This document shows, piece by piece, positions 1 to 64,000 of a stretch of 64,000 nucleotides of DNA. Source of the stretch: Rhodococcus coprophilus NBRC 100603 (GTDB lineage Bacteria; Actinomycetota; Actinomycetes; Mycobacteriales; Mycobacteriaceae); contig NZ_BDAM01000012.1 of the NCBI RefSeq assembly GCF_001895045.1, positions 62,001-126,000 of the forward strand. Direction: 5' to 3'. The notes under the pieces are model-generated. The model had not been told where the DNA came from and made no database searches. It saw nothing but the letters and a program-made list of their open reading frames with translations. The translations under genes and the position numbers were made by a program. Position 1 is the first letter of the stretch, and every line of letters begins with the position of its first letter.

Positions 1-274
1 CGCGCAGCGACGCATCGAGTGCGTCGACTGCCTTGCGGTCGATGTCGAGGACTGCGGGTCGCACGCCGTTGGTGGCGAGGTCGCGGACGATCGCCTCGCC
101 GAGGCCACCGGCACCTCCGGTGATCACGGCGACGGTGCCGGTGAGACCTGCGCGTTCGGCGAACCAGCCTCCGGTCGCGCTGTTCCCCTCGGCGGTGTTC
201 TGCGTGGCGGCATTCTCCGTGGTAGTGGCGTTCTGAACGTCGGTCGAGTTATGCACGGAGGCAGTCTCTTTCAC
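1..274 (-). CDS. Short-chain dehydrogenase/reductase, N-terminal part (cut by window edge)
   Basis: Only the first 91 residues are inside the window. They show the Rossmann nucleotide-binding start of the SDR family: a beta strand followed by the glycine motif TGGAGGLG at residues 52-59 and an acidic end of the second strand (VLDID, about residues 75-79), typical of an NAD(P)-dependent oxidoreductase. A hydrophilic Asn/Thr/Ala-rich tail of about 40 residues precedes the fold. The GTG start overlaps the stop of the upstream LLM gene as GTGA (274-271), suggesting translational coupling. A second in-frame GTG seven codons later, preceded by GAAAGAGA, is an alternative start. Substrate unknown. 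Confidence 0.8.
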   Translation of the reverse strand, partial: MKETASVHNSTDVQNATTTENAATQNTAEGNSATGGWFAERAGLTGTVAVITGGAGGLGEAIVRDLATNGVRPAVLDIDRKAVDALDASLR

Positions 275-1176
275 GATAGGTAGGTGGCACCGAAGGATTC
301 GAGGAAGTCGACGGTGGCCGACAAACCCTCGATGGGGCACGACACCGTGACGAAGTCGACTCCCGCCTTCTCCAGATCGGCGAAGACTTCGCGGTGCCGG
401 TCGGGATGTACGCCCGTGGCACCGATCTCGCCGCTGTAGGAGTAGACGACATCGATGTGGTCGGTGCGGCCCGCCGCGAGTGCGGCCTCGCGCACGTCGG
501 CGATCTGGCCGGCAAGTTGATCGACGGGTCCGAGTTCCTGCGTCCGGGCGGTCGTACTGAGTTGGGCACCACCCGACATCGGCATCCATCCCTGTGCTCG
601 CTGGGCGACGCGGCGGCGCGTGAGCGCGGAGTTGCCGCCGATCCAGATCGGGATCGGATTCTGGACCGGGCGTGGCCGGGCAATGATGTTGTGCGCGCTG
701 AAGTGACGGCCTTCGTAACTGAACGGCTCGCCGCTCCAATGCAGCGGCAACACGTCGAGCGCCTCGTCGAACAACGCGTTGCGCTCGGCGAAGTCGACAC
801 CTAGAGCGTGGAATTCGCTCTTCTGGTAGCCCGTGCCGATCCCGAGCACAAAGCGTCCCCCGGAAATCTTGTCGAGCGACGCCGCGGCCTTGGCGAGCAG
901 GAGCGGATTCCGGTACGGCGCCACCGCGAGGTAGGTGAGCAGGCGCAGCCGCTCCGTCGCACCGGCCACGTACCCGAGGGCGACGAACGGGTCGAGCGTC
1001 TGATGTCCACCGGCGGAGAGCCAGCGCGCACCGGGAGCGGGGTGCTCGCTGAACGAGAAGGCGTCGAATCCGGCGCGCTCGGCTGACACCGCGACCTCGC
1101 GGACGGGACCGGGGTCGAGCACGTCGCCGTCAGGACCGTTGATCTCGGGGTAGTAGAAGATGAACCGCATCGTCAC
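271..1176 (-). CDS. LLM-class (F420-dependent) flavin oxidoreductase
   Basis: This is a 301-residue luciferase-like (beta/alpha)8 protein. Recognisable family segments are the N-terminal AERAGFDAFSFSEHP, the strand RLRLLTYLAVAPYRNPLLLAK, and SGGRFVLGIGTGY, which is the usual 'SGGR...G.G.G' cofactor-phosphate region; IPIWIGGNS follows later. These features are shared by F420-dependent actinobacterial oxidoreductases and FMN monooxygenases, and F420 is the likelier cofactor in this lineage. Start is GTG with AAAGG six bases upstream; an ATG lies two codons inside. It is coupled to the downstream SDR gene and lies just after the mce operon end, so a lipid or sterol substrate is possible but is inference only. 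Confidence 0.85.
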   Translation of the reverse strand: MTMRFIFYYPEINGPDGDVLDPGPVREVAVSAERAGFDAFSFSEHPAPGARWLSAGGHQTLDPFVALGYVAGATERLRLLTYLAVAPYRNPLLLAKAAASLDKISGGRFVLGIGTGYQKSEFHALGVDFAERNALFDEALDVLPLHWSGEPFSYEGRHFSAHNIIARPRPVQNPIPIWIGGNSALTRRRVAQRAQGWMPMSGGAQLSTTARTQELGPVDQLAGQIADVREAALAAGRTDHIDVVYSYSGEIGATGVHPDRHREVFADLEKAGVDFVTVSCPIEGLSATVDFLESFGATYLS

Positions 1177-1309
1177 CGTGCGCCTTTCCGGCGATCTCTC
1201 TGCCGTTGCCTGCCGAAGCCTCGAACAAGATTCTTCGCTATGAGAACTTTCCTACCATCAAAAGATAGTCATATTCCCAGGGGATGCAACGGAGCGCGGA
1301 AAGGCCCGG

Positions 1310-1879
1310 CTATGCGGCGTCGGCGCCGTCGAGGAGCCACCGATCGTCCACGCGCTTCAATGTGATGAGAAAGCGGGTGGCATCGGTGCGGCCATCGGGC
1401 ACCACCGCATTCGTGACGTCCTGATCGAGGAAGACGAGCACTGTCGCGATCTCACCGTCGAGGCGCTCGAGTCCGGCGTGATCGGCGCGCGCGACCGACG
1501 TTCCCTGACCGTTCTCGACCAATCCGCGCAAGTCGCCCGCCACACCTTCGTATTTGGCTGCGAATTCCGCGGTGGAATTCGAGGTGACCGCGGCGAGGGA
1601 GTCGTCGAAGGTGCGGTAATCGTAAGTCCCCAGCATGACCGCATACTCGCGCCCCTTCGTCACGGCGTCGTCGCGCAACGCGGCCGTTTCCTCCGCCTGC
1701 CACCACCGGAACCCGAAGAACCCCGCGGTGGCGAGCAACAACACAATCGACAGGATCGCCACCCATCGCGTCGCGCCACCGGGCCGTCCCTGCCGGCTCG
1801 GCGACGCCGTAGTGGTGTCGCCGCCTGGGTCGCCGTCGGTCGCGGACGCGCCTTCCGAGGTTCCGGTAGCTCGTGTCAT
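1310..1879 (-). CDS. Mce-associated membrane protein
   Basis: This 189-residue protein has a Gly/Thr/Ser-rich cytoplasmic N-terminus (1-37), one hydrophobic segment at about 38-59 (WVAILSIVLLLATAGFFGFRWW) and an extracytoplasmic alpha+beta domain. That is the architecture of the Mce-associated (Mas) proteins found at the 3' end of mycobacterial mce operons, which help stabilise Mce transport complexes. It starts one base after the mceF stop (TGAGATG), so it is very probably the last gene of the operon. The assignment is by topology and position. Confidence 0.85.
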   Translation of the reverse strand: MTRATGTSEGASATDGDPGGDTTTASPSRQGRPGGATRWVAILSIVLLLATAGFFGFRWWQAEETAALRDDAVTKGREYAVMLGTYDYRTFDDSLAAVTSNSTAEFAAKYEGVAGDLRGLVENGQGTSVARADHAGLERLDGEIATVLVFLDQDVTNAVVPDGRTDATRFLITLKRVDDRWLLDGADAA

Positions 1880-1880
1880 C

Positions 1881-3092
1881 TCAGTTGCCCAATCCTTCCA
1901 GCAGTTTCTGCCAGTAGTTCAGCGCTTCCACCCCGGTCGGAATGAGCAGCGGGTCGTCGGCGAGGTCGGGTCCGGTCACCCCACCCGGTGTGGTCTGGTT
2001 CTGCAGGCCGAGGTCGTTCGGCCTCGGCGCCACCCGGGCGCCACGTTGGGCCAGGCCGTCGCCGGGAGGGCAGTAGAGCGAGAGGTTCGGCTGCCGGGGA
2101 CCGTAGTCCGGGATCGTGCGGCGGGGGGTGTCGTAGTAACAGACCGGTCCCTGCGTGGCCACCAACGAGAAGTTGCCGCGGTCGCCCACGACCACGCGGT
2201 CGAGATCCTTCATCGCGGCCGGCATCGAGACGAGGCCCGCCGCCAGCGCCGGGGTCCGGGGCGCGAGCACCTCTCCGACCGTCACCAGATTGGTGAGCAG
2301 AACTCCGAAGTTGTCCTCGGTGGCCGCGAACAGTCCCTCGGTGCGGGCCAGTGCCTCCGGTGAACGGTCGAGCAGATACACGAGCGAATCCTTGCTGCCC
2401 ACCAGCTGATCGGACACATCTCGCACCTCCGCGACCGTGCCGGGGAACGATTCGGAGTTGCGGGCCAGAGCATCGACGAGATCGAGGCCCTCGTCGAGGA
2501 GCGTCGCTAGAGCAGGCGCCCGTTCCTCGACCATCCGCGACAACGTGCCGGCGTTCTCGAGCAACGCCTGCAGATCGGGTCCCGTCCCTTCCAGGGCAGT
2601 CCCCCAAGTGTCCCCGAGCGTGACGAGCGAGTCCGCATCCAGACTCTCGACGAGCGACGTCACCCGGAGCAGCATCTGATCGAGCCGGAGGCTCTGGTCC
2701 TCGACAGGAACGTCGATCTCGTCGCCGGCCTCGAGGTACGGGCCGTCGGCCGTGTCGGGTTCGATGTCGAGCGTGAGGATGCCGATCGCCGTGGCGGTGA
2801 CCACCCTCGCTGTACTTCCCACCGGAATCCGGGTTCCCGGGTCGAGGGAGAGCACCGCGTCGGACCCGCGTCCGCCCGGCGCGACCTCGATGGAATCGAT
2901 TTCTCCCACCGCGACTCCCCGATACGTCACGGACGTGCCGGGACCGATCCCGCGGGCGTCGGTGAGGTGTGCGTGGAGGTCAATGGCGCCGCCGAGACTT
3001 TGTGGCCCCAGCACGTACCGGACCCCGAAGATCGTCGCCAGGAGGCCGACGATCACGAACAAAGTCACCTGTACTTTCACCGGGCGGGTCAC
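1881..3092 (-). CDS. mceF: MCE-family protein, MceF position
   Basis: This is a 403-residue substrate-binding-type subunit of the Mce lipid importer. A short positively charged N-terminus leads into one transmembrane or signal-anchor helix (about residues 8-26), then the MlaD/MCE beta-barrel domain (about 35-115, with DARGIGPGTSVTYRGVAVGEI), then a long helical region predicted to build the periplasm-spanning tube, and a Pro/Gly-rich tail. The GTG start overlaps the mceE stop (GTGA). As the sixth mce gene it corresponds to MceF. MCE proteins form the channel through which YrbE permeases and an MceG-type ATPase move lipids; no mceG is in this window. Confidence 0.9.
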   Translation of the reverse strand: MTRPVKVQVTLFVIVGLLATIFGVRYVLGPQSLGGAIDLHAHLTDARGIGPGTSVTYRGVAVGEIDSIEVAPGGRGSDAVLSLDPGTRIPVGSTARVVTATAIGILTLDIEPDTADGPYLEAGDEIDVPVEDQSLRLDQMLLRVTSLVESLDADSLVTLGDTWGTALEGTGPDLQALLENAGTLSRMVEERAPALATLLDEGLDLVDALARNSESFPGTVAEVRDVSDQLVGSKDSLVYLLDRSPEALARTEGLFAATEDNFGVLLTNLVTVGEVLAPRTPALAAGLVSMPAAMKDLDRVVVGDRGNFSLVATQGPVCYYDTPRRTIPDYGPRQPNLSLYCPPGDGLAQRGARVAPRPNDLGLQNQTTPGGVTGPDLADDPLLIPTGVEALNYWQKLLEGLGN

Positions 3093-4147
3093 CGGACGCC
3101 ACCTCGGAGCAGGTCCGGCAATCCGGATGCGATGTCGGCCTGAGGCATCGGCACCGCCGGTCCCCCGTCGAGCGGTACACCGCCGGTCACCAGCAGATCG
3201 ATGGCAGCCGGGATGTCGAACGCGCCGTCGAAGATCAGGTAGTCGCCCGGCGTCGCACGGCGGAAACCGTCCATGAACTGGTTCATGTTGACGAGCGCCG
3301 CCTCCACCGTGTTGTTGAAATCCTTGATGCCGGAGGTTATGTCGGCCAGATCGTCCACCGCGCCTCCGATCGTGCCGGAATCGCGCATCACCACGTCCAC
3401 CGACTCGGACACTGCGGCCGTACCGGACACGAGGGTGGTCAGGTCCTGCTGCTGCTCGGCGAGCAGCGTCACCATGCGCGAGCTGTCACCGATGCTGCGG
3501 TCGAGCAGTTCCTGTTGCTGCGCAAGCCGTCCCGACACCGACTCCACCGCGACGAGCGTGCGCTCGAAGTGGGCGCTGTTCTCGTCGGCCAACGCCGTCG
3601 TCGCCTCCAGACGCGTGAGCATGTCGCGGATCTTTTCGCCCCGGCCCCCGAAGGCGGAATTGAGCTCGGCGGTGATGGTGCGCAGTTGATCGAGTCCGCT
3701 GCCGTTGACCACCTGCCCGAGCATGGCGAAGGTGGTCTCGATGTCCGGTCCCACCTCCGTCCGCTCGATCGTGTCCCCGTCCGAAAGCACCTCCGGCGAA
3801 GCCTCCTCGGGCATGTCGATCTGCACGAACGGACTGCCCAGCGCGGACGGCAGCCGCACGGAAGCGCCCACGTTCGCCGGGAGATCCACCGACGTCGACA
3901 TACTGAGATCGAGATATGCCCGCACACCGTCGGTCCGCAGGGTGTGGACACGGCCCACAACTGCCTGCCCGGCCCGGACTTCCGCTCCCGGATCGAGCCG
4001 GTCGGCGCTCTCGAACACAGCAGTGACCGTGTAGGTGTCGCCCGATCCGGTCCGGCCGAGCGGTAGTTCGTGCAGGCTCAGGCCACACCCGGTGGAGAGC
4101 ACCGCGACCGACGCCAGCACCCCGACCGCGCGAGCGGCCCGCGTCAT
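3089..4147 (-). CDS. mceE: MCE-family lipoprotein, MceE position (LprN-like)
   Basis: The product is 352 residues with a lipoprotein signal peptide: hydrophobic VGVLASVAV followed by the lipobox LSTGC with Cys21. MceE subunits in mycobacteria (for example LprK and LprN) are lipoproteins, so this fits the fifth position. The MCE domain follows at about 35-120 (SADRLDPGAEVRAGQAVVGRV) and then a helical region. The open frame extends upstream, but the ATG at 4147 gives a proper signal peptide and an ATGA overlap with mceD, so it is the chosen start. Membrane-anchored, facing the periplasm. Confidence 0.9.
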   Translation of the reverse strand: MTRAARAVGVLASVAVLSTGCGLSLHELPLGRTGSGDTYTVTAVFESADRLDPGAEVRAGQAVVGRVHTLRTDGVRAYLDLSMSTSVDLPANVGASVRLPSALGSPFVQIDMPEEASPEVLSDGDTIERTEVGPDIETTFAMLGQVVNGSGLDQLRTITAELNSAFGGRGEKIRDMLTRLEATTALADENSAHFERTLVAVESVSGRLAQQQELLDRSIGDSSRMVTLLAEQQQDLTTLVSGTAAVSESVDVVMRDSGTIGGAVDDLADITSGIKDFNNTVEAALVNMNQFMDGFRRATPGDYLIFDGAFDIPAAIDLLVTGGVPLDGGPAVPMPQADIASGLPDLLRGGVR

Positions 4148-5259
4148 CGTGTCCCTGCCTCGTTCAGTGCCCGGTCCAGGGCTTCGGGAACGAGGTCTTC
4201 GTAGGGGTCGGACAGGTCGAACGGCACGGTGATGGGGTTGGTGAATCCCGCACCGGTACACAGGGGCAGCGGTTCCTGCGCGCAGAGTTCCTGTGCACGC
4301 GGGAACTGCCCGATCTGTGTGGAGATGTTGAGCCGGATCCTCGCCCGGCCGTCGGGGCCGATGGCGTTGTCGATGTTCTGCATCGCCAGCGGCAGGACGT
4401 CGAAGATCTCGGCGAACCCGACTTCGTGCGCGGCGAACGTCTCGGTGAGTGTTCTCGCGTTCGCCATGATCTGCTCGATGTCGCCGCCGCGGTCGGCGAG
4501 CAGAGTGTCGAGTCTGTCGAGAACGACGGTGAGCTGATCGATCGGCGTGCCGACATCGAGATTCTGACGCTGCAACTCTTCGCCCAGCTCACCCATTCCG
4601 TCGACGAGTGCGGCGAGGTCGCCTTCCCGAGAGTTGACGGCGCCGATCGCGACCGCGAGGTCGTCCACGACTCCGCCGATGTCCTCGGACTTGGCACCGA
4701 CGACCGACGTCGCCTGACTCAATGCGGTGATCGCTCGGTTCATGTCGTCACCCATCCCGGCGGTCGCGTCGGCCGCGACATCGAGGGTGCGGCCGAGTTC
4801 ACCGCCTTCGGGTCCTAGCGCCCCCGCGAGCATGTCGACGCTTTCCAGCAGTTCGTCCCAGTTGATCGGCGCATGGCTGCGCTCGACCGGAATGACGTCA
4901 CCGTCCTGCAGTGTCGGGCCGTCCCGATACGCCGGTCCGAGTTCGATGAACCGGTCGCTGATCACCGCGGGATTCATGACGAAGGCCGATACGTCGGCGG
5001 GAAGCGTCACATCGCTCGGAACCGTCATCGTGACCTCGACGACGCGTCCCGCCGGCCGCACGTCCTCGACGGTGCCGAGAGGTAGTCCGAGCACAGCCAC
5101 CTTGCTGCCGGGATAAATCCCGTTCACCGACGCGAACTGCGCGACCACGGTTCGGGTGCGGTCGGGCCCCACGACGTACCAGGCACCGGCCGCGCACAGA
5201 GCCAGGACGACCACGACCGCGATGCCGCGTATCAGCCACGTCCTTGCCGTCCCGTTCAA
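4144..5259 (-). CDS. mceD: MCE-family protein, MceD position
   Basis: This is an MCE-domain protein of about 371 residues: transmembrane anchor near residues 10-28 (IRGIAVVVVLALCAAGAWYV), MCE barrel beginning FASVNGIYPGSKVAVLGLPLGTV, then a helical stretch. Start choice: GGAGG lies seven bases upstream of a TTG at 5259, which gives a four-base TTGA overlap with the mceC stop, matching the other junctions in this operon. A GTG at 5265 and an upstream in-frame start at 5289 are alternatives. It is part of the hexameric Mce tube. Confidence 0.85.
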   Translation of the reverse strand: MNGTARTWLIRGIAVVVVLALCAAGAWYVVGPDRTRTVVAQFASVNGIYPGSKVAVLGLPLGTVEDVRPAGRVVEVTMTVPSDVTLPADVSAFVMNPAVISDRFIELGPAYRDGPTLQDGDVIPVERSHAPINWDELLESVDMLAGALGPEGGELGRTLDVAADATAGMGDDMNRAITALSQATSVVGAKSEDIGGVVDDLAVAIGAVNSREGDLAALVDGMGELGEELQRQNLDVGTPIDQLTVVLDRLDTLLADRGGDIEQIMANARTLTETFAAHEVGFAEIFDVLPLAMQNIDNAIGPDGRARIRLNISTQIGQFPRAQELCAQEPLPLCTGAGFTNPITVPFDLSDPYEDLVPEALDRALNEAGTR

Positions 5260-6293
5260 TTGCACCCCTCCATGACTCCTATGGAGCACAACGCGTTGTC
5301 GGGCACCGGACCGGCGGGGGCGTGCACGTCGACCCAGTTACCGTTGCCGGAGGCATCGGTCGCGGCGCGCAGACCCGCCGGCAGTTTCGTGAGAATCTCG
5401 TCGATGTTCGCGGCGTTGGCGGCAAGTGTCGCGGTGACCGATTCGAGGTTCACGAGGAGAGCGTCGAGTTCACCCGAATTGTCGGCGAGGAACTCCGCGG
5501 TGGTCTCGGTGAGTTCGCGCAGATCTTCGATGAGACGGACCAGCGCCTCCTTACGCGCAGCGAGGATGCCCACGACCGCTGTCGCATTCCGGACCAGGAC
5601 GGAAACGTCCTCGCTCTGTGCGGCGACCACCGAGGTCAGAGACTTCGCCGAACGGAGCAACGACGTGATGCGAGAGTCGTTGCGTATCAGCATCTGCGAC
5701 GTCGCCTCGACACCCGCCAGCGCGTCGGAGATGTACTGCGAGTCGGACGGCATGGTGTCGGTCAGGGTTTGCATCATCGATTCGAGCGCTTCGATGTCGA
5801 GCCCTTCGCTGACGTTCTGGGCGTCGGTGGTCAATTCGTCGAGGCTGTAGGGCACCGCAGTGCGGGACAACGGGATCCGATCGTCGGCGAGCTCGCCCGC
5901 ACCTGCCGGTGCCACCGAGAGATACCGTTTGCCGAGGATCGTCTTGAGCTTGATCTCGGCGGTGCTGCGGTCGCCCAGAGCCTGCGCCCGGTCGATACGG
6001 AAATCGACGAGGATGCGGTCGCCCGCCATCTCCATTCCCTCGACCCGACCGGCGGGGACACCGGCGACATACACCGGATCGTTTGGGGCGAGCCCTGCGG
6101 CATTCGCGAATTCTGCCGTGTAGGAGTGTGTTCTGAAGAGGTAGGTCAGTTGCGGCAATGCCAGCGCGCCGATCATCACGACGGCCACCACCGCGATACC
6201 GATCACGCCGAGCAGGATGGGGTTCGCATTCCGGTCGTGGCGCCCCGAGAAGATCGCCGCAATCACGTCGCGTGTCTCACGGGCCGCCTTCAT
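5256..6293 (-). CDS. mceC: MCE-family protein, MceC position
   Basis: The product is 345 residues. The N-terminus is cytoplasmic and basic (MKAARETRDV...), followed by a hydrophobic anchor at about 26-45 and the MCE domain with FANAAGLAPNDPVYVAGVPAGRV and AEIKLKTILGKRYLSV. A helical region follows. The frame is open a further 24 codons upstream, but the ATG at 6293 overlaps the mceB stop as ATGA, as at the other junctions. Third MCE subunit of the importer. Confidence 0.9.
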   Translation of the reverse strand: MKAARETRDVIAAIFSGRHDRNANPILLGVIGIAVVAVVMIGALALPQLTYLFRTHSYTAEFANAAGLAPNDPVYVAGVPAGRVEGMEMAGDRILVDFRIDRAQALGDRSTAEIKLKTILGKRYLSVAPAGAGELADDRIPLSRTAVPYSLDELTTDAQNVSEGLDIEALESMMQTLTDTMPSDSQYISDALAGVEATSQMLIRNDSRITSLLRSAKSLTSVVAAQSEDVSVLVRNATAVVGILAARKEALVRLIEDLRELTETTAEFLADNSGELDALLVNLESVTATLAANAANIDEILTKLPAGLRAATDASGNGNWVDVHAPAGPVPDNALCSIGVMEGCN

Positions 6294-7312
6294 CGGCACA
6301 CCTCCGAGTAGCGGGTGCCGAGAAGATTCGTTTCGAAGTCTCCGGACAGGACGGTGAAATTGCACATGTAGAGGTTGAGCCAGCCGCCGTAGTCGCCGAT
6401 CCGGTTGATGCTGTCCGCAAGTCCGGGAAGCTCAGCCATCGCCCGGTCGAAGTTCTCGGTTTGCGGGATCCACGCGTCGGTCATCACACGCAGGTCCGTC
6501 ACCGCGGTATCGAGCGGTGTGACGGCGCCGGACATGAGTGCGGCAGTCGCGCGCACCGCGGAGCTTCCGCGGTCGACCAGCGCCGCGAGTCGGGTGGAAT
6601 CGCCCGCGAGTGCCTGACTTACCGCCGCCATACCCGAGATCAGGGACGCCACCTCGTCGTTGCGCCGGTCCACGACGGTGACGAGTTGTTCGAGGTTGCC
6701 GATCACCTCGTTGAACACCTGCTCCTGTTCGACCACGTCCGCACTGACCGACGCGATGTGCAGAAGCAACGACTCGAGGGTTCCGCCCTGCCCCTGGAAG
6801 GCCTCCACGACCGAGACCGCGAGTGTATTGATCTGTGCGGGATCGATCGCTTCGAACAGTGGTTTGAAGCCGTTCACCAGGGCAGTGAGATCGACGGGTG
6901 GCGCGGTGCGTTCGAGGGGAATCGTCGCACCTTCCTCGAGGAACCTGCCCGTCGTGTCGGCCGGCAGGTGCAAGGCCACGTACCGGACTCCGATCATGTC
7001 TCCGTAGTTGACCTTCGCGGTCACATCCGAGGTGAGCTGCTGATCGGATTCGACGTAGAATCGAACCAGCGCGCGGGAGCTTCCGTCCTCCTGCGGCGCG
7101 AAATCGACCTCTGCCACCTTGCCCACGCGCACTCCGGCGAGGGTGACATCGCTTCCGGGAGTGAGTCCCTCGACATCGGTGAATTCGGCGGAGTACCCAC
7201 GGGTGGAGCCCACTACAGGCTGGTCGAGGGTGTTACCGACGACGACTGCGGCAACGATCCCGACGATGCAGAACGCGCCCAGGCGCAGCGCCGGTCCGGT
7301 CGTGGCGCTCAC
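6290..7312 (-). CDS. mceB: MCE-family protein, MceB position
   Basis: This is a 340-residue MCE subunit with an N-terminal anchor at about 10-28 (LGAFCIVGIVAAVVVGNTL), an MCE barrel (FTDVEGLTPGSDVTLAGVRVGKV, then GDMIGVRYVALHLP) and a long alpha-helical segment rich in Val/Ala/Gln. The ATG overlaps the mceA stop (ATGA at 7312-7309). It ends with a Cys-containing segment (MCNF ... SEVCR) that is similar in MceB proteins. Expected to sit in the inner membrane facing the periplasm. Confidence 0.9.
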   Translation of the reverse strand: MSATTGPALRLGAFCIVGIVAAVVVGNTLDQPVVGSTRGYSAEFTDVEGLTPGSDVTLAGVRVGKVAEVDFAPQEDGSSRALVRFYVESDQQLTSDVTAKVNYGDMIGVRYVALHLPADTTGRFLEEGATIPLERTAPPVDLTALVNGFKPLFEAIDPAQINTLAVSVVEAFQGQGGTLESLLLHIASVSADVVEQEQVFNEVIGNLEQLVTVVDRRNDEVASLISGMAAVSQALAGDSTRLAALVDRGSSAVRATAALMSGAVTPLDTAVTDLRVMTDAWIPQTENFDRAMAELPGLADSINRIGDYGGWLNLYMCNFTVLSGDFETNLLGTRYSEVCR

Positions 7313-8595
7313 GGGATGCTCACCGCCGCTCCGCGAACCAACGGTGCCAGCAACAGCGACACCGCTGCAGACGGATCGACGTCGGTGGCCGCCGCGTCGG
7401 GTGCGATGCCCGCCGCGATCTGCTCGAGATAACCCAACGGCGCACGCTCTGCCGACGCGGACCTGATCGACGACCGGTTCGCCGCCGAGGCCGGGACCGG
7501 ATCACCGCAGTTCGCGCCGTCCATCCCCGGGTATCTCGGGCAGTCCTCCGCCGTATACGGCATCGGGTCGGAGAAGTCAGGAACCGCGGTGATGTCGAAC
7601 CGGCCGGAAGAGAACACCCGAGCACCGGCACCACCGAAGATGGACAGGTAGCGGAGGGTCTCGTCGAGTCCGGTGGTGTTTCCCGCGAACGTGCTCACCA
7701 CCGGCGCTCCGTTCCGCACCACCGCGATCATGTTGTCCGTGTTCGTGGAGAAGAATGCCGCACCCTCCTGCGCGAGGGACGCACCTCCGGACAGCAAGCG
7801 CCGGATACCGTCCTCGCGCTCGAGCACGATCTGCGACAGTTCGGAGGCGTTGGCCATGATCGTGACGACATCGTCGGTGGCCGCCGAGAGTGCTTCGTTC
7901 ACGGTCGCGACCTGAGGTGCCGCGGCAATACTCGCGTCGACGAGCGGGCCGAGTTCGGTCGCGAGCGTGGACATGCGGTCGATCGTCTCCCCGAGTCCTG
8001 CGCCCCTGCCCTGCAGCGCCTGGCTCATCGCGTCGAGGGCAACCGAAAGCTGCTCCGGGCGAAGCTGTTCCATCAGTGCGGCAGTGCGGTAGTAGAGGTT
8101 GGCCAACTGCACGGACTCCGATGACGTGTCGACGCTCAGCTCGGCTCCCTCGGCGAGCCGTGGGCCCCGCTCGGGGTCCTCCGGTGGCACCAGTTCGAGG
8201 AAGACGTCGCCGAAGAGCGTGCGGGGCACGACCCGGACCCGCACCGACGCCGGGATCTCGGAGATCTGCGATTCGTCGATCTGCATGGTCAGGCGGGAAC
8301 TGGTGACTCCGGCGTCGAGCCCGACGAGGCTTCCCACGTGCACACCCTGGTACTGGACACCTGCGGAACCGAAGATCAGTCCGGCTTCGGCGGGGAGGGT
8401 GGCGGTGACCCGCGGGTCGCGCGACAGCGAACCGGCACCGGACGCGACGAGCAACGCCCCGCTCGCGACGAGGATCACCGTCGAGACCAGACCGATCAGT
8501 GCGAGGACCGGCCGGCTGAGGCCGGCCATCTTGTTCGGCCGGCGCGGGGAGATCGGCGCCGGAAGGGGTCGCGGGACGAGGCGCGGGGACGTCAC
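7309..8595 (-). CDS. mceA: MCE-family protein, MceA position
   Basis: The product is about 428 residues from the GTG at 8595, which overlaps the yrbEB stop as GTGA. A Pro/Arg-rich cytoplasmic leader (1-28) precedes one transmembrane helix (about 29-48) and the MCE domain (PAEAGLIFGSAGVQYQGVHV, then VRVVPRTLFGDVFLEL). The helical tube segment ends near a Cys-containing loop (TAEDCPRYPGMDGANC), and a tail of about 70 residues continues beyond it. This is the first of the six MCE subunits and corresponds to Mce1A in mycobacteria. Confidence 0.9.
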   Translation of the reverse strand: MTSPRLVPRPLPAPISPRRPNKMAGLSRPVLALIGLVSTVILVASGALLVASGAGSLSRDPRVTATLPAEAGLIFGSAGVQYQGVHVGSLVGLDAGVTSSRLTMQIDESQISEIPASVRVRVVPRTLFGDVFLELVPPEDPERGPRLAEGAELSVDTSSESVQLANLYYRTAALMEQLRPEQLSVALDAMSQALQGRGAGLGETIDRMSTLATELGPLVDASIAAAPQVATVNEALSAATDDVVTIMANASELSQIVLEREDGIRRLLSGGASLAQEGAAFFSTNTDNMIAVVRNGAPVVSTFAGNTTGLDETLRYLSIFGGAGARVFSSGRFDITAVPDFSDPMPYTAEDCPRYPGMDGANCGDPVPASAANRSSIRSASAERAPLGYLEQIAAGIAPDAAATDVDPSAAVSLLLAPLVRGAAVSIP

Positions 8596-9455
8596 GAGAT
8601 CCCCACTCCCGGAATGGTGGGAACGAGTCCCCACAGCGCGAAGGTGAGCACGACGTCGGTGACTCCGATGGCCAGGATGCTCGTGCGCAACGCACGTCCG
8701 GCAGCACGACCCACCCCTTCAGGTCCGCCGGAGGCATAGAAACCGTAGGCGCAGTGGACGATCGCGACGATCATCGCGAAAACGACCGCCTTGATCAGCG
8801 AGTACCACAGGTCGGACGGCGAAAGTGCGAGGTGGAAGTAGTAATCGTACGTTCCGGCGGAGTTGCCCTGGAAGTTGACGACCACCAGACGGGTGGCGAC
8901 GAACGATCCGAGCAATCCCACCATGTAGATCGGGATCACGCAGACCGCTGCGGCGACCAGACGCGTGCTGGCGAGAAACGGAATCGATCTCACGGCCATC
9001 GCGTCGAGCGCATCGATCTCGTCGGAGATGCGCATGGCGCCGAGTTGCGCCGTGAACCCCGTTCCGACCTTGGCGGCGAGCGCGATGGAGGCCACGACCG
9101 GGGCCAGTTCCCGCGTGTTGGCGATCGCAGAAAGCATGCCCGACAGGGATGTCATGCCGATCAGTTCGAGTCCGCGCTGGGTTTCGACGCCCACCATCAT
9201 CGCGGCCACCGCGGACATCGCGAACACGATGCCGATGGTGCCGCCGCCGGCGAGCAGCGACGCGTATCCGAAGCTGACATCGCCGATGTGGAAGAGCACG
9301 TGCCGGGAGTACCGGCGCAGTGCAGTGGGGATTCCTGCGACCGCCTTGCCGGCGAACACTACCTGCTGCCCCATCGACGCGAAGCCGTCGACCGCCGCGG
9401 CGACCGGACGATGCGCCGCCGAGCGCGCACGGGTGAACGTGGTGTACGAGATCAT
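8592..9455 (-). CDS. yrbEB: YrbE/MlaE-type ABC permease, second copy
   Basis: This 287-residue polytopic membrane protein has the MlaE-family core: GIVFAMSAVAAMMVG, the conserved cytoplasmic segment ANTRELAPVVASIALAAKVGTGFTA with its Glu and Lys residues, ISDEIDALDAMAV, and about five or six membrane helices. The chosen ATG shares one base with the yrbEA stop (TGATG at 9457-9453); the frame is open far upstream but not coding-like there. It pairs with YrbEA to form the permease of the Mce importer. Confidence 0.92.
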   Translation of the reverse strand: MISYTTFTRARSAAHRPVAAAVDGFASMGQQVVFAGKAVAGIPTALRRYSRHVLFHIGDVSFGYASLLAGGGTIGIVFAMSAVAAMMVGVETQRGLELIGMTSLSGMLSAIANTRELAPVVASIALAAKVGTGFTAQLGAMRISDEIDALDAMAVRSIPFLASTRLVAAAVCVIPIYMVGLLGSFVATRLVVVNFQGNSAGTYDYYFHLALSPSDLWYSLIKAVVFAMIVAIVHCAYGFYASGGPEGVGRAAGRALRTSILAIGVTDVVLTFALWGLVPTIPGVGIS

Positions 9456-10264
9456 CAGTAGGTGCCCACCGCGGGAACGAGCACGGTGTACATCTGGGAC
9501 AGAACGGTATTGACGACGAACACCATGACGAAGGCGAGCACCACACCTTCGTTGACAGCGTCGGCGACGCCACTCGGACCGCCCTTGGCATGAAGACCTT
9601 TGAAGGACGCGATCAACGCGGACGTGATGCCGAAGCACGCGGACTTGAACATGGCTGTCGCGAAGTCGGACAACCGGCCGTACTCACCGAGAGTACGGAG
9701 GAACGCTCCCCCGGACCCGTCGTTGAGATAGATCTCGTAGAGGTAGCACGCCGTGACTCCCACGAGTGTCACGAGCGAGCAGAGCATGAGGGAGACGAGC
9801 ACCGACGCGAGCAGCCGGGGCACCACCAGCCGTTCGATCACGTTGAGGCCCATGACCTCCATGGCCTCGATCTCTTCCCGGATCGTGCGGGATCCGAGAT
9901 CCGCGCAGATCGCAGACCCACCGACGCCGGCGAGCATGAGCGCGCAGACCAGCGCGGCCGCCTGCCCCACCACGACGAACGAGACGATCGCGCCGGAATA
10001 GGCTCCCGCGCCGAGCTGGCCGGCCAGCGACCCGACCGATACCGCGATAAGCACGCCGACCGGGAGCATCAGCAGAAGTGCCGGTCCGCTGCACACCTTT
10101 GCGATGAACAGCGACTGGGTGACGGTCTCGGACACCGAGAGACGACGGCGAATCAGGACGCGGACCGTGGCGACGAGAGTCTCGAGGGAGAAACCGACGA
10201 GTGCACCGACCTGGATCGCAAGATCGTGAGCCGGCCCCTTCGGCTTGGGCAACTCGAAAGTCAT
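9455..10264 (-). CDS. yrbEA: YrbE/MlaE-type ABC permease, first copy
   Basis: This 269-residue MlaE-family permease contains ICADLGSRTIREEIEAMEVMGLNVIERLVVPR, the signature cytoplasmic loop of the family, and several long hydrophobic helices (for example GAYSGAIVSFVVVGQAAALVCALM). The ATG at 10264 has a very strong purine-rich ribosome-binding site (GAGAGGGGGGA) directly upstream and is preferred over a GTG six codons earlier. It follows the fadD gene by 66 bases on the same strand, so it is probably co-transcribed. Confidence 0.9.
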   Translation of the reverse strand: MTFELPKPKGPAHDLAIQVGALVGFSLETLVATVRVLIRRRLSVSETVTQSLFIAKVCSGPALLLMLPVGVLIAVSVGSLAGQLGAGAYSGAIVSFVVVGQAAALVCALMLAGVGGSAICADLGSRTIREEIEAMEVMGLNVIERLVVPRLLASVLVSLMLCSLVTLVGVTACYLYEIYLNDGSGGAFLRTLGEYGRLSDFATAMFKSACFGITSALIASFKGLHAKGGPSGVADAVNEGVVLAFVMVFVVNTVLSQMYTVLVPAVGTY

Positions 10265-10330
10265 GTCCCCCCTCTCGTTCACTGGTCCACGGCCCGGTCC
10301 CGATTCTTCTCGTCCGGCCGGGGCAGTGGA

Positions 10331-11944
10331 TCAGCCCTGAGCCACCGCGGACACCCCGCCGCGCAGTTCACCCTTGACGACCTTGCCGCTGGCGTTGCGA
10401 GGTAACGCCTCGACGATCACCACTTCCTTCGGATGCTTGTAGCGGGCGAGGTGCTCGTCGAGATAGGGCTGGAGTTCCTCGATGGTGAGATCGTCGGTGC
10501 CGGCCGCGAGCGCGACCACCGCTACCGGAACTTCGCCCCACTTGTTGTCCGGGCGGCCGATAACGGCGGCCTCGAGGATCTTCGGATGTCCGAAGAGGAC
10601 GTTCTCGACCTCGGCGCAGTAGATGTTCTCGCCACCCGAAATGATCATGTCCTTCTTACGATCGACGACGTAGACGAATCCTTCGTCGTCGACGCGCACG
10701 AGGTCGCCGGAATGGAACCATCCGCCGTAGAAGGCATCCGCCGTCGAGGTGGGGTTGTTCCAGTATTCACGCATCATGGTCGGGCCGCGGTACACGATCT
10801 CACCGACCTGACCGGGCTCGACGTCGTTCATCGCGTCATCGACGACACGTGCCTGGATGGTGGGGATGACCCGGCCGACGGATCCGAGTTTGCGGATCGC
10901 GTCCTGGCCGTCGAGAACGCACGTGATCGGGGACATCTCGGTCTGGCCGAACACGGCGACGTTGAACGCATCCGGGAACGCTTCGGCCATCGCTCGCAGG
11001 ATGGTGTCCGAGCTCGGCGCGGCACCCCATGAAATGTTGCGTAGCTTCAGCTTTCGCGGGTTCGCCTGCTGAGCCGCACACACCGCCTGCCACTGTACGG
11101 GGACGAGGAAGAGGCTGGTGACCTGCTCCGATTCGAGGACGTCGAGAAGCACCTCGGGATCGAACGCACCCACGGGGTGGATCACCGTCGCGGTGCCGAG
11201 CATCAGGCTCGGCGCGATCGAACCCAGTGCCGCGATGTGGAACATCGGTGAGGCGCAGAAGCCGATGCCGGATTCGTCGAACAACCGGAAGGCCCGGATG
11301 CACGTGAGCGACTGGGCTTCCATGTTCGAATGCGTGAGCACCGCACCCTTGGGCCGGCCGGTGGTGCCGGACGTGTACATGATGAGCGCAGGCGTGTCGT
11401 TGGGGATCTCCACCGGAGTGCGGGCCGCGCCCTCTTCGGACACGAGATCTGCGTAAGCCACCGAATCCCCGGACGGTTCGGCGTCGAGCGTGACGAACAG
11501 TTCGATGCCTTCGGACTGATCACGGGCAGCGGCGGCAAGCGGAACGAGAGGGCCTTCGGCGACGATTGCCTTCGCGCCGGAATCGGCGACGAGGAATGCC
11601 ACCTCGGGCACGGTGAGGCGGAAGTTCACGGGAACGGCAATGGCGCCCAGCGCATTGGCGGCCAGGACCGTCTCGAGGTATTCGGGGCGGTTGAGCATCA
11701 ACACGATGACCCGGTCACCGAACCCGATGCCTCGTCGCGACAGCGCATTTGCGAGCTTCTCGACACGCTCGTCCAACTGGGACCAGGTGATCGATTCGCC
11801 GAGGAACCGCAGGGCAGTGCGGTCGGGAATCATCAGGGCGTGCCGGGAAACCTGGTTGTTCCAGTTGTTGTTTCGGAAGCGCGCCGACTCGGCGACGGTC
11901 GATCGGGGGCTCGTGGATCCGGGAGTGGCTTCGGGGGGCACCAT
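10331..11944 (-). CDS. Acyl-CoA synthetase heading the mce operon (FadD5-like)
   Basis: This is a 537-residue AMP-forming ligase of the ANL superfamily. The P-loop-like motif YTSGTTGRPKG is at residues 190-200, with later motifs GQTEMSP, YRGPTMMREYWNNP, GGWFHSGDLVRVDDEGFVYVVDRKKDMI and a C-terminal catalytic lysine in RNASGKVVK. It should activate fatty acids (or another carboxylated lipid) imported by the Mce system. In M. tuberculosis fadD5 occupies the same place ahead of yrbE1A, and this synteny is the reason for the mce1-type call. The ATG at 11944 is preceded by GAGAGGA at good spacing; an upstream in-frame start at 12013 exists. Confidence 0.9.
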   Translation of the reverse strand: MVPPEATPGSTSPRSTVAESARFRNNNWNNQVSRHALMIPDRTALRFLGESITWSQLDERVEKLANALSRRGIGFGDRVIVLMLNRPEYLETVLAANALGAIAVPVNFRLTVPEVAFLVADSGAKAIVAEGPLVPLAAAARDQSEGIELFVTLDAEPSGDSVAYADLVSEEGAARTPVEIPNDTPALIMYTSGTTGRPKGAVLTHSNMEAQSLTCIRAFRLFDESGIGFCASPMFHIAALGSIAPSLMLGTATVIHPVGAFDPEVLLDVLESEQVTSLFLVPVQWQAVCAAQQANPRKLKLRNISWGAAPSSDTILRAMAEAFPDAFNVAVFGQTEMSPITCVLDGQDAIRKLGSVGRVIPTIQARVVDDAMNDVEPGQVGEIVYRGPTMMREYWNNPTSTADAFYGGWFHSGDLVRVDDEGFVYVVDRKKDMIISGGENIYCAEVENVLFGHPKILEAAVIGRPDNKWGEVPVAVVALAAGTDDLTIEELQPYLDEHLARYKHPKEVVIVEALPRNASGKVVKGELRGGVSAVAQG

Positions 11945-12231
11945 CGATGGTCCTCTCGTGACGGGGCAGGAAGGCGGACCCGGCGCAGCCGAGTCTTTCG
12001 ATGTGTGAGGCACGTTACAGGCCGCAGGATCTTTAGACCAGGGCTTTGTTAACGAAGATTCTCAACCGATGAATGCGCCGCAGACGGAATATCCACACCG
12101 CTACGACGTCACGAGCGAAGCCGAAAGACCGTTGTGAACTGGAGGTTCAACAGAGATGAGCGCAGAGTGCGACAAACCGACGCCCACGACTCCCTCCCTG
12201 GAAGTGCACGAGTCGTCAGGATCCGCGTCGG
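11945..12231. other. Intergenic region upstream of the mce operon
   Basis: Both neighbours are on the minus strand, so the right part of this 287-bp gap should hold the fadD/mce promoter. It contains a locally AT-rich stretch with TTTGTTAACGAAGATT at about 12045-12060. No classical -35/-10 pair or clear operator was recognised, and no mce1R-type regulator is adjacent. A plus-strand open frame starting at 12156 runs antisense into the hydratase gene and is not accepted as a gene. Confidence 0.4.
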
Positions 12232-14045
<1,814 letters not shown>

Positions 14046-14252
14046 CTACGACAATTCGATGAAGCGCATGGAGAATTGGTGTTAACTTTGGGGTCTTACT
14101 CGGGGTTTGTCAATACGTTCTGTACTGCGCTTTTCCGTCGATGCCGACAAACCCGCGCGTTCCGTTGCCGGGGGTGTGGCTGTTACCTTTGAGGTCGACC
14201 ACCATGTTCGGCCGCGGTCGTGGGCCGCGCTGTACAACCACGAGGAGGCCCG

Positions 14253-15515
14253 GTGCCCGAACACGCGCAGATCGAGGCACGCACGCGCGCGCAGGCGGGC
14301 ACCGCTACACCTGCACCACGCCGTCGACCCAAGAACCGCAAGGCGCAGATCGCCACCGTCGCCGCCGAGGCGTTCAGCGAACGCGGCTATCACGGAGTGA
14401 GCATCGACGAGATCGCATCCGCTGTGGGCATCTCCGGTCCGGCGCTGTACCGGCACTTCCCGAACAAGTACGCGCTGTTTCGCCATGCCGTCGCCACACT
14501 CGCCGAGGCACTCGAAGGCGCGGTCGGCGAACTCGACGCCGGCGACGAGTCCGATCCCGCCGACGTACTCGACCGGCAGGTCACCGCGCTCATCCGCACC
14601 ACGATCGACAATCGGCGGACCGGGGGCCTGTATCGCTGGGAGCGCCGCTACCTCACCAGCGACGACCGCGGTGAGATCCGCTCGCGAATGGTGGCGATCA
14701 ACGGGCGGCTCGCCCACACGGTGTCGCGGTTGCGCCCCGATCTCACCCACACCGATTGCGTGTTGCTGAGCACCGCGATGCTCAGCGTCGTCGGCTCGAT
14801 CACCACCCACCGCGCCCCGTTGTCCACCCGTCGGTTGCAGCAGTTGCTGCTCGACGCATGCCGGGCGATCGTCGCCGTCCCGCTCGCACCCGACGTCCCG
14901 GAGCCCGGCGCGGCATCCACACCCCAGGGACTCACCGTCGCGAACAAGCGCGAGGTGCTGCTCCACGAGGCGGTGCTGCTCTTCGATGCCCGCGGGTACC
15001 ACGAGGTGAGTATCGAGGAGATCGGTGCGACAGCCGGCATCAACGCATCCGGCGTCTATCGGCACTTCCCGAGCAAAGCCGAACTGCTGGCGGCCGCCTT
15101 CCGCCGCGCCGCGGATCGCGTGGCGGTGGCCGTGGGCTCGGCCCTCACCGAGTCGTCGACCCCCGCCGAGGCCCTAGAGACGCTGAGCGAGTTCTACGTC
15201 CGGCTCTCGTTCGAACACAGTGCACTGATGTCGGTCTACTTCGCCGAAATAGGCAACCTACCTGCACATCATCGCAGCGACCTGCGGAACATCCAGCGTC
15301 TCAACATCGAGGACTGGGCGCGGCTCATCGGCGAACTGCGCAGCGACCTCTCCCCCGTGGAGTGCCGTTTCCTCGTGCACGCGGCCCTCAACGTCGTGCT
15401 CGACACCGGTACCGTGATGCGTTTTCGATCCACCGCGTCCAATCGGCGTCGCGTCCAGCAGTTGATGCTCGCGATACTGCTCGGCGGAGGCCGCAGCGCA
15501 GAGCCTCGCGGATGA
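14253..15515 (+). CDS. Tandem two-domain TetR/AcrR regulator
   Basis: The 420-residue product holds two complete TetR-type DNA-binding domains: the first at about 30-76 (VSIDEIASAVGISGPALYRHFPNK), the second at about 231-278 (VSIEEIGATAGINASGVYRHFPSK), each followed by its own helical ligand/dimerisation region. A monomer could therefore behave like a covalent TetR dimer. The GTG start at 14253 has GAGGAGG four bases upstream. The stop overlaps the dehydrogenase start (ATGA). It is divergent from the flavoenzyme/hydratase pair across a 252-bp region, so autoregulation and control of that pair are plausible inferences. Confidence 0.88.
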   Translation: MPEHAQIEARTRAQAGTATPAPRRRPKNRKAQIATVAAEAFSERGYHGVSIDEIASAVGISGPALYRHFPNKYALFRHAVATLAEALEGAVGELDAGDESDPADVLDRQVTALIRTTIDNRRTGGLYRWERRYLTSDDRGEIRSRMVAINGRLAHTVSRLRPDLTHTDCVLLSTAMLSVVGSITTHRAPLSTRRLQQLLLDACRAIVAVPLAPDVPEPGAASTPQGLTVANKREVLLHEAVLLFDARGYHEVSIEEIGATAGINASGVYRHFPSKAELLAAAFRRAADRVAVAVGSALTESSTPAEALETLSEFYVRLSFEHSALMSVYFAEIGNLPAHHRSDLRNIQRLNIEDWARLIGELRSDLSPVECRFLVHAALNVVLDTGTVMRFRSTASNRRRVQQLMLAILLGGGRSAEPRG

Positions 15516-16624
15516 GCCGCACTGCGACCGCAGCGGTGCTCCGGGAGTACGGTGGGCCGCTGCAACTCGAGACCGTCACGGTCCCCGACCTGCGCCCCGA
15601 CGAGATTCTCGTCCGGATCCACGGTGTGGGAATCTGTCACACCGACCTGACGGCGGCCGCCGGTGGTGTCCCCGTGCCGGTGCCGGTGGTCCTCGGACAC
15701 GAAGGCGCAGGGATCGTCACCGAGATCGGTTCCGCGGTCTCGCATCTCGCGGTCGGAGACGCGGTTGTGCTGGGCTTCGATTCGTGCCGGCAGTGTCGCA
15801 ACTGCACGCGGGGCCGGCCTTCTTACTGCACCCGGTTCGCGCCTCTCAATTACGGTGGCACCCGGACCGACGGCACCACCGTCCTCCAGGACTCCGAAGG
15901 CGCTTGGCTGCACGGGAATTGGTTCGGACAGTCGTCGTTCTCGTCGCTGGTGGTGGCCACCGAACGCAACGCTGTGCGGCTACCGCCCGACGTATCGATC
16001 ACCCTCGCCGGGCCCCTGGGATGCGGGCTCGCCACCGGAGCGGGAACCGTCCTCCGGGTTCTTCGTCCCGAATCCGATTCGTCGATCGTCGTGTTCGGCC
16101 TCGGCGCCGTCGGGATGGCCGCGATCATGGCCGCTCGCATCGCCGGATGCGCCACCGTCATCGGGATCGACCCCAACGAGCGCCGCCACGACCTCGCGCG
16201 CGAACTGGGGGCCACCGAGGTGATCTCGCCCGCCGGGTACGACGACCTCGGCCGTCATCTCCGTCGGCTCACCGGCGGCGGAGCCGACTGTGCGGTCGAA
16301 TCGGTCGGGTCCGAAGCGGTTGTTCGGCAGGCATTGTCGTCGTTGGGCAGCCCCGGAGTGTGCGCGACACTGGGTTTGCGGGCGGGCCGCAATCCGATCA
16401 CGGTCGACCAGACACATCTGCTCAACGGGCGCACACTGACCGGGGTGATCGAGGGCGACGTCGACCCGCATCGCTTCCTTCCCGAACTCGCGGATCTGTG
16501 GCGCGACGGTCGTTTCCCGGTCGAGAAGCTGGTACGTACTTTCGACTTCACGAAACTCGACGACGCTCTCGGTGCCGTGCGCTCGGGCGAGGTCGTCAAG
16601 GCAGTTCTGACCTTCGACAACTAA
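15512..16624 (+). CDS. Zinc-dependent alcohol dehydrogenase (MDR family)
   Basis: This is a 370-residue medium-chain dehydrogenase. Catalytic zinc ligands are seen in GICHTDL (Cys) and VVLGHEGAGIV (His-Glu). The structural zinc lobe is the Cys cluster CRQCRNCTRGRPSYC, and the Rossmann motif is VFGLGAVGMAAI. The start, chosen by the ATGA overlap with the regulator stop, gives MSRTATAAVL. It resembles aryl or benzyl alcohol dehydrogenases in length and motifs, but substrate assignment is uncertain. Ten bases separate it from the DUF4334 gene, so regulator, dehydrogenase and DUF4334 probably form one transcript. Confidence 0.88.
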   Translation: MSRTATAAVLREYGGPLQLETVTVPDLRPDEILVRIHGVGICHTDLTAAAGGVPVPVPVVLGHEGAGIVTEIGSAVSHLAVGDAVVLGFDSCRQCRNCTRGRPSYCTRFAPLNYGGTRTDGTTVLQDSEGAWLHGNWFGQSSFSSLVVATERNAVRLPPDVSITLAGPLGCGLATGAGTVLRVLRPESDSSIVVFGLGAVGMAAIMAARIAGCATVIGIDPNERRHDLARELGATEVISPAGYDDLGRHLRRLTGGGADCAVESVGSEAVVRQALSSLGSPGVCATLGLRAGRNPITVDQTHLLNGRTLTGVIEGDVDPHRFLPELADLWRDGRFPVEKLVRTFDFTKLDDALGAVRSGEVVKAVLTFDN

Positions 16625-16633
16625 GGAGAAGAC

Positions 16634-17110
16634 ATGGACGTGGTTCGGCAAGTCGCGGACCTGCGCGCCCGCACCGAGCTGATCGATCCGCGTGAACTCG
16701 ACGCGTTGTGGCCGCATCTCACACCGGCCAAGGTCGGCGATCTGGTCGGATATCGGTGGAAGGGCTTCAGTTTCGACACCGGGCATCGCACCCACGGACT
16801 CCTCGCCGCGTCGGGATGGTACGGCAAATCGTTCGTCTCCGAGAGCGAGGTGCAGCCCCTGGTTTGCCGGGGTGAAGACGGAGAGTTGTTCTCCGACAAA
16901 GCGACCGGCCGTGGAGAAGCAAGCCTGTGGGAGATCGTGTTCCGCGGCGAGGTCACTGCCACGATGGTGTACGACGGCATGCCTGTCTTCGACCACTTCA
17001 AGAAGGTCGACGACGACACGCTGATCGGGGTGATGAACGGGAAGGGCAAGCTCGTGTTCGACGGCGGCGAACACTACTGGTTCGGCCTCGAACGGGACGT
17101 GGCGCTCTGA
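16634..17110 (+). CDS. DUF4334 / GXWXG-domain protein
   Basis: This 158-residue protein has an N-terminal GXWXG-type segment (GYRWKGFSFDTG at 39-50) and a C-terminal beta-rich DUF4334 domain (YDGMPVFDHFKKVDDDTLIGVMNGKG). Such proteins are common beside actinobacterial alcohol and lipid catabolic genes and may bind small hydrophobic ligands; no enzymatic function is established that I can name. The ATG has AAGGAGA upstream. It ends just before a strong bidirectional terminator. Confidence 0.85.
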   Translation: MDVVRQVADLRARTELIDPRELDALWPHLTPAKVGDLVGYRWKGFSFDTGHRTHGLLAASGWYGKSFVSESEVQPLVCRGEDGELFSDKATGRGEASLWEIVFRGEVTATMVYDGMPVFDHFKKVDDDTLIGVMNGKGKLVFDGGEHYWFGLERDVAL

Positions 17111-17129
17111 CCGCACCCCGCGACTGGAG

Positions 17130-17167
17130 AAACGACGTGGCCCGAACCCGGTTCGGCCACGTCGTTT
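17130..17167. terminator. Bidirectional terminator hairpin
   Basis: Arms AAACGACGTGGCC and GGCCACGTCGTTT pair perfectly over 13 bp and extend by GAAC/GTTC with a single bulged C. The A-rich left edge and T-rich right edge let it act on both strands. It sits between convergent genes ending at 17110 and 17177. Confidence 0.85.
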
Positions 17168-17176
17168 GCTTCTACG

Positions 17177-18016
17177 TCAGATGAGGTGTCCTTGCGCGGC
17201 CATCCGGCGCCGCATGTCGTGCAGGTAGTACGTCGCCGACAACTGCCGGATCGGCCTCGGAACGCGGCGATAGACCGGCGGGAAGACCTTCCAGAAGAGG
17301 TCGAATCGCCGCTGGTCGCGCCGGGTCCACGGAAGCCCGAACTCCTCGCGCAATCGCGGCGGGAGAAGCCCGATCGTCATGAACCGCTGCAAGGGCATCA
17401 CCGCACGGACAGCGAAGGGGGCGTTCCCACCGGAAAGGAGGTTGCGGGTGAAGGCCCGGATCTTGGCGTCCACTTCGACCGAGTCGACCATCTCGTCCCA
17501 GTACGCCTCGAACTCGGCTCGGGTGGTCGGCCACATGTCTTCCTTGACCTGGAGAGCTGTTCCGTAGACCGAAGATTGGCGATACAAGTGCTCGAGGTCG
17601 GGCTCGCTCAGTTCGCCGAAGACGCGGGAGTACATCTCCGCACCGTTGCGGTAGAGCGTCGCCGCAACCCAGAGTTGGAGTTCGGGGTCGAACGCGTTGT
17701 ACGTCTCCGAATGCACCGGGACATGGGCTTTGTTGACCATGCGCACCATCTGCCGCTTCTCCTCGGGCGTCCCGAGGGTGACCGCGTAGACGTACGTCAT
17801 CGTGGTCCGCAACCGGTCGAGCGGCCGTTCCAGCGTGGTGCTGTGGTCGGCGACCCCGTGGCCGACGCCGCGCAGAGCGAGTTGCAGGAGAACGGTGGCC
17901 CCCGCGCCGAGAAGCAGCATGGATTCACCGACGAAATCGGCGAGGTCGACGGAACCGGGCCGGACGTGACGGGGTTCTGCGGCGACGCGAGGCAAGCGCT
18001 CTTCGGTGCGGGTCAC
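17177..18016 (-). CDS. Oxygenase MpaB/DUF2236 family protein (first copy)
   Basis: This 279-residue protein belongs to the DUF2236 group, which includes mycophenolic-acid enzyme MpaB and latex-clearing protein. Seen are GESMLLLGAGATVLLQLALRGVGHGV, RTTMTYVYAVTLG, VNKAHVPVHSETYNAFDPELQLWV (with the conserved His expected near the haem or metal site) and a C-terminal Arg-rich YLHDMRRRM. The GTG at 18016 is preceded by AGGAG seven bases away. The long frame upstream of this point overlaps the GntR gene and is not used. Confidence 0.8.
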   Translation of the reverse strand: MTRTEERLPRVAAEPRHVRPGSVDLADFVGESMLLLGAGATVLLQLALRGVGHGVADHSTTLERPLDRLRTTMTYVYAVTLGTPEEKRQMVRMVNKAHVPVHSETYNAFDPELQLWVAATLYRNGAEMYSRVFGELSEPDLEHLYRQSSVYGTALQVKEDMWPTTRAEFEAYWDEMVDSVEVDAKIRAFTRNLLSGGNAPFAVRAVMPLQRFMTIGLLPPRLREEFGLPWTRRDQRRFDLFWKVFPPVYRRVPRPIRQLSATYYLHDMRRRMAAQGHLI

Positions 18017-18078
18017 CAGAGGTCTCCTGTACGGGTCTACGGGCGCAGCGCGATCACCCGAATTGTGCACACTCGTAT

Positions 18079-18849
18079 TCAGATAGGCAAGGGCCTGTCC
18101 TGCGAGACCGCACCTTCCGACACCACCCGCCGTCGGTGCTCGACCAATCTCGCTGCGGCATCGTCGAACTGAACCAGGGTTTGCGTGATCGCCTCGTTGT
18201 GGTCGCGAACCCGCATCGCCTCGATGAGCTTGGTGTGCGCCGCGACCGCCTTCGTGCCCCACCCGGCGTCGCGCGCATACAGGCGATACGGAATGGAACG
18301 TGCGGCGTTGTTGAGGAACCAGGCAAGCTTGGGACTGTCGGCGATACGGTTCACCTCGCGATGGAAATCGAACTCCGCGTCGGCGATGCGCTCGACATCC
18401 GGCGCGACCCCGCTGGGAAGGACGACGAGCTGACGCAACCGCTCGTTGAACTCGGCGAGCCGGACGAGATCCTCGGCAGTCACCCGGTCCACCGCGCGCA
18501 AGGCCAGTTCCACGGCGATCTGGCCCTGCAACCAGAAGATGTCGTCGATGTCGGACCGGTTCAACGGCGAGACCCGGTACCCGCGATTCGGCGCAGACTC
18601 GACCATCCCTTCACCCCGCAAGGTGAGCAGCGCTTCGCGGACAGGAGTGACACTGACTCCGAGTTCCGCCGCCGTCTCGTCGAGCCGGATGAAGTCGCCC
18701 GGCCGGAGCGCACCCGACATGATCGAGCTGCGCAGGTGGCCCGCGACCTCGTCGGACAGTTGCGGTCGTCGTCGCATCGACAACCCTGCACGGGGCAGAA
18801 TCCCGCTCCGTTCGCTGGCCTTGTCGGGGCTGGGTGTAGGTGCCGACAT
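18079..18849 (-). CDS. GntR-family (FadR/FCD-type) regulator
   Basis: The product is 256 residues. The winged-helix domain at about 27-90 (IMSGALRPGDFIRLDETAAELGVSVTPVREALLTLRGEGMV) is a textbook GntR sequence. It is followed by an all-helical FCD effector domain with possible metal ligands (FDFHREVN, AHTKLIEAM). The ATG at 18849 has AGGAGA upstream. It is divergent from the aldehyde dehydrogenase across a 129-bp region that contains a perfect 22-bp palindrome, so it probably represses both itself and the dehydrogenase/MpaB genes. Confidence 0.9.
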   Translation of the reverse strand: MSAPTPSPDKASERSGILPRAGLSMRRRPQLSDEVAGHLRSSIMSGALRPGDFIRLDETAAELGVSVTPVREALLTLRGEGMVESAPNRGYRVSPLNRSDIDDIFWLQGQIAVELALRAVDRVTAEDLVRLAEFNERLRQLVVLPSGVAPDVERIADAEFDFHREVNRIADSPKLAWFLNNAARSIPYRLYARDAGWGTKAVAAHTKLIEAMRVRDHNEAITQTLVQFDDAAARLVEHRRRVVSEGAVSQDRPLPI

Positions 18850-18936
18850 ATCGTCTCCTGGAGTAGTCCGGACAACTGCACACAGGGGTTGTCCAATCAC
18901 CGCGACAGCGCCTAATGTGATGTCCACTACAGCTAT

Positions 18937-18958
18937 CACATCAAATATATTTGATGTG
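18937..18958. promoter_or_regulatory. 22-bp perfect palindrome, probable GntR operator
   Basis: Each 11-bp half is CACATCAAATA (the other half is its exact complement), with an AT core. It lies 21 bases before the aldehyde dehydrogenase start and 87 bases from the regulator start, the usual place for a FadR-type operator. AT content contrasts with the surrounding GC-rich DNA. Confidence 0.75.
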
Positions 18959-18978
18959 GTCCACAGGAAGCAGCGACC

Positions 18979-20517
18979 ATGACTCAGAATCTCAGCACCT
19001 CGGAGACGTCGGACGCGGCTACCGCGAAGACGGTTCCGACTCCGGAAAACTCCGACACCTTCGCCAGCCTCGACCCGCGCAACGGCGAGGTGATCGCCGA
19101 GTATCCGATCGCCGACGCTGCCGAGGTCGCCGACGCCGTCGACCGGGCACGCATCGCCGCACGCTGGTGGGAGGCACAGGGATTCCGAGGTCGCCGTGAG
19201 TGGCTGCTCGAATTCAAGAAGGCGATCGCCTCCGACGCCACGTCCCTCGCCTCCGTCGTCTCGAAGGAGACCGGCAAGCCGTACGGCGACGCATTCCTCG
19301 AAGTGATGCTCGCGGTCGAACACCTCGACTGGGCAGCGAAAAACGCGAAGAAGGTGCTCCGTCCGCGCAAGGTCCCGTCGGGTATCGCAAGCTTCAATCA
19401 GGCTGCCACGCTCGAGTACAAGCCGCTCGGTGTCGTCGGTGCCATCGGTCCGTGGAACTACCCTGTCTACACACCGATGGGCTCCATCGCCTACTCGCTG
19501 GCGGCCGGCAACGCAGTCGTCTTCAAGCCGAGCGAACTGACTCCGGGAGTCGGAAAGTGGCTCGAGGACAAGTGGAATTCGATCGCCCCCACCCAACCGG
19601 TCTTCCAGGTGATCACCGGGCTCGGTGAAACCGGTTCGGCGCTGGTCCGTTCGGGCGTCGACAAGGTCGCGTTCACCGGGTCCGGCCCCACCGCGCGCAA
19701 GGTCATGGCCGCGTGCGCCGAGACCCTGACTCCGCTCGTCGCCGAGTGCGGTGGCAAGGACGCGATGATCGTCGCGGCCGACGCCGACATCGACAAGGCA
19801 GTGGAATTCGCGGCATTCGGCGCGTTCGGCAACGCCGGACAGACCTGCGCGGGTGTCGAGCGGATCTACGTCGAAGAGCCCGTGTACCGGGAGTTCCTCG
19901 ACAAGTTGACCGAGACGGTCTCGCGCGCAAAGCCCGGTGGCGACTCCGATTCGACATACGGCCCGATGACTCTGCCCCGCCAGGTGGACGTCGTGCGCGG
20001 CCACATCGAGGACGCCCTCGCGAAGGGCGGCAAAGCCGTACTCGGCGGCCTCGATTCGATCCAGGGCCTGGTCATCGAACCCGTCATCCTCACCGACGTT
20101 CCCGAAACCTCCACGGCCGTGTGCGAAGAGACCTTCGGGCCCACCGTCGTGGTCAACAAGGTCCGCGACCTCGACGAGGCCGTCGACCGCGCCAACGGCA
20201 CCGAATACGGTCTCGGCGCGTCGATCTTCATCGGCAACAAGTCCAAGGGACGCGAACTCGCCGAGCGCCTGCGCAACGGCATGGTCTCGGTCAACTCCGT
20301 CCTCGGCTTCGCCGCGATCGCGTCGCTGCCGTTCGGTGGTGTCGGCGAGTCCGGCTTCGGGCGCATCCACGGTGCCGACGGCCTCCGCGAGTTCAGCCGG
20401 CCCAAGTCCGTCACGGTGGAGCGGTTCAGCTCGCCGCTCAAGTTGATGAGCCTGGAGCGGCCGGCACGTGATCTCCGGATCTCCGAACTCATGCTCAAGT
20501 ACATGCACGGAAGGTGA
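18979..20517 (+). CDS. NAD(P)-dependent aldehyde dehydrogenase
   Basis: This is a 512-residue ALDH-superfamily enzyme. Motifs: IGPWNYPVYTP and VFKPSELTPG (cofactor site), FTGSGPTARKV, the Glu-region LVAECGGKDAMIV (Cys replaces the usual Leu), the nucleophile Cys in NAGQTCAGVERIYV, and ETFGPTVVV. The C-terminus has an extra 30-residue tail ending SELMLKYMHGR. It oxidises an aldehyde to a carboxylate. The ATG follows the palindrome, and the MpaB-type oxygenase gene begins four bases after its stop. Oxygenase followed by aldehyde oxidation is a reasonable joint function (inference). Confidence 0.9.
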   Translation: MTQNLSTSETSDAATAKTVPTPENSDTFASLDPRNGEVIAEYPIADAAEVADAVDRARIAARWWEAQGFRGRREWLLEFKKAIASDATSLASVVSKETGKPYGDAFLEVMLAVEHLDWAAKNAKKVLRPRKVPSGIASFNQAATLEYKPLGVVGAIGPWNYPVYTPMGSIAYSLAAGNAVVFKPSELTPGVGKWLEDKWNSIAPTQPVFQVITGLGETGSALVRSGVDKVAFTGSGPTARKVMAACAETLTPLVAECGGKDAMIVAADADIDKAVEFAAFGAFGNAGQTCAGVERIYVEEPVYREFLDKLTETVSRAKPGGDSDSTYGPMTLPRQVDVVRGHIEDALAKGGKAVLGGLDSIQGLVIEPVILTDVPETSTAVCEETFGPTVVVNKVRDLDEAVDRANGTEYGLGASIFIGNKSKGRELAERLRNGMVSVNSVLGFAAIASLPFGGVGESGFGRIHGADGLREFSRPKSVTVERFSSPLKLMSLERPARDLRISELMLKYMHGR

Positions 20518-20521
20518 TCCG

Positions 20522-21487
20522 ATGACGACCACACCCCCGCGCACCCGGAGCCGCAAAGCGGCCGTCACGGCGAGCCCCGAAGCACGGATCGAGAAGGCGA
20601 CCGCCTTCCCGCCGCCGAATCCCGATCCTCGACCACAGCGGGGACGGATGGGCTGGGTCAAGGTCATCGAGAAGCTCGACCCGGTGACGCAGCACCAGGA
20701 CATCCTCCGGATCAGCGCCGGCTACGAATTCCCCTGGGATTACCAGCGAGCCCTCGAGTTCGCACTCTTCCGTACGTACTGTGTGCCCACAGTGTCCGAA
20801 CTTCTGGCCCGCACAGGTGAATTCGAGAAGCGGCCACAGAAGCGGTACGACGACACGGCGCTTCTGATGGCCGAACTCGTCGAGCACGGATACGACGCCG
20901 AACGTGGACGCGAGTCGCTGCGCAACATCAACCGCATGCACGGCAAGTACTCGATCGACAACGACGACATGCTGTACGTGCTGTCCACGTTCGTCTACGA
21001 CCCACTCGACTGGATCGACAGGTACGGGTGGCGGCGGCTGCACCCGAACGAACGCCTCGCGTCGTTCCACTTCTACCGGCAAGTCGGTATCCGCATGGGT
21101 ATCAAGGACATTCCGGAGACCTTCCAGGAGTACTACCGCTTCAAGGAAGAGTACGAACGCACCAAGTTCGCCTACAGCGACGACAACCATGCGATCGGCA
21201 CCTACACGCTCCGGCTGTTCCAGTCGTGGTATCCGAAACCGCTTCGTGGTGGGGTCGCGAAGGTCGTCTACTCGCTGATCGACGATCGGATGGCCACGGC
21301 GTTCGGATTCCCCAAGGGTTCCCCGCGGATGCGCGCGACTGTCGAGGGCGCGCTGCGCGCACGGTCCGCCCTCGTCCGTCGGCTTCCCAAGCGGCGGACA
21401 TCGCTGTCGGCAACCAACCCGTCGAACCGGACCTACCCGGGTTACCCGCTCGGCTACCGTCCGCGCGACCTCGGTGTGGAGAACTGA
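20522..21487 (+). CDS. Oxygenase MpaB/DUF2236 family protein (second copy)
   Basis: The product is about 321 residues. The DUF2236 core includes FALFRTYCVPTVSELLARTGEF, RGRESLRNINRMHGKY, STFVYDPLDWIDRYGWR, and FHFYRQVGIRMGIKDIPE with the conserved His/Arg region, then DDRMATAFGFP. It diverges strongly from the copy at 17177-18016, so this is not a recent duplication. Latex-clearing protein and MpaB in this family cleave C=C bonds to aldehydes, which would suit the upstream aldehyde dehydrogenase. AAGGTGA lies just before the ATG. Confidence 0.8.
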   Translation: MTTTPPRTRSRKAAVTASPEARIEKATAFPPPNPDPRPQRGRMGWVKVIEKLDPVTQHQDILRISAGYEFPWDYQRALEFALFRTYCVPTVSELLARTGEFEKRPQKRYDDTALLMAELVEHGYDAERGRESLRNINRMHGKYSIDNDDMLYVLSTFVYDPLDWIDRYGWRRLHPNERLASFHFYRQVGIRMGIKDIPETFQEYYRFKEEYERTKFAYSDDNHAIGTYTLRLFQSWYPKPLRGGVAKVVYSLIDDRMATAFGFPKGSPRMRATVEGALRARSALVRRLPKRRTSLSATNPSNRTYPGYPLGYRPRDLGVEN

Positions 21488-21554
21488 ACAACCCTGACCT
21501 GCACGAACCCTGCTCGTACGAACCCTGTAGCGCGAACGCCCCGTCCGTCGAAGT

Positions 21555-23030
21555 TCACACCGTCGCCGGGCGGGGTCGTCGTGCATGTCGTGACGGCAGG
21601 GCGAACGCGGAAGCGAACACGACGACGGCACACCCCGCGCAGACCAGATAAGCGATGACGAATCCGGCGGTGCTCACGCCGCCCGCGAACGCGTGCGCTG
21701 CAAGGACCGCGGCGACGACCGCGCTGCACACCGTGCTGCCCACCGTGCGCAGCAGCACGTTGACCCCGTTCGCTGCCGCGTTCTGTTCCAACGGTACTGC
21801 TCCGAGGATCAGGACCGGCAGCGTGCAGTACACGAGCGACGTGCCGATCGCCGCGACGAAGATCGCGCCCACCACCAGCCACAGCGGCTTGTCCGGCACG
21901 GCGTGGATGCCGTAGCCGGCAAGCAGGAACAGCGCACCGACCATGATCGTCACCTTGGGACCGAACCGCTCGGTGATCCGCGACGCCACGATGGCGAAGA
22001 TCATCATGGCGACGCTCGCCGCGAGCTGGCAGGCGGCGGCCTGGAGGATGGTCAGTCCGTAGCCCGCACCCTCGCCCCGAGGTGCCTGCAGCAGTTGAGT
22101 GGTGATGAGGGTGTTTCCGTAGAACGCGAATCCGACGAGAAGTGCGGACAGGTGCGGCGTGAGAACCGACCGGCGAGCGGCGACGCGAAGGTCGACGAGC
22201 GGATTGCGGTTGCGCAGTTGCTGCACGCCCCAGATCCCGAACAGGATCACTGCGGACACGGACATCGACAGCACTGCCGGACTCGTCCAGCCCCACGAGC
22301 TTCCCTGGGTGATGGGCACCAGCAGGCAGATCAGCGCCGCAGACAACCCGGCGGCCCCGACCACGTCGAAACGTCCGCCAGATCGGCTGTCGGATTCCGG
22401 GATGACGAACCACGCCGCAACGGCGACACCTGCCCCGATCGCCGCGGTCACCCAGAACAGCAGGTGCCAGTCGGCGAACTGGACTATCGCGGCGGCGAAG
22501 GGGATTCCGACCGCGGTACCGATGCCGAGAGTCGAACTGAGAATCGCGACCGAACGGTCGACGCGTTCCCGGGGCAGGACCTCGCGCAGGATGGCCATGC
22601 CGATGGGCAGTACCGCCGCCCCGGCTCCCTGGAGACCGCGCGCGAAGATGAGAAGGCCGATGTTCGAGGTCGAGGCGCAGATCAACGATCCGACCGTCAT
22701 CAGCCCGAAAGCGACCAGCAACATCCGCTTCTTGCCGATCATGTCGGCGAGACGGCCGAAGATGGGAGTCATCACCGCTCCGACCAGCAACGTCGCCGTC
22801 ACCAGCCACGACACTGCGGTCGGTCCGGCCCCGGTGAACCCCGGCATGCTGGGCAGCAGCGGCACCATCACGGTCTGCATGATCGCCTGAAAGACCGCTC
22901 CGACCGCGAGCACCGCGAAGACGAAGCGGCGCAGATCCGGACGGCGCGCAGCGGGAGCGTCTCGCCGGGTGCGTACCGAGGGACGGAGCCGGCGCGGAAC
23001 GGACAGACGCAGAGGGACCGAAACCGTCAA
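21555..23030 (-). CDS. MFS drug/metabolite exporter (DHA2-like, about 14 TM)
   Basis: This 491-residue membrane protein has the MFS signature loop GRLADMIGKKRMLL between helices 2 and 3, the antiporter-type motif GLQGAGAAVLPIGMAILREV, and about 14 hydrophobic helices. The N-terminus is Arg-rich. The TTG start at 23030 has GAGGAGG four bases upstream. The large inverted repeat at 23048-23089 overlaps its promoter, and the divergently unlinked but same-strand TetR gene upstream is the likely repressor. Substrate unknown; hydrophobic compound export is the usual role. Confidence 0.9.
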   Translation of the reverse strand: MTVSVPLRLSVPRRLRPSVRTRRDAPAARRPDLRRFVFAVLAVGAVFQAIMQTVMVPLLPSMPGFTGAGPTAVSWLVTATLLVGAVMTPIFGRLADMIGKKRMLLVAFGLMTVGSLICASTSNIGLLIFARGLQGAGAAVLPIGMAILREVLPRERVDRSVAILSSTLGIGTAVGIPFAAAIVQFADWHLLFWVTAAIGAGVAVAAWFVIPESDSRSGGRFDVVGAAGLSAALICLLVPITQGSSWGWTSPAVLSMSVSAVILFGIWGVQQLRNRNPLVDLRVAARRSVLTPHLSALLVGFAFYGNTLITTQLLQAPRGEGAGYGLTILQAAACQLAASVAMMIFAIVASRITERFGPKVTIMVGALFLLAGYGIHAVPDKPLWLVVGAIFVAAIGTSLVYCTLPVLILGAVPLEQNAAANGVNVLLRTVGSTVCSAVVAAVLAAHAFAGGVSTAGFVIAYLVCAGCAVVVFASAFALPSRHARRPRPATV

Positions 23031-23047
23031 GTAGCCTCCTCGGCGCG

Positions 23048-23089
23048 GGTAAATGGGCGTTCACCAGATTAGGTGAACACCCATTTACC
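23048..23089. promoter_or_regulatory. Long inverted repeat, probable TetR operator
   Basis: Arms of 18 bp (GGTAAATGGGCGTTCACC and GGTGAACACCCATTTACC) differ by one base and are separated by the 6-bp spacer AGATTA. It lies between the TetR stop (23111) and the MFS start (23030), so it can control the transporter independently of the TetR/recR transcript. Confidence 0.8.
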
Positions 23090-23110
23090 TCACAACACGA
23101 GTGAGGGGAG

Positions 23111-23710
23111 TCACTCCCGGGTGCCGTCGAGCAGGTTCTGCACCAGCGGCGCGTAGAGAGCCACGACCTCCTCCAGCGTGCCCGTGGCGTGTTCCCGGAT
23201 CATCCGCCGGCGCATGATCGCGAGGCCCATCACCGCCGACATCGCGAGTTCGGCGCGCAACCTCGCGTCGGCTCCGGAAAGCCTGGCGGCAAGGGCATCG
23301 ATCATCTGCGTCGAATAGTTCTCGCGCAGCAATCGGTTGCTCTCCTCGCTCGCCCCGCTCATGAACAGGATGCTCATGGACAACGGCTTGTACGGCTCGA
23401 GCGGCCGGGCGAACATCGCCACCATCCGCTCCCCGAGCGTCTCCAAAGGACCGTCGAACAACACCTGCGCGCCGGCCTGGAAATCGACCAGCGCCTCGTA
23501 CAACTGCTCCTTCGAGCCGAAGTACTTGATGATGAGCGGCGCACTGATTCCCGCATCCACCGCGATGTCCTTGAGCGTGATGTCGCGGTACGGCCTGGTC
23601 GCGAATGCCTTGCCCGCGGCATCGAGGATCAGCTTCCGCGTCTCCTCCGAACTCCGGCGGCGCCTCTCGGGCTCCTCCGGCGAGATCTCATCCGCGGCGC
23701 CGCCGGTCAC
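23111..23710 (-). CDS. TetR/AcrR-family repressor
   Basis: This 199-residue regulator has its HTH at about 22-70 ([34 protein letters not shown]) and a helical effector domain. An acidic/Arg-rich leader precedes it. GTG overlaps the recR stop as GTGA (23710-23707), so it may be translated as the third gene of the ybaB-recR transcript. The inverted repeat just downstream is its probable operator, placing the MFS exporter under its control. Confidence 0.88.
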
Positions 23711-24315
23711 ATCACTCGCCGGCCCGAGAGCGCACGCCCGAGGGTGAGTTCGTCCGCGAACTCGAGGTCGCCGCCCATCGGCAGACCGGACGCAAGCCGC
23801 GTCACCGTCAGTCCGGGGAAGTCGCGCAACATCCGCACCAGATACGTCGCCGTGGCCTCCCCCTCGGTGTTCGGGTCGGTCGCGATGATCACCTCGGAGA
23901 CGTCGACGCCGTCCTCCTGGTTGCCGATCCGGGTGAGCAGTTCCCGGATGTGCAACTGGTCCGGCCCGACGCCGTTGAGCGGATCGAGCGCACCGCCGAG
24001 TACGTGGTAGCGGCCACGGAACTCACGGGTGCGCTCGATCGCCTGCACGTCCTTAGGTTCCTCGACCACACAGATCTGCGTGCGGTCGCGGCGGAGGTCG
24101 GCACAGATCCTGCAGCGTTCCCGATCCGATACGGTGCCGCACACCTCACAGAACTGCACCCCGTCGCGCACCTTCTGCAGCGCCGCCTGAAGACGGTCTA
24201 TCTCCGGAGGCTCCACCGACAACAGGTGGAACGCGATGCGTTGCGCGCTTTTCGGGCCGACGCCGGGAAGCTTGCCCAGCTCGTCGATGAGGTCCTGTAC
24301 CGGTCCTTCGTACAA
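23707..24315 (-). CDS. recR: Recombination mediator RecR
   Basis: This is a 202-residue protein of standard RecR length. The N-terminal HhH segment [20 protein letters not shown], the C4 zinc finger CEVCG...CRICAD, and the Toprim domain ([31 protein letters not shown]) are all intact. RecR acts with RecO to load RecA on gapped DNA. It starts at a TTG giving [13 protein letters not shown], matching the family N-terminus. Ten bases after ybaB, as in most bacteria. Confidence 0.97.
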
Positions 24316-24324
24316 CGTGAGCCT

Positions 24325-24663
24325 CTAGAAACCCGGGAGGCCGGGAATGCCACCGCCCAGACCACCGGCGAGCGGGCCGAGCTTCTCGGCGGCGCTTTCC
24401 TGAGCCTTCGCGGATGCGTCGGCGATCGCGCCGACCACCAGGTCCTGGAGGGTTTCGATGTCCTCGGGATCGACGACCTTCGGATCGATGTGCACGGCGA
24501 CGACCTCGCCCGTGCCCTTCACCGTTGCGGTCACCAGGCCCCCACCGGCCTGACCGGTGACCTCTTCCTGGGACATTTCGCTCTGCGCGGCCATCAGCTG
24601 CTGCTGCATCTGCTGGGCCTGAGCGAGGAGTTGCTGCATGTCGGGCATTCCACCGGGTTGCAC
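24325..24663 (-). CDS. ybaB: YbaB/EbfC nucleoid-associated protein
   Basis: The 112-residue product has a Met/Gln-rich N-terminal helix ([22 protein letters not shown]), the YbaB core ([34 protein letters not shown]) and a Gly-rich C-terminus ending GIPGLPGF. These small dimers bind DNA as tweezers-like nucleoid proteins and are linked to recR. GTG at 24663 with AAAGGA seven bases upstream is preferred to a GTG two codons earlier. Equivalent of M. tuberculosis Rv3716c. Confidence 0.93.
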
Positions 24664-24734
24664 GGACACGTCCTTTCTGCACGTTTGTCTGCCAAGGGTA
24701 GTCGTCCACCGCGACGGGTGAGACGACGGCGAGC

Positions 24735-25169
24735 TCAGTCCAGTTCGTTCTTCAGGTTCTGCAGCACCTGCTGCTGGATCTTGCGCAGTCCGATCGGCGC
24801 GAAGACCTTCTCGAAGAATCCGCCGATGCCTCCCGCCCCGTTCCAGCCCGTGAGGACGACGACCGTCGAGCCCGTGCCGTGCGGCACCACGCTCCAAGTG
24901 GTCACGAGCGACGAGTTCGCGTCCGTTTCGGTGACGGTGCTGCCCGACACGGAAACGGTGGCCTGCACGTCGCGCTGACGCTTCTCGGTGGCCTCGAGGA
25001 TCCAGTGCACCACGGTGCCGTCGCCTCGCCCGCCCGAGATGACCCGGTAGTCGCGGTAATGATCCGAGAGAATGCGCGGGCGAACCGTCTCGTAATCGGC
25101 GAGTGCCTCGAGCACCTTGTCGGGTGCCGCCTCCAGCTGTATCGAACTGCTCGCGCTGACCTGGGCCAT
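24735..25169 (-). CDS. SRPBCC-family protein (Rv3718c-like)
   Basis: This 144-residue START-like fold protein begins with [23 protein letters not shown], the typical first strand and helix of the SRPBCC superfamily. It ends in a long C-terminal helix ([26 protein letters not shown]) expected to line a hydrophobic pocket. Ligand unknown. It matches Rv3718c in position between ybaB and the FAD oxidoreductase. It is divergent from the FAD enzyme. Confidence 0.88.
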
Positions 25170-25303
25170 GTCGATTCCTCCGTAATTCGTCGGGTGATGC
25201 TTCGTGGAGATGTTCCTCGTCCATCGTGCCTTCGAGTACCGGGACGAGCACGCGCCACGGGTCTATTGTGGGTGTGCCATCATGCGCCGCCGCAGGGGAG
25301 TCG

Positions 25304-26752
25304 ATGCTCATGCCGGGATCGTCACGTGTCACGAGCCCGTACGGGCTGCCGGTTCACCGCGAAGGTGTCGACCGATTGTTGCGCTCGTATCGCAACATCC
25401 CTGCGCGGGCGCCGGTTCGGCTGGCGAAGAAGACCTCGAATCTCTTCCGCGCCCGCGCAAAAGTGGATGCGCCCGGGTTGGACGTGTCGGGCCTCGGCGG
25501 TGTCATTTCCGTCGACCCGCATTCCCGCACCGCAGACGTCGCAGGAATGTGCACCTACGAAGATCTCGTCGACGCCACACTGCCGTTCGGCCTGGCTCCC
25601 CTTGTGGTTCCGCAATTGAAGACCATCACGCTTGGTGGTGCAGTCACCGGTCTCGGAATCGAGTCGACGTCCTTCCGAAACGGTCTCCCACACGAGTCGG
25701 TGCTCGAGATGGACATCCTGACCGGCGGCGGTGAGATCGTCACGGCCCGGCCCGACGGGGAAAACTCCGATCTCTTCCGCGGATTCCCCAACTCGTACGG
25801 ATCGCTCGGGTACGCGACCCGCCTGAGGATCGAACTCGAACCGGTGAAACCGTTCGTGGCGCTACGTCATCTGCGGTTCGATTCGCTGGGCGAGATGCAG
25901 GCCGCGCTCGACCGGATCACCTCCGACCGGGTCTACGCCGGTGTCGCGGTGGACTACGTCGACGGCGTCGTCTTCTCGGCCGGCGAGAGCTATCTGACGC
26001 TCGGCGCGCAGACGGACGAACCCGGCCCGGTCTCGGACTACACCGGACGCGAGATCTACTACCGGTCCATCCAGCACGCATCGGTCAACCACCCGAAGAC
26101 CGACAGGCTCACCATCCGCGATTATTTGTGGCGGTGGGACACCGACTGGTTCTGGTGTTCGAGGGCGTTCGGTGCGCAGGACCCCAGAATCCGGCGGTTC
26201 TGGCCGAAACGACTGCTGCGCAGCAGTTTCTACTGGAAGCTCATCGCACTCGACCACAAGTACGCGGTCGCCGATCGCATCGAAGCCCGCAAGGGCAACC
26301 CTCCTCGTGAGCGCGTCGTTCAGGACATCGAGGTACCCGTCGAACGCACCGAGGAATTCGTCCGATGGTTCCTCGAGGAAATACCCATCGAGCCGATCTG
26401 GCTGTGCCCGTTGCGATTGCGGGATCGAGACAGCTCCGGCGGCGCGCCCTTCGACGCGCAACGTCCGTGGCCGCTGTATCCGCTCGAACCGAAACGCACG
26501 TACGTCAACGTCGGATTCTGGTCGTCCGTCGCCGCCGATCCCGACGGAATCGAAGGTGCCGCCAACCGGCTCATCGAAGACAAGGTCGCCGAACTCGACG
26601 GCCACAAATCCCTGTACTCCGACTCGTACTACAGCCGCGACGAGTTCGAGAAGTTGTATTACAGCGGTGGGGACTACACCGCTCTCAAAGAGAAGTACGA
26701 TCCGCGGTCCCGTCTGCTGGACCTTTTCTCGAAGGCGGTGCAAAGAAAATGA
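25304..26752 (+). CDS. FAD-binding oxidoreductase (Rv3719-like)
   Basis: The product is about 482 residues. The PCMH-type FAD-binding domain includes [54 protein letters not shown] and [15 protein letters not shown] long substrate domain follows ([13 protein letters not shown]-like Trp-rich segment, [22 protein letters not shown]). It is an oxidase/dehydrogenase of the DWARF1/VAO type; the substrate is probably lipid-related because the cyclopropane-synthase gene overlaps its stop (ATGA). AGGGGAG precedes two candidate starts, ATG 25304 and ATG 25310. Confidence 0.87.
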
Positions 26753-28065
26753 CCACGTTCAAGTCCGAACCGTCTACCGGCGTGCGCCCGGCCGATGACA
26801 AACTCCCGCTCGCGAAGATCGTCGAAACCGTCACCGGCGGTGATATGCCGGTGCGTTTCACTGCGTACGACAATTCGGCCGCGGGTCCGAAGGATTCCCC
26901 CTACGCACTGCACCTGACATCGCCGAAGGGCGCGACGTACATCGCCACCGCGCCGGGCGATCTCGGGATGGCGCGGGCATACATTTCCGGTGAGCTCGAG
27001 ATCGAGGGCGCCCATCCGGGCAACCCCTATGCCGTGCTCGCCGCCCTCGGGGACCTGCATTTCGAGAGGCCGCCCGCCCGGGTTCTCGCCCAGATCGCCC
27101 GGTCGCTCGGCACCGAACTGCTCCGTCCGATCGCGCCGCCGCCGCAGGAACATCTCCCCCGCTGGCGACGGATCGCGGAAGGTTTCCGGCATTCGAAGAA
27201 CCGCGACGCCGAGGTCATCCATCACCACTACGACGTCTCCAACGCGTTCTACGAGCACGTGCTCGGCCCGTCGATGACCTACACGTGCGCTCTCTTCGAC
27301 TCGGAGGGCCAGAGTCTCGAAGACGCACAGGAGAACAAGTACCGTCTCATCTTCGAAAAGCTGCGCCTGCAACCCGGTGACCGTCTTCTCGACATCGGTT
27401 GCGGCTGGGGAGGAATGGTCCGGTTCGCCGCGCGACGCGGGGTCAAGGCACTCGGCGTGACCCTGTCGCGCGAGCAGGCCGAATGGGCGCAGCACGCCAT
27501 CGAGAAGGAAGGGCTCGCCGATCTCGCCGAGGTGCGGCACTCCGACTATCGCGACGTCACCGAAACCGGGTTCGACGCGATCTCGTCGATCGGACTCACC
27601 GAGCACATCGGCGTCGGGAACTACCCGGCATACTTCCAGTTGCTGCACGACAAACTGCGGGTCGGGGGCCTGCTCCTCAACCACTGCATCACCCGTCCGC
27701 ACAACCGTGGCCGTATGAAGGCCGGCGGATTCATCGACCGGTACGTGTTCCCCGACGGGGAACTCACCGGCTCCGGACGCATCATCACCGAAGCGCAGAA
27801 CGTCGGCTTCGAAGTGGTGCACGAGGAGAACCTGCGCCAGCACTACGCGTACACCCTTGCCGGATGGTGCGAGAACCTCGAAAAGAACTGGGACGCGTGC
27901 GTCGCGGAGGTCGGCGAAGGTACCGCGCGGCTGTGGGGTCTGTACATGGCCGGCTCCCGGCTCGGATTCGAACGCAACATCGTGCAACTGCACCACGTCC
28001 TCGGCGTGAAGCTCGGTCCGGACCAGCGCCCACAGGTGCCGCTGCGTCCGTGGTGGGTCGCATGA
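26749..28065 (+). CDS. Cyclopropane-fatty-acyl-phospholipid synthase family methyltransferase (Rv3720-like)
   Basis: This 438-residue enzyme has the SAM-binding motif LLDIGCGWGGMVRFAA, the upstream HYDVSNAFYEHVLGPSMTYTCALF that marks CFA/CMAS-type enzymes, and SIGLTEHIGVGNYPAYF with the bicarbonate/active-site region. It uses S-adenosylmethionine to modify an unsaturated acyl chain. An N-terminal domain of about 150 residues precedes the methyltransferase. It overlaps the FAD oxidoreductase stop, and the pair probably modify the same lipid: in tuberculostearic-acid formation a methyltransferase and an FAD reductase likewise work together (BfaA/BfaB), but homology to those was not tested. Confidence 0.9.
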   Translation: MTTFKSEPSTGVRPADDKLPLAKIVETVTGGDMPVRFTAYDNSAAGPKDSPYALHLTSPKGATYIATAPGDLGMARAYISGELEIEGAHPGNPYAVLAALGDLHFERPPARVLAQIARSLGTELLRPIAPPPQEHLPRWRRIAEGFRHSKNRDAEVIHHHYDVSNAFYEHVLGPSMTYTCALFDSEGQSLEDAQENKYRLIFEKLRLQPGDRLLDIGCGWGGMVRFAARRGVKALGVTLSREQAEWAQHAIEKEGLADLAEVRHSDYRDVTETGFDAISSIGLTEHIGVGNYPAYFQLLHDKLRVGGLLLNHCITRPHNRGRMKAGGFIDRYVFPDGELTGSGRIITEAQNVGFEVVHEENLRQHYAYTLAGWCENLEKNWDACVAEVGEGTARLWGLYMAGSRLGFERNIVQLHHVLGVKLGPDQRPQVPLRPWWVA

Positions 28066-28127
28066 GCGATGCCGCAGGGCAGCGACCACGCCCTGGCCGG
28101 ACAGGCTGACGCTGTAGCTGGACAAAC

Positions 28128-28159
28128 GGAAGGGCCCCGGAGCGATCCGGGGCCCTTCC
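28128..28159. terminator. Bidirectional terminator hairpin
   Basis: A perfect 13-bp stem (GGAAGGGCCCCGG / CCGGGGCCCTTCC) with a 6-base loop lies between the convergent CFA-synthase and fadB genes. Confidence 0.88.
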
Positions 28160-28184
28160 TGTCTATCGGATGTGCGCGCGAACG

Positions 28185-30332
28185 TCAGGCGCGAAGCGAC
28201 GCCGGCGGCGTGAAGCGCTCACCGTACTTGGCGGCGAGTTCCTCCGCACGCTTCACGAACCCTTCCTTGCCGCCCGGGTAGCCCGTGATGTACTGCGAGA
28301 CACCACCGGTCCACGCCGGGAAGCCGATACCGAGGATCGAACCGATGTTGGCGTCGGCGGTGGTCTCGAGGACACCCTCGTCGAAGCACTTCTGGGTTTC
28401 GATCGCCTCGGCGAACAGCATCCGGTCGATCAGATCCTGGAGCGGAACGTCGAGAGTCGCGACGGTCTTGAACTGATCACGCACACCTTGCCAGATGCCG
28501 AGACGCTTGCCGTTCTCGTCGTACTCGTAGAAGCCGGCCTTCTCCAGGCGACCCGGACGACCCTGCTCGACCATCCAGTCGATGACGTCGAGCGCGGGGT
28601 GGCGGGTCGCACCCATCTTCGTGTCGCCCTGCTTGGCCGCCTCCGCGGTCTCCTTGGCGATCTTCTGCATGAGCTTCATGTTCAGCTCGTCGGTCAGCTG
28701 CAGCGGCGGAGCCGGGTAGCCCGCCTGCGAACCGGCCTGCTCGATGGTCGCCGGCTCGATGCCCTCACCGAGCATCGCGATGGCTTCGTTGACGAACGTG
28801 CCGATGACGCGCGAGGTGAAGAACCCGCGGCTGTCGTTGACGACGATCGGCGTCTTGCGAATCGCAAGCGTGTAGTCGAACACGCGGGCCAGTGCCTCGT
28901 CCGACGTCTTCTCACCCTTGATGATCTCGACGAGCGGCATCTTGTCGACGGGCGAGAAGAAGTGGATTCCGATGAAGTCCTCGGGACGCTTCACGCCGGT
29001 GGCGAGACCGGTGATCGGCAGCGTCGAGGTGTTGGAGCCGAGCAGCGCGTCGGGCTCGACGATGTCCTCGATCTCCTGGAACACCTTGTGCTTGAGGTCG
29101 GTGCTCTCGAAGACGGCCTCGATGACGAAGTCGACACCCTTGAAGTCGGCCGCATCGGCGGTCGGATGGATGCGATCGAGCAGTGCCTTCGACTTCTCCT
29201 CGGTGGTCTTGCCACGCGAGAGTGCCTTGGCCTCGATCTTCTCCGAGTAGTTCTTGCCGCGCTCGGCCGCTTCGATGCTGACGTCCTTGAGGACGACCTC
29301 GAAGCCGGCGCGCGCCGAGACGTACGCGATGCCCGCGCCCATCATGCCGGCGCCGAGCACACCGATCTTCTTGATCTCACGCTTGGCGACGTCCTTCGGC
29401 CGCGACGCGCCGGAGTTGATCGCCTGCATGTCGAAGAAGAACGCCTGGATCATGTTCTTCGCGACCTGGCCCGTCGCCAGTTCCGTGAAGTAACGCGACT
29501 CGATGGTCGACGCGTTGTCGAAGTCGACCTGCGACCCCTCGACCGCGGCGGACATGATCGCCCGCGGAGCGGGCATCGGCGCACCCTTGATCTGCTTGCG
29601 CAGGTTCGCGGGGAAGGCCGGAAGGTTCGCGGCGAACGCGGGACTGGAGGGGGTGCCGCCCGGGATCTTGTATCCCTTGACATCCCACGGCTGTACGCCG
29701 CCCTCGGGGTTGGCCTTGATCCATGCCTTGGCGGCGGGTACGAGTTCCTCGACGCTGCCCACGACGTCGTGGACGAGACCGATCTCCTTGGCCTTCACGG
29801 CGTTGTACTTGTTGCCCTGCAACAGAACCGCGAGAAGCGCGGTCTGGATGCCGAGCAGTCGCACGGTGCGGGTGATTCCGCCGCCACCGGGCAGCAGGCC
29901 GAGGCTGGCCTCGGGCAGTCCGATCTGAATGCCCTTGACGTCAGCGGCGATCCGGTGATGCGTCGCGAGAGCGATCTCGAGGCCTCCGCCGAGAGCCGCA
30001 CCGTTGATGGCGGCGACCACGGGCTTGCCGAGGGTCTCGAGGCGTCGGAGGTCGGACTTGATGTCCTGTACCTCGTCGAACGCGGCCTGCGCGTCGTCCG
30101 GCCCGATAGCGATGATGTTGCGGAGGTCGCCACCGGCGAAGAACGTCTTCTTCGCGGACGTGATCACCACACCGGTGATCGAGTCCTTCTCCTCGACCAG
30201 GCGGTCGACCGTGGCCTTCATGGAGGACTTGTAGAGCGCGTTCATGGTGTTCGCGCCCTGGTTGGGGTCGTCCAGGGTGAGCACAACGATGCCGTCGGCG
30301 TCCTGATCCCAAGAAATCATGTTGTCGGTCAC
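28185..30332 (-). CDS. fadB: Fatty-acid oxidation complex alpha subunit (FadB-type)
   Basis: This 715-residue bifunctional enzyme has an N-terminal enoyl-CoA hydratase domain ([21 protein letters not shown], with [14 protein letters not shown]) and, from about residue 330, the 3-hydroxyacyl-CoA dehydrogenase NAD-binding motif [16 protein letters not shown]. The catalytic region [17 protein letters not shown] and C-terminal dehydrogenase repeats ([23 protein letters not shown]) follow. It closely follows the mycobacterial FadB (Rv0860) pattern. GTG at 30332 gives MTDNMISW. The fadA gene ends 23 bases upstream, so the two form the beta-oxidation trifunctional complex. Confidence 0.96.
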
Positions 30333-30355
30333 TGTGTTTCGAATCCTTCCGGGTA

Positions 30356-31570
30356 TCAGACGCGCTCGATGATGGTGGCCACGCCCATACCGCCACCGAT
30401 GCACAAGGTGACGAGGGCGCGCTTGGCTCCGCGGCGCTCGAGCTCGTCGATCATGGTGCCGGTGATCATGGCGCCGGTGGCGCCGAGCGGGTGACCCATC
30501 GCGATGGCGCCGCCGTTGACGTTGAGCTTCTCGTCCGGGATCTTCAGATCCTTCTGGAACTTCAGGACGACGGACGCGAACGCCTCGTTGATCTCGAAGA
30601 GGTCGATGTCGTCGACGGTCAGACCCGCAGCGGCGAGCACCTTCTGGGCGGCCGGCGTCGGGCCGGTGAGCATGATGGTGGAGTCGGCACCCGAGGTCGC
30701 CGTCGCGACCACGCGGGCACGCGGGGTGAGACCGAGATCCTGGCCGGCCTGCTCGGAGCCGACGAGCACGAGAGCCGCACCGTCGACGATGCCGGAGCTG
30801 TTGCCGCCGTGGTGAACGTGGTTGATCTTCTCCACGAAGTGGTACTTCTGCAGCGCGACGGCGTCGAAGCCGCCCATCTCGCCGACCGACGCGAACGACG
30901 GCTGGAGCTTCGCCAGACCCTCGAGGGTCGTGTCGGGACGCATGTGCTCGTCCTGATCGAGGATCGTCAGACCGTTCTGATCCTTGACGGGCACGACCGA
31001 CTTGGAGAAGTAGCCACCCGACCACGCCGCCGCGGCGAGCTGCTGCGAACGCAGCGCGTAGGCGTCGACGTCTTCACGCGAGAAGCCTTCGATGGTCGCG
31101 ATCAGGTCGGCGGAGATGCCCTGGGGCACCAGGTAGCTGTCGTAGTTCGTGGCGGGATCGAGCATCCACGCGCCGCCGTCGGAACCCATGGGTACGCGCG
31201 ACATCGACTCGACACCACCGGCGAGAACCAGCTCGTCCCAGCCGGAACGGACCTTCTGCGCAGCCATGTTGACGGCCTCGAGGCCGGACGCGCAGAAACG
31301 GTTGATCTGGACGCCACCGGTGGTGACGGGCAGGTTGGCGACGGTGACAGCGGTACGGGCGATATCGGCACCCTGGTCGCCGACCGGGCCCACGACACCG
31401 AGGATGAGATCCGAGATGCGGTTCTCGTCGAGGTCGGGGAAACGGACACGCAGTTCGTCGATCAGGCCGGTCACCAGCGAAATCGGCTTGACGGAGTGCA
31501 GGGACCCCGTCTTCTTGCCTCGGCCGCGTGGTGTTCGGATGGCTTCATAGATGAATGCCTCGGTGGTCAC
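30356..31570 (-). CDS. fadA: Acetyl-CoA C-acyltransferase (FadA thiolase)
   Basis: This 404-residue thiolase has the nucleophilic Cys in [15 protein letters not shown], the His motif [15 protein letters not shown] and the C-terminal Cys motif LCIGGGMG. It cleaves 3-ketoacyl-CoA to acetyl-CoA and a shortened acyl-CoA, and forms a complex with FadB. The start is the GTG at 31570 giving [16 protein letters not shown], the usual family N-terminus. The 153-bp gap upstream should contain the operon promoter. Confidence 0.95.
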
Positions 31571-31723
31571 AGTGCGCAGGTTCCTTCCCGTGCTTGCGGA
31601 GTAACAGCACCCACGGCCCGCCAAAGGGCCGCCGTGCCCAACTTCCCACCACCGTATGAGCTGCAGGCCACAGCGGTAAGGACCGAAGCGATCGGGGTCC
31701 GTGACCGAACCGAGCGACTTCCG

Positions 31724-33310
31724 TCAGAACACGAGCACCGCGAAGACGGTCGACAGCACCAGGCCGGCCATCACCGGCAGGAAGCACTTCCGTGCCAGGT
31801 CGAGTACGGGCACCCGCGCAAATCCCGCCACCGCGATGAGCGACGACCAAGCGATGATCACTCCACCGCCCGACCAGATGTTGCCCATCTGCCCAATTGC
31901 TGCCAGCGTCGCGGGATCGACGTCGACCGCGGGACCGAGCGCACCGGACAGCGCTCCGGTAAGGGGAAGACCGCTGAATCCGGATCCGTCCAATCCTGCG
32001 ATGAGACCGATGAGCAATATCCCGAACGATGTGACGAACGCGTTCTGCGGTAGGTGCGCCTGTACTGCGGTGACGAGGTCGAACAGGATCGCGGGCCCCG
32101 CTGCATCGGACGAGAGGCCGAGGATCGGCGCGGCGAAGTCGGGATTCCCGATGAAGAAGAACCCGGCGATGGGTAGCACGCATCCCATGGCTTTGAAGGC
32201 GAACACGAGACCGTCGACCAGGTGGTCGGAGGTGGTTTCGAGGAAGCCACCCTTGTCGCTCGATGCTGCGGCCGCGAACAGAACGAGCGACGCGATCCCG
32301 CCGACGATCGCCGCGGCCTCGCCACCTTTCAGCGGCGGCACGACATCGGTGAATTTGCCCAGCATCAGGTAGACGATGAACGCGAGATAGGCCAGCGGGA
32401 CAAGCATGGCGAATGCTTTCGCGGTACCGCGCCGTTCATTCTCCGACTGTGGGACCTCGAATGTGCTTGCGTCGTCCCGATGGGGCGCCAGCACGGCCGT
32501 CGCTGTGCCCGCGGCTACGCCGAGGGCAGGCGGTTGCCCCAACTCTTGGGGCCGAACCGGACCCGTCGAAGCGCTTCCACTCGGGCCACTCGGATCGGGC
32601 GCCGAGGTGGGCTCACCGACGCCGCTGTCAGCTTCGGCCTCCCACTCGGTCAGTAGATCGGGGGACGGCGTCCGCCACGTCCGCTTCTGCGAGAAGTAGG
32701 TGATGAGAAGCGCGGTACCTCCGACGATCAGCGACAACACGAGAGCTTTGTCGGCCACCGCATCGGGGTCCACACCGGCAGCAGACGCCGAGATGCCCGG
32801 AGCGACCTTGATGATGTAGTCGGACGACAGCGCCATGCCCTGACCGCAGATAGCGATGACCATGCCCACGGAGAGCGGCGACAGCCCAGCGCGAATGGCG
32901 ACAGGAATCAGCACCGCGCCGACGAGCGGAACAGCAGGGGTCGGCCAGAAGAACAGTGAGATCACGTATGTCACGGCGGCGAGCACGAGGAAACTGCTCG
33001 TTCCTGCCCTCATGACACGACGGAACGGCGCCACCATCAGCCGGTCGGCACCGAGTTGCCGCAACGCTCCGAGCATCGCAGTGACCATCGCGATGATGAG
33101 GAAGATATTGAACAGTTCCTTCGCTGCCACCAGGCTCGCGTTGAAGATCGACGAGAGTCCGGTGACGATACTCCCCGAGAACACCAATGCGGTGAGAAAT
33201 GTTGCGACGACAGCGGGAACGACGATGTTCTTCCGCAGGGCCATGGTGACCAGGATGACGAATATGCCGGCGAGATAGACCCAGTGGGCGGCCGTGAGTT
33301 GTACGTCCAA
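31724..33310 (-). CDS. Polytopic permease of unidentified substrate (paralogue 1)
   Basis: This 528-residue membrane protein has about 11-12 hydrophobic segments and a hydrophilic cytoplasmic insert of about 75 residues in the middle (Glu/Pro/Ser-rich, DSGVGEPTSAPDPSGPSG). Notable motifs are FFWPTPAVPLVGAVLIPVAIRAG, ISASAAGVDPDAVADKALVLSLIVG and a C-terminal GLDGSGFSGLPLTGALSGALGP. The overall layout recalls GntP/ion-transporter-type carriers with two half-repeats, but I do not recognise the subfamily. It is clearly homologous to the protein at 44126-45664. TTG start with AAGGA six bases upstream. Likely uptake of an organic acid or amine for the catabolic island. Confidence 0.75.
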   Translation of the reverse strand: MDVQLTAAHWVYLAGIFVILVTMALRKNIVVPAVVATFLTALVFSGSIVTGLSSIFNASLVAAKELFNIFLIIAMVTAMLGALRQLGADRLMVAPFRRVMRAGTSSFLVLAAVTYVISLFFWPTPAVPLVGAVLIPVAIRAGLSPLSVGMVIAICGQGMALSSDYIIKVAPGISASAAGVDPDAVADKALVLSLIVGGTALLITYFSQKRTWRTPSPDLLTEWEAEADSGVGEPTSAPDPSGPSGSASTGPVRPQELGQPPALGVAAGTATAVLAPHRDDASTFEVPQSENERRGTAKAFAMLVPLAYLAFIVYLMLGKFTDVVPPLKGGEAAAIVGGIASLVLFAAAASSDKGGFLETTSDHLVDGLVFAFKAMGCVLPIAGFFFIGNPDFAAPILGLSSDAAGPAILFDLVTAVQAHLPQNAFVTSFGILLIGLIAGLDGSGFSGLPLTGALSGALGPAVDVDPATLAAIGQMGNIWSGGGVIIAWSSLIAVAGFARVPVLDLARKCFLPVMAGLVLSTVFAVLVF

Positions 33311-33670
33311 TGCATGTCCTTCAGCAGGAGAGCGGAATGGAGCGGGCTTGTCTCCGTGGAACTTTCCGCGCTCCTCCAGGCACGGTCAACACGAACCCTG
33401 CACACCGGTCGGAACGCTACTTGTGCAGTGTGTTCCTTTTTTGCGATTCCGTGTCGTTCGATCGCGCGTTTGTGAAAAAGTGCTACGAACACGTGTCGGA
33501 ACACGGTTTTGAATCTCTCCGCCGAACAGCTTGTGCACAGTGCCTGCGTCCCGGAACCTCCGGATGTGCTGTTTGTCCTGGCGACGCTCGTGCACGCCGT
33601 CGGGTTGTAGTGCGAGAGTGGAACGAACGGCCCGATGATGCCGTGCATTTCGATCGTTTCCAGGAGTTCG
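33311..33670. promoter_or_regulatory. Divergent promoter region of permease 1 and MFS carrier
   Basis: This 360-bp gap is AT-richer than its surroundings. It holds TGTGCAGTGTGT at 33422-33433, an exact copy of a 12-mer found at 36823-36834 upstream of the PucR gene, followed by a T-run (CCTTTTTTGCG). It also has a related TTGTGCACAGTG at about 33530 and GAACACGTGTCGGAACACG at 33487-33506, a set of GAACAC-type half sites. These are candidate binding sites for the PucR regulator. No convincing protein gene is seen in the gap. Confidence 0.55.
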
Positions 33671-35089
33671 ATGACCACACGTACCGAAGCAACTCCAGAG
33701 TCACCGGAGTCACCGAAGGGTGCCGACACGGGCACGCCGCTCGCACTGTCCGCACTGCTCGCGGGGACGCTCGTCGGAACTTTGAGCAATAACATCATCA
33801 ATGTTCCTCTTGCACAGATTCTTTCGTATTACGACTCGTCATTGGAAGACGGTGCGTTGCTCGCTGTCGCCTTCCTGCTCACGTTCGCGGCATCGATGCC
33901 GCTCGCGGGGTATATCGGTGATCGCTTCGGTCGGCGCCGCGTGTACTGCGCAGCCCTGCTGGGTACCGCGGTTTGCGCCGCGGGAGCAGCGACAGCACCC
34001 AGCCTCGAGATTCTGATCGGGTGGCGTGCGCTCGGAGGTGTGGCAGCCGCGGCATTCGCGCCGGCAGTGATGGGGTTGCTCGCCTGGCTGTTCGGCCCAC
34101 GACGTCGCGCCCGTGCAGTGGGCGCGTGGGCGACGGTCAACGGAATCGGACAGGCGATCGGCCCCTCCCTCGGAGGACTCATCGCGGGCAACTGGGGATG
34201 GCGCTGGGTCTTCGTCCCCCTGATTCCTATCGCGCTGGTCGGGCTTGCGGGAACGCTGCGCTGGATCCCTGCATTCCCAGGACGCCCGATGCGGCTCGAC
34301 GTGCTGGGCGCAACCACCCTCACCATGGGCTCGGCAGGAATCATTCTGGGTCTCAGCATGTTCGGAAAGTCAGGTGTTCCCGTCGGCATGGCGTGGGCGA
34401 GCCTCGCGGTTTCGGTCTTCGTGCTCGTCTGGTTCGCGGTCCATTGCCTGCGCGTGCGCATGCCGTTCGTGGACGTACGCCTGCTCACCGAAAGCCGTTT
34501 CGCCCGAAGTTCGGTCGCCTCTTTCGCTCAGATGTTCTGTCTCGGAACAGCTCTTCTCGCCGTTCCCCTACGGCTCTCGGCCACAGGCGTATCCACAACG
34601 ACGGCCGGGATGATCCTGTTCTCCCTTCCCGCAGTCATGGCCGTCCTCGCCCCGTTGATCGGCCGCATCACGGACCGGGTCGGTGCTCGGCGGGTATTGC
34701 GGTGCGGATTGACAATCCTCGCCATCACCCAGTGCGCTCTGGCGGCCGTTCTGGGCGCGAACGACCCGGATCCGTGGCTGGTCGCCGGCGTGCTCGCGGT
34801 GACCGGAGCCGGAATCGCGGCCGTGCAGACCCCCGCCGCGACGGGATCCACCCGATCCCCCGCCGGGGCACAGGGAACTGGACTCGGAGTGTTCAACCTC
34901 ATCCGCTTCGGCGGTTCCGCCGTCGGTGCGGCGTGGGTGACCATCGGACTCGGGTCCTGGTCGGTCACCATCGTTTTCGTCGTCTGTGCGCTGGTCGTGG
35001 GCAGCGCGTTCGCCGCCACATTTCTCGGACGCGACCCTGAGGACGTGGAAGATGCCGCGGTGATACGTGCCGCCCTCAGAGATAGTTGA
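33671..35089 (+). CDS. MFS transporter
   Basis: This is a 472-residue DHA-type MFS protein. The loop 2-3 signature is GYIGDRFGRRRVYCAALLG, then GWRALGGVAAAAFAPAVMGLL and NGIGQAIGPSLGGLIAGNWGWRWVF (motif C-like, usual in proton antiporters). About 12-14 helices are predicted by eye. ATG at 33671 with AGGAG upstream is preferred over an in-frame ATG 12 codons earlier. Its 3' end overlaps the convergent PucR gene by 14 bp (35076-35089). Its position inside the island suggests import or efflux of the same substrate or its products. Confidence 0.85.
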   Translation: MTTRTEATPESPESPKGADTGTPLALSALLAGTLVGTLSNNIINVPLAQILSYYDSSLEDGALLAVAFLLTFAASMPLAGYIGDRFGRRRVYCAALLGTAVCAAGAATAPSLEILIGWRALGGVAAAAFAPAVMGLLAWLFGPRRRARAVGAWATVNGIGQAIGPSLGGLIAGNWGWRWVFVPLIPIALVGLAGTLRWIPAFPGRPMRLDVLGATTLTMGSAGIILGLSMFGKSGVPVGMAWASLAVSVFVLVWFAVHCLRVRMPFVDVRLLTESRFARSSVASFAQMFCLGTALLAVPLRLSATGVSTTTAGMILFSLPAVMAVLAPLIGRITDRVGARRVLRCGLTILAITQCALAAVLGANDPDPWLVAGVLAVTGAGIAAVQTPAATGSTRSPAGAQGTGLGVFNLIRFGGSAVGAAWVTIGLGSWSVTIVFVVCALVVGSAFAATFLGRDPEDVEDAAVIRAALRDS

Positions 35090-36779
35090 TTTCGCGTTCC
35101 ACTGCGGTGTGCAAGTGGTCGAGGAGTTCCAGCCGGACGGCAAGCCACGCTGTGAACTGGTTCTCGGGGGTCCGGACATCCATCGCCATTGCCCGCGAAA
35201 TCCGGTCCAGCTTCGACAACATGGTGTTCCGGTGCACGTCGAGTTCACGCGCGGCAGCATTGACGTTTCCGCCCGCACCGAGATAAGCCACGAGCGTGTC
35301 GTAGAGGTCGCTGCCGGGCCGGAGCGAGCCGAGTACATCTTCGACGAAGCGCCTACTCCGCTCCGTCTCTGCGACAAGTTCGAGGACACCGTATCCGCGC
35401 AGGTCGTGATAGGAAACCGAACCCGATATCCCCATCCGTTGCCCGATCCCGAGAGCCACACGAGCCTGCCGATAGCTCTCTCGGATCTGGTCGGCGCCCG
35501 CGGCAGGGGTGCCGTGTGCGACCGGCACCGGACGACCCCGACGACGCGACAAGTCGGCCGAGACGGCATCGGCGAACTCGGCGATCTCGGCCTCCGTGTC
35601 GCGCGCATCGCGGTACCGAAGTGAGCGCACCACCACGAGTACGTCACCGATCACAGTGACGTAGGAACGGACAGAGGGGTGCGGAAGCACGCTCGCCGCG
35701 TAGCGTGCGAGCCGAAGCAACCCACCTGGTCCCTCGGCGCCCGACACTGTCGGATTCTCGTCGTAACCCGGGGCGACGAATACCGCAAAGGTCGAGGTGA
35801 GGTCGATGTCGTGATACTCGGCGCGAGCTTGCATGTCGTGCCGACTGGCGAAGCTCCCGTGTACGAGTGCCTGCACGAAGTCGCCCCGCGCACGCTCCTC
35901 TGCTTCGTCGACGCTGCGCTGGCGCAACATCTCCGAACCGATGATTGCGGTCGCCTGGTCGGTCACCACTGCGTGCCGCGCGAGGTCGTGCGGGCCGGGT
36001 GCGGAACCGCTGGCCAGAACGACCACCCATCCCTCGAAGCGTTTGCCGAGGCGGATGGCGCTCGCGGTACACGTCCAGTGCACGCCGGCCACCGTCTCCT
36101 CGACCACGCGGGTGTCGTGATGTCCCCTCCCGTCCGGTGTCGTCGACCCGGATGCGGCGCGGATGGCCTCGGAGATCTCGCCGATCGACGCCGGGTCGAT
36201 GCCGTGGTGTGCCACGGCATGACCACGCGCATCCAGCGCCACCGCAGGATGCTGGGCGAGCGACGACACCTCCTTGATCAGCAGGGTGAGCCCGGCGCCG
36301 CGGTGAAGCAGTCCCGCGAGCACGGAATGCACATGAGCGGAGTAGCGCATGACATGCACTTCCTGCATCAGGCTTCGTTCTGCGAGCAGCCTGTTGAGCG
36401 CAGCGAAACCGACGGGCAAATCGAGTTCCACGACAGGCAGACCCAGCGGCAAGGACGCGATCGCGGCGGGAAGCGCACCGTCCACGACGAGGCATGCCGC
36501 GCCGCGTGCAGCGACAGCGGATACGGCCTGCAGACTGTCACCTAGCATCTCTGGGCGCACGTACACAGCAACGTTTGCCAGCTCGTCGTACCTGCCGACC
36601 ACTTCGCCGAGGGGCAGCACCCAGGTCAGTGCGCGGTCGAGGGCGTCGTCTCCCTGCACGACACGAGCGTCAGCCATAAGCGGTTCATCGAGAAGTCCAC
36701 GGACGGTCAAGCGGGGGCTCGGTTCCACGGCAACCTGCTTCCATCGAAGATGAGGGCGCCGGACCGATTCCGACGTCAT
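35076..36779 (-). CDS. PucR-family transcriptional regulator
   Basis: The product is about 567 residues. It has an N-terminal PucR ligand domain (LTVRGLLDEPLMADARVVQG, followed by VGRYDELANVAVYVRPEM), a middle GGDEF-like domain (VTVIGDVLVVVRSLRYRDARDTEAEIAEFAD) and the C-terminal PucR HTH (LYDTLVAYLGAGGNVNAAARELDVHRNTMLSKLDRI). PucR regulators typically activate purine, amino-acid or other nitrogen-compound catabolic genes on sensing the substrate. ATG 36779 is used; an upstream in-frame start at 36851 would run through the 12-mer operator candidate. Divergent from the GlcG-like gene. Confidence 0.88.
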   Translation of the reverse strand: MTSESVRRPHLRWKQVAVEPSPRLTVRGLLDEPLMADARVVQGDDALDRALTWVLPLGEVVGRYDELANVAVYVRPEMLGDSLQAVSAVAARGAACLVVDGALPAAIASLPLGLPVVELDLPVGFAALNRLLAERSLMQEVHVMRYSAHVHSVLAGLLHRGAGLTLLIKEVSSLAQHPAVALDARGHAVAHHGIDPASIGEISEAIRAASGSTTPDGRGHHDTRVVEETVAGVHWTCTASAIRLGKRFEGWVVVLASGSAPGPHDLARHAVVTDQATAIIGSEMLRQRSVDEAEERARGDFVQALVHGSFASRHDMQARAEYHDIDLTSTFAVFVAPGYDENPTVSGAEGPGGLLRLARYAASVLPHPSVRSYVTVIGDVLVVVRSLRYRDARDTEAEIAEFADAVSADLSRRRGRPVPVAHGTPAAGADQIRESYRQARVALGIGQRMGISGSVSYHDLRGYGVLELVAETERSRRFVEDVLGSLRPGSDLYDTLVAYLGAGGNVNAAARELDVHRNTMLSKLDRISRAMAMDVRTPENQFTAWLAVRLELLDHLHTAVEREINYL

Positions 36780-36822
36780 GCACTTCTTACATGAGCTACC
36801 AGAGACACACCCACCCAGAACA

Positions 36823-36834
36823 TGTGCAGTGTGT
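36823..36834. promoter_or_regulatory. Repeated 12-mer TGTGCAGTGTGT, candidate PucR-regulon site
   Basis: The same 12 bases occur at 33422-33433 in the permease/MFS divergent region. Here it lies in the 224-bp gap between pucR-like (start 36779) and the GlcG-like gene (start 37004). A partial reverse-strand match, GGTGCACAT, is at 43958-43966 upstream of permease 2. Confidence 0.5.
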
Positions 36835-37003
36835 ACACCGAACACCCTCACTTCACAGTGATATTGACTCTCCCACTGTCCGCGCTTCGCTGTTAGAAAT
36901 ATGCCACGCCCCGGCAGAGAGCCTCTCGACCGGACGCCCTTCCGCCCATTCGGGCATTCGTTCGCAGGGACCGTTCCGATCCCGACCCCGAAGTGGAGAA
37001 ACC

Positions 37004-37450
37004 ATGCATCGAATTCATCGAATCACTCTCGACGACGCACTGCCCCTGCTCGCCGCCGGACGCGCGAAGGCCGAAGAAATCGGCGTCAAGCAGACGTTGT
37101 GCGTATGCGACGAAAGCGCGAATGTCATCGCGCTGCACCGCCTCCCCGGAGCGCGCCTGACCGGGGTCGACATCGCAATCGCCAAAGCATTCACGGCTGC
37201 GGGACACGAACGCGCCACTCATTTGTTCAACGAACCAGGCGGTCCAGCGCTCCCGGGTAATGAAGCATTCGGTATCAGTCACATGCTGCCCGGCAAGTTC
37301 GCGATCTTCGTGGGCGGGTTTCCCCTCGTCTACGACGGTCAGATCGTCGGTGCGGTAGGGATCAGCGGCGGAAACGGCGAGCAGGACAAAGCCGTCGGAG
37401 CCGCGATGCTCGCCGAATTCGACGCATTGGTCGCCGCCGGCACGCACTGA
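37004..37450 (+). CDS. GlcG/HbpS-family (DUF336) protein
   Basis: This 148-residue protein has the HbpS/GlcG pattern: LCVCDESANVIALHRLPGARLTGVDIAIAKAFTA and a glycine-rich C-terminal half (FVGGFPLVYDGQIVGAVGISGGNGEQDKAVGAAML). Members include haem-binding HbpS and GlcG of glycolate operons, and many sit as accessory genes in aromatic or organic-acid catabolic clusters. Start ATG at 37004 with GGAGAAACC upstream; the frame is open further 5' but not coding-like. First gene of the catabolic operon, 183 bp before the HDO gene. Confidence 0.85.
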   Translation: MHRIHRITLDDALPLLAAGRAKAEEIGVKQTLCVCDESANVIALHRLPGARLTGVDIAIAKAFTAAGHERATHLFNEPGGPALPGNEAFGISHMLPGKFAIFVGGFPLVYDGQIVGAVGISGGNGEQDKAVGAAMLAEFDALVAAGTH

Positions 37451-37633
37451 CACGTGCACATCGACCCGACGCACGCCCTCTTCCGGCCATTGTGGCCATG
37501 GCAGCGCTCCTTCTCGTGCACCTAGGCTCTCCATACCGAAACATGCTGCATCAGCGGCATTTTCGGACCCGCAACGCCGCGGGACATTCCAGGACGGTAT
37601 CGACCGCACGACCACCTGTGAAAGGCACATCTC

Positions 37634-38353
37634 ATGACCGAACTGCTCGGACGCGACGATTTCCGCGCCGCACTCGAAAATGCCATCAAAGGACGGGAAG
37701 CCAAGAACGCGTCGTTCAGCAAGGCGTGGGCGGAGGGCACGCTCGAGAAGCATCACTTCGCCCGGTGGGCAGAAAACCACTACCACTACGTGGGTCCCTT
37801 CGCCGACTACCTCGCAAACATCTACTCCAACACACCCGACCACTACACCGACGCGAAGGACTTCACCCTCCAGAACATGTACGAGGAGGAACTCGCCGAC
37901 ATCCGGCACACCGATCTCCTCATCAAGTTCGCAGAGGCCTGCGGCACGACGAAGGAACGGGTGGAAGACCCGAACAACATGAACGCCGTGACGCGCGGAC
38001 TTCAGGCGTGGTGCTACGCGGTCTCCCAGCGTGAGCACTTCGTGGTCGCGACCGCGGCACTGGTCGTCGGGCTCGAGTCCCAGGTGCCGAGCATCTACAA
38101 GAAGCAGATCATCCCGCTCCGCGAGGTCTACGGCTTCACCGAGGACGAGATCGAGTTCTTCGATCTGCACATTACGTCCGACGTCGTCCACGGTGAGCGC
38201 GGGTACCAGATCGTCCTGGACTGCGCCGACACACCCCAGTTGCAGCAGCGTTGCCTGCAGCTTGTGCGGTGGGGTGCGGAGATGCGCTTTTCGTACACCA
38301 AGGGCCTGTACGACTCCTACGTCGCTCCGGACCTCGAACTGACATCCGTCTGA
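37634..38353 (+). CDS. Haem-oxygenase-like diiron oxidase (HDO; TenA/PqqC-fold)
   Basis: This 239-residue all-helical protein belongs to the PqqC/TenA/CADD superfamily. All six iron ligands of the HDO group can be placed: Glu85 and His92 in YEEELADIRHTD (E-x6-H), Glu148 in GLESQVPSIYK, and His179, Asp183, His186 in LHITSDVVHGE (H-x3-D-x2-H). Known HDOs (UndA, SznF, BesC, CADD) use O2 for decarboxylation, N-hydroxylation, C-C cleavage or self-derived pABA formation, so this is likely an O2-activating catabolic oxidase and not a TenA thiaminase. It is followed at 98 bp by a Rieske ferredoxin and ferredoxin reductase that could feed it electrons. Substrate unknown. Confidence 0.85.
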   Translation: MTELLGRDDFRAALENAIKGREAKNASFSKAWAEGTLEKHHFARWAENHYHYVGPFADYLANIYSNTPDHYTDAKDFTLQNMYEEELADIRHTDLLIKFAEACGTTKERVEDPNNMNAVTRGLQAWCYAVSQREHFVVATAALVVGLESQVPSIYKKQIIPLREVYGFTEDEIEFFDLHITSDVVHGERGYQIVLDCADTPQLQQRCLQLVRWGAEMRFSYTKGLYDSYVAPDLELTSV

Positions 38354-38451
38354 CCCCACTACCGGAGGCGGCCGGTGACGCACGACCGCGAACGGGGAGC
38401 GGGAGCCTCCACCGGACTCCCGCTCTCCTCTGCACGAGCGACAGGAGAACC

Positions 38452-38832
38452 ATGTCCACGGACGCCACGAGCACCGGCGCTGGCCCACAGACGTGGGTTG
38501 CCGTCACCACCATGAAAGAACTGTCCCGCCGCCGCAAACTGCGAGTAGAAGTGGAAGGCATCGCGATCGCGCTGTTCCACACGGAGGGCCGCGTCTACGC
38601 CTTCGCCGACCTGTGCGTGCACCAAGACCGCTCCCTCGTGAAAGGCACCCTGCTCCACGGCCGGGTGATCTGCCCCGGGCACCAATGGCGGTTCGACCTC
38701 GACACCGGATACGAGGAGGACCAGGACATCTGCCAACCGACATACCCGGTTCTCGTCGATGGGGACACCGTCCACATCGCCCCCGTGCCGCGACGCGGCG
38801 CAGGTACCGCCGAAAAGGAAGGCACCACATGA
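38452..38832 (+). CDS. Rieske [2Fe-2S] ferredoxin (first)
   Basis: This 126-residue protein has Rieske ligands Cys55/His57 (CVH) and Cys74/His77 (CPGH) in the standard C-x-H...C-x2-H spacing of soluble dioxygenase ferredoxins (NirD/BphF-like). AGGAGA precedes the ATG. The stop overlaps the ferredoxin reductase start (ATGA), so the two are translated together. It lacks any oxygenase domain, so it is an electron carrier, most simply from the reductase to the HDO. Confidence 0.92.
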   Translation: MSTDATSTGAGPQTWVAVTTMKELSRRRKLRVEVEGIAIALFHTEGRVYAFADLCVHQDRSLVKGTLLHGRVICPGHQWRFDLDTGYEEDQDICQPTYPVLVDGDTVHIAPVPRRGAGTAEKEGTT

Positions 38833-40055
38833 CCCTTCGCACCGTGGTAACCGTCGGCGCCGGCCAGGTGGCCGCCGGCGCCGCACGCACCCTCCGTCGC
38901 CGGGGTTTCGACGGCCGCATCATCCTGCTCGGCGACGAATCTCACGCGCCATACCAGCGCCCGCCGCTGTCCAAGGAATTCCTCGCGGGTCGCGAGTCTG
39001 CCGAGTCGCTCTCGCTGTTCACGCCGCGGTGGCTGGAGGCCAACGACATCGAGATCCGGACCGGTGTCACCGTGCGCCGCATCGACACCACCACCGGATC
39101 AGTCGAATTCGACGGTGGATCCGTCGCAGCCGATGCCGTCGTTCTCGCGACCGGCGGCCGGCCCCGAACCATCGAATCGACCGGCCCCCGGCCCGATCTC
39201 GTCCACTATCTGCGCACCCTCGATGACGCCCTCGCCCTCGCCCCGCGTCTCATCCCCGGATCCCGGCTGATCGTAGTCGGCGGCGGTTTCATCGGCCTCG
39301 AGATCGCCGCGACCGCGCGGTCACTTGGGGTCGAAGTGACCGTCGTCGAGCAAAGCGCGCACCTCCTCGGCAGCGTCCTGGGCCCGCAAGTCGGCAACTA
39401 CTGCGCAGATCTGCACCGCCGCAACGGAATCAACCTGCATACCGGTACCGGTGTTGTCACTGTGACCACGTCCGACCGAGGCGTGCGCATCATCACGACG
39501 ACTGGTGACACGATCGAGGCCGACGCCGCAGTCGTCGGCATCGGGATCGTCCCCGATACCCAGGTCGCAGCCGCAAGTGGCCTGTCCGTCGACAACGGCA
39601 TCGTGGTCGACGAACACGGCCGCACCTCGATCCCGAATATCTACGCGGCGGGCGATGTCGCAAATCGCTTCTCACCCCGAGCGGGGCGGCACATTCGCGT
39701 GGAACATTTCGACAACGCCAACCGGCAATCCACTGTGGTCGCCGACACGATCGTCGGACGGACGAAGCTCTCCGACGACCCGCACTGGTTCTGGTCCGAC
39801 CAGTACGACACCAACATCCAGTTCGCCGGAACTCCATTAGGTACAACCGACTTCGTAATCCGCGGCGACATCGAGACGGGCGAGTTTTCCGTCTTCTACC
39901 TTGCCGGTGACACGCTCACCGCGGCATTTGCCATGGACCGCGGCGAAGACATCATGGCTGCCCGCGAGCTACTCGGGCGGCAGGTCGACCCCGCCCGCCT
40001 CGCGGACGAAGACACCGACCTCTGGGAGATGTACGAAGAAGTGGAGCCCGCATGA
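38829..40055 (+). CDS. FAD-dependent ferredoxin reductase
   Basis: The product is 408 residues. N-terminal FAD motif VVTVGAGQVAAGAARTLRRRG (the third Gly position of the usual GxGxxG is Val/Ala-shifted), second nucleotide-binding motif RLIVVGGGFIGLEIAATARSLG for NAD(P)H, the ATG-type motif VVLATGGRPR, and the conserved NIYAAGDVA near residue 270. This is the layout of oxygenase-coupled reductases such as BphA4/ThcD (about 400-430 residues). Start and stop both use ATGA overlaps with neighbours. Confidence 0.93.
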   Translation: MTLRTVVTVGAGQVAAGAARTLRRRGFDGRIILLGDESHAPYQRPPLSKEFLAGRESAESLSLFTPRWLEANDIEIRTGVTVRRIDTTTGSVEFDGGSVAADAVVLATGGRPRTIESTGPRPDLVHYLRTLDDALALAPRLIPGSRLIVVGGGFIGLEIAATARSLGVEVTVVEQSAHLLGSVLGPQVGNYCADLHRRNGINLHTGTGVVTVTTSDRGVRIITTTGDTIEADAAVVGIGIVPDTQVAAASGLSVDNGIVVDEHGRTSIPNIYAAGDVANRFSPRAGRHIRVEHFDNANRQSTVVADTIVGRTKLSDDPHWFWSDQYDTNIQFAGTPLGTTDFVIRGDIETGEFSVFYLAGDTLTAAFAMDRGEDIMAARELLGRQVDPARLADEDTDLWEMYEEVEPA

Positions 40056-41500
40056 CGATCGCCGGACTGAACCATATCGACGGACGCTGGGTACCGGCAG
40101 CGTCGGGCGCTGTGTTCGAGCGGCGCAACCCAGCCGATGAATCCGACCTCGTCGGAGTGTTTCCCGACTCGGATGCGGTCGACGTACGCAACGCCGTCGA
40201 CGCGCTCGACAAAGCCGCGCCCGAGTGGGCTGGGACCGCCCCCGAGCGCCGCGCCGCGATACTGGAGGCCGCAGCAGACCACCTCACCGCCCAGGCAAGC
40301 TCACTCGTGGATGAACTGATCCGCGAGGAGGGCAAGACTCGGACCGAGGCCACCATGGAGGTGAGTCGCACACCGATGAATCTGCGGTTCTACGCCGGCG
40401 AGGCTACCCGCGCGACGGGTGCGACATTCCCTGCGCCGGCGCCGACAACCGTGTACACCGTGCGTGAACCGATCGGGATCGTCGGTGCCATCACGCCGTG
40501 GAACTTCCCGCTCAACATCCCGTCGCGCAAACTCGGTCCTGCACTGGCAGCGGGAAACACCGTGCTCTTCAAACCCTCCGAGATCACGCCGCTGATGGGT
40601 CAGCGTCTGGTCGAGGCATTGCTCGCCGGGGGTCTGCCTGCAGGCGCGATCGCTCTCGTCCAGGGCGGAGGGGCAGCAGGTGCCGCCGTAGTCGAAGATC
40701 AACGAGTCGCAGCAGTGACGTTCACCGGTTCCACTGCTGTCGGGCGGTCGATCCACCGTTGCGTCGGTCCGGAACGCCGGGTGCAGCTGGAGATGGGAGG
40801 CAAGAACCCGGTGGTGGTGCTCGCGGATGCCGATCTCGATGCTGCTGCGGCACTCATCGTCAAGGGTGCATTCGGATTGTCGGGTCAAGCCTGCACCGGA
40901 ACCAGCCGGGTCGTCGCCGTCGACGAAATCCATGACGCGCTGCTCGGCAAGGTCGTAGCGCGCACCGAGGCGCTGACCGTCGGGATCGGTGCCGGCGCCG
41001 CTATGGGGCCGCTCGCGAGCTCGTCTCAGCTGGCCAAGTTCCTTGAATACGTGAAGATCGGCGTCGACGAGGGTGCCGACCTGATATGTGGTGGGACGCG
41101 TTGTGAGGAGGAATCGCTCCGCAACGGATTCTTCGTCCGGCCGACGGTGTTCGCGAACACCTCCCCCGGGATGCGGCTTCTGAGCGACGAGGTATTCGGT
41201 CCGGTTCTGGCGTTCCAGCGCGCCGCGTCGTTCGACGAAGCCCTCACCCTGGCAAACGACGTTGCGTTCGGGCTCAGTGCCTCGGTCGTCACGAAGAACC
41301 TCTCCGCCGCTCACCGGTTCGTTGCCGGATCCCGGACGGGGTTGGTGAAGGTGAATCAGCCCACCACCGGAATGGCGATGAATGCTCCGTTCGGCGGATA
41401 CAAGCAGTCGAGCACCCAGACGTTCAAGGAGCAGGCCGGCCCGACTCTCATGCAGTTCTACCAATCCGAGAAGACCGTATATCTCTCGCCCGACGCCTGA
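40052..41500 (+). CDS. Aldehyde dehydrogenase of the catabolic island
   Basis: This 482-residue ALDH has [42 protein letters not shown], the catalytic Glu in [11 protein letters not shown] and the nucleophile Cys in [12 protein letters not shown]. The C-terminus [21 protein letters not shown] is closest in style to the alpha-ketoglutaric-semialdehyde / 2,5-dioxovalerate dehydrogenase group, which would suggest a short dicarboxylic semialdehyde substrate (inference). It overlaps the reductase stop (ATGA). It should oxidise the aldehyde formed after the HDO step. Confidence 0.9.
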
Positions 41501-41541
41501 CGCAAGAACACGGCGTACACCACATGCCTGGAGGAAAGACC

Positions 41542-41898
41542 TTGGAGTTCAAGCGAGTGGCCCGTTCCGGGCAGGTAACCGAAGGCATCGTTCGCCGGTT
41601 CTACGCCGACGACTACGAGTTCGCCATCTCCCGGCTCGACGGCAAGGCATACGCGACGTCCAACTATTGTTCCCACCTCGACTGCCTGTTGTCGTCCGGC
41701 AAGCTGGTTCAGGACGGAATCGGATGCTCTTGCCACGGGAGCGCCTTCGATCTCGAAACCGGTGAACCCATCTGTCCGCCGGCGACCGAGCCGATCAAGA
41801 CGTATCCCTGTGAAGAACGTGACGGTGAGATCTTCGTCGGTATCGATCCCACCGAGCCCCCGGAGGGTCCCCGCCGACGCCGGATGCGGTCGGCGTGA
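41542..41898 (+). CDS. Rieske [2Fe-2S] protein (second)
   Basis: This protein of about 118 residues has ligands Cys43/His45 (CSH) and Cys62/His65 (CSCH). Start choice: GGAGG is seven bases before TTG 41542, whereas the ATG at 41524 would place that ribosome-binding sequence inside the gene; the TTG is preferred. It ends with an Arg-rich tail and overlaps the next gene (GTGA). It is too short to be an oxygenase alpha subunit. Two different Rieske carriers in one operon suggest either two electron routes or an additional partner not encoded here. Confidence 0.88.
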   Translation: MEFKRVARSGQVTEGIVRRFYADDYEFAISRLDGKAYATSNYCSHLDCLLSSGKLVQDGIGCSCHGSAFDLETGEPICPPATEPIKTYPCEERDGEIFVGIDPTEPPEGPRRRRMRSA

Positions 41899-43493
41899 CA
41901 TCGCGAAGCATCCGCCCGGCGACGCTGGCGACCGGCGGCATGGTCGCCTCGAGTCATCCGCTCGCAAGCCAGGCGGGCGCACGAGTGCTCACCGACGGCG
42001 GCAACGCGGTAGATGCGGCTCTCGCGATGGCCGCAGTCACGTGGCTGACCTTGCCCGGGCAGTGCGGGATCGGTGGCGACGCATTCGCCGTGGTGCGAGA
42101 GCCCGACGGTTCCGTATGGACCGTCAACGGCAGCGGGTACGGACCCGACGGAGGTACGCCGGACTTCTACCGCGACAAAAGCCTCTCGGCGATTCCGTTG
42201 AACGGCGCCCTCGCCGTCGCCGTGCCGGGTGCACCCGCGGCCCTTGCCACGCTGCACGAGCGCGGGTCGACCATCCCGTTGGCCGACCTGTGGGAACCCG
42301 CCGCACGGATCGCCGAACGCGGACTCCCCTGTTCCGCAAAGACCCGCGCCGACGTACAGACCGCCCTGCGGGCTATTCGTTCCGACGTCGGGCTCGCGTC
42401 GGTATATACCGCGGGAGGCGACGCCCCACGCGTCGGTGATCGTCTTCCTCAACGGGACCTGGCGCGCACGATCCGCGTTCTTGCCCGGGACCCCGGATCT
42501 TTCTACAGCGGATCCCTGGCCGAACGGTGCGTCGCTGCCGTCACGGATTCCGGCGCACCGTTCACGGGTGACGAATGGCAAGCAGGTGCCGTGGTGCCCG
42601 CCGAAGCGGCATTGGTCGGGACGTATGCGGGCGCGACTGTGCACCAGACTCCGCTGCCCACACCTGGATGGATGGTGCTGCAGCAAGCGGCGCTGTGTGA
42701 CGGCGAGTTGGACTCGGAGCGCTGGCTGGGCACCTCGGCGATCGACCGGATGGCACGGGCTGCGACGATCTCCTTCGAAGATCGCTTGCGCTGGTGCAGT
42801 TCCGAGAACGACGGTGCCGAGAGGGCACTGGCTCCCGCGAACATCAGTGCGGGCCGAGCACGGCTCGCAGAGCGTGAACCCGTCGGCGCATTCTCCGTGT
42901 CGGACGGCGATACGACGTCGTTCGTCGCCGTGGACGGCGAAGGACGAGCCGTGTCCTTCATCCATTCTCTCGCATTTACGTTCGGGGCGAAGCTCACCGT
43001 GCCGGGAACCGGCATCGTCCTCAACAACCGGCTCGGACGCGGTGCGTATCTGATCGACGGTCATCCGAACGAGGTGTCCCCGAGACGAAAGCCCCTGCAC
43101 ACGCTCAATGCATGGATCGTCACCGGCAAGGATGGACGGCTGATGCACGCCGGCAATACGCCGGGTGGCGACGGCCAGGTGCAGTGGAACATGCAGTTGC
43201 TCTCCCATTTACTCGATTACGGACTCGATCCGCAGCAGGCAGTGGAGGCACCGCGATTCACAGTGTTCCCCGGCTCCGACGCCGACACCCTCGGGAGAGC
43301 TCCGGAGTTGCGCATCGAAGCGCGCGTCCCCGACGAGGTTCGGCGGTCGCTGGAGAACTTGGGGCACCGACTGAAAGTTCTCGACGCGTACGGCGCCGAA
43401 GGCAGCGCACAGATCATCTCGTTCGACGAACGAGGAGTTCTGCACGGCGGCAGCGATCCGCGGCAGGAAGGGGTTGCTCTCGGTGTCGAATGA
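41895..43493 (+). CDS. Gamma-glutamyltransferase-family Ntn hydrolase
   Basis: The product is 532 residues without a signal peptide. The N-terminal half has NAVDAALAMAAVTWLTLPGQCGIGGDAFAVV, typical of the family. The self-processing nucleophile is Thr340 in SDGDTTSFVAVDGEGRAVSF, and the small subunit has HTLNAWIVTGKDGRLMHAGNTPGGDGQVQ. The enzyme should cleave into two chains and hydrolyse or transfer a gamma-glutamyl or similar amide. A cytosolic location and the operon context favour a catabolic amidase role over glutathione turnover. It overlaps both neighbours. Confidence 0.88.
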   Translation: MTSRSIRPATLATGGMVASSHPLASQAGARVLTDGGNAVDAALAMAAVTWLTLPGQCGIGGDAFAVVREPDGSVWTVNGSGYGPDGGTPDFYRDKSLSAIPLNGALAVAVPGAPAALATLHERGSTIPLADLWEPAARIAERGLPCSAKTRADVQTALRAIRSDVGLASVYTAGGDAPRVGDRLPQRDLARTIRVLARDPGSFYSGSLAERCVAAVTDSGAPFTGDEWQAGAVVPAEAALVGTYAGATVHQTPLPTPGWMVLQQAALCDGELDSERWLGTSAIDRMARAATISFEDRLRWCSSENDGAERALAPANISAGRARLAEREPVGAFSVSDGDTTSFVAVDGEGRAVSFIHSLAFTFGAKLTVPGTGIVLNNRLGRGAYLIDGHPNEVSPRRKPLHTLNAWIVTGKDGRLMHAGNTPGGDGQVQWNMQLLSHLLDYGLDPQQAVEAPRFTVFPGSDADTLGRAPELRIEARVPDEVRRSLENLGHRLKVLDAYGAEGSAQIISFDERGVLHGGSDPRQEGVALGVE

Positions 43494-43923
43494 GGCTGAA
43501 TCGGAAACGAGTTCGACTCCGGCACCGCAAGGCCGCTACGTCGCGGCGGTACTTGCCGGCGGGACCATCCGGACAGCGGGAATGACGCCGCGCCGCAATG
43601 GAACACTGACCGTCACGGGTAAGGTCGGCGCCGATCTGACAGTGGCGGAAGCACGGACTGCGGCAGCCCTGGCTGTGCGGAATGCACTTTCCGCCGTACA
43701 GTCGGTACTGCCCTCCGGCAAGAGCTTTCGTCCGGTGGAGATGGTGGTCTACGTCGCCGCGGCCGACGGGTTCACTACGCTGTCTGCCGTCGCCGACGGT
43801 GCGTCGGATGTCATCGCCGAGGAGCTCGGCCCGGAGAATCTCCCCGCACGAAGTGCCATCGGGGTGTACACCCTCCCCGGAGGCGCGCCGGTCGAAATCT
43901 CCCTCACCGCCACCGTTCGCTGA
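43483..43923 (+). CDS. RidA/YjgF-family protein
   Basis: The product is about 146 residues. YVAAVLAGGTIRTAGMTPRRNGTL resembles the N-terminal strand of the YjgF fold, and LPARSAIGVYTLPGGAPVEISLTATV matches the C-terminal 'RxA.GV..LP....VEi...A' signature with the substrate-binding Arg. RidA members hydrolyse reactive imines or enamines. Here it may deaminate an imine from the oxidative pathway. The GTG at 43483 lies inside the preceding gene with an 11-base overlap and AAGGGG upstream. Confidence 0.87.
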   Translation: MSNEAESETSSTPAPQGRYVAAVLAGGTIRTAGMTPRRNGTLTVTGKVGADLTVAEARTAAALAVRNALSAVQSVLPSGKSFRPVEMVVYVAAADGFTTLSAVADGASDVIAEELGPENLPARSAIGVYTLPGGAPVEISLTATVR

Positions 43924-44125
43924 CTCGCGTGCAACACGAGCGTCACATTCCGAACAAGGTGCACATCAAACCTGCTTCTTCATAGCCGATTTCGCTGTTG
44001 ACGAGGGATTTGTAGGAGATCAGTATCGTGCGACACCGGGGCGACGCGTGACGAGGGGAAGGTCGCTGCACGGCCCGGCCTCCATTTCCTCACTCGCTGT
44101 GCGAGTTCGATAGAAGGAGCCGTAC

Positions 44126-45664
44126 GTGACCGCTGCGCACCTCGTGTTTCTGCTGGGCCTCGCGTCCTTGATCGCGGCGATGGCGCTACGCAAGAACGTC
44201 ATGATCCCAGCGATAGTCGCGACGTTGGCGACTGCCTTCGCTTTCAGTGGGAGCGTCCCGAACGCAATCATGTCGGTCTTCCGGGCAACCATCACAGCCG
44301 GTACTGCGCTGTTCGAAATCTTCATCGTCATCGCTGCGGTGACATCGCTTCTCGCAGCGATGCGCGCGATCGGCTCTGACGACCTGATGGTGCGTCCCGT
44401 CAGCCGTTGGATGGTGAACGGCCGCGTCGCGTACATCGTGCTGTTCGGTTTCACATATCTCCTTTCTCTGTTCTTCTGGCCGACCCCGGCGCTTGCCTTG
44501 ATCGGTGCGGTTCTCCTCCCCGCAGCGCTCAAGGTCGGCCTGCCACCGCTCGGCGCGGCGGTTGCCCTGGCGATCTCCGGGCAGGGAATGTCCATCGCAT
44601 CCGATTACGTGATCGGTCTGGCACCCTCGATTTCCGCAAGTGGTGCGGGCATTCCTGCCGACGCCATCGCCGACCGCGCCCTGGTGATCTCGCTTATCGT
44701 CGGAATCACCGCCGCAGTGCTCGCGTACATACTGACAGTCCGCCCGCAGATGGGAGCGCGCGCAATTTCCGACGTCGAAGCGGATAACGAAAGCGCCGAC
44801 GGCACAGGCGTCTCCGGAAATGCACTCGCCGGTACACCGTCCGGCGACCGGCCGGAACTCACCGACACGCCAGGTCCGGCCGGGTCGGCCACCTCCGCAG
44901 ACGTCCTCGAGGTAGAACTTCCGGGCGTGGAGGACGACGGCACAAGGCTTACCGATCGCCCGCAACTCACCCGTGCGTGGGCCATCGGCGTGCCGGCGGC
45001 GTTCGCAGCGGTCCTTGTCTACATGCTGGTCGGACGTTTCACCGATCTCGTGCCCTGGGAAGACGGCGCGGGTGCATCTCTCGTCGGAGGCGCAGCACTC
45101 GTCTTGATGGCGCTCGTGACGATCACCTCCCGCCGGTCCGAGGCTCTCGAATTCTGCGCCACCCACTTCATCGACGGCCTGTCGTACGCGTTCAAGGCCA
45201 TGGGGATCATCCTCCCGATTGCGGGTTTCGTGTACATCGGTATTCCCGACTACTCGGGTGCCGTGCTCGGCCTGGGTGAAGATGTCACGCCGCCTGCGTT
45301 CCTCTTCGACACCGTTGAAATGGTGCAGCCGTACATCCCCGACAACGGTGCATTCGTGGCCTTCAGCATGCTCTTCATCGGCATGGCGATCGGACTCGAT
45401 GGATCGGGATGGGCAGGCCTTCCGCTCACGGGTGGACTCGCTGCTGCGCTTGCCCCGCAATCGGGCATGGACACTGCGACTTTGGCAGCGATCGCGCAGA
45501 ACGGCGCCACCTGGACCGGTGGAGGGACCTTGGTGATCTGGTCGTCGTTGGTCGTGGTCGCCGGATTCTGCCGGATACCGGTGACGGAACTGGTTCGCCA
45601 CCTCGTCGTGCCCGTCATGGCCGGCCTTCTCCTCGCGACGGGCGTCGCGGTCATCATCTGGTAA
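44126..45664 (+). CDS. Polytopic permease of unidentified substrate (paralogue 2)
   Basis: This 512-residue protein is homologous along its length to the permease at 31724-33310: both have AMALRKN near residue 20, the central LSLFFWPTPA, ISASGAGIPADAIADRALVISLIVG, an acidic mid-protein cytoplasmic insert, a GLDGSGWAGLPLTGGLAAALAP segment and a GGG.(L/I)VIWSSL.VVAGF.R(I/V)PV end. About 11-12 membrane helices. GTG start with AAGGAG six bases upstream. The pair flank the island on opposite strands, so they probably import related substrates. Family not recognised. Confidence 0.75.
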   Translation: MTAAHLVFLLGLASLIAAMALRKNVMIPAIVATLATAFAFSGSVPNAIMSVFRATITAGTALFEIFIVIAAVTSLLAAMRAIGSDDLMVRPVSRWMVNGRVAYIVLFGFTYLLSLFFWPTPALALIGAVLLPAALKVGLPPLGAAVALAISGQGMSIASDYVIGLAPSISASGAGIPADAIADRALVISLIVGITAAVLAYILTVRPQMGARAISDVEADNESADGTGVSGNALAGTPSGDRPELTDTPGPAGSATSADVLEVELPGVEDDGTRLTDRPQLTRAWAIGVPAAFAAVLVYMLVGRFTDLVPWEDGAGASLVGGAALVLMALVTITSRRSEALEFCATHFIDGLSYAFKAMGIILPIAGFVYIGIPDYSGAVLGLGEDVTPPAFLFDTVEMVQPYIPDNGAFVAFSMLFIGMAIGLDGSGWAGLPLTGGLAAALAPQSGMDTATLAAIAQNGATWTGGGTLVIWSSLVVVAGFCRIPVTELVRHLVVPVMAGLLLATGVAVIIW

Positions 45665-45708
45665 CCGAAAACTTCGCACTCATAGATTCTGAGACGAAAG
45701 GGCTTCTC

Positions 45709-46344
45709 ATGGATTCCGTCCCGTTTCGCTACGATCCGGCGCGGTGCGCACTGGTCGTCATCGACATGCAGAACGACTTCTGCTCGCCCGAGGGCTCGTT
45801 GGCGCACGCGGGTTTCGACGTCACCGCTGCAGTCGCGATGACGCCGAGGCTGAACCAACTCATCGCCACGGCACGGACGGCCGGGGTACGGGTGATCTTC
45901 GTACGTACCGAACACGACGAGACAACCGACACACGTCAGTGGCTCGGACGAGTGGGCGAGGGTCCCGATGCGGTTCGCACCGGAATCACCTGCCGCACCG
46001 GGACCTCCGGAGCGGACTACTACGGCGTCTCCCCCCGCGAAGGGGACGCGGTGATCACGAAGAATCGATTCAGCGCCTTCGTGGGCACCAATCTCGACCT
46101 CACCTTACGTTCGCTCGGAATCGATTCGCTTTTATTCACGGGGGTCGCCACAGAAATCTGCGTCGAATCGAGCCTGCGTAGTGCGTTGTTCCACGAGTAC
46201 TGGGTCTCCCTCGTCGAAGACTGCGCCGCGACCTACAGCCAAGCCGCACACGATGCGTCCGTCTCCGTCGTCGCACAGAATTTCGGCACGGTCGTCACGG
46301 CAGAGAAGCTGGAGTCGTTCTGGGGCACAGTGTCGCCATCGTGA
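45709..46344 (+). CDS. Isochorismatase-family amidohydrolase
   Basis: This 211-residue cysteine hydrolase has the catalytic triad Asp19 (VVIDMQNDF), Lys118 (ITKNRFSAF) and Cys151 (GVATEICVESS), with the cis-peptide region GVATE. These enzymes hydrolyse amides such as nicotinamide, N-carbamoyl compounds, ureidoacrylate (RutB) or biuret. With the PucR regulator and RidA protein it supports a nitrogen-compound pathway. Starts 45 bases after permease 2; last gene of the island before the convergent dnaX. Confidence 0.9.
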   Translation: MDSVPFRYDPARCALVVIDMQNDFCSPEGSLAHAGFDVTAAVAMTPRLNQLIATARTAGVRVIFVRTEHDETTDTRQWLGRVGEGPDAVRTGITCRTGTSGADYYGVSPREGDAVITKNRFSAFVGTNLDLTLRSLGIDSLLFTGVATEICVESSLRSALFHEYWVSLVEDCAATYSQAAHDASVSVVAQNFGTVVTAEKLESFWGTVSPS

Positions 46345-46389
46345 GGTGACGGCGGTGGAACAACTCTCCTGCAGCGAGCCCCGGTCCGC

Positions 46390-48600
46390 CTACTTCTCGT
46401 CGAGCCTTTTCGCTCCCAGAACATCCTCGAGCAGCTCGATCGCGACTTCTTCGGGGTCGCGCCGATCAGAGGGATCGCCCGGAGTGGCGGCGTCGGCGAA
46501 CATCTGCTCGACATCCTCGGGTGTCACCGCCGACGGGTCGGGGGGCGCGAGCGGCACGTAGCCGGGCTCGGGTCCCGGGTCGTCGGGCAGGTCGGGTGCC
46601 TCGGGTGGCGGAATGTCGTCGTCGGCACGCGGCACCGGGGGGCCCGCCGGAGTCCCCGACGGACCGGCGGCAACCGGCGGCGCGGGAGGCGGTGTCTGCT
46701 TGGCCTGGCTCGGACGGGAGAACCGTGGTTGCCCGGACTGCCTCGACGGCGCTTGCGCGGGCGCGGCTTTCACGGGAACGGCCGGAGCGGACCCGTGCAG
46801 ACACGTGACTTCGAACGTCCCGCCGAACACGTCGCCGAGGGCGGCGGCGATCACGGTCGCGTTGCGGGGTTCGGCCAACCGCTTGACCAGCGGCGCGGAG
46901 TCGTGGACCAGAACGACGCGGTTGCCGTCGACTTCGCGCACGGTGGCGCCGGACAGCATGACCTCGACGGTGCGGCTGCGGTCTCGTACTTTCGCCCTGA
47001 CCTCGGACCACACCGCACGAATCGCGGCGGCGTCCGGCCCCGCAGCCACGGGTGCGGGGACTTCGGCGGCCTGCGGCGCAACTTCTTGTGCGGCAACCGG
47101 CTCCGGCTCGGGGGTGCGTTGCGGCGCCGGAACGGATCCGGGGACCCGTGGGGCAGGCGGCTCTTCGTGTTCGGGCCGTTCGGCGTCAGGGTTCGGGGCG
47201 GGGGTCGCCGTGGGTGCCGGATTCCGGTCCGGTGCCGGGGGCACGGCCGGGACGGGCGCAGGCGAGGCGGTCGGGGCGGCAGGGGCCGCGGTGTCGGGTT
47301 GCGGAGCCGGCGCCGCCTGGCGCTGGGACGGCCGCTGGAACCGCGTCGCGGCGTCGTCCGGCGCACCCACGGCCTGCGGTGGCGCTCCGGCATCTTCCGG
47401 TACATCAGCGGCGATCGTGCGGGCGGGAGGTGCCGCGGGACGCGCCGCGACGATGCCCTGCTCGAGTCGTTCGAGTCGTTGCAGGACAGCCGAATCGGTA
47501 TCGGAGGCCGCGGGAAGCAGCATGCGGGCGCACATCACCTCGAGCAGCAGACGAGGCGCGGTGGCACCGCGCATCTCCCCCAGCCCGGCGTGGACGATCT
47601 CGGCGTAGCGGGTGAGGGTCGCCGGGCCGATGCGCGACGCCTCGTCGCGCATCCGCTCGAGAACATCGCCGGGAACGTCGATCAGGCCGCGCTCGGGAGC
47701 GTCGGGGACGGTGCGCATGAGGATGAGATCGCGGAATCGTTCGAGAAGATCGGCCGCGAACCGTCGCGGATCGTGGCCGGCGTCCATGATTTTCTCGACG
47801 GTGCCGAACAGCGCGGCACCGTCCGCTGCGGCAAGCGCGTCGACCGCCTCGTCGATGAGGGCGACGTCGGTGACCCCGAGAAGCGCCAGGGCTCGCTCGT
47901 AGGTGACGCCCTCGGGACCGGCGCCGGCCAGCAACTGGTCCATCACCGACAGCGAGTCGCGGGGCGAGCCACCGCCGGCGCGAATCACCAGCGGATAGAC
48001 CGCGTCGGCGACCGGGACGTTCTCGCGGGTGCAGATTTCTTCCAGCAGACCGCGCATGGCGGTCGGGGCGAGCAACCGGAACGGGTAGTGGTGGGTACGC
48101 GACCGGATGGTGGGCAGTACCTTCTCGGGCTCGGTGGTCGCGAACACGAAGATCAGGTGCTCGGGTGGCTCTTCGACGATCTTGAGCAGGGCGTTGAAGC
48201 CCTGCGTGGTGACCATGTGAGCCTCGTCGATGATGAAAATGCGGTACCGGGACTCGGCCGGGGCGTAGAACGCGCGGTCGCGGAGTTCGCGGGTGTCGTC
48301 CACGCCGCCGTGACTCGCGGCGTCGAGTTCGGTGACGTCGAGGTTTCCGCCGCCGCCCGGACCGAGAGCGATGCACGACGAGCACTTTCCACACGGCGTG
48401 GACGTCGGACCTTCGACGCAGTTGAGCGATCGGGCGAGGATGCGCGCGGACGACGTCTTGCCGCAACCGCGAGGACCCGAGAACAGGTAGGCGTGGTTGA
48501 TGCGCCCGGTATCGAGGGCGGTGCTCAGCGGGACGGTGACGTGCTCCTGCCCCACCACCTCGGCGAAGGTCGCGGGTCGATATTTCCGGTACAGGGCCAC
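46390..48600 (-). CDS. dnaX: DNA polymerase III subunits gamma and tau
   Basis: This 736-residue clamp-loader ATPase has the Walker A motif GPRGCGKT at 42-49, the zinc module CVEGPTSTPCGKCSSC, Walker B IFIIDEAHMV and the SRC-type arginine region in TTEPEKVLPTIRSRTHH. A Pro/Ala-rich linker of about 250 residues and a C-terminal tau-type domain follow. GTG start gives MALYRKYRPATFAEVVGQEHV. In M. tuberculosis dnaX (Rv3721c) follows Rv3720 directly; here about 18 kb intervene. Confidence 0.96.
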   Translation of the reverse strand: MALYRKYRPATFAEVVGQEHVTVPLSTALDTGRINHAYLFSGPRGCGKTSSARILARSLNCVEGPTSTPCGKCSSCIALGPGGGGNLDVTELDAASHGGVDDTRELRDRAFYAPAESRYRIFIIDEAHMVTTQGFNALLKIVEEPPEHLIFVFATTEPEKVLPTIRSRTHHYPFRLLAPTAMRGLLEEICTRENVPVADAVYPLVIRAGGGSPRDSLSVMDQLLAGAGPEGVTYERALALLGVTDVALIDEAVDALAAADGAALFGTVEKIMDAGHDPRRFAADLLERFRDLILMRTVPDAPERGLIDVPGDVLERMRDEASRIGPATLTRYAEIVHAGLGEMRGATAPRLLLEVMCARMLLPAASDTDSAVLQRLERLEQGIVAARPAAPPARTIAADVPEDAGAPPQAVGAPDDAATRFQRPSQRQAAPAPQPDTAAPAAPTASPAPVPAVPPAPDRNPAPTATPAPNPDAERPEHEEPPAPRVPGSVPAPQRTPEPEPVAAQEVAPQAAEVPAPVAAGPDAAAIRAVWSEVRAKVRDRSRTVEVMLSGATVREVDGNRVVLVHDSAPLVKRLAEPRNATVIAAALGDVFGGTFEVTCLHGSAPAVPVKAAPAQAPSRQSGQPRFSRPSQAKQTPPPAPPVAAGPSGTPAGPPVPRADDDIPPPEAPDLPDDPGPEPGYVPLAPPDPSAVTPEDVEQMFADAATPGDPSDRRDPEEVAIELLEDVLGAKRLDEK

Positions 48601-48719
48601 GCGCCGAGAGTACCGGCGTGGGCCGACACTCGGGCAGGTCGGTCCGGACGAGGGTGACTTGTTTCCCAGGTCCCGGCGACGGCGGGACGCGGCAGGTGCG
48701 CGACTTCATATCGACGGCG

Positions 48720-48748
48720 TTGACTAACGATATATCGCGTTCTATCTT
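48720..48748 (+). promoter_or_regulatory. SigA-type promoter with palindrome in the spacer, upstream of PadR gene
   Basis: TTGACT (48720-48725) and TATCTT (48743-48748) are 17 bases apart. The spacer contains the 10-bp palindrome CGATATATCG (48728-48737), a likely autoregulatory site for the PadR product. Transcription would begin about 25 bases before the PadR start codon. Confidence 0.7.
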
Positions 48749-48780
48749 GATCGTGTCACAACAACGAAGGAGAACGCACC

Positions 48781-49422
48781 ATGCGTATTCACGGACACCC
48801 CCGCGGCGATCGCCGCAACCCCATCGATTCCCGCGCCTTCCCTGGCGGCCCGTTCGGACCCGACGGCCCACAGCGGGGCGGGCCCCACCACTTCTCCGGA
48901 GGACCTCACGGCCGGCCCCATCGCGGCGGACACCCGCATCGCGGTGGACGACGAGGCCGCGCCCAGCGCGGCGACGTGCGCGCGGCGGTCTTGATGCTGC
49001 TCACCGACGAGCCGATGCACGGATACCAGCTGATGCAGGCGATCGCCGACCGCACCGGCGGCACGTGGCGGCCGAGCCCGGGCGCGATCTACCCGACCAT
49101 CGCGCAACTGGAGGACGAAGGTCTCGTCGCGATCTACAAAGACGGTGGACGCAAGCTCGTCTCCCTGACCGACGAGGGTCGTGCCTACGTCGAGAACCCG
49201 GAGAACGCAGCGGCAGATCCGTTCGAGGGGCACACCCGCGAAACGGAGACACCAGATCTCCGGGCAGCACTCCACGCGCTGCAGGACGCCGCAAGGTCGG
49301 TCGCTACGAGCGGTACCGATGCCGACGTCACCGCAGCACACAAGGTGCTCACCGATGCGAAGAAGGCGCTGTACCGGATTCTCGCCGACGGTGATGCGAG
49401 CGCGTCACCCGAAGATGAGTGA
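48781..49422 (+). CDS. PadR-family regulator with His/Gly-rich leader
   Basis: This is a 213-residue protein. Residues about 64-140 form the PadR winged helix (RAAVLMLLTDEPMHGYQLMQAIADRTGG, SPGAIYPTIAQLEDEGLV, GRKLVSLTDEG), and a short C-terminal helical region follows. The unusual part is the first 62 residues, rich in His, Gly, Pro and Arg (about ten His, in runs such as GGPHHFSGGPHG), which could bind metal. It has its own strong promoter, AAGGAG near the ATG, and faces away from dnaX. Confidence 0.88.
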   Translation: MRIHGHPRGDRRNPIDSRAFPGGPFGPDGPQRGGPHHFSGGPHGRPHRGGHPHRGGRRGRAQRGDVRAAVLMLLTDEPMHGYQLMQAIADRTGGTWRPSPGAIYPTIAQLEDEGLVAIYKDGGRKLVSLTDEGRAYVENPENAAADPFEGHTRETETPDLRAALHALQDAARSVATSGTDADVTAAHKVLTDAKKALYRILADGDASASPEDE

Positions 49423-49440
49423 GCAGGCCGTGGCCCGCGA

Positions 49441-50130
49441 CTAGCTCCCCGCGAACAACCGGATGCGCTGCTCACGGCTGCGCTCGAGGTGTGCGCGCAT
49501 GTGCTCGCGGGCTGCGGTCTCGTCCCGCGCCCGAAGGGCGTCGAGGATCTGCGCGTGCTCTTCGTTGAGCACGTCGGGCTCGCCGTAGTTCGACGGCGGG
49601 CCGGAATCGTAGATTCGCAACTGGGTGGTCAATCGCACCAGCAGAGAAGTGATCGTGGAGTTGTGCGCCGCCTGCCACAGAGCTTCGTGGAACCGGAAAT
49701 TACCGGTCCGCACCGCAGCTTCGCCCGTCGCGCCGCAACAGGAATCGTGAAGCCGCTCCAGCCTGGCCAGATCCAGGTCGGTGTGCCGGATCGCAGCGGC
49801 TCCCGCCGCCTCCGATTCCAGCGCCACGCGCGCGGCATAGATTTCGATCACGTCCTCGGGGGTCCCCGAGCGCACGCGGAAACCGCGATTAGCGCGCTCG
49901 AGCAGCCCGTCGTGGGCGAGCCAGTTCAGCGCCTCCCGGATCGGCGTCCGGGACGCTCCGTAGGTCTCACTGAGCTGAGTCTCGTGCAGTGCCGCTCCGC
50001 GGGGGAACTTGCCGGCGAGGATGTCCGAGCGCAGACGGAGGTATTGCTTGGACGTCTGGTCGTCGCGCCCGGTCGGTGGCTCGACGAGGAGTGAGCTCCC
50101 CAGGTCTGCCGCAGTGTCCTGCTCGGTCAT
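49441..50130 (-). CDS. GntR-family (FCD) regulator of the rhodanese/thiM operon
   Basis: The product is 229 residues with an N-terminal winged helix (YLRLRSDILAGKFPRGAALHETQLSETYGASRTPIREALNWL) and a helical FCD domain with possible metal-binding His residues (FRFHEALWQAAHN, EEHAQIL). It is divergent from the sulfurtransferase gene by 118 bp. A GCGTATACGC palindrome in this gap is the probable operator, so it likely represses the rhodanese-thiM-LLM operon and itself. Confidence 0.88.
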   Translation of the reverse strand: MTEQDTAADLGSSLLVEPPTGRDDQTSKQYLRLRSDILAGKFPRGAALHETQLSETYGASRTPIREALNWLAHDGLLERANRGFRVRSGTPEDVIEIYAARVALESEAAGAAAIRHTDLDLARLERLHDSCCGATGEAAVRTGNFRFHEALWQAAHNSTITSLLVRLTTQLRIYDSGPPSNYGEPDVLNEEHAQILDALRARDETAAREHMRAHLERSREQRIRLFAGS

Positions 50131-50194
50131 GTACGCCCCCGTGTCCTGATCCGGTGTGTCCGCCGATTATGCCACCGCCGACACGCGAATACTT

Positions 50195-50204
50195 GCGTAT
50201 ACGC
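50195..50204. promoter_or_regulatory. Palindrome GCGTATACGC, probable GntR operator
   Basis: A perfect 10-bp palindrome lies 44 bp before the sulfurtransferase start. The following TATCCT (50205-50210) could be a -10 element, so binding would block transcription. An imperfect copy (GCGAATACTTGCG) overlaps on its left. Confidence 0.6.
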
Positions 50205-50248
50205 TATCCTCGTCTCAAAAGCAGCGGAGATCGACGAGAGGATGCACG

Positions 50249-51169
50249 GTGCCCGACCAAGCGCCACGAGCCGAAAAGGTGCTCATCAGCGCCGAGACGC
50301 TGGCACGTGCCCCTCGCGCGTACACGATCCTCGACGCGACCGTGTCCTTCCCCAAGCCGCGTTTCGACGGGGACTACCGTCCCGAATCCGGCTACGCAGC
50401 CTGGCGTGAAACCCATCTTCCAGGTTCGCTGCACGCCGATCTGCTCGGAGAACTGAGCGCCCCCCACCCCACCCTGCACTTCTCCCGTCCGGCCGCCGAC
50501 AGGCTCGCGCAGGCTCTGGCCGCCCTCGGAGTCGCTCCCGACTCGGAGATCGTCGTCTACGACGAAGGCGGGATGACCTGGGCATCGCGCCTGTGGTGGA
50601 TGTTGCGCAATGTGGGGATCACGGCGCGGGTGCTCGACGGCGGTCTCGCACGCTGGACATCGCTCGGCCTGCCCGTGGACACCGGTGACGCCACCGATCG
50701 ACCCACCGCGTCGCCGCGGACCGGCCTGATCGATCTCGGCCTGTGGCGGGACCGTGACGATGTTCTCGCAGTCGTGGCAGGCGAGGCCCCCGGCACCCTG
50801 GTGTGCGCACTCGACCACGAGCAGTTCACCGGCGCAGCCACCACCAGATACTCGCGCCGGGGGCACATCCCCGGGAGCCTGAACCTCCCCGCCAAGAGCC
50901 TGATCGACGGTGGCGTCGTGCGGTCGGCACCGGACGTCGCCGAACTGGCCGACGCGGCCCTCGCCGATGCCTCCCGCCCCCTGATCCTCTACTGCGGCGG
51001 CGGCGTCTCCGCATGCCTTGCCGCTCTCGCACTCGTCCGGGCGGGGCACGACCGTCTCGCGGTCTACGACGGATCGCTCGAGGAGTGGTCGGCAGATCCA
51101 GCACTACCGATGGTCAGCGAAAGGGCCGGCACCGAATCGGCCGGCACAGAAGGGGAGGGCGACGCATGA
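50249..51169 (+). CDS. Two-domain rhodanese-type sulfurtransferase
   Basis: The product is 306 residues with two rhodanese domains. The inactive N-terminal domain shows IVVYDEGGMTWASRLWWMLRNVG, and the C-terminal domain has RYSRRGHIPGSLNLPAKSLI and the active-site loop CGGGVSAC with catalytic Cys249. It would transfer sulfane sulfur, in the thiosulfate or 3-mercaptopyruvate sulfurtransferase class. GTG start with GAGAGGA upstream. It heads an operon with thiM (56-base gap) and an LLM monooxygenase, which links sulfur handling with thiazole metabolism. Confidence 0.88.
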   Translation: MPDQAPRAEKVLISAETLARAPRAYTILDATVSFPKPRFDGDYRPESGYAAWRETHLPGSLHADLLGELSAPHPTLHFSRPAADRLAQALAALGVAPDSEIVVYDEGGMTWASRLWWMLRNVGITARVLDGGLARWTSLGLPVDTGDATDRPTASPRTGLIDLGLWRDRDDVLAVVAGEAPGTLVCALDHEQFTGAATTRYSRRGHIPGSLNLPAKSLIDGGVVRSAPDVAELADAALADASRPLILYCGGGVSACLAALALVRAGHDRLAVYDGSLEEWSADPALPMVSERAGTESAGTEGEGDA

Positions 51170-51225
51170 TGCGATGTCCCCGGTCCTGATCCCGGCTCCG
51201 AATCCCCTCTCCGACAGGATCTTCT

Positions 51226-52080
51226 GTGTCTACTACGACGAACGCCCCCACCGTCGACGATCTGGCCTCCGCCCTCGAAGCGCTTCGCGCTCGGGTTCCG
51301 CTGGTCCAGTCGCTCACCAACATCGTCTCCGCGAACTTCCTCACCAACGTGCTCCTCGCCGCAGGAGCCAGTAACGCGCACATCGACAATGCGCACGAGG
51401 CAGGAGAATTCGCGCGGATCGCCGGCGGTGTCCTGATCAACCTCGGCACGCCCGACGACGGAACTGCCGTGGCATTCACCCGCGCCGCCGAAGCAGCACA
51501 CGAAGCGGGAACCCCTTGGGTTCTCGACCCGGTCGGAGTCGGTGGCCTGTCCTGGCGCACCGGTCTCGCCGCCGATCTGCTGAAGTTCCGGCCCACCGCC
51601 GTCCGCGGCAACGCGTCGGAGATCATCGCGCTGGCCGGACTCGGCGGGGACACCCGCGGGGTCGACAGCGCCGACGAAGCCGCTGCCGCGGTGCCCGCGG
51701 CACTCGCGTTGCTCGAGCACGCGGACGTCGTATCGGCATCGGGCCCGGTCGACTATCTGGTCGGACGGGACCGCGACGGACACCTCACCGGACTCCGCAT
51801 CGCCGGCGGCAGCGCGATGCTCCCCCGCGTCACTTCCACCGGATGCTCGCTCGGAGGGCTCGTCGCGGCATACCTCGCGGTTGCCCCGACGCCGCTGATC
51901 GGCCTCGCTGCCGCTCACGCCCACGTGGCGGTCGCGGCCGAGATCGCCGAGGAGAACTCCACCGGTCCGGGTTCGTTCGCGGTGGCCTACCTCGACGCAC
52001 TGTTCACCGTCGACGCGGCGACGCTGCGCGCCCGCGCCCGCATCGACACACTCGATCTCCCGACTAAGGACGCACACTGA
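51226..52080 (+). CDS. thiM: Hydroxyethylthiazole kinase
   Basis: The 284-residue product is a ribokinase-like thiazole kinase: VPLVQSLTNIVSANFLTNVLLAAGAS, WVLDPVGVGGLSWRT, RGNASEI(I)ALAG, ASGPVDYLVGRD and the phosphate loop STGCSLGGLVAAYLAV with the conserved catalytic Cys. It phosphorylates 4-methyl-5-(2-hydroxyethyl)thiazole for thiamine salvage. GTG start with AGGA upstream. No thiE or thiD is nearby and no TPP riboswitch was seen. Confidence 0.93.
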   Translation: MSTTTNAPTVDDLASALEALRARVPLVQSLTNIVSANFLTNVLLAAGASNAHIDNAHEAGEFARIAGGVLINLGTPDDGTAVAFTRAAEAAHEAGTPWVLDPVGVGGLSWRTGLAADLLKFRPTAVRGNASEIIALAGLGGDTRGVDSADEAAAAVPAALALLEHADVVSASGPVDYLVGRDRDGHLTGLRIAGGSAMLPRVTSTGCSLGGLVAAYLAVAPTPLIGLAAAHAHVAVAAEIAEENSTGPGSFAVAYLDALFTVDAATLRARARIDTLDLPTKDAH

Positions 52081-53189
52081 TGGGCATCAAAACCTTCTGG
52101 TACCTCACCCAGGCGGACGGCGACTACCCCTGGACCCCCGGCGGGTTGTACCCGGTCGACGGGCAGCGACAGATCGAACTGGCCAAGACCATCGACGACG
52201 GCGGCTTCGACGGTGCGCTCGTGGCGACCTGGCCGAACGACCCGTTCATCTCGGCGACGTGGGCTGCCGCGCACACCAAGAAGATGAAGTTCCTCGTGGC
52301 GATCTACGCCAACATGACGCCTGCGCGTCTGCTCGCCGAGAAGGCACTCACGTTCGACGCGTTCAGCGGCGGCCGGTTGATGATCAATTCCGTCAACGGC
52401 CGCGAGAACATCCTCACCAAGTACGACATGAACGTCGAGCACGACCGGCGGTACGAACTCGGAGAACAGTACTGGGACGAGTTCCGCCGCATCTATGCCG
52501 AAGGCACGGAGTCGAACTTCCCCAACACCCCGCTGCGCATCGATCCGCCCGGCGGCGACCACGCGGTACCGCTGTGGGGCACTGGCGATTCCCCGGCGGG
52601 ACTGCAGAACTCCGGAAAGGTTCTCGACGCGTACCTGGTCATGCTGCGCGAAAACGCTTTCGTGCAGGACAAATTCACCGCAGCACGCGAGTCCGCGGCC
52701 GCCGCGGGCCGCGAGTTCACCGACTTCGGTGGACTGTCCGGCGTGATCGTGCGCCGCGATCGCAGCGAAGCGATCGACCGGTTCCGCTCGCTGTTCGAGA
52801 AGACCGGGATCGACCGGATCCGCGAGGTTCTCGACAACGCGGTGCGCCGCCGGACCGGCGGTCAGCAGACCCTGGAAACCTTCACAGCCCGCGACGCGCA
52901 GCGGCAGGGATGGGTCGACTCCATCAACGCCGGCAAGCTGCCCGAGCCCGAGGACCTCTACCTCGGCGACGGCCTGTACGCGGGTATCACGGCGTGGTCG
53001 CCGCTGGACATCTTCGCCACCGGATCGTCGGCTGTGTACTACGTCGGGGAACCGGACGAGATCACCGGTCACGTGCGCACGCTGCGCGACACCACCGGCT
53101 TGACCACGCTCATCCTCGCCGGATGGCCGCTGATCGACGAGGCGAAGAACGTCGCGGAGTTTCTGATCCCACGGTTCCGCGAACTGTGA
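52080..53189 (+). CDS. LLM-class flavin monooxygenase (alkanesulfonate-monooxygenase-like)
   Basis: This 369-residue bacterial-luciferase-fold enzyme resembles SsuD: KTIDDGGFDGALVATW, FLVAIYANMTPARLLAEKALTFDAFSGGRLMINSVNG, VPLWGTGDSPAGLQNSGKVLDAYLVML and a C-terminal VGEPDEITGHVRTLRDTTGLTTLILAGWP. SsuD-type enzymes use FMNH2 to release sulfite from sulfonates. The start shares one base with the thiM stop (TGATG). No flavin reductase is adjacent. The operon could cleave a sulfur-containing heterocycle or sulfonate (inference). Confidence 0.87.
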   Translation: MGIKTFWYLTQADGDYPWTPGGLYPVDGQRQIELAKTIDDGGFDGALVATWPNDPFISATWAAAHTKKMKFLVAIYANMTPARLLAEKALTFDAFSGGRLMINSVNGRENILTKYDMNVEHDRRYELGEQYWDEFRRIYAEGTESNFPNTPLRIDPPGGDHAVPLWGTGDSPAGLQNSGKVLDAYLVMLRENAFVQDKFTAARESAAAAGREFTDFGGLSGVIVRRDRSEAIDRFRSLFEKTGIDRIREVLDNAVRRRTGGQQTLETFTARDAQRQGWVDSINAGKLPEPEDLYLGDGLYAGITAWSPLDIFATGSSAVYYVGEPDEITGHVRTLRDTTGLTTLILAGWPLIDEAKNVAEFLIPRFREL

Positions 53190-53195
53190 TCCCGG

Positions 53196-53230
53196 CGAAG
53201 GCGGCCTAGGTTTCCTTGGCCGCCTTCGCG
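53196..53230. terminator. Bidirectional terminator hairpin
   Basis: A 12-bp perfect stem (GCGAAGGCGGCC / GGCCGCCTTCGC) with an 11-base loop overlaps the 3' end of the split glycosylase gene and follows the LLM gene stop. Confidence 0.8.
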
Positions 53231-53694
53231 GCAGCCTTGGCTGCCTTCTTGAACTCGCGCACCTCGAGAAGCGTCTGCTGGTCGACGACATCCGCGATCG
53301 ATCGTCGCGAGTTCTTGTCGCCGTAGGCGCCCGCGGCCTCTCGCCAGCCCTTCGGCTCCACACCGACCTGCTTGCCGAGCAGCGCAAGGAAGATGCGTGC
53401 CTTCTGATCGCCGTAACCCGGCAATGCCTTCAGTCGTTTGAGCACTTCCTTGCCGTCCGGGTCGCCGGACGTCCAGATCGCTGTGGCGTCACCGTCGTAG
53501 TGCTCCACGAGGTACGCGCACAACGAGTGGATTCGTTCACCCATCGATTTCGGAAACCGGTGCACGGCCGGCGGCTGCGCACACACCGCGACGAAATCGT
53601 CGGGGTTCATTTCGGCGATCTCGTGGACATCGAGTCGGCCGAGCCGATCCGCGATCTTCTTCGGCCCCGCGAAGGCGGTTTCCATGGGGACCTG
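53206..53694 (-). pseudogene. HhH-GPD-type base-excision DNA repair protein, C-terminal fragment
   Basis: This is the 3' part of a gene split by the satellite. It reads QVPMETAFAGPKKIADRLGRL..., with KSMGERIHSLCAYLVEHYDGD, KRLKALPGYGDQKARIFLALLGKQ (the helix-hairpin-helix) and a Lys/Ala-rich end. Homology to intact family members stops exactly at the GACCTG core; sequence upstream of it belongs to the element. Joined to the fragment at 63556-63657 it gives an unbroken 194-codon gene. An internal ATG at 53685 or an element-derived ATG at 53799 could still start a truncated product of about 159-197 residues, but the N-terminal domain would be missing. Confidence 0.88.
53689..53694. other. attL core (GACCTG) with flanking imperfect inverted repeat
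   Basis: The GACCTG core matches attR at 63556-63561. Inside the element it is flanked by ATATGT (53698-53703) and ACATAT (53719-53724) around a GC-rich centre, an inverted repeat of the sort recognised by integrase domains. One mismatch-containing extension (GACCTG-T/C-TGAT) is also shared with attR. Confidence 0.8.
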
Positions 53695-53790
53695 TTGATA
53701 TGTGCCCACGGACTGTGGACATATAACGATCGACCCCCGAGGTGTTAGCGCACCTGCTGGGGGTCTAGGCCACAACGGAGATCCGCCGTC

Positions 53791-54432
53791 ATGAACCATG
53801 GAAGCAGTGTAACCACAGCTACCCGCCCTCGTCCTCGGACGTTGTCACGACACGACCGGGAGTGGATCTACGCCAATTGCTGCGCCCGTCTGGAGGCGCA
53901 CGGAGTCAATCCTCGGCGGGCGAAGACGGTTACCGCCGTCTACGAGTACCTGGAACGGCTCTCTGCTGTCTTCCCTGACAACACCGACGCAGACGATCCG
54001 ATGGTGAACCCTTCGGTCGAGCGGATCGCAGAAGAGACCCGGTCGAGCCTCCGAGGCGTGAAGCACGCCCTTGCTCGTCTGGGAGATCTCGGGCTCGTTC
54101 GTACCGTCCGGCGTACGGGCCGGGCGGCATGGCGTGCGCTCACCAATTCGATTGGCCGGATGCTCGCGAAGCGAGGTGCAAACAACACACGTCGCGAGGT
54201 GCAAACAAGCACCCGCGCAGGTCAGCCCCCCTATATATCTCTTTATGATCAGAAAAATGATCAGCGGGCAGGGTCGGCACCGGCGGAACGTCGCGGATGG
54301 GCGTCGTCTACGCCGACGACCCCGACGCCTCCGAGGTTCGTCCCGACGCCTGCAACCGGTTCGTCACCGGAACTCCGGGCCAAGCTGCGGACGGGCTGGC
54401 GGAACCTCGCGAAGCGAGGGGATCGGTTCTGA
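53791..54432 (+). CDS. Winged-helix (HTH) phage-type protein, possible replication initiator or repressor
   Basis: This 213-residue basic protein is the first gene inside attL. Residues about 68-110 form a helix-turn-helix (VNPSVERIAEETRSSLRGVKHALARLGDLGLVRTVRR), like the DNA-binding domains of phage and plasmid replication initiators or MarR-type proteins. The C-terminal 80 residues are Pro/Thr/Arg-rich and look disordered. GGAGA lies nine bases before the ATG. In the excised circle it would be divergent from the integrase. Whether it initiates replication at the 61.1-kb iterons or controls lysogeny cannot be decided by sequence. Confidence 0.7.
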   Translation: MNHGSSVTTATRPRPRTLSRHDREWIYANCCARLEAHGVNPRRAKTVTAVYEYLERLSAVFPDNTDADDPMVNPSVERIAEETRSSLRGVKHALARLGDLGLVRTVRRTGRAAWRALTNSIGRMLAKRGANNTRREVQTSTRAGQPPYISLYDQKNDQRAGSAPAERRGWASSTPTTPTPPRFVPTPATGSSPELRAKLRTGWRNLAKRGDRF

Positions 54433-54808
54433 GAGCCACGCTGAGGGTCTTACGGGAACTCGGTGGCAGGTGGCGTCACACTGTGCTCGAGGCCATGGTC
54501 GGTGCATCCCGCCACGACACGCCGTACGGGCCCCTGAACGTGCACGTCGGCAAGGTGCGACCTGGGAATATCACACCTGTAACTCACAAGATCCTGGGTT
54601 CTGTGTATCTGTCGGACACAAGGTGTAGTGTCTAGACCGCCAGACAGGACAAGGCCCCCACCCGGGGGTTAGATCCCCGAGTCGGGTGCGCTTGAATGCA
54701 TTTCTCCGATGCCTTTCGAGCGTAACTCAGGCTAGCTTGCTCCTCCATACGGGGGGTGGGTTTCACGGGATCGTTCTTGATTTCTCCGGCGGAATGGGAG
54801 GTGGGGTC
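54433..54808 (+). other. Intergenic region with hairpin leader, no accepted gene
   Basis: An open frame covers 54297-54635, but it begins inside the preceding gene and has no start signal of its own, so it is not called. GTGTATCTGTCGGACAC near 54603-54619 has GTGT/ACAC ends and sits ahead of TAGTGTCTAGA, which may be a -10 region. A stem CACCCG...CGGGTG with an inner GGGG/CCCC lies at 54659-54688. The tract may be the promoter and leader of the two small basic-protein genes, or a structured RNA. Confidence 0.4.
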
Positions 54809-54958
54809 ATGAACCCCATCCGTTCAACTCGCGTGTCCCGCAGCACCAAGACCGTTCGTGTTCCGGTGCGGATCAAGAGTGGTAGTACCACCACGACGAA
54901 GTCTGTGCCTGTGAAGGTCAACACGGTCACCCGCACGACCACGATTCGGGGGCGGTGA
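54809..54958 (+). CDS. Small basic Thr/Arg/Val-rich protein (49 aa)
   Basis: The ATG at 54809 has a strong GGAGG seven bases upstream. The product is 49 residues with repeated Arg/Lys-Thr-Val units (TRVSRSTKTVRVPVRI, KSVPVKVNTVTRTTTIRGR), no hydrophobic segment, predicted pI very high. It is two bases before the next small gene. Its function is unknown; an alternating basic/Thr pattern suggests a beta-hairpin or nucleic-acid binder. Confidence 0.7.
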   Translation: MNPIRSTRVSRSTKTVRVPVRIKSGSTTTTKSVPVKVNTVTRTTTIRGR

Positions 54959-54960
54959 AG

Positions 54961-55077
54961 ATGAGTAAGGGCAAGGGCTCCGGGAAGGCGCGCAGTGCCA
55001 TCACCGGAAAGTACGTGAGCAAGTCCTACGCGACCTCTCATCCGAAGACAACCGTCGTGGAAGGCAAGAAGAAGTAA
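54961..55077 (+). CDS. Small Lys/Ser/Gly-rich protein (38 aa), actinophage-type
   Basis: The sequence begins MSKGKGSGKARSAITGKYVS and ends HPKTTVVEGKKK. The 'SA.TG.YV....A..HPKTTV.E' pattern is one I recall in many very short actinobacterial and actinophage proteins of unknown function. It lies two bases after the preceding small gene, so it is translationally coupled or co-translated, and is followed by a terminator hairpin. Too small for routine gene calling. Confidence 0.72.
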   Translation: MSKGKGSGKARSAITGKYVSKSYATSHPKTTVVEGKKK

Positions 55078-55083
55078 GGGGCC

Positions 55084-55117
55084 GGTGCTGGGAGTTGCCT
55101 CGGTGGCTCCCAGCACC
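55084..55117. terminator. Terminator hairpin between converging satellite genes
   Basis: A perfect 11-bp stem (GGTGCTGGGAG / CTCCCAGCACC) with a 12-base loop starts seven bases after the small-protein stop. Confidence 0.82.
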
Positions 55118-55167
55118 TACCTCTATCCGGAAGTCTGCTTGAGCGTCCAGGTAGCTACGGCATGGCG

Positions 55168-55194
55168 CGAGTAGTCGAGTAGTCGAGTAGTCGA
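55168..55194. repeat. Tandem octamer repeat CGAGTAGT x3
   Basis: Three exact head-to-tail copies of CGAGTAGT followed by CGA lie in the non-coding gap just downstream of the head-closure gene. Possible recognition site or simple slippage tract. Confidence 0.75.
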
Positions 55195-55202
55195 CTCTGC
55201 GA

Positions 55203-55550
55203 TCACCTGCGGAGCATCACGTACTCGGCTCGCGCCGTACGCGGCGAGCCACTGAAGATCTGCGGGTCTCCGTCGAGCGCGTACCGCTTGCCTCTCCACT
55301 CGACCTGCGACTGAGCACCGAGCAACTCGGGGTAGCCGACCAGGCGCAACCGGTACTTGATCGAGGTCTCAAACCCGATCTTCTGTGTCTCCGGGCTGGC
55401 GCTCATCACGCCGATGTTGACCGGCTGCACAACAGCCTTGAGGACGATTCCCACCTTCGACGGCTTGGTGAACTTGTTGCCGTCTTCGTCGATGGTCAGG
55501 GTCTCGGGGTAGACCGTGACGGTCTCGTTTCCACGGTTGAGGATGCTCAC
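55203..55550 (-). CDS. Phage head-closure / head-tail joining protein
   Basis: This 115-residue beta-rich protein (VTVYPETLTIDEDGNKFTKP, FETSIKYRLRLVGYPELLGAQSQVEW, DGDPQIFSGSPRT) is like the small head-completion proteins encoded after the connector in HK97-type phages. GTG at 55550, preceded by GGCAGGTGG, starts two bases after the connector stop. A longer open frame runs upstream into the connector gene. It would seal the packaged capsid and provide the tail-binding surface, which is the interface a satellite needs to accept a helper tail. Confidence 0.7.
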   Translation of the reverse strand: MSILNRGNETVTVYPETLTIDEDGNKFTKPSKVGIVLKAVVQPVNIGVMSASPETQKIGFETSIKYRLRLVGYPELLGAQSQVEWRGKRYALDGDPQIFSGSPRTARAEYVMLRR

Positions 55551-55552
55551 GA

Positions 55553-55954
55553 TCAGCCACCTGCCCCGAAGAACGACGACTCCCGGCGCGGTGCCACGAG
55601 GTTCGGCACCAGCGAGTGCATCTTGCTCGGTCGAACACCGAGCGTCTGCCACTCCTCGGGGAGCAGCCGTAACGTCCCGTCGGCGGTGTAGGCCTTCTGA
55701 TACGAGAACCCACCGTCCGACTCGGAGACGAGCCCGTCTCCGTGCAGAACCACCCGTAAGACAGCCTCAGCCTCGATGTCGACCACGTCTGCCTGGTCGA
55801 TGTCTCCGGCTGCGATCTGTGAGGCCAGATCCGGGATCCGGCGAACGATCATGCGTTCGACCTGTTCGAGTCGACGTGCGACCATCGCGGTTTCCTCGGG
55901 CGTCAGCTCGCGCCCGAGTACTGCCTGGACATCCTCAGCGGTTGCGTGAGCCAT
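55553..55954 (-). CDS. Phage head-tail connector (Gp19/Gp15/Gp42-like)
   Basis: This 133-residue helical protein (VQAVLGRELTPEETAMVARRLEQVERMIVRRIPDLA, DIDQADVVDIEAEAVLRVVLHGDGLVSESDGGFSYQ, then LRLLPEEWQTLG) matches the Gp19/Gp15/Gp42 head-tail connector pattern of actinophages. It overlaps the start-proximal tail of the 41-residue gene by 20 bases. In phages this ring attaches under the portal, yet no portal gene is visible in the element. Confidence 0.8.
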   Translation of the reverse strand: MAHATAEDVQAVLGRELTPEETAMVARRLEQVERMIVRRIPDLASQIAAGDIDQADVVDIEAEAVLRVVLHGDGLVSESDGGFSYQKAYTADGTLRLLPEEWQTLGVRPSKMHSLVPNLVAPRRESSFFGAGG

Positions 55955-56060
55955 CGCGCATCTCCTTCCGGTTGGTCTTCAGAACGGAGAGGAGCTGCTT
56001 CACGTTCAGCTCCGGGTGACCACGCCGTGGTCGGCGCAGTGTGTAGTTCTTACGTGGCAT
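55935..56060 (-). CDS. Small basic protein (41 aa)
   Basis: The ATG at 56060 has GGAGG eight bases upstream. The product begins MPRKNYTLRRPRRGHPELNV, continues KQLLSVLKTNRKE and ends DGSRNR. It overlaps the upstream gene by 11 bases and the connector gene by 20 bases, in different frames, as packed phage genes do. Function unknown; Arg/Lys-rich N-terminus could bind nucleic acid. Confidence 0.65.
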   Translation of the reverse strand: MPRKNYTLRRPRRGHPELNVKQLLSVLKTNRKEMRDGSRNR

Positions 56061-56337
56061 CTGGGATGCCTCCTGTCAGTACTTGGTGATAGAAGTCGGC
56101 AGCCGACAAACCGGCTGCGTTCATTACGGGAGCGGCCAGCTCGTGCCCGCGACCAGGCACAGAGCCATTGAGCCAGTCGGCTACGTTGCCCCTCAGCGAC
56201 TGGTAGTCACCGGGGGTACACAGACCCCCGAGTAACCGGAGATCGTTCGGGAGAAGGGCAGCCAGAGCCTCAGGGCTCGAGGCTGAAGGCTTGCGATTAC
56301 GTCGCCTGGTCTGCGACATCCCAGTGCCTCGGGCCAT
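56050..56337 (-). CDS. Hypothetical satellite protein (95 aa)
   Basis: This 95-residue protein has a basic N-terminus (SQTRRRNRKPSAS) and a mainly helical remainder (SPEALAALLPNDLRLLGGLCTP, ADWLNGSVPGRGHELAAPVM). GAGGAGG is seven bases before the ATG, and it begins three bases after the TerS-like stop. Position in the head-gene block suggests a packaging or capsid-related role, but no family was recognised. Confidence 0.75.
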   Translation of the reverse strand: MARGTGMSQTRRRNRKPSASSPEALAALLPNDLRLLGGLCTPGDYQSLRGNVADWLNGSVPGRGHELAAPVMNAAGLSAADFYHQVLTGGIPDAT

Positions 56338-56339
56338 GG

Positions 56340-56636
56340 CTAGTCCTCCTCGGCAGGTGCGAAGTTCAGTCGAGCGAGGAGCTGGGCGAGCAGGGCCCGC
56401 TGGACGCGGACCTCAGCGATCAGCGGATGGATCACCATTTGGCCGGCACTGCCTCGGACTGTCAGTGGCTGGCCAGCAGTCGCACGGTCCAGCTCGGCGA
56501 TGGTGTCGGTTACGCAGCAGGTGTGAGCGAGGATCTCCAGCTTGGCTGGCTCGTTGTCCAGGTCGTACTCGTCCAGGACGGTCTTCCAGAGTTTCTGGCC
56601 TGCCGACCCGAAACCCTTCGGCATTCGTGGCCGCAT
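56340..56636 (-). CDS. Terminase small subunit-like protein (P27-type)
   Basis: This 98-residue protein (KGFGSAGQKLWKTVLDEYDLDNEPAKLEILAHTC, TIAELDRATAGQPLTVRGSAGQMVIHPLIAEVRVQRALLAQLLARL) matches the short TerS proteins of actinophages, which read 'G..LW..i..eydl...e...L...c...d.id.L' and 'HPL..E.R..r..la.LL..L'. TerS recognises the pac/cos site; with no large subunit in the element it would redirect a helper's terminase to satellite DNA (inference). Order is unusual: it lies after the capsid gene. Confidence 0.8.
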   Translation of the reverse strand: MRPRMPKGFGSAGQKLWKTVLDEYDLDNEPAKLEILAHTCCVTDTIAELDRATAGQPLTVRGSAGQMVIHPLIAEVRVQRALLAQLLARLNFAPAEED

Positions 56637-57059
56637 AGGCGTTTCAACCCCTTAATGAAAAGTAGGAAATAGCCCTTGATCAGGGCATCTGGTGAAAAAT
56701 CAGGTTCTGAAAACCGCACGTGATGTCTCGGGCGCATAACGTCCCGGTCAAAGAGGGGGGTGGGAGGGGATACCCCCTGGGTAGGGGTCGCACCGTGTCT
56801 GACCTGCGTAAACGTCGGATCGATCGGTGTCACGAGGCTGATCCAGCCTGCAGGCAGAGACTCGACACCAGACAACCTCAAGCAGAGGCCGGACTACCCG
56901 ACCTAGAGACCTCGGCAGGACTCCCACCGAGGACCAGGCCTTACCTCCTCGGCCTCCAGCCTCAGGGCCTAGACCCCACCTGACCAGACCTCCACCCGAG
57001 CTACCTCGGCTCGGGGGCCTGGGCACCCTCCTGGGCATAGAGCCCTGGCTTGTGCAGCC
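56637..57059 (-). other. Non-coding gap upstream of the TerS-like gene
   Basis: The 423 bp hold no open frame with a start signal and family resemblance. Notable are a GGGGGGTGGGAGGGG tract at 56754-56768 on the plus strand, CCTCGG repeats around 56910-57010 and a CTCGG/CCGAG-rich area that could form stems. Candidate cis elements are a packaging (pac/cos) site or a promoter for the TerS operon; neither can be proven by eye. Confidence 0.4.
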
Positions 57060-57377
57060 TTAGCCGGTAGTGACCCGTCCTCTGCGGATGTCCTGCCACT
57101 GCTTCGGGGTCACGCCTGCCTCCATAGCCAACGTGCGGAGCTTGAACCCGAGGTCGAGATACCGGCTGCATTCGTCGCTGAGGGCGACTACCTGTGCCCA
57201 CAACTCGTTGGTCAGCTCGAAGTCTCCGAGTGCCTCACAGGCCCGTTGGGCGTTCTCCAGCTCGTGCGCCACTGTGCGGCAGAGGTAACAGCAGTACTTG
57301 CGCTCCTCGAAGGCTGTACCCTGGCAGCCTTCGCGCTGACACGGAACGAACGTACGGGGGTTACTGGTGTTGGCCAT
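57060..57377 (-). CDS. Zinc-finger-like satellite protein (105 aa)
   Basis: This protein has Cys pairs near the N-terminus (PCQREGCQGTAFEERKYCCYLCRTV), consistent with a small zinc-binding module. A helical body (AHELENAQRACEAL, LWAQVVALSDECSRYLDLGFKLRTL) and a C-terminal KQWQDIRRGRV follow. GGAGAG precedes the ATG. Proteins of this style are common in actinophages. Possible regulators of transcription or of helper functions, but no function is known to me. Confidence 0.75.
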   Translation of the reverse strand: MANTSNPRTFVPCQREGCQGTAFEERKYCCYLCRTVAHELENAQRACEALGDFELTNELWAQVVALSDECSRYLDLGFKLRTLAMEAGVTPKQWQDIRRGRVTTG

Positions 57378-57500
57378 GGCGGGTCTCTCCTTTGTGAGGG
57401 CGTCTGAGACGCCAGAAGGGCACCTCGTAAGGTGCCCCTCCAGCGTTGTATTCAGTTGTGCCCGAACAGGATCAGTCGTTCGGGGTATGTCAAGTTGCTA

Positions 57501-58331
57501 TCAGGCAGCAACAGCGTGCAGGCGCACGATGCCCGACGGGTTGGCATGGCCGAACCCGATTCGAGCCACGGCGCGGACCTGAGTCGCGTCCGAGCCAAAG
57601 GCGGCATCGGTGGACATGGTCACCGCGGTGCCCTTGCGAAGGACGGTCATCACCTGCGAGGAGTCCAGGGCCCAGGCGTTGCCAGCGGTCACCGCAGGCG
57701 AGACCAGGGCGATAAGACCAGCCAGCTTGATGCCGTCGTCCACGCTCTCGATCAGGCCCTGGTTCGAGCCGGAAGCGGTCTTGGCCTTCGAGAGGGCCAG
57801 GGCCACGTCAGGGGCCAGAACGATATGGGTCAGCTCGGCACCGTTGGCCATCGCCTTCGACTTGGCATCGTGGACGTAGTCGAGCGTGGTCCAGCCTGCG
57901 GTCGTATCGACGACCTGGACACCCTGGACCGAGAGGAGACCGCTCGGGCCGTGGGTGACGGTGTCACCGAAGAACGCGGCATCGACCTTCTTGCCGATGT
58001 CACGGGCCAGTGCCTTACCGATCATCGCGGCCACCGCCGGATCGGTGTCCTCGACCGACTCGTTGGAGACCTGGGTCAGACCGGCGACCTTGGTCGGGAC
58101 CACGACGACCTCGTTGGTCACCGGATCGACGAGCGTGATCGGGGTGTTCTCGGCGTACCAGCCGGTCTCGGGATCGGTGACCAGGATCGGGAAACGAACC
58201 TGATGCTTACCGGTGTTGACGACGGTTGCAGCCTGGAACGCAACCGCCTTGTCGGTGATCTCGGCATCGACGAGCTTGCCGTAGTCCTCGGGGGTGAAGG
58301 CGTTCTGCAGGGCGGTGTTGGTGGTAGCCAT
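57501..58331 (-). CDS. HK97-type major capsid protein
   Basis: The 276-residue product has the HK97-fold capsid core: TVVNTGKHQVRFPILVTDPETGWYAENTPI near the N-terminal arm/E-loop, VAGLTQVSNESVEDTDPAVAAMIGKALARDIGKKVDAAFFGD (spine helix), and the C-terminal P-domain (SPAVTAGNAWALDSSQVMTVLRKGTAVTMSTDAAFGSDATQVRAVARIGFGHANP). There is no long N-terminal delta domain; a separate scaffold gene lies upstream, as expected. GGAGGA is before the ATG. It should form a small capsid able to hold about 10 kb. Confidence 0.93.
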   Translation of the reverse strand: MATTNTALQNAFTPEDYGKLVDAEITDKAVAFQAATVVNTGKHQVRFPILVTDPETGWYAENTPITLVDPVTNEVVVVPTKVAGLTQVSNESVEDTDPAVAAMIGKALARDIGKKVDAAFFGDTVTHGPSGLLSVQGVQVVDTTAGWTTLDYVHDAKSKAMANGAELTHIVLAPDVALALSKAKTASGSNQGLIESVDDGIKLAGLIALVSPAVTAGNAWALDSSQVMTVLRKGTAVTMSTDAAFGSDATQVRAVARIGFGHANPSGIVRLHAVAA

Positions 58332-58406
58332 GAAATGTCCTCCTGGACAATAGGAAAGGCCCCTGGCTCGATTGCCAGAGGCCCATAGGGGTAGTGAATC
58401 AGGAGA

Positions 58407-58468
58407 CGGTCACAGACCGAATCCCATTGAGGCACAGCCTCGTTTGTGTTGAGCAGCGGTCACAGACC
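58407..58468. repeat. Direct repeat CGGTCACAGACC x2 between capsid and scaffold genes
   Basis: Copies at 58407-58418 and 58457-58468, 50 bp apart, lie in the non-coding gap; GGTAGTG and CACTACC near the outer edges are inverted. A regulatory or terminator role is possible. Confidence 0.6.
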
Positions 58469-58480
58469 ACTACCCGAAGA

Positions 58481-58939
58481 TCACTTGAACATCGCATCCC
58501 ACGACGGGGTGGGCTGCTTCGGCTTCGAACCTCCGGTGCCCTGGGAAGGGTCGAACGCGGGTGCGTTCTTCCGGAGGCCGGGACGCTCGGTCAGGACAGC
58601 CGCTACATCGGCGGCCACCTTCTCGGGGTCGACGTTGCCGTCGTCGTCCAGGTAGTCGGTGAGGGTGTTACCCGAGAGGGTGAACAAGTCGCTCCCCATC
58701 GCCAGCTCCGCGCTGGCGATCCGCTCGACCTCGGCACGCTGCAGCCGTTCGAACCGAGCCTGCAGGGCGGTCACCGTCTCGCGGGCCTCGTTCCGCTCTA
58801 CCCGGTACCGGGCTTCTTTGTTCAGCTTCTGAGAGCCGTCCTCGGCTCCAGGGGTACCCGTGGGTGCCTTATCGGTAGGCACCCCGTCAGCGTTGGACTC
58901 AGGGCCGGGAACAGGGGTCTGGATGTCTTGGTTCTGCAT
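58481..58939 (-). CDS. Capsid scaffolding protein
   Basis: This 152-residue acidic protein is directly upstream of the capsid gene in transcription order. It has a Pro/Gly/Thr-rich start, a central coiled coil (KLNKEARYRVERNEARETVTALQARFERLQRAEVERIASAE), a DYLDDDGNVDPEKVAADVAAVL segment and a Lys/Pro-rich C-terminus ending SWDAMFK. Coiled-coil core plus basic C-terminal tail is typical for scaffolds of HK97-type capsids. AAGGAGA precedes the ATG. Confidence 0.85.
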   Translation of the reverse strand: MQNQDIQTPVPGPESNADGVPTDKAPTGTPGAEDGSQKLNKEARYRVERNEARETVTALQARFERLQRAEVERIASAELAMGSDLFTLSGNTLTDYLDDDGNVDPEKVAADVAAVLTERPGLRKNAPAFDPSQGTGGSKPKQPTPSWDAMFK

Positions 58940-58951
58940 ATCTCTCCTTGG

Positions 58952-59161
58952 CTATGGGTAGCGGCGCATGAACAGCGCCCGTCGTAGGTCGGTCTCGTCG
59001 ATGTCGTCGTCCAGCCCGAGCCGGGCGAGGATCACGTAGCGGTTCGGGTGTCCGTGCTCGAACCACGCGAGGTCTCCGGCCTCGTGGATGGCTCGGACGT
59101 AGTTCTCAGACCGCGTCAGATGCAGCTGGAACGCTGCTTCCTGCTCGTGTGCGTTCGGCAT
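58952..59161 (-). CDS. Hypothetical satellite protein (69 aa)
   Basis: From ATG 59161, two bases after the preceding stop, the product begins MPNAHEQEAAFQLHLTRSEN and contains RLGLDDDIDETDLRRALFMRRYP. It is acidic in the centre with a basic end. A TTG at 59176 is an alternative start. It is 12 bases upstream of the scaffold gene and presumably co-transcribed. Function unknown. Confidence 0.65.
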   Translation of the reverse strand: MPNAHEQEAAFQLHLTRSENYVRAIHEAGDLAWFEHGHPNRYVILARLGLDDDIDETDLRRALFMRRYP

Positions 59162-59163
59162 GC

Positions 59164-59313
59164 TCAGTCCGTCCAATGTGTGACGGTCAGACCTTCGTAC
59201 GGGTGTCCGTGGTGGGATCCGAGATGGACGGCAGCCTCAGGGCTGACTTTCCACGTACGTGCAGGTGCTCCGTGCTCAGCAGCCCGTACGGCTGCGTCGA
59301 TCAGTGCGTCCAT
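59164..59313 (-). CDS. Small hypothetical satellite protein (49 aa)
   Basis: The ATG at 59313 has AAGGAGA upstream. The product begins MDALIDAAVRAAEHGAPART and ends GLTVTHWTD, with WKVSPEAAVHLGSHHGHPYEG in the centre. It is a compact, His-rich protein without known family. The stop is two bases from the next gene's ATG, so the two are coupled. Confidence 0.65.
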   Translation of the reverse strand: MDALIDAAVRAAEHGAPARTWKVSPEAAVHLGSHHGHPYEGLTVTHWTD

Positions 59314-59385
59314 GTGATCTCTCCTTGGATATGCGAAAGACCCCGTTGTCGGCGGGGCCTCGGTTGGCGGATGTCAAGTTCTGGA

Positions 59386-59634
59386 TCAGCTCGAACACGG
59401 ATCAGGGAGCTGGGCCCCCAGCTCGGAGATGCGGGCCTCAGCAGCCCGCAGCCGGATGCGAAGGTTCTTGGCCTCGTTGTTCAACTTCCGGACCTTCTCG
59501 GACTTCGTGTCGAAGTTCTCCGCTGTATGCAGCCGCTTCCTCAGCTCGAAGCCTTCAGACCGCAGCTTGAGGATCCGGTCCTGCCAGTACGCGGGCAGCT
59601 CGTGGAGCTGGGCGTTCTCAGGGATGTTTGCCAT
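59386..59634 (-). CDS. Coiled-coil satellite protein (82 aa)
   Basis: AGGAGGT lies seven bases before the ATG, a near-perfect ribosome-binding site. Residues about 22-75 form a heptad-rich coiled coil (LKLRSEGFELRKRL, KSEKVRKLNNEAKNLRIRLRAAEARISEL). No family recognised; it may multimerise with capsid-assembly or helper proteins. Confidence 0.75.
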   Translation of the reverse strand: MANIPENAQLHELPAYWQDRILKLRSEGFELRKRLHTAENFDTKSEKVRKLNNEAKNLRIRLRAAEARISELGAQLPDPCSS

Positions 59635-59714
59635 GGGGTACCTCCTGGGGTTGTCGCGGCATCTGGCCGCGTGTTTGGTGCTGTACGACCTCCGTGGGCC
59701 GTGCAGTAGGTGAG

Positions 59715-59969
59715 TCAGTGTGTGTCGAACGCGCCGGAGGCGTACGCCTCGGTCAGTTGCCGAACTACCTCGGCAGGTTCGACGGGTACGCCGTCGTGTT
59801 GGAACTGGACGCCCGCGCTCTCGAAGGCGCGGACAACGGTCCAGGCGGCAGACTTACCGATCCGTTGGCGCTTCTCACGCTCGGACCTGCATCGGCGGCA
59901 GTAGCCACCGTTGTCTCGGTCGGCGGATGTTCGGATCTCGTGCCCCTGAGGGCACTGGTTGACGGGCAT
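59715..59969 (-). CDS. Zinc-ribbon satellite protein (84 aa)
   Basis: Starting at ATG 59969 (AGAGAGG five bases before), it begins MPVNQCPQGHEIRTSADRDN, then GGYCRRCRSEREKRQRIG. The CPQGH...YCRRC spacing is a short zinc ribbon, followed by a helical C-terminus (AWTVVRAFESAGVQF, VRQLTEAYASGAF). An upstream ATG at 60002 is in frame but lacks a ribosome-binding site. Likely DNA-binding or regulatory; function unknown. Confidence 0.72.
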   Translation of the reverse strand: MPVNQCPQGHEIRTSADRDNGGYCRRCRSEREKRQRIGKSAAWTVVRAFESAGVQFQHDGVPVEPAEVVRQLTEAYASGAFDTH

Positions 59970-60349
59970 TAGTGCCTCTCTTTCAGCATCGTTAGTACTC
60001 ATGGTTTGGGTCAAATGAAAAGGGCCAGAACGTATTCGACGTTCTGACCCGAAGATTGTGGGGTACCCCTCGGTCTGCCGTAACAGACCGAGGGCTGACT
60101 TCCCTCAAGAAACACACGGAACGGTCACCCGCCGTTCCTATCCGCTGCTGCCACAGCGGCTTGCCGAGGTCGATCACCTCGAGAAGTTCAGGCGGTCGAT
60201 GGGGAGAGCCACCGACCGACCTCCGGGTGCTGGAGAACACCCGGATGCGGCGATCACCGACTGCAGGTCGGGATCAGCTCGCAAGCTTGCAAGGGGGTGT
60301 CTTTCCCCTTCGCAATATCAGTACAAAACTGGAACACAGTATTTGACCC
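59970..60349. promoter_or_regulatory. Non-coding gap with two strong hairpins
   Basis: Hairpin one at 60022-60050 (GGGCCAGAACG / CGTTCTGACCC, one mismatch, loop TATTCGA). Hairpin two at 60068-60093 (CCTCGGTCTG / CAGACCGAGG, perfect 10 bp, loop CCGTAA). The rest, with GCAAGCTTGCAAG at about 60282-60294, has lower GC than its surroundings. It separates the two minus-strand blocks, so a terminator for the upstream gene and a promoter/operator for the structural block are the likely contents. No gene is accepted. Confidence 0.55.
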
Positions 60350-60880
60350 CTAAGCGATGTAACTCATATTTGGGACGGTCCTGATCCAGGATCCATGAGG
60401 CTCGCCGGCCGAGGTGCCAGTGCCGTTACGCGACCCCTTCGGCCTACCCGGCTGAGGATTCCATCCGGGGTACCGCTCCTGCATGGCTTCCTTCCGGCGC
60501 TTGCGTAGCGCCGCCATCCTCTCCTTCGCAGCGGCATTGTGTGCCACGTGCCGCGCTTCAGAGCACTCTGTGCAGTACTTCGGCCACCGCGCGGTGTCGG
60601 TGCTTCCGTCCTTCTTGTGCGAGATCTTCCGGCGCGTGTGGACGAGTCCGCCGCAGTCAGCGCACGGGCCGTAGTAGACGCGGAATCCCCAGAACTGGAC
60701 CCAGGCTCCGCCCGTCGACGTCACCTCTTGCCGGTACACGTGGTCCGGGTTCTCGCGTCGCCACTTGTCGACCTTGTTCGGCACCAGCTTCGCGGCCTGG
60801 TTGCCCAGTGGGCGGACGAACCGGATGCCGGATGCCGAGGTCTCGATCTCGCCGAGGCGTGCTGTTGCGGTGGTGTTCAT
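60350..60880 (-). CDS. Phage-type zinc-binding protein (176 aa)
   Basis: The ATG at 60880 has AGGAGAGAC upstream. The N-terminal half (GIRFVRPLGNQAAKLVPNKVDKW, STGGAWVQFWGFRVYYG) is followed by a Cys4 module, CADCGGLVHTRRKISH ... YCTECSEARHVAHN, and a long basic helix (KERMAALRKRRKEAMQERYPG). The shape is reminiscent of HNH-like or zinc-ribbon actinophage proteins, but the His/Asn catalytic set of HNH nucleases is not clear. First gene of the leftward block. Confidence 0.72.
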   Translation of the reverse strand: MNTTATARLGEIETSASGIRFVRPLGNQAAKLVPNKVDKWRRENPDHVYRQEVTSTGGAWVQFWGFRVYYGPCADCGGLVHTRRKISHKKDGSTDTARWPKYCTECSEARHVAHNAAAKERMAALRKRRKEAMQERYPGWNPQPGRPKGSRNGTGTSAGEPHGSWIRTVPNMSYIA

Positions 60881-61110
60881 GTCTCTCCTCATGATGTGGT
60901 GTGCTGGATGTCATAGCTAGATGCGGGCCCCAGACCCGCAGCTCATCGGTGGTTACCGGTCGGTAAGTTCGCGCCGTGGCTGGCATCTGCCGCACGAAGG
61001 CTCACGAGCCGTCCCGGCCCCTCCACACTTGATGGGGCCTAGGGATGGCGAGGCCGAGGAAGGCAGATGGCTGACACCAAAAGAAAGCGCACCGAAGGTG
61101 TCCGATTACG

Positions 61111-61370
61111 CCATTCTTTGAATGGCAGAAGAATTGTCAGAGAGCCATTCTTTGGGTCTTCCTGGAGCCATTCTTGACCCTCCAGATGCGCCATTCTTTG
61201 CGCTCCAGATGGCACCTCCAGGTGCCTCCAGATACCCCCCTGAGGGGGATATTCTTTGACCCTCAAAGAATGGTTATTGGGGCCCCTTAAAGGGGTATAT
61301 TATAATAATCTCTAGATAGGGATTTCTTAAGGAAATCCCCTAGTTCGGGAACCCCCTAAAGGGGGTTCCC
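61111..61370. other. Putative replication origin: iterons, AT-rich tract and hairpins
   Basis: CCATTCTTTG occurs at 61111-61120, 61145-61154, 61168-61176 (one T short) and 61191-61200, with the last three spaced 23 bp. ATTCTTTGA-CCC-TCAAAGAAT (61251-61271) is an inverted pair of the same word. Then come CCCCTT-A-AAGGGG (61283-61295), an AT tract TATATTATAATAATC (61296-61310), GGGATTTC/GAAATCCC (61319-61339) and a perfect 10-bp stem GGGAACCCCC/GGGGGTTCCC (61347-61370). Iterons next to an AT-rich unwinding element is the classic layout of a Rep-dependent origin. The flanks (60881-61110 and 61371-61859) hold no accepted gene. Confidence 0.65.
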
Positions 61371-61738
61371 TCACTCTGATCCTGCAACTGGAAAAACCAG
61401 ATCAAAGATTTCCTTGTTACGCGCGCCCGCGTAGGGAGGCAAAAATCCCTCCTGACCAGCGTATACGCTGAAACGGGCGTCTAGCGTCCACGCTGACGCA
61501 CTGAAGGGTGCTACCCACCCACTCACCCACACATAGGTAGGTTCGGCCCTCAGCGTGGCCCCTGGGGGCCACTACGGCGGTCTTCAGATTGCAGGCATGA
61601 CGACATGTCCGCCGGATCGGACGGACCGATTCCGACAGTACCCCCGTCGAGATCGGGAGGCAAGAGATTGCTATCGGTCAGAGAATATACGGGCGCGGCT
61701 AATTTGGAGTGCCGGCCCGATTCAATAAAGAAACAAGT

Positions 61739-61757
61739 CGACAATTCCGAATTGTCG
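61739..61757. promoter_or_regulatory. 19-bp perfect inverted repeat downstream of integrase
   Basis: CGACAATTC-C-GAATTGTCG in an unusually AT-rich stretch, about 100 bp past the integrase stop. Probable binding site for an element-encoded regulator; also could be part of a terminator. Confidence 0.5.
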
Positions 61758-61859
61758 AATCGGTACTCCGACGGAATTGGAATTGCAGGATTCCAGGTAC
61801 GGTCCAATTAATCGTAGTCGCAACAATTGCAGGGGCCTGCCTCTTTTGGCCGGCCCCGG

Positions 61860-63539
61860 TCAGTCGACCTTTATGGTGGCCAGGTCGGGCTTCGGGAGCC
61901 CGTCGAGGTCCAGACGCTCCGGCAGCTCGGGCATGTTCTTCGGCGGCATCATCGCCATCTGCCGCAGCCCGTCGCGCATGTGCTTCGGGTACACGACGAA
62001 ACGGGCACCGTGGTCGATCATCAACTGACGCTTGTCGGAGGTCTCCCAGACCTCGCGGTACGTCTGGTCTGTCTCCTCGGTGACCCAGCCGGACGGACGC
62101 GATGGCGTGGCGGCGAGCTGGTCGCGTTTGGCGACCTGAGCCTTCATCCGTTCCGCCCACTGACGTACGTCCTCGGGCGTGGTCAACAAGCCCATATCGG
62201 ATTCCATCCGCAACCGGTCGAGGGTTGCTAACACCTTCTCCAGCTCGGCAGCGTGGTCCTCACCCTGGACGAACACGCGTCGGGTGACCTTGGTGTCTCC
62301 CCATTTGGCCAGGAACATCCGTTCCAGCCTGACATCGGCGTCGTCGGCCCGGACGCCCGTGCCTTTGCAGTTGAGCGGAGTACGCCCGCACCGGTAGTAG
62401 CGATGCTCCGCAGTGACCTGTCCATTGGAGTTCTTCCTGACAGACGCCTGTTGTGCCAGCGAGGCCCCACACGGGCCTTCACCGCATGCTGGGCAGCCTG
62501 GGCAGCCGCAGATTCCTACACCGAGCATCGGGTTGGTGGACGCGGTCGGCGTACGACCGTTGAGCTTGCGGAGGTGGGCAGCCTCTTGGAGCTGCTTCCA
62601 GGTGGCAGCGTCGAACGTCGGGGGTGCGAGCCGGATCGGCTCTCCCTCGGGGTCGAGCACGACGACTGCAGCCGACCCCTTGCCGGTCATCTTCAGACCC
62701 TGCGTACGCGGCGAGGTCATGGCGTCGATCACCGTGCTGGTTGTCCACGGTCGGGACTTCGGAGGGTTGCCCTTGGCCACCCGAGCCCGGTCCATATTCG
62801 TCAGGGCCGCACCATCGCGGCACTCGCAATCCAGGACGTGTGCATCGGTACATCGCGGATCGGTGTACCCAGCGTTCAGCCACGCTGCGATGCGGATATA
62901 TGACCAGCCGTCGAGCAGACGGCGTGCCATCGAATGCAGCAGCCGGTAACCGATCTCGTCGGTGGCCAGGCCCTTGCCCTTACCGCTGGGATGCTCCACG
63001 ACCTTGAACCCGAGCGGAGGGACACCCGATGCCCACCGATCCATCTGCCTCAGCGCCCGGTGTGAGTCCTGGGCGCGGGACTTGAACCGGTTCAGTTCGA
63101 GCTGGGCGAAGAACGAGCCGAGATAGACGAACAGCTCAGCCATCATCGCGTCGATGCCTTTGGAGACTCCGGGCCGGTAGTCGAGCGTGAGACCGTCGTC
63201 GGCGAACGCAACGACCTTGTGTCGCTCCTCAGCCCACCGGGCGAAGTCGACACAGTGCCGGGTCGACCTGAATGCGCGGTCCATCTTCGACCAGACGATC
63301 ACATCCCACTTGGAGGCACCCTCGTCGGTCAGCCAGGGACCGAGGTCGGGCCGGTCCTCGGGCCGCTTCTCAGCCGACACGCCGAGATCCTCGAAAGAAC
63401 CTACGATCTCGTATCCCTTGGCTTCCGCCCACTTCCGGGCGGTTTCAAGCTGCGCCAGATGCGACACTTTCTGCGGTCCCTGGACTACTGATACGCGAGC
63501 GCCAACGATTGCGCGTACTCTGTGGGGAAGTTCGGTCAC
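61860..63539 (-). CDS. int: Large serine recombinase (integrase)
   Basis: This 559-residue protein has an N-terminal resolvase catalytic domain with nucleophile Ser17 (GARVSVVQGPQKVS) and WSKMDRAFRS with catalytic Arg. The recombinase domain (WASGVPPLGFKVVEHPSG, YRLLHSMARRLLDGWSYIRIAAWLNAGY) and zinc ribbon (CGCPGCPACGEGPCG ... YYRCGRTPLNC) follow, then a coiled coil (EDHAAELEKVLATLDRLRMESDM, DVRQWAERMKAQVAKRDQL) that controls directionality. The GTG start is only 17 bp from the attR core. All domains look intact, so the enzyme is probably functional. An excision factor was not identified. Confidence 0.95.
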   Translation of the reverse strand: MTELPHRVRAIVGARVSVVQGPQKVSHLAQLETARKWAEAKGYEIVGSFEDLGVSAEKRPEDRPDLGPWLTDEGASKWDVIVWSKMDRAFRSTRHCVDFARWAEERHKVVAFADDGLTLDYRPGVSKGIDAMMAELFVYLGSFFAQLELNRFKSRAQDSHRALRQMDRWASGVPPLGFKVVEHPSGKGKGLATDEIGYRLLHSMARRLLDGWSYIRIAAWLNAGYTDPRCTDAHVLDCECRDGAALTNMDRARVAKGNPPKSRPWTTSTVIDAMTSPRTQGLKMTGKGSAAVVVLDPEGEPIRLAPPTFDAATWKQLQEAAHLRKLNGRTPTASTNPMLGVGICGCPGCPACGEGPCGASLAQQASVRKNSNGQVTAEHRYYRCGRTPLNCKGTGVRADDADVRLERMFLAKWGDTKVTRRVFVQGEDHAAELEKVLATLDRLRMESDMGLLTTPEDVRQWAERMKAQVAKRDQLAATPSRPSGWVTEETDQTYREVWETSDKRQLMIDHGARFVVYPKHMRDGLRQMAMMPPKNMPELPERLDLDGLPKPDLATIKVD

Positions 63540-63555
63540 GGTGCAAGGGTACCGC

Positions 63556-63561
63556 GACCTG
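63556..63561. other. attR core (GACCTG)
   Basis: This is the same six bases as attL. The chromosomal side reads into the glycosylase codons for LLDQQV, the element side into the integrase start region. The reconstructed attB keeps the reading frame. Confidence 0.8.
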
Positions 63562-63657
63562 CTGATCGAGCAACATCCCGATGAGCAACGCGGCCGGATT
63601 CTGCGAGAGCAGAGCGTCGGCGTCGGGATCCCCCACGAGATTCAGCGTCGATTCCAT
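63556..63657 (-). pseudogene. HhH-GPD-type DNA repair protein, N-terminal fragment
   Basis: The 34 codons begin MESTLNLVGDPDADALLSQN and reach GMLLDQQV, the expected N-terminus of the HhH-GPD base-excision family. Past the core the frame continues into element DNA (AVPLHRDRTS...) and stops at 63445. The fragment carries the gene's original start, so the promoter here now reads toward the integrase. Confidence 0.88.
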
Positions 63658-63772
63658 GGGTCGATCATGCACCGGTCCGCACAGTCGCCGCCACAGTCCG
63701 GCCCCGACGGCGGCGCTCGATCGGTGACGCACTTGCGCGGCACCGGTGCTGAACCAGACATTCACGACAGGC

Positions 63773-63869
63773 TGTGGAAAACGCGGGGTTGCGTCATCTC
63801 AGCTGATCAGACGCATGGATTCCGAGTTGTCCACGTTCGGTCCACCGGATTTCCACAGAGTTGTCCACA
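63773..63869. repeat. Cluster of DnaA-box-like nonamers
   Basis: TGTGGAAAA (63773-63781, reverse of TTTTCCACA), TTGTCCACG (63827-63835), TTTCCACAG (63850-63858) and TTGTCCACA (63861-63869) lie within 97 bp upstream of the split glycosylase gene. TTGTCCACA is a strong actinobacterial DnaA box. No dnaA/dnaN context is present, so this is not oriC; a DnaA titration or regulatory site is possible. Confidence 0.55.
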
Positions 63870-63940
63870 GCTTGGGAATAGCGCGGACCGTCGTTTCCCT
63901 TTCGGGTTACCCGGCGTACTGCCGGCCGAGCAGACTAGGG

Positions 63941-64000
63941 CTACGCCTCGAGGAACTTTTCCGTAGCTGCAAGCAGCACGCAGGTCGCGACGCCGTCCAT
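63941..64000 (-). CDS. C-terminal end of an unidentified gene (cut by window edge)
   Basis: The last 19 residues, DGVATCVLLAATEKFLEA before a TAG stop at 63941-63943, look coding (good third-position GC). The rest lies outside the window. No family can be assigned from so little. Confidence 0.35.
   Translation of the reverse strand: MDGVATCVLLAATEKFLEA

Follow-up and report, generated by a model that had tools for sequence, protein, structure and literature searches.

The locus at positions 53689 to 63561 of the window, by which is meant the whole 64,000-nucleotide stretch of Rhodococcus coprophilus DNA that was analysed, raises the question of how an element that encodes its own capsid may be packaged when neither a portal nor a large terminase (TerL) is found in it. 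From comparison of its sequence with those of phages and related elements, we consider it likely (a probability of roughly 0.8) that the locus holds an integrated phage satellite of cos type with a capsid gene of its own, which would build its own small head, use its own small terminase (TerS) and depend on a Cluster A/CA-like helper phage.

An element within an HhH-GPD gene

The borders of the 9,867-bp (9.9 kb) element, counted on the sequence, are two CAGGTC cores on the minus strand, attR at 53689-53694, where the element meets the 3' part of an HhH-GPD base-excision-repair gene, and attL at 63556-63561; the span given in the earlier note proved exact. The 3' part of the interrupted gene lies at 53206-53694 (minus strand; PF00730, 6e-6) and its 5' part at 63556-63657 (minus strand, presumed start codon), while in G012, a genome of the same genus, the gene is unbroken and CTCGATCAGCAGGTCCCCATGGAAACC constitutes the empty site at the corresponding place. 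The empty-site pattern is present in 12 of 17 other genomes of the genus, and occurrence of the element is scattered, with any capsid match in 3 of 18 genus genomes and the two others at just 29-32% identity. Insertion into the HhH-GPD gene by the large serine integrase (559 aa; 61860-63539, minus strand; phrog_95, 3e-94; PF00239, PF07508) is demonstrated at the level of sequence. This integrase, also named in the earlier note, is 70% identical to that of phage Herbertwm. No likeness of attP to eight phages or to relatives rose above the set threshold, a plasmid DNA search gave no match, and nothing was returned by Rfam for the window or by PADLOC for three window proteins.

The head-building set described in the earlier note (scaffold, HK97 capsid, connector, head closure and TerS-like protein) was confirmed by a PHROG/Pfam profile scan, which covered 20 of the window's 126 ORFs, 19 of these within the element. 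All encoded on the minus strand, these are a 152-aa scaffold (58481-58939; phrog_4708, 9e-8), a 276-aa HK97-type major capsid protein (57501-58331; phrog_10, 9e-22; PF05065, 5e-21), a 98-aa TerS (56340-56636; phrog_1496, 2e-18), a 133-aa head-tail adaptor, Ad1 (55553-55954; phrog_137, 1e-34; PF09355, 8e-15), and a 115-aa head closure protein, Hc1 (55203-55550; phrog_320, 2e-28; presumed GTG start). Between TerS and Ad1 lies a conserved satellite protein (56050-56337, minus strand) with related ORFs in the loci L014, L015, L016 and L027. Ad1 is 48-54% and Hc1 39-45% identical to the corresponding proteins of D29, Herbertwm and Espica, and a short C-terminal stretch of the scaffold matches phage scaffolds, whereas the capsid and TerS are unlike their Cluster A/CA phage counterparts.

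The remaining genes on the plus strand encode a replication-initiator (O-like) winged-helix protein of 213 aa (53791-54432; weak matches to phrog_391, 7e-6, and phrog_270, 2e-5), a small basic protein (54686-54958; related ORFs in L014, 48%, and L027, 40%) and a 40-aa basic protein (54955-55077; 76% identity in L014, 94% in L027). On the minus strand there is a 105-aa zinc-finger-like protein (CxxxxC..CxxxC; 57060-57377), located beside cos and kept in several satellites, along with two small conserved satellite proteins of 74 aa (58952-59176) and 49 aa (59164-59313) and a coiled-coil-like protein of 82 aa (59386-59634; weak profile matches), all three with related ORFs in relatives. At higher positions on the same strand are a zinc-ribbon protein that partly matches the HNH family (59715-60014; phrog_826, 1e-4), kept in some satellites, a second zinc-ribbon protein (60350-60892; 73-74% in L014/L015) and a hypothetical ORF (61039-61266; related ORF in L015, 52%).

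The earlier claim that TerL, portal, tail and lysis genes are missing stood up: the profile scan of the 20 ORFs gave no match to TerL, portal, protease, tail or lysis families at E-values up to 1, and HMMs trained on 11 TerL proteins, 11 portals and 3 proteases had no match in any of the six frames of the element or of 17 relatives. While L029 and L035 matched the TerL and portal HMMs, both contigs are among the training sequences, and a fairer control is provided by single phage queries, which pick up both proteins, at 26-34% identity, in six IMG/VR contigs. The protease HMM matched no sequence scanned and is thus without a positive control, and the PHROG and Pfam protease families likewise gave no match. 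The ORFs of at least 200 aa in the element are the integrase (559), the capsid (276), the O-like protein (213) and antisense frames, which leaves no room for a normal portal or TerL; nor does 53689-63561 hold an ORF of the size of a tape measure protein or any tail match.

The cos site and the likely helper

The strongest evidence on the helper, missed in the earlier note, is a cos site at 56733-56781 (minus strand), recognised by comparison with phage ends and composed of a CCCAGGGGG..CCCC block and the core GACCGGGACGTTATGCG (56733-56749). This Cluster A-type cos, lying immediately upstream of TerS, is newly described here; the core is identical to that of the Cluster A phages D29 and Herbertwm at 14 of 17 bases (3 differ), while 9 of the 17 positions differ in the Rhodococcus Cluster CA-type phage Espica. 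The D29 end has the cos core, but the preceding block is different. After the core, TGTACGGGTT is present in 7 of 8 phages (Herbertwm and L071 of the eight being nearly the same phage) and in 0 of 20 satellites. Between the core and TerS lies a near-palindrome, GCCCTGATCAAGGGC (56672-56686, minus strand), a candidate TerS site that was found at up to 3 mismatches in the window, L014 and L036 only.

Nine phage records match the sequence upstream of TerS, at individual E-values of 0.1-5, and in eight the match lies no more than about 60 bases from the right end; for the corresponding stretch of L014, 38 of 43 matches are near a phage right end. Of 12 contigs returned by a motif scan of IMG/VR, half are 8.3-12.5 kb long, and every one of these has satellite genes; the other six measure 51-76 kb, four of them having Cluster A-type genes and two looking like chance.

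The best reading of these likenesses is that portal, motor and tail would be supplied by a Cluster A/CA-like helper. As to the search for a helper with matching connectors proposed in the earlier note, the connectors resemble those of Cluster A/CA phages (39-54%), but no Rhodococcus helper was found, and neither was a phage with the exact core GACCGGGACGTTATGCG. The sole exact-core match in IMG/VR, L041, which derives from a 42.4-kb contig, is without the CCCAGGGG block and without an Ad1 relative and is put down to chance. The cos of G208, which joins a window-type core to a phage-type flank, at first resembled that of a helper prophage; G208 was rejected as a full helper, as 35 phage and 7 window proteins match only an Ad1 fragment and an integrase in the 79.5 kb covered.

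An unlikely variant, which concerns the helper only, is that this phage lies outside Cluster A/CA (e.g. of Kuwabara type) and that the cos likeness reflects a wider cos class. In keeping with it, the cos-end matches include those of Gordonia phage Kuwabara and Arthrobacter phage MrSmee, and TerS, which is 41-57% identical to that of the Mycolicibacterium aichiense satellites described below, is nearer to the TerS of mycobacteriophages of 42-44 kb (about 40% for Bernal13 and for Mendokysei) than to Herbertwm's, with no match to the TerS of Herbertwm, Espica or Kuwabara. Against this variant, Kuwabara gave no match to Ad1 or Hc1, both of which match D29, Herbertwm and Espica, all 1021 Ad1 records carry the names Mycobacterium, Rhodococcus, Gordonia, Mycolicibacterium or Fromanvirus, and in Gordonia phage Soups an Ad1 match and a cos match occur together.

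Relatives and alternative origins

Fourteen related loci, found in rhodococci, in mycobacteria and on viral contigs, have scaffold and capsid in common; TerS and Ad1 are both present in 12 of the 14, and TerL or portal is detectable in none. While the earlier note had considered that close relatives might be complete phages of 15-40 kb, the nearest by capsid (L014, L015, L027 and L016) all have the same layout as the element. TerL and portal do occur in six IMG/VR contigs whose capsids are related (56-61%), and in the capsid tree the TerL-positive contigs form one group nested in TerL-negative ones, from which no direction of change is claimed because the root is on a very long branch.

One group of relatives comprises twelve 11-kb M. 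aichiense records (OR387110-OR387121; Alyssa1, WillG, JSForest2, Maddie1 and others), which were deposited in GenBank as "phages", on which no publication was found, and which match the element's capsid, TerS and Ad1. The gene lists of the four records inspected contain a small 'terminase', a small protein, Ad1, a stopper, a serine integrase, an HTH protein and the capsid, with no TerL or portal, and the scaffold is named in JSForest2 and recognised by similarity in the others. A Cluster A-type cos core is present in three of the four, WillG being without it, and the ends as deposited scatter over tens of bases about the core and so are not proven to be physical ends. The window element shares with this group the layout (cos, then TerS, small protein, Ad1 and Hc1, with scaffold and capsid upstream), the serine integrase and the absence of TerL and portal, whereas the capsids are just 40% identical and the window element is without the tape measure protein that the M. 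aichiense elements encode in the stretch from capsid to cos. This 651-aa protein, a relative of Herbertwm's 807-aa one, has no tblastn match in L014-L040; L070 and L082, a locus of G046, do carry it. Together, these features suggest that the 11-kb "phages" are satellites.

Deletion remnants of phages are common, and most phage genes are missing from the element, yet it is improbable that it represents a small phage, formerly complete, in decay after the loss of its TerL, portal and tail. Against such decay, the head genes recur across loci as described above, the genes for scaffold, capsid, TerS, Ad1 and Hc1 are open, purifying selection is indicated by dN/dS of 0.14-0.41 for five genes between the window element and L014 (0.17-0.46 in the remaining pairs whose dS is unsaturated), and 11-kb versions have been deposited as phages. 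Moreover, cos adjoins TerS in 19 of 20 satellites, many of which were chosen by their TerS or cos and one of which (L023) has a TerS recognised by eye only. Least probable of all is a domesticated system, either a capsid island or something like a transfer agent, whose role would be to package host DNA or to benefit the host and not itself, which would fit a capsid and TerS with no motor and no helper identified, but is at odds with the integrase and att sites, the scattered presence, the element's own cos and the search for two portal families in the host's own genome, which gave no match where control genomes matched.

Packaging model and known satellites

As a satellite, the element would respond to a Cluster A/CA-like siphophage that enters from outside, as the lack of a match to the portal families in the host genome suggests, and would be excised and replicated by its own initiator together with helper enzymes. 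Satellite capsid and scaffold would then form a small head around the helper portal, perhaps recruited by the helper-like scaffold C-terminus, and satellite TerS would bind the satellite-specific sequence beside cos and recruit helper TerL, which would cleave at the cos core and pack about 9.9 kb into the head. Finally, satellite Ad1 and Hc1, akin to those of the helper, would seal the head and let a helper tail attach.

With the balance tilting slightly in its favour, we propose that this reflects a widespread Mycobacteriales satellite class in which the parts determining identity and size (capsid, TerS and cos-adjacent sequence) are the satellite's own, those in contact with helper machinery (cos core, Ad1, Hc1 and scaffold C-terminus) copy the helper, and capsid-less cos-only elements with the phage's own cos-side sequence use the same helper type. 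By such a division a 10-kb element would need no portal, motor or tail. If true, the switch between helper and satellite DNA would lie in TerS and a few dozen bases beside cos, the helper is predicted to be Cluster A/CA-like and to have a cos core that matches, and how a foreign capsid accepts a helper portal becomes a testable question.

The earlier note's statement that capsid-forming phage-inducible islands carry fuller packaging sets agrees with the available part of the account of cf-PICIs, in which these have genes for the portal, the protease and both terminase subunits, large and small (PMC10690885). Both they and the window element are integrated, have their own major capsid protein and head-tail connectors and use a helper tail (presumably, for the element); of the cf-PICI portal, protease and terminase pair, TerS alone was detected in the element, with neither portal nor TerL found. 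While cf-PICIs are described as helper-dependent for tails only, the element family would rely on the helper for portal and motor as well as the tail, and the element is filed as a lean variant of capsid-forming satellites and not as a cf-PICI. The Mulch/Flayer satellites of Streptomyces are actinobacterial, encode a capsid and have siphophages as helpers, as is proposed for the element, but differ in encoding both terminase subunits and a portal, in low GC and in direct terminal repeats, as far as that part of the source goes (PMC10690885).

The leaner strategy of own head and borrowed portal, motor and tail, put forward in the earlier note as distinct, is supported by the comparisons above, but the element is not unique: the M. 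aichiense elements are of its kind, candidate PICIs with integrase and capsid were already on record in Mycobacterium, and E. coli satellites that have a capsid but no terminase genes have been published. In the available part of their description, the Mycobacterium candidate PICIs are defined by an integrase and a capsid gene, which the element also has in one region; some carry serine integrase, terminase and scaffold genes, and phiRv1, with which the earlier note compared the element, and phiRv2 are counted among them, with no cos, helper match or portal/TerL-less class in that part of the description (PMC10654092). As far as the available part of their account goes, the E. coli satellites have capsid and decoration genes, no terminase genes and, like the M. 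aichiense elements, tape measure genes, and differ from the window element in phylum, in a RepA/T5orf172 link and in being without terminase and head-tail adaptor genes (PMC10448857).

The Cluster A/CA temperate phages D29 (49 kb) and Espica (46.5 kb) have the TerL, portal, tail and lysis genes that the element is without. Control of the element by a Cluster A repressor is not claimed, 17 related elements carrying 0-3 stoperator-like sites of mixed form; the element itself has two such sites (57482-57494 and 59366-59378), as judged against the L5-type consensus, compared with one TGTCAAG across the other 53.7 kb of the window.

Borders and gene content

The element is a 9,867-bp unit bounded by att-type CAGGTC cores (6 bp, counted on the sequence) at 53689-53694 and 63556-63561, exactly where an earlier note had placed its ends, and it splits an HhH-GPD base-excision-repair gene, the 3' part of which has a PF00730 match (Pfam). 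In another genome of the genus (G012) this gene is uninterrupted with CTCGATCAGCAGGTCCCCATGGAAACC at the junction, and by a strict pattern the empty site is present in 12 of the 17 other genomes of the genus. On the minus strand a serine integrase is followed by small genes, scaffold, HK97-type capsid, a zinc-finger-like protein, cos, the small terminase (TerS), a small protein, a head-tail adaptor (Ad1) and a head-closure protein (Hc1), while the plus strand carries an O-like replication protein and two small proteins. Conserved zinc-binding-like satellite proteins are encoded at 57060-57377, adjoining cos, and at 60350-60892. Intergenic stoperator-like sites ending TGTCAAG lie at 57482-57494 and 59366-59378; these are alike over 21 bases, with no conservation in relatives. 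Elsewhere in the window, ORF reading at about 1881-10282 gave a run of six genes that we take to be mce-like and two that we take to be YrbE-like.

A family scan of 20 of the 126 ORFs, 19 of them within the element, gave no match to large terminase (TerL), portal, protease, tail or lysis families at E up to 1, and besides integrase and capsid no ORF of the element is large enough for a normal TerL or portal. The TerL and portal HMMs made in this analysis gave no match in any of the six frames, for the element as for 17 relatives. Family scans, ORF sizes and HMMs bear out the earlier note's observation of a capsid set and integrase lacking TerL, portal, tail and lysis genes. A protease HMM with no positive control matched no sequence, element and 17 relatives included. 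Because both contigs scoring with the TerL and portal HMMs had themselves gone into those HMMs, single phage queries (Kuwabara TerL, D29 portal) are the fairer control. They picked up TerL and portal together in six IMG/VR contigs, at 26-34% identity, while all other loci stayed negative.

Relatives and known satellites

The capsid search gave 14 loci in genome contigs and 13 in IMG/VR (L028 repeats L015), the closest capsids being those of Rhodococcus sp. OK519 and Prescottella defluvii (82%), R. triatomae (79%) and a Mycobacterium MAG (71%). Within the genus of the window any capsid match occurs in 3 of 18 genomes, the two others at 29-32%. Fourteen loci, some on cut contigs, form the same-kind set (L014-L019, L021-L023, L027, L033, L036-L038), where tblastn found scaffold in all 14, TerS in 13 (the exception, L023, has a TerS-looking ORF by eye), Ad1 in 13 (all but L017), serine integrase in 12 and Hc1 in eight; TerL and portal were undetected in all 14 by tblastn and HMMs. 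Left out of this set were L020, L024-L026, L039 and L040, which matched in capsid, or capsid and scaffold, only, and on which the TerL, portal and protease HMMs were silent. Integrases vary across relatives, the window type occurring only in L019, L021 and L036 (67-72%) and in L068 and L075 (59-63%), and HhH-GPD sequence adjoins L019, L036 and L038. The dN/dS ratio, for which some gene starts were guessed, is about 0.14 for TerS, 0.21 for capsid, 0.32 for Ad1, 0.35 for scaffold and 0.41 for the small protein between window and L014; other pairs gave 0.17-0.46, one with saturated dS.

The IMG/VR contigs L029-L032, L034 and L035 carry TerL and portal with a capsid 56-61% identical, and in the capsid tree, whose root is unsure, these six form one supported group (98/97) within the TerL-negative ones. 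At 7-12 kb they look like cf-PICI-like elements of a shared capsid lineage with their own TerL and portal. In the available text of their description, cf-PICIs encode capsid, protease, portal, connectors and both terminase subunits (PMC10690885); the present element is not filed among them because neither portal nor TerL was found in it. Candidate Mycobacterium PICIs are defined by integrase and capsid (PMC10654092), and E. coli satellites with capsid and without terminase are known (PMC10448857), as far as the portions available of both papers go. Candidate defence cargo in relatives includes a Ser/Thr kinase like Stk2/PD-T4-6 (L015, 13267-14469), a second Ser/Thr kinase by similar start only (L037, 9372-10577), an Mrr restriction enzyme (L017, 6787-7662) and an HNH effector-like protein (L036, 9144-10247).

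Matches to capsid, TerS and Ad1 were found in twelve GenBank records, 10.9-11.1 kb long, whose depositors named them phages of Mycolicibacterium aichiense; four of the 12 were read for gene content. A literature search without preprints and most subscription journals returned no paper on these records and no description of a portal- and TerL-less actinobacterial satellite class. The tape measure of the M. aichiense satellites (651 aa), absent from the element described here, is related to that of phage Herbertwm (807 aa; WillG 63% over roughly the N-terminal 350 residues), and the shorter protein suggests a shorter tail, so that these satellites may change tail length. Satellite tape measure proteins lie at L004 8355-10310, L005 8075-10030, L006 8337-10292, L070 3660-5792 and L082 119-919.

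Predicted helper-facing and other parts

The window Ad1 is 54, 49 and 48% identical, and its Hc1 42, 45 and 39% identical, to those of D29, Herbertwm and Espica, respectively; the window integrase and its Herbertwm counterpart share 70% identity. Scaffold resembles phage proteins over a short C-terminal stretch only (Herbertwm 60% over 20 residues, Espica 71% over 14, D29 40% over 30). Against these phages the capsid gave a single marginal match (D29, 24%, E 0.007), and against the whole phage collection it matched the 12 satellites and 24 Arthrobacter records (about 29% among the matches listed). TerS did not match Herbertwm, Espica or Kuwabara and is about 40% identical to Bernal13-type mycobacteriophages. 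By these identity values, the pieces predicted to meet a helper's portal, motor or tail are helper-like, and those predicted to set shell size or pick the DNA are not. The proposal that the element builds its own head and takes portal, motor and tail from a helper is supported, and cos and connectors narrow down which class of phage the helper would be. The helper probably comes from outside, since neither two portal families (positive in control genomes) nor Espica TerL and portal (searched without control) matched the element's own genome. If a T=7 shell takes 40-50 kb, a T=3 shell would by scaling have room for about 10-14 kb.

The cos site and its flank

Nine phage records match the 141-base stretch upstream of TerS, and in eight the match falls no more than about 60 bases from the right-hand end of the linear record; match position is the evidence for cos, single E-values being weak (0.1-5). 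For the equivalent stretch of L014 there were 43 matching records. In 38 (26 from Gordonia and 12 from Mycobacterium) the match is likewise about 60 bases or less from the right-hand end, in one more Mycobacterium record it is 410 bases off, and in the remaining four it lies elsewhere. The block CCCAGGGG..CCCC followed by GACCGGTCGGTTATGCG occurs across or at the ends of Herbertwm and three of the four M. aichiense satellites read; D29 has the same core with a different preceding block, and the deposited ends of WillG lack the core. The window core (17 bases, 56733-56749, minus strand) is identical in L014 and the genome G208, and differs at three of 17 positions from D29 and Herbertwm and at nine from Espica, a Rhodococcus phage of the Cluster CA type; Cluster CA phages of Rhodococcus are described as temperate and related to Cluster A in the available part of PMC13313380. 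Over 895 kb of sequence gathered for the analysis, a compound cos pattern, which cannot match linear phage records because these are cut at cos, found 13 distinct sites: one is that of G208, and the other 12 lie between the capsid and TerS genes of satellites; L022, L027 and L033 have variants by eye. An IMG/VR scan for cos returned 12 contigs in two size groups. Satellite genes are present in every one of the six small contigs (8.3-12.5 kb); among the six large ones (51-76 kb), four have Cluster A-type genes within the stretch examined and two look like chance matches.

Directly after the core, TGTACGGGTT (at most one mismatch) is found in seven of eight phages, all but Kuwabara, or about six independent ones as L071 is nearly Herbertwm, and in none of 20 satellites, which have in its place a T-rich block and then TerS. 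The near-palindrome GCCCTGATCAAGGGC is present in the window, L014 and L036. Among 401 genomes of the family, 15 contain the cos pattern, at 16 sites in all, whereas a reversed control pattern gave four hits; nine sites lack the phage flank, and eight of these, including those of the window, L014, L017 and L018, lie close to a TerS match, while seven have it, with no TerS or capsid match in their 3-kb loci. Two small elements whose borders are not fixed, at about 406400-415500 of G005:C1 (L096) and 57000-66500 of G208:C36 (L064, L065), have a Cluster A-type cos with the TGTACGGGTT flank and an AAA_25 ATPase; capsid, TerS, TerL and portal were not found in either, and they may be satellites that have a cos but no capsid and depend on the same type of helper. 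The G005 element, which is bordered by a second copy of the HhH-GPD 3' part, encodes a GmrSD-type restriction protein and gave no match for an integrase, whereas that of G208 has an integrase 41% like Espica's.
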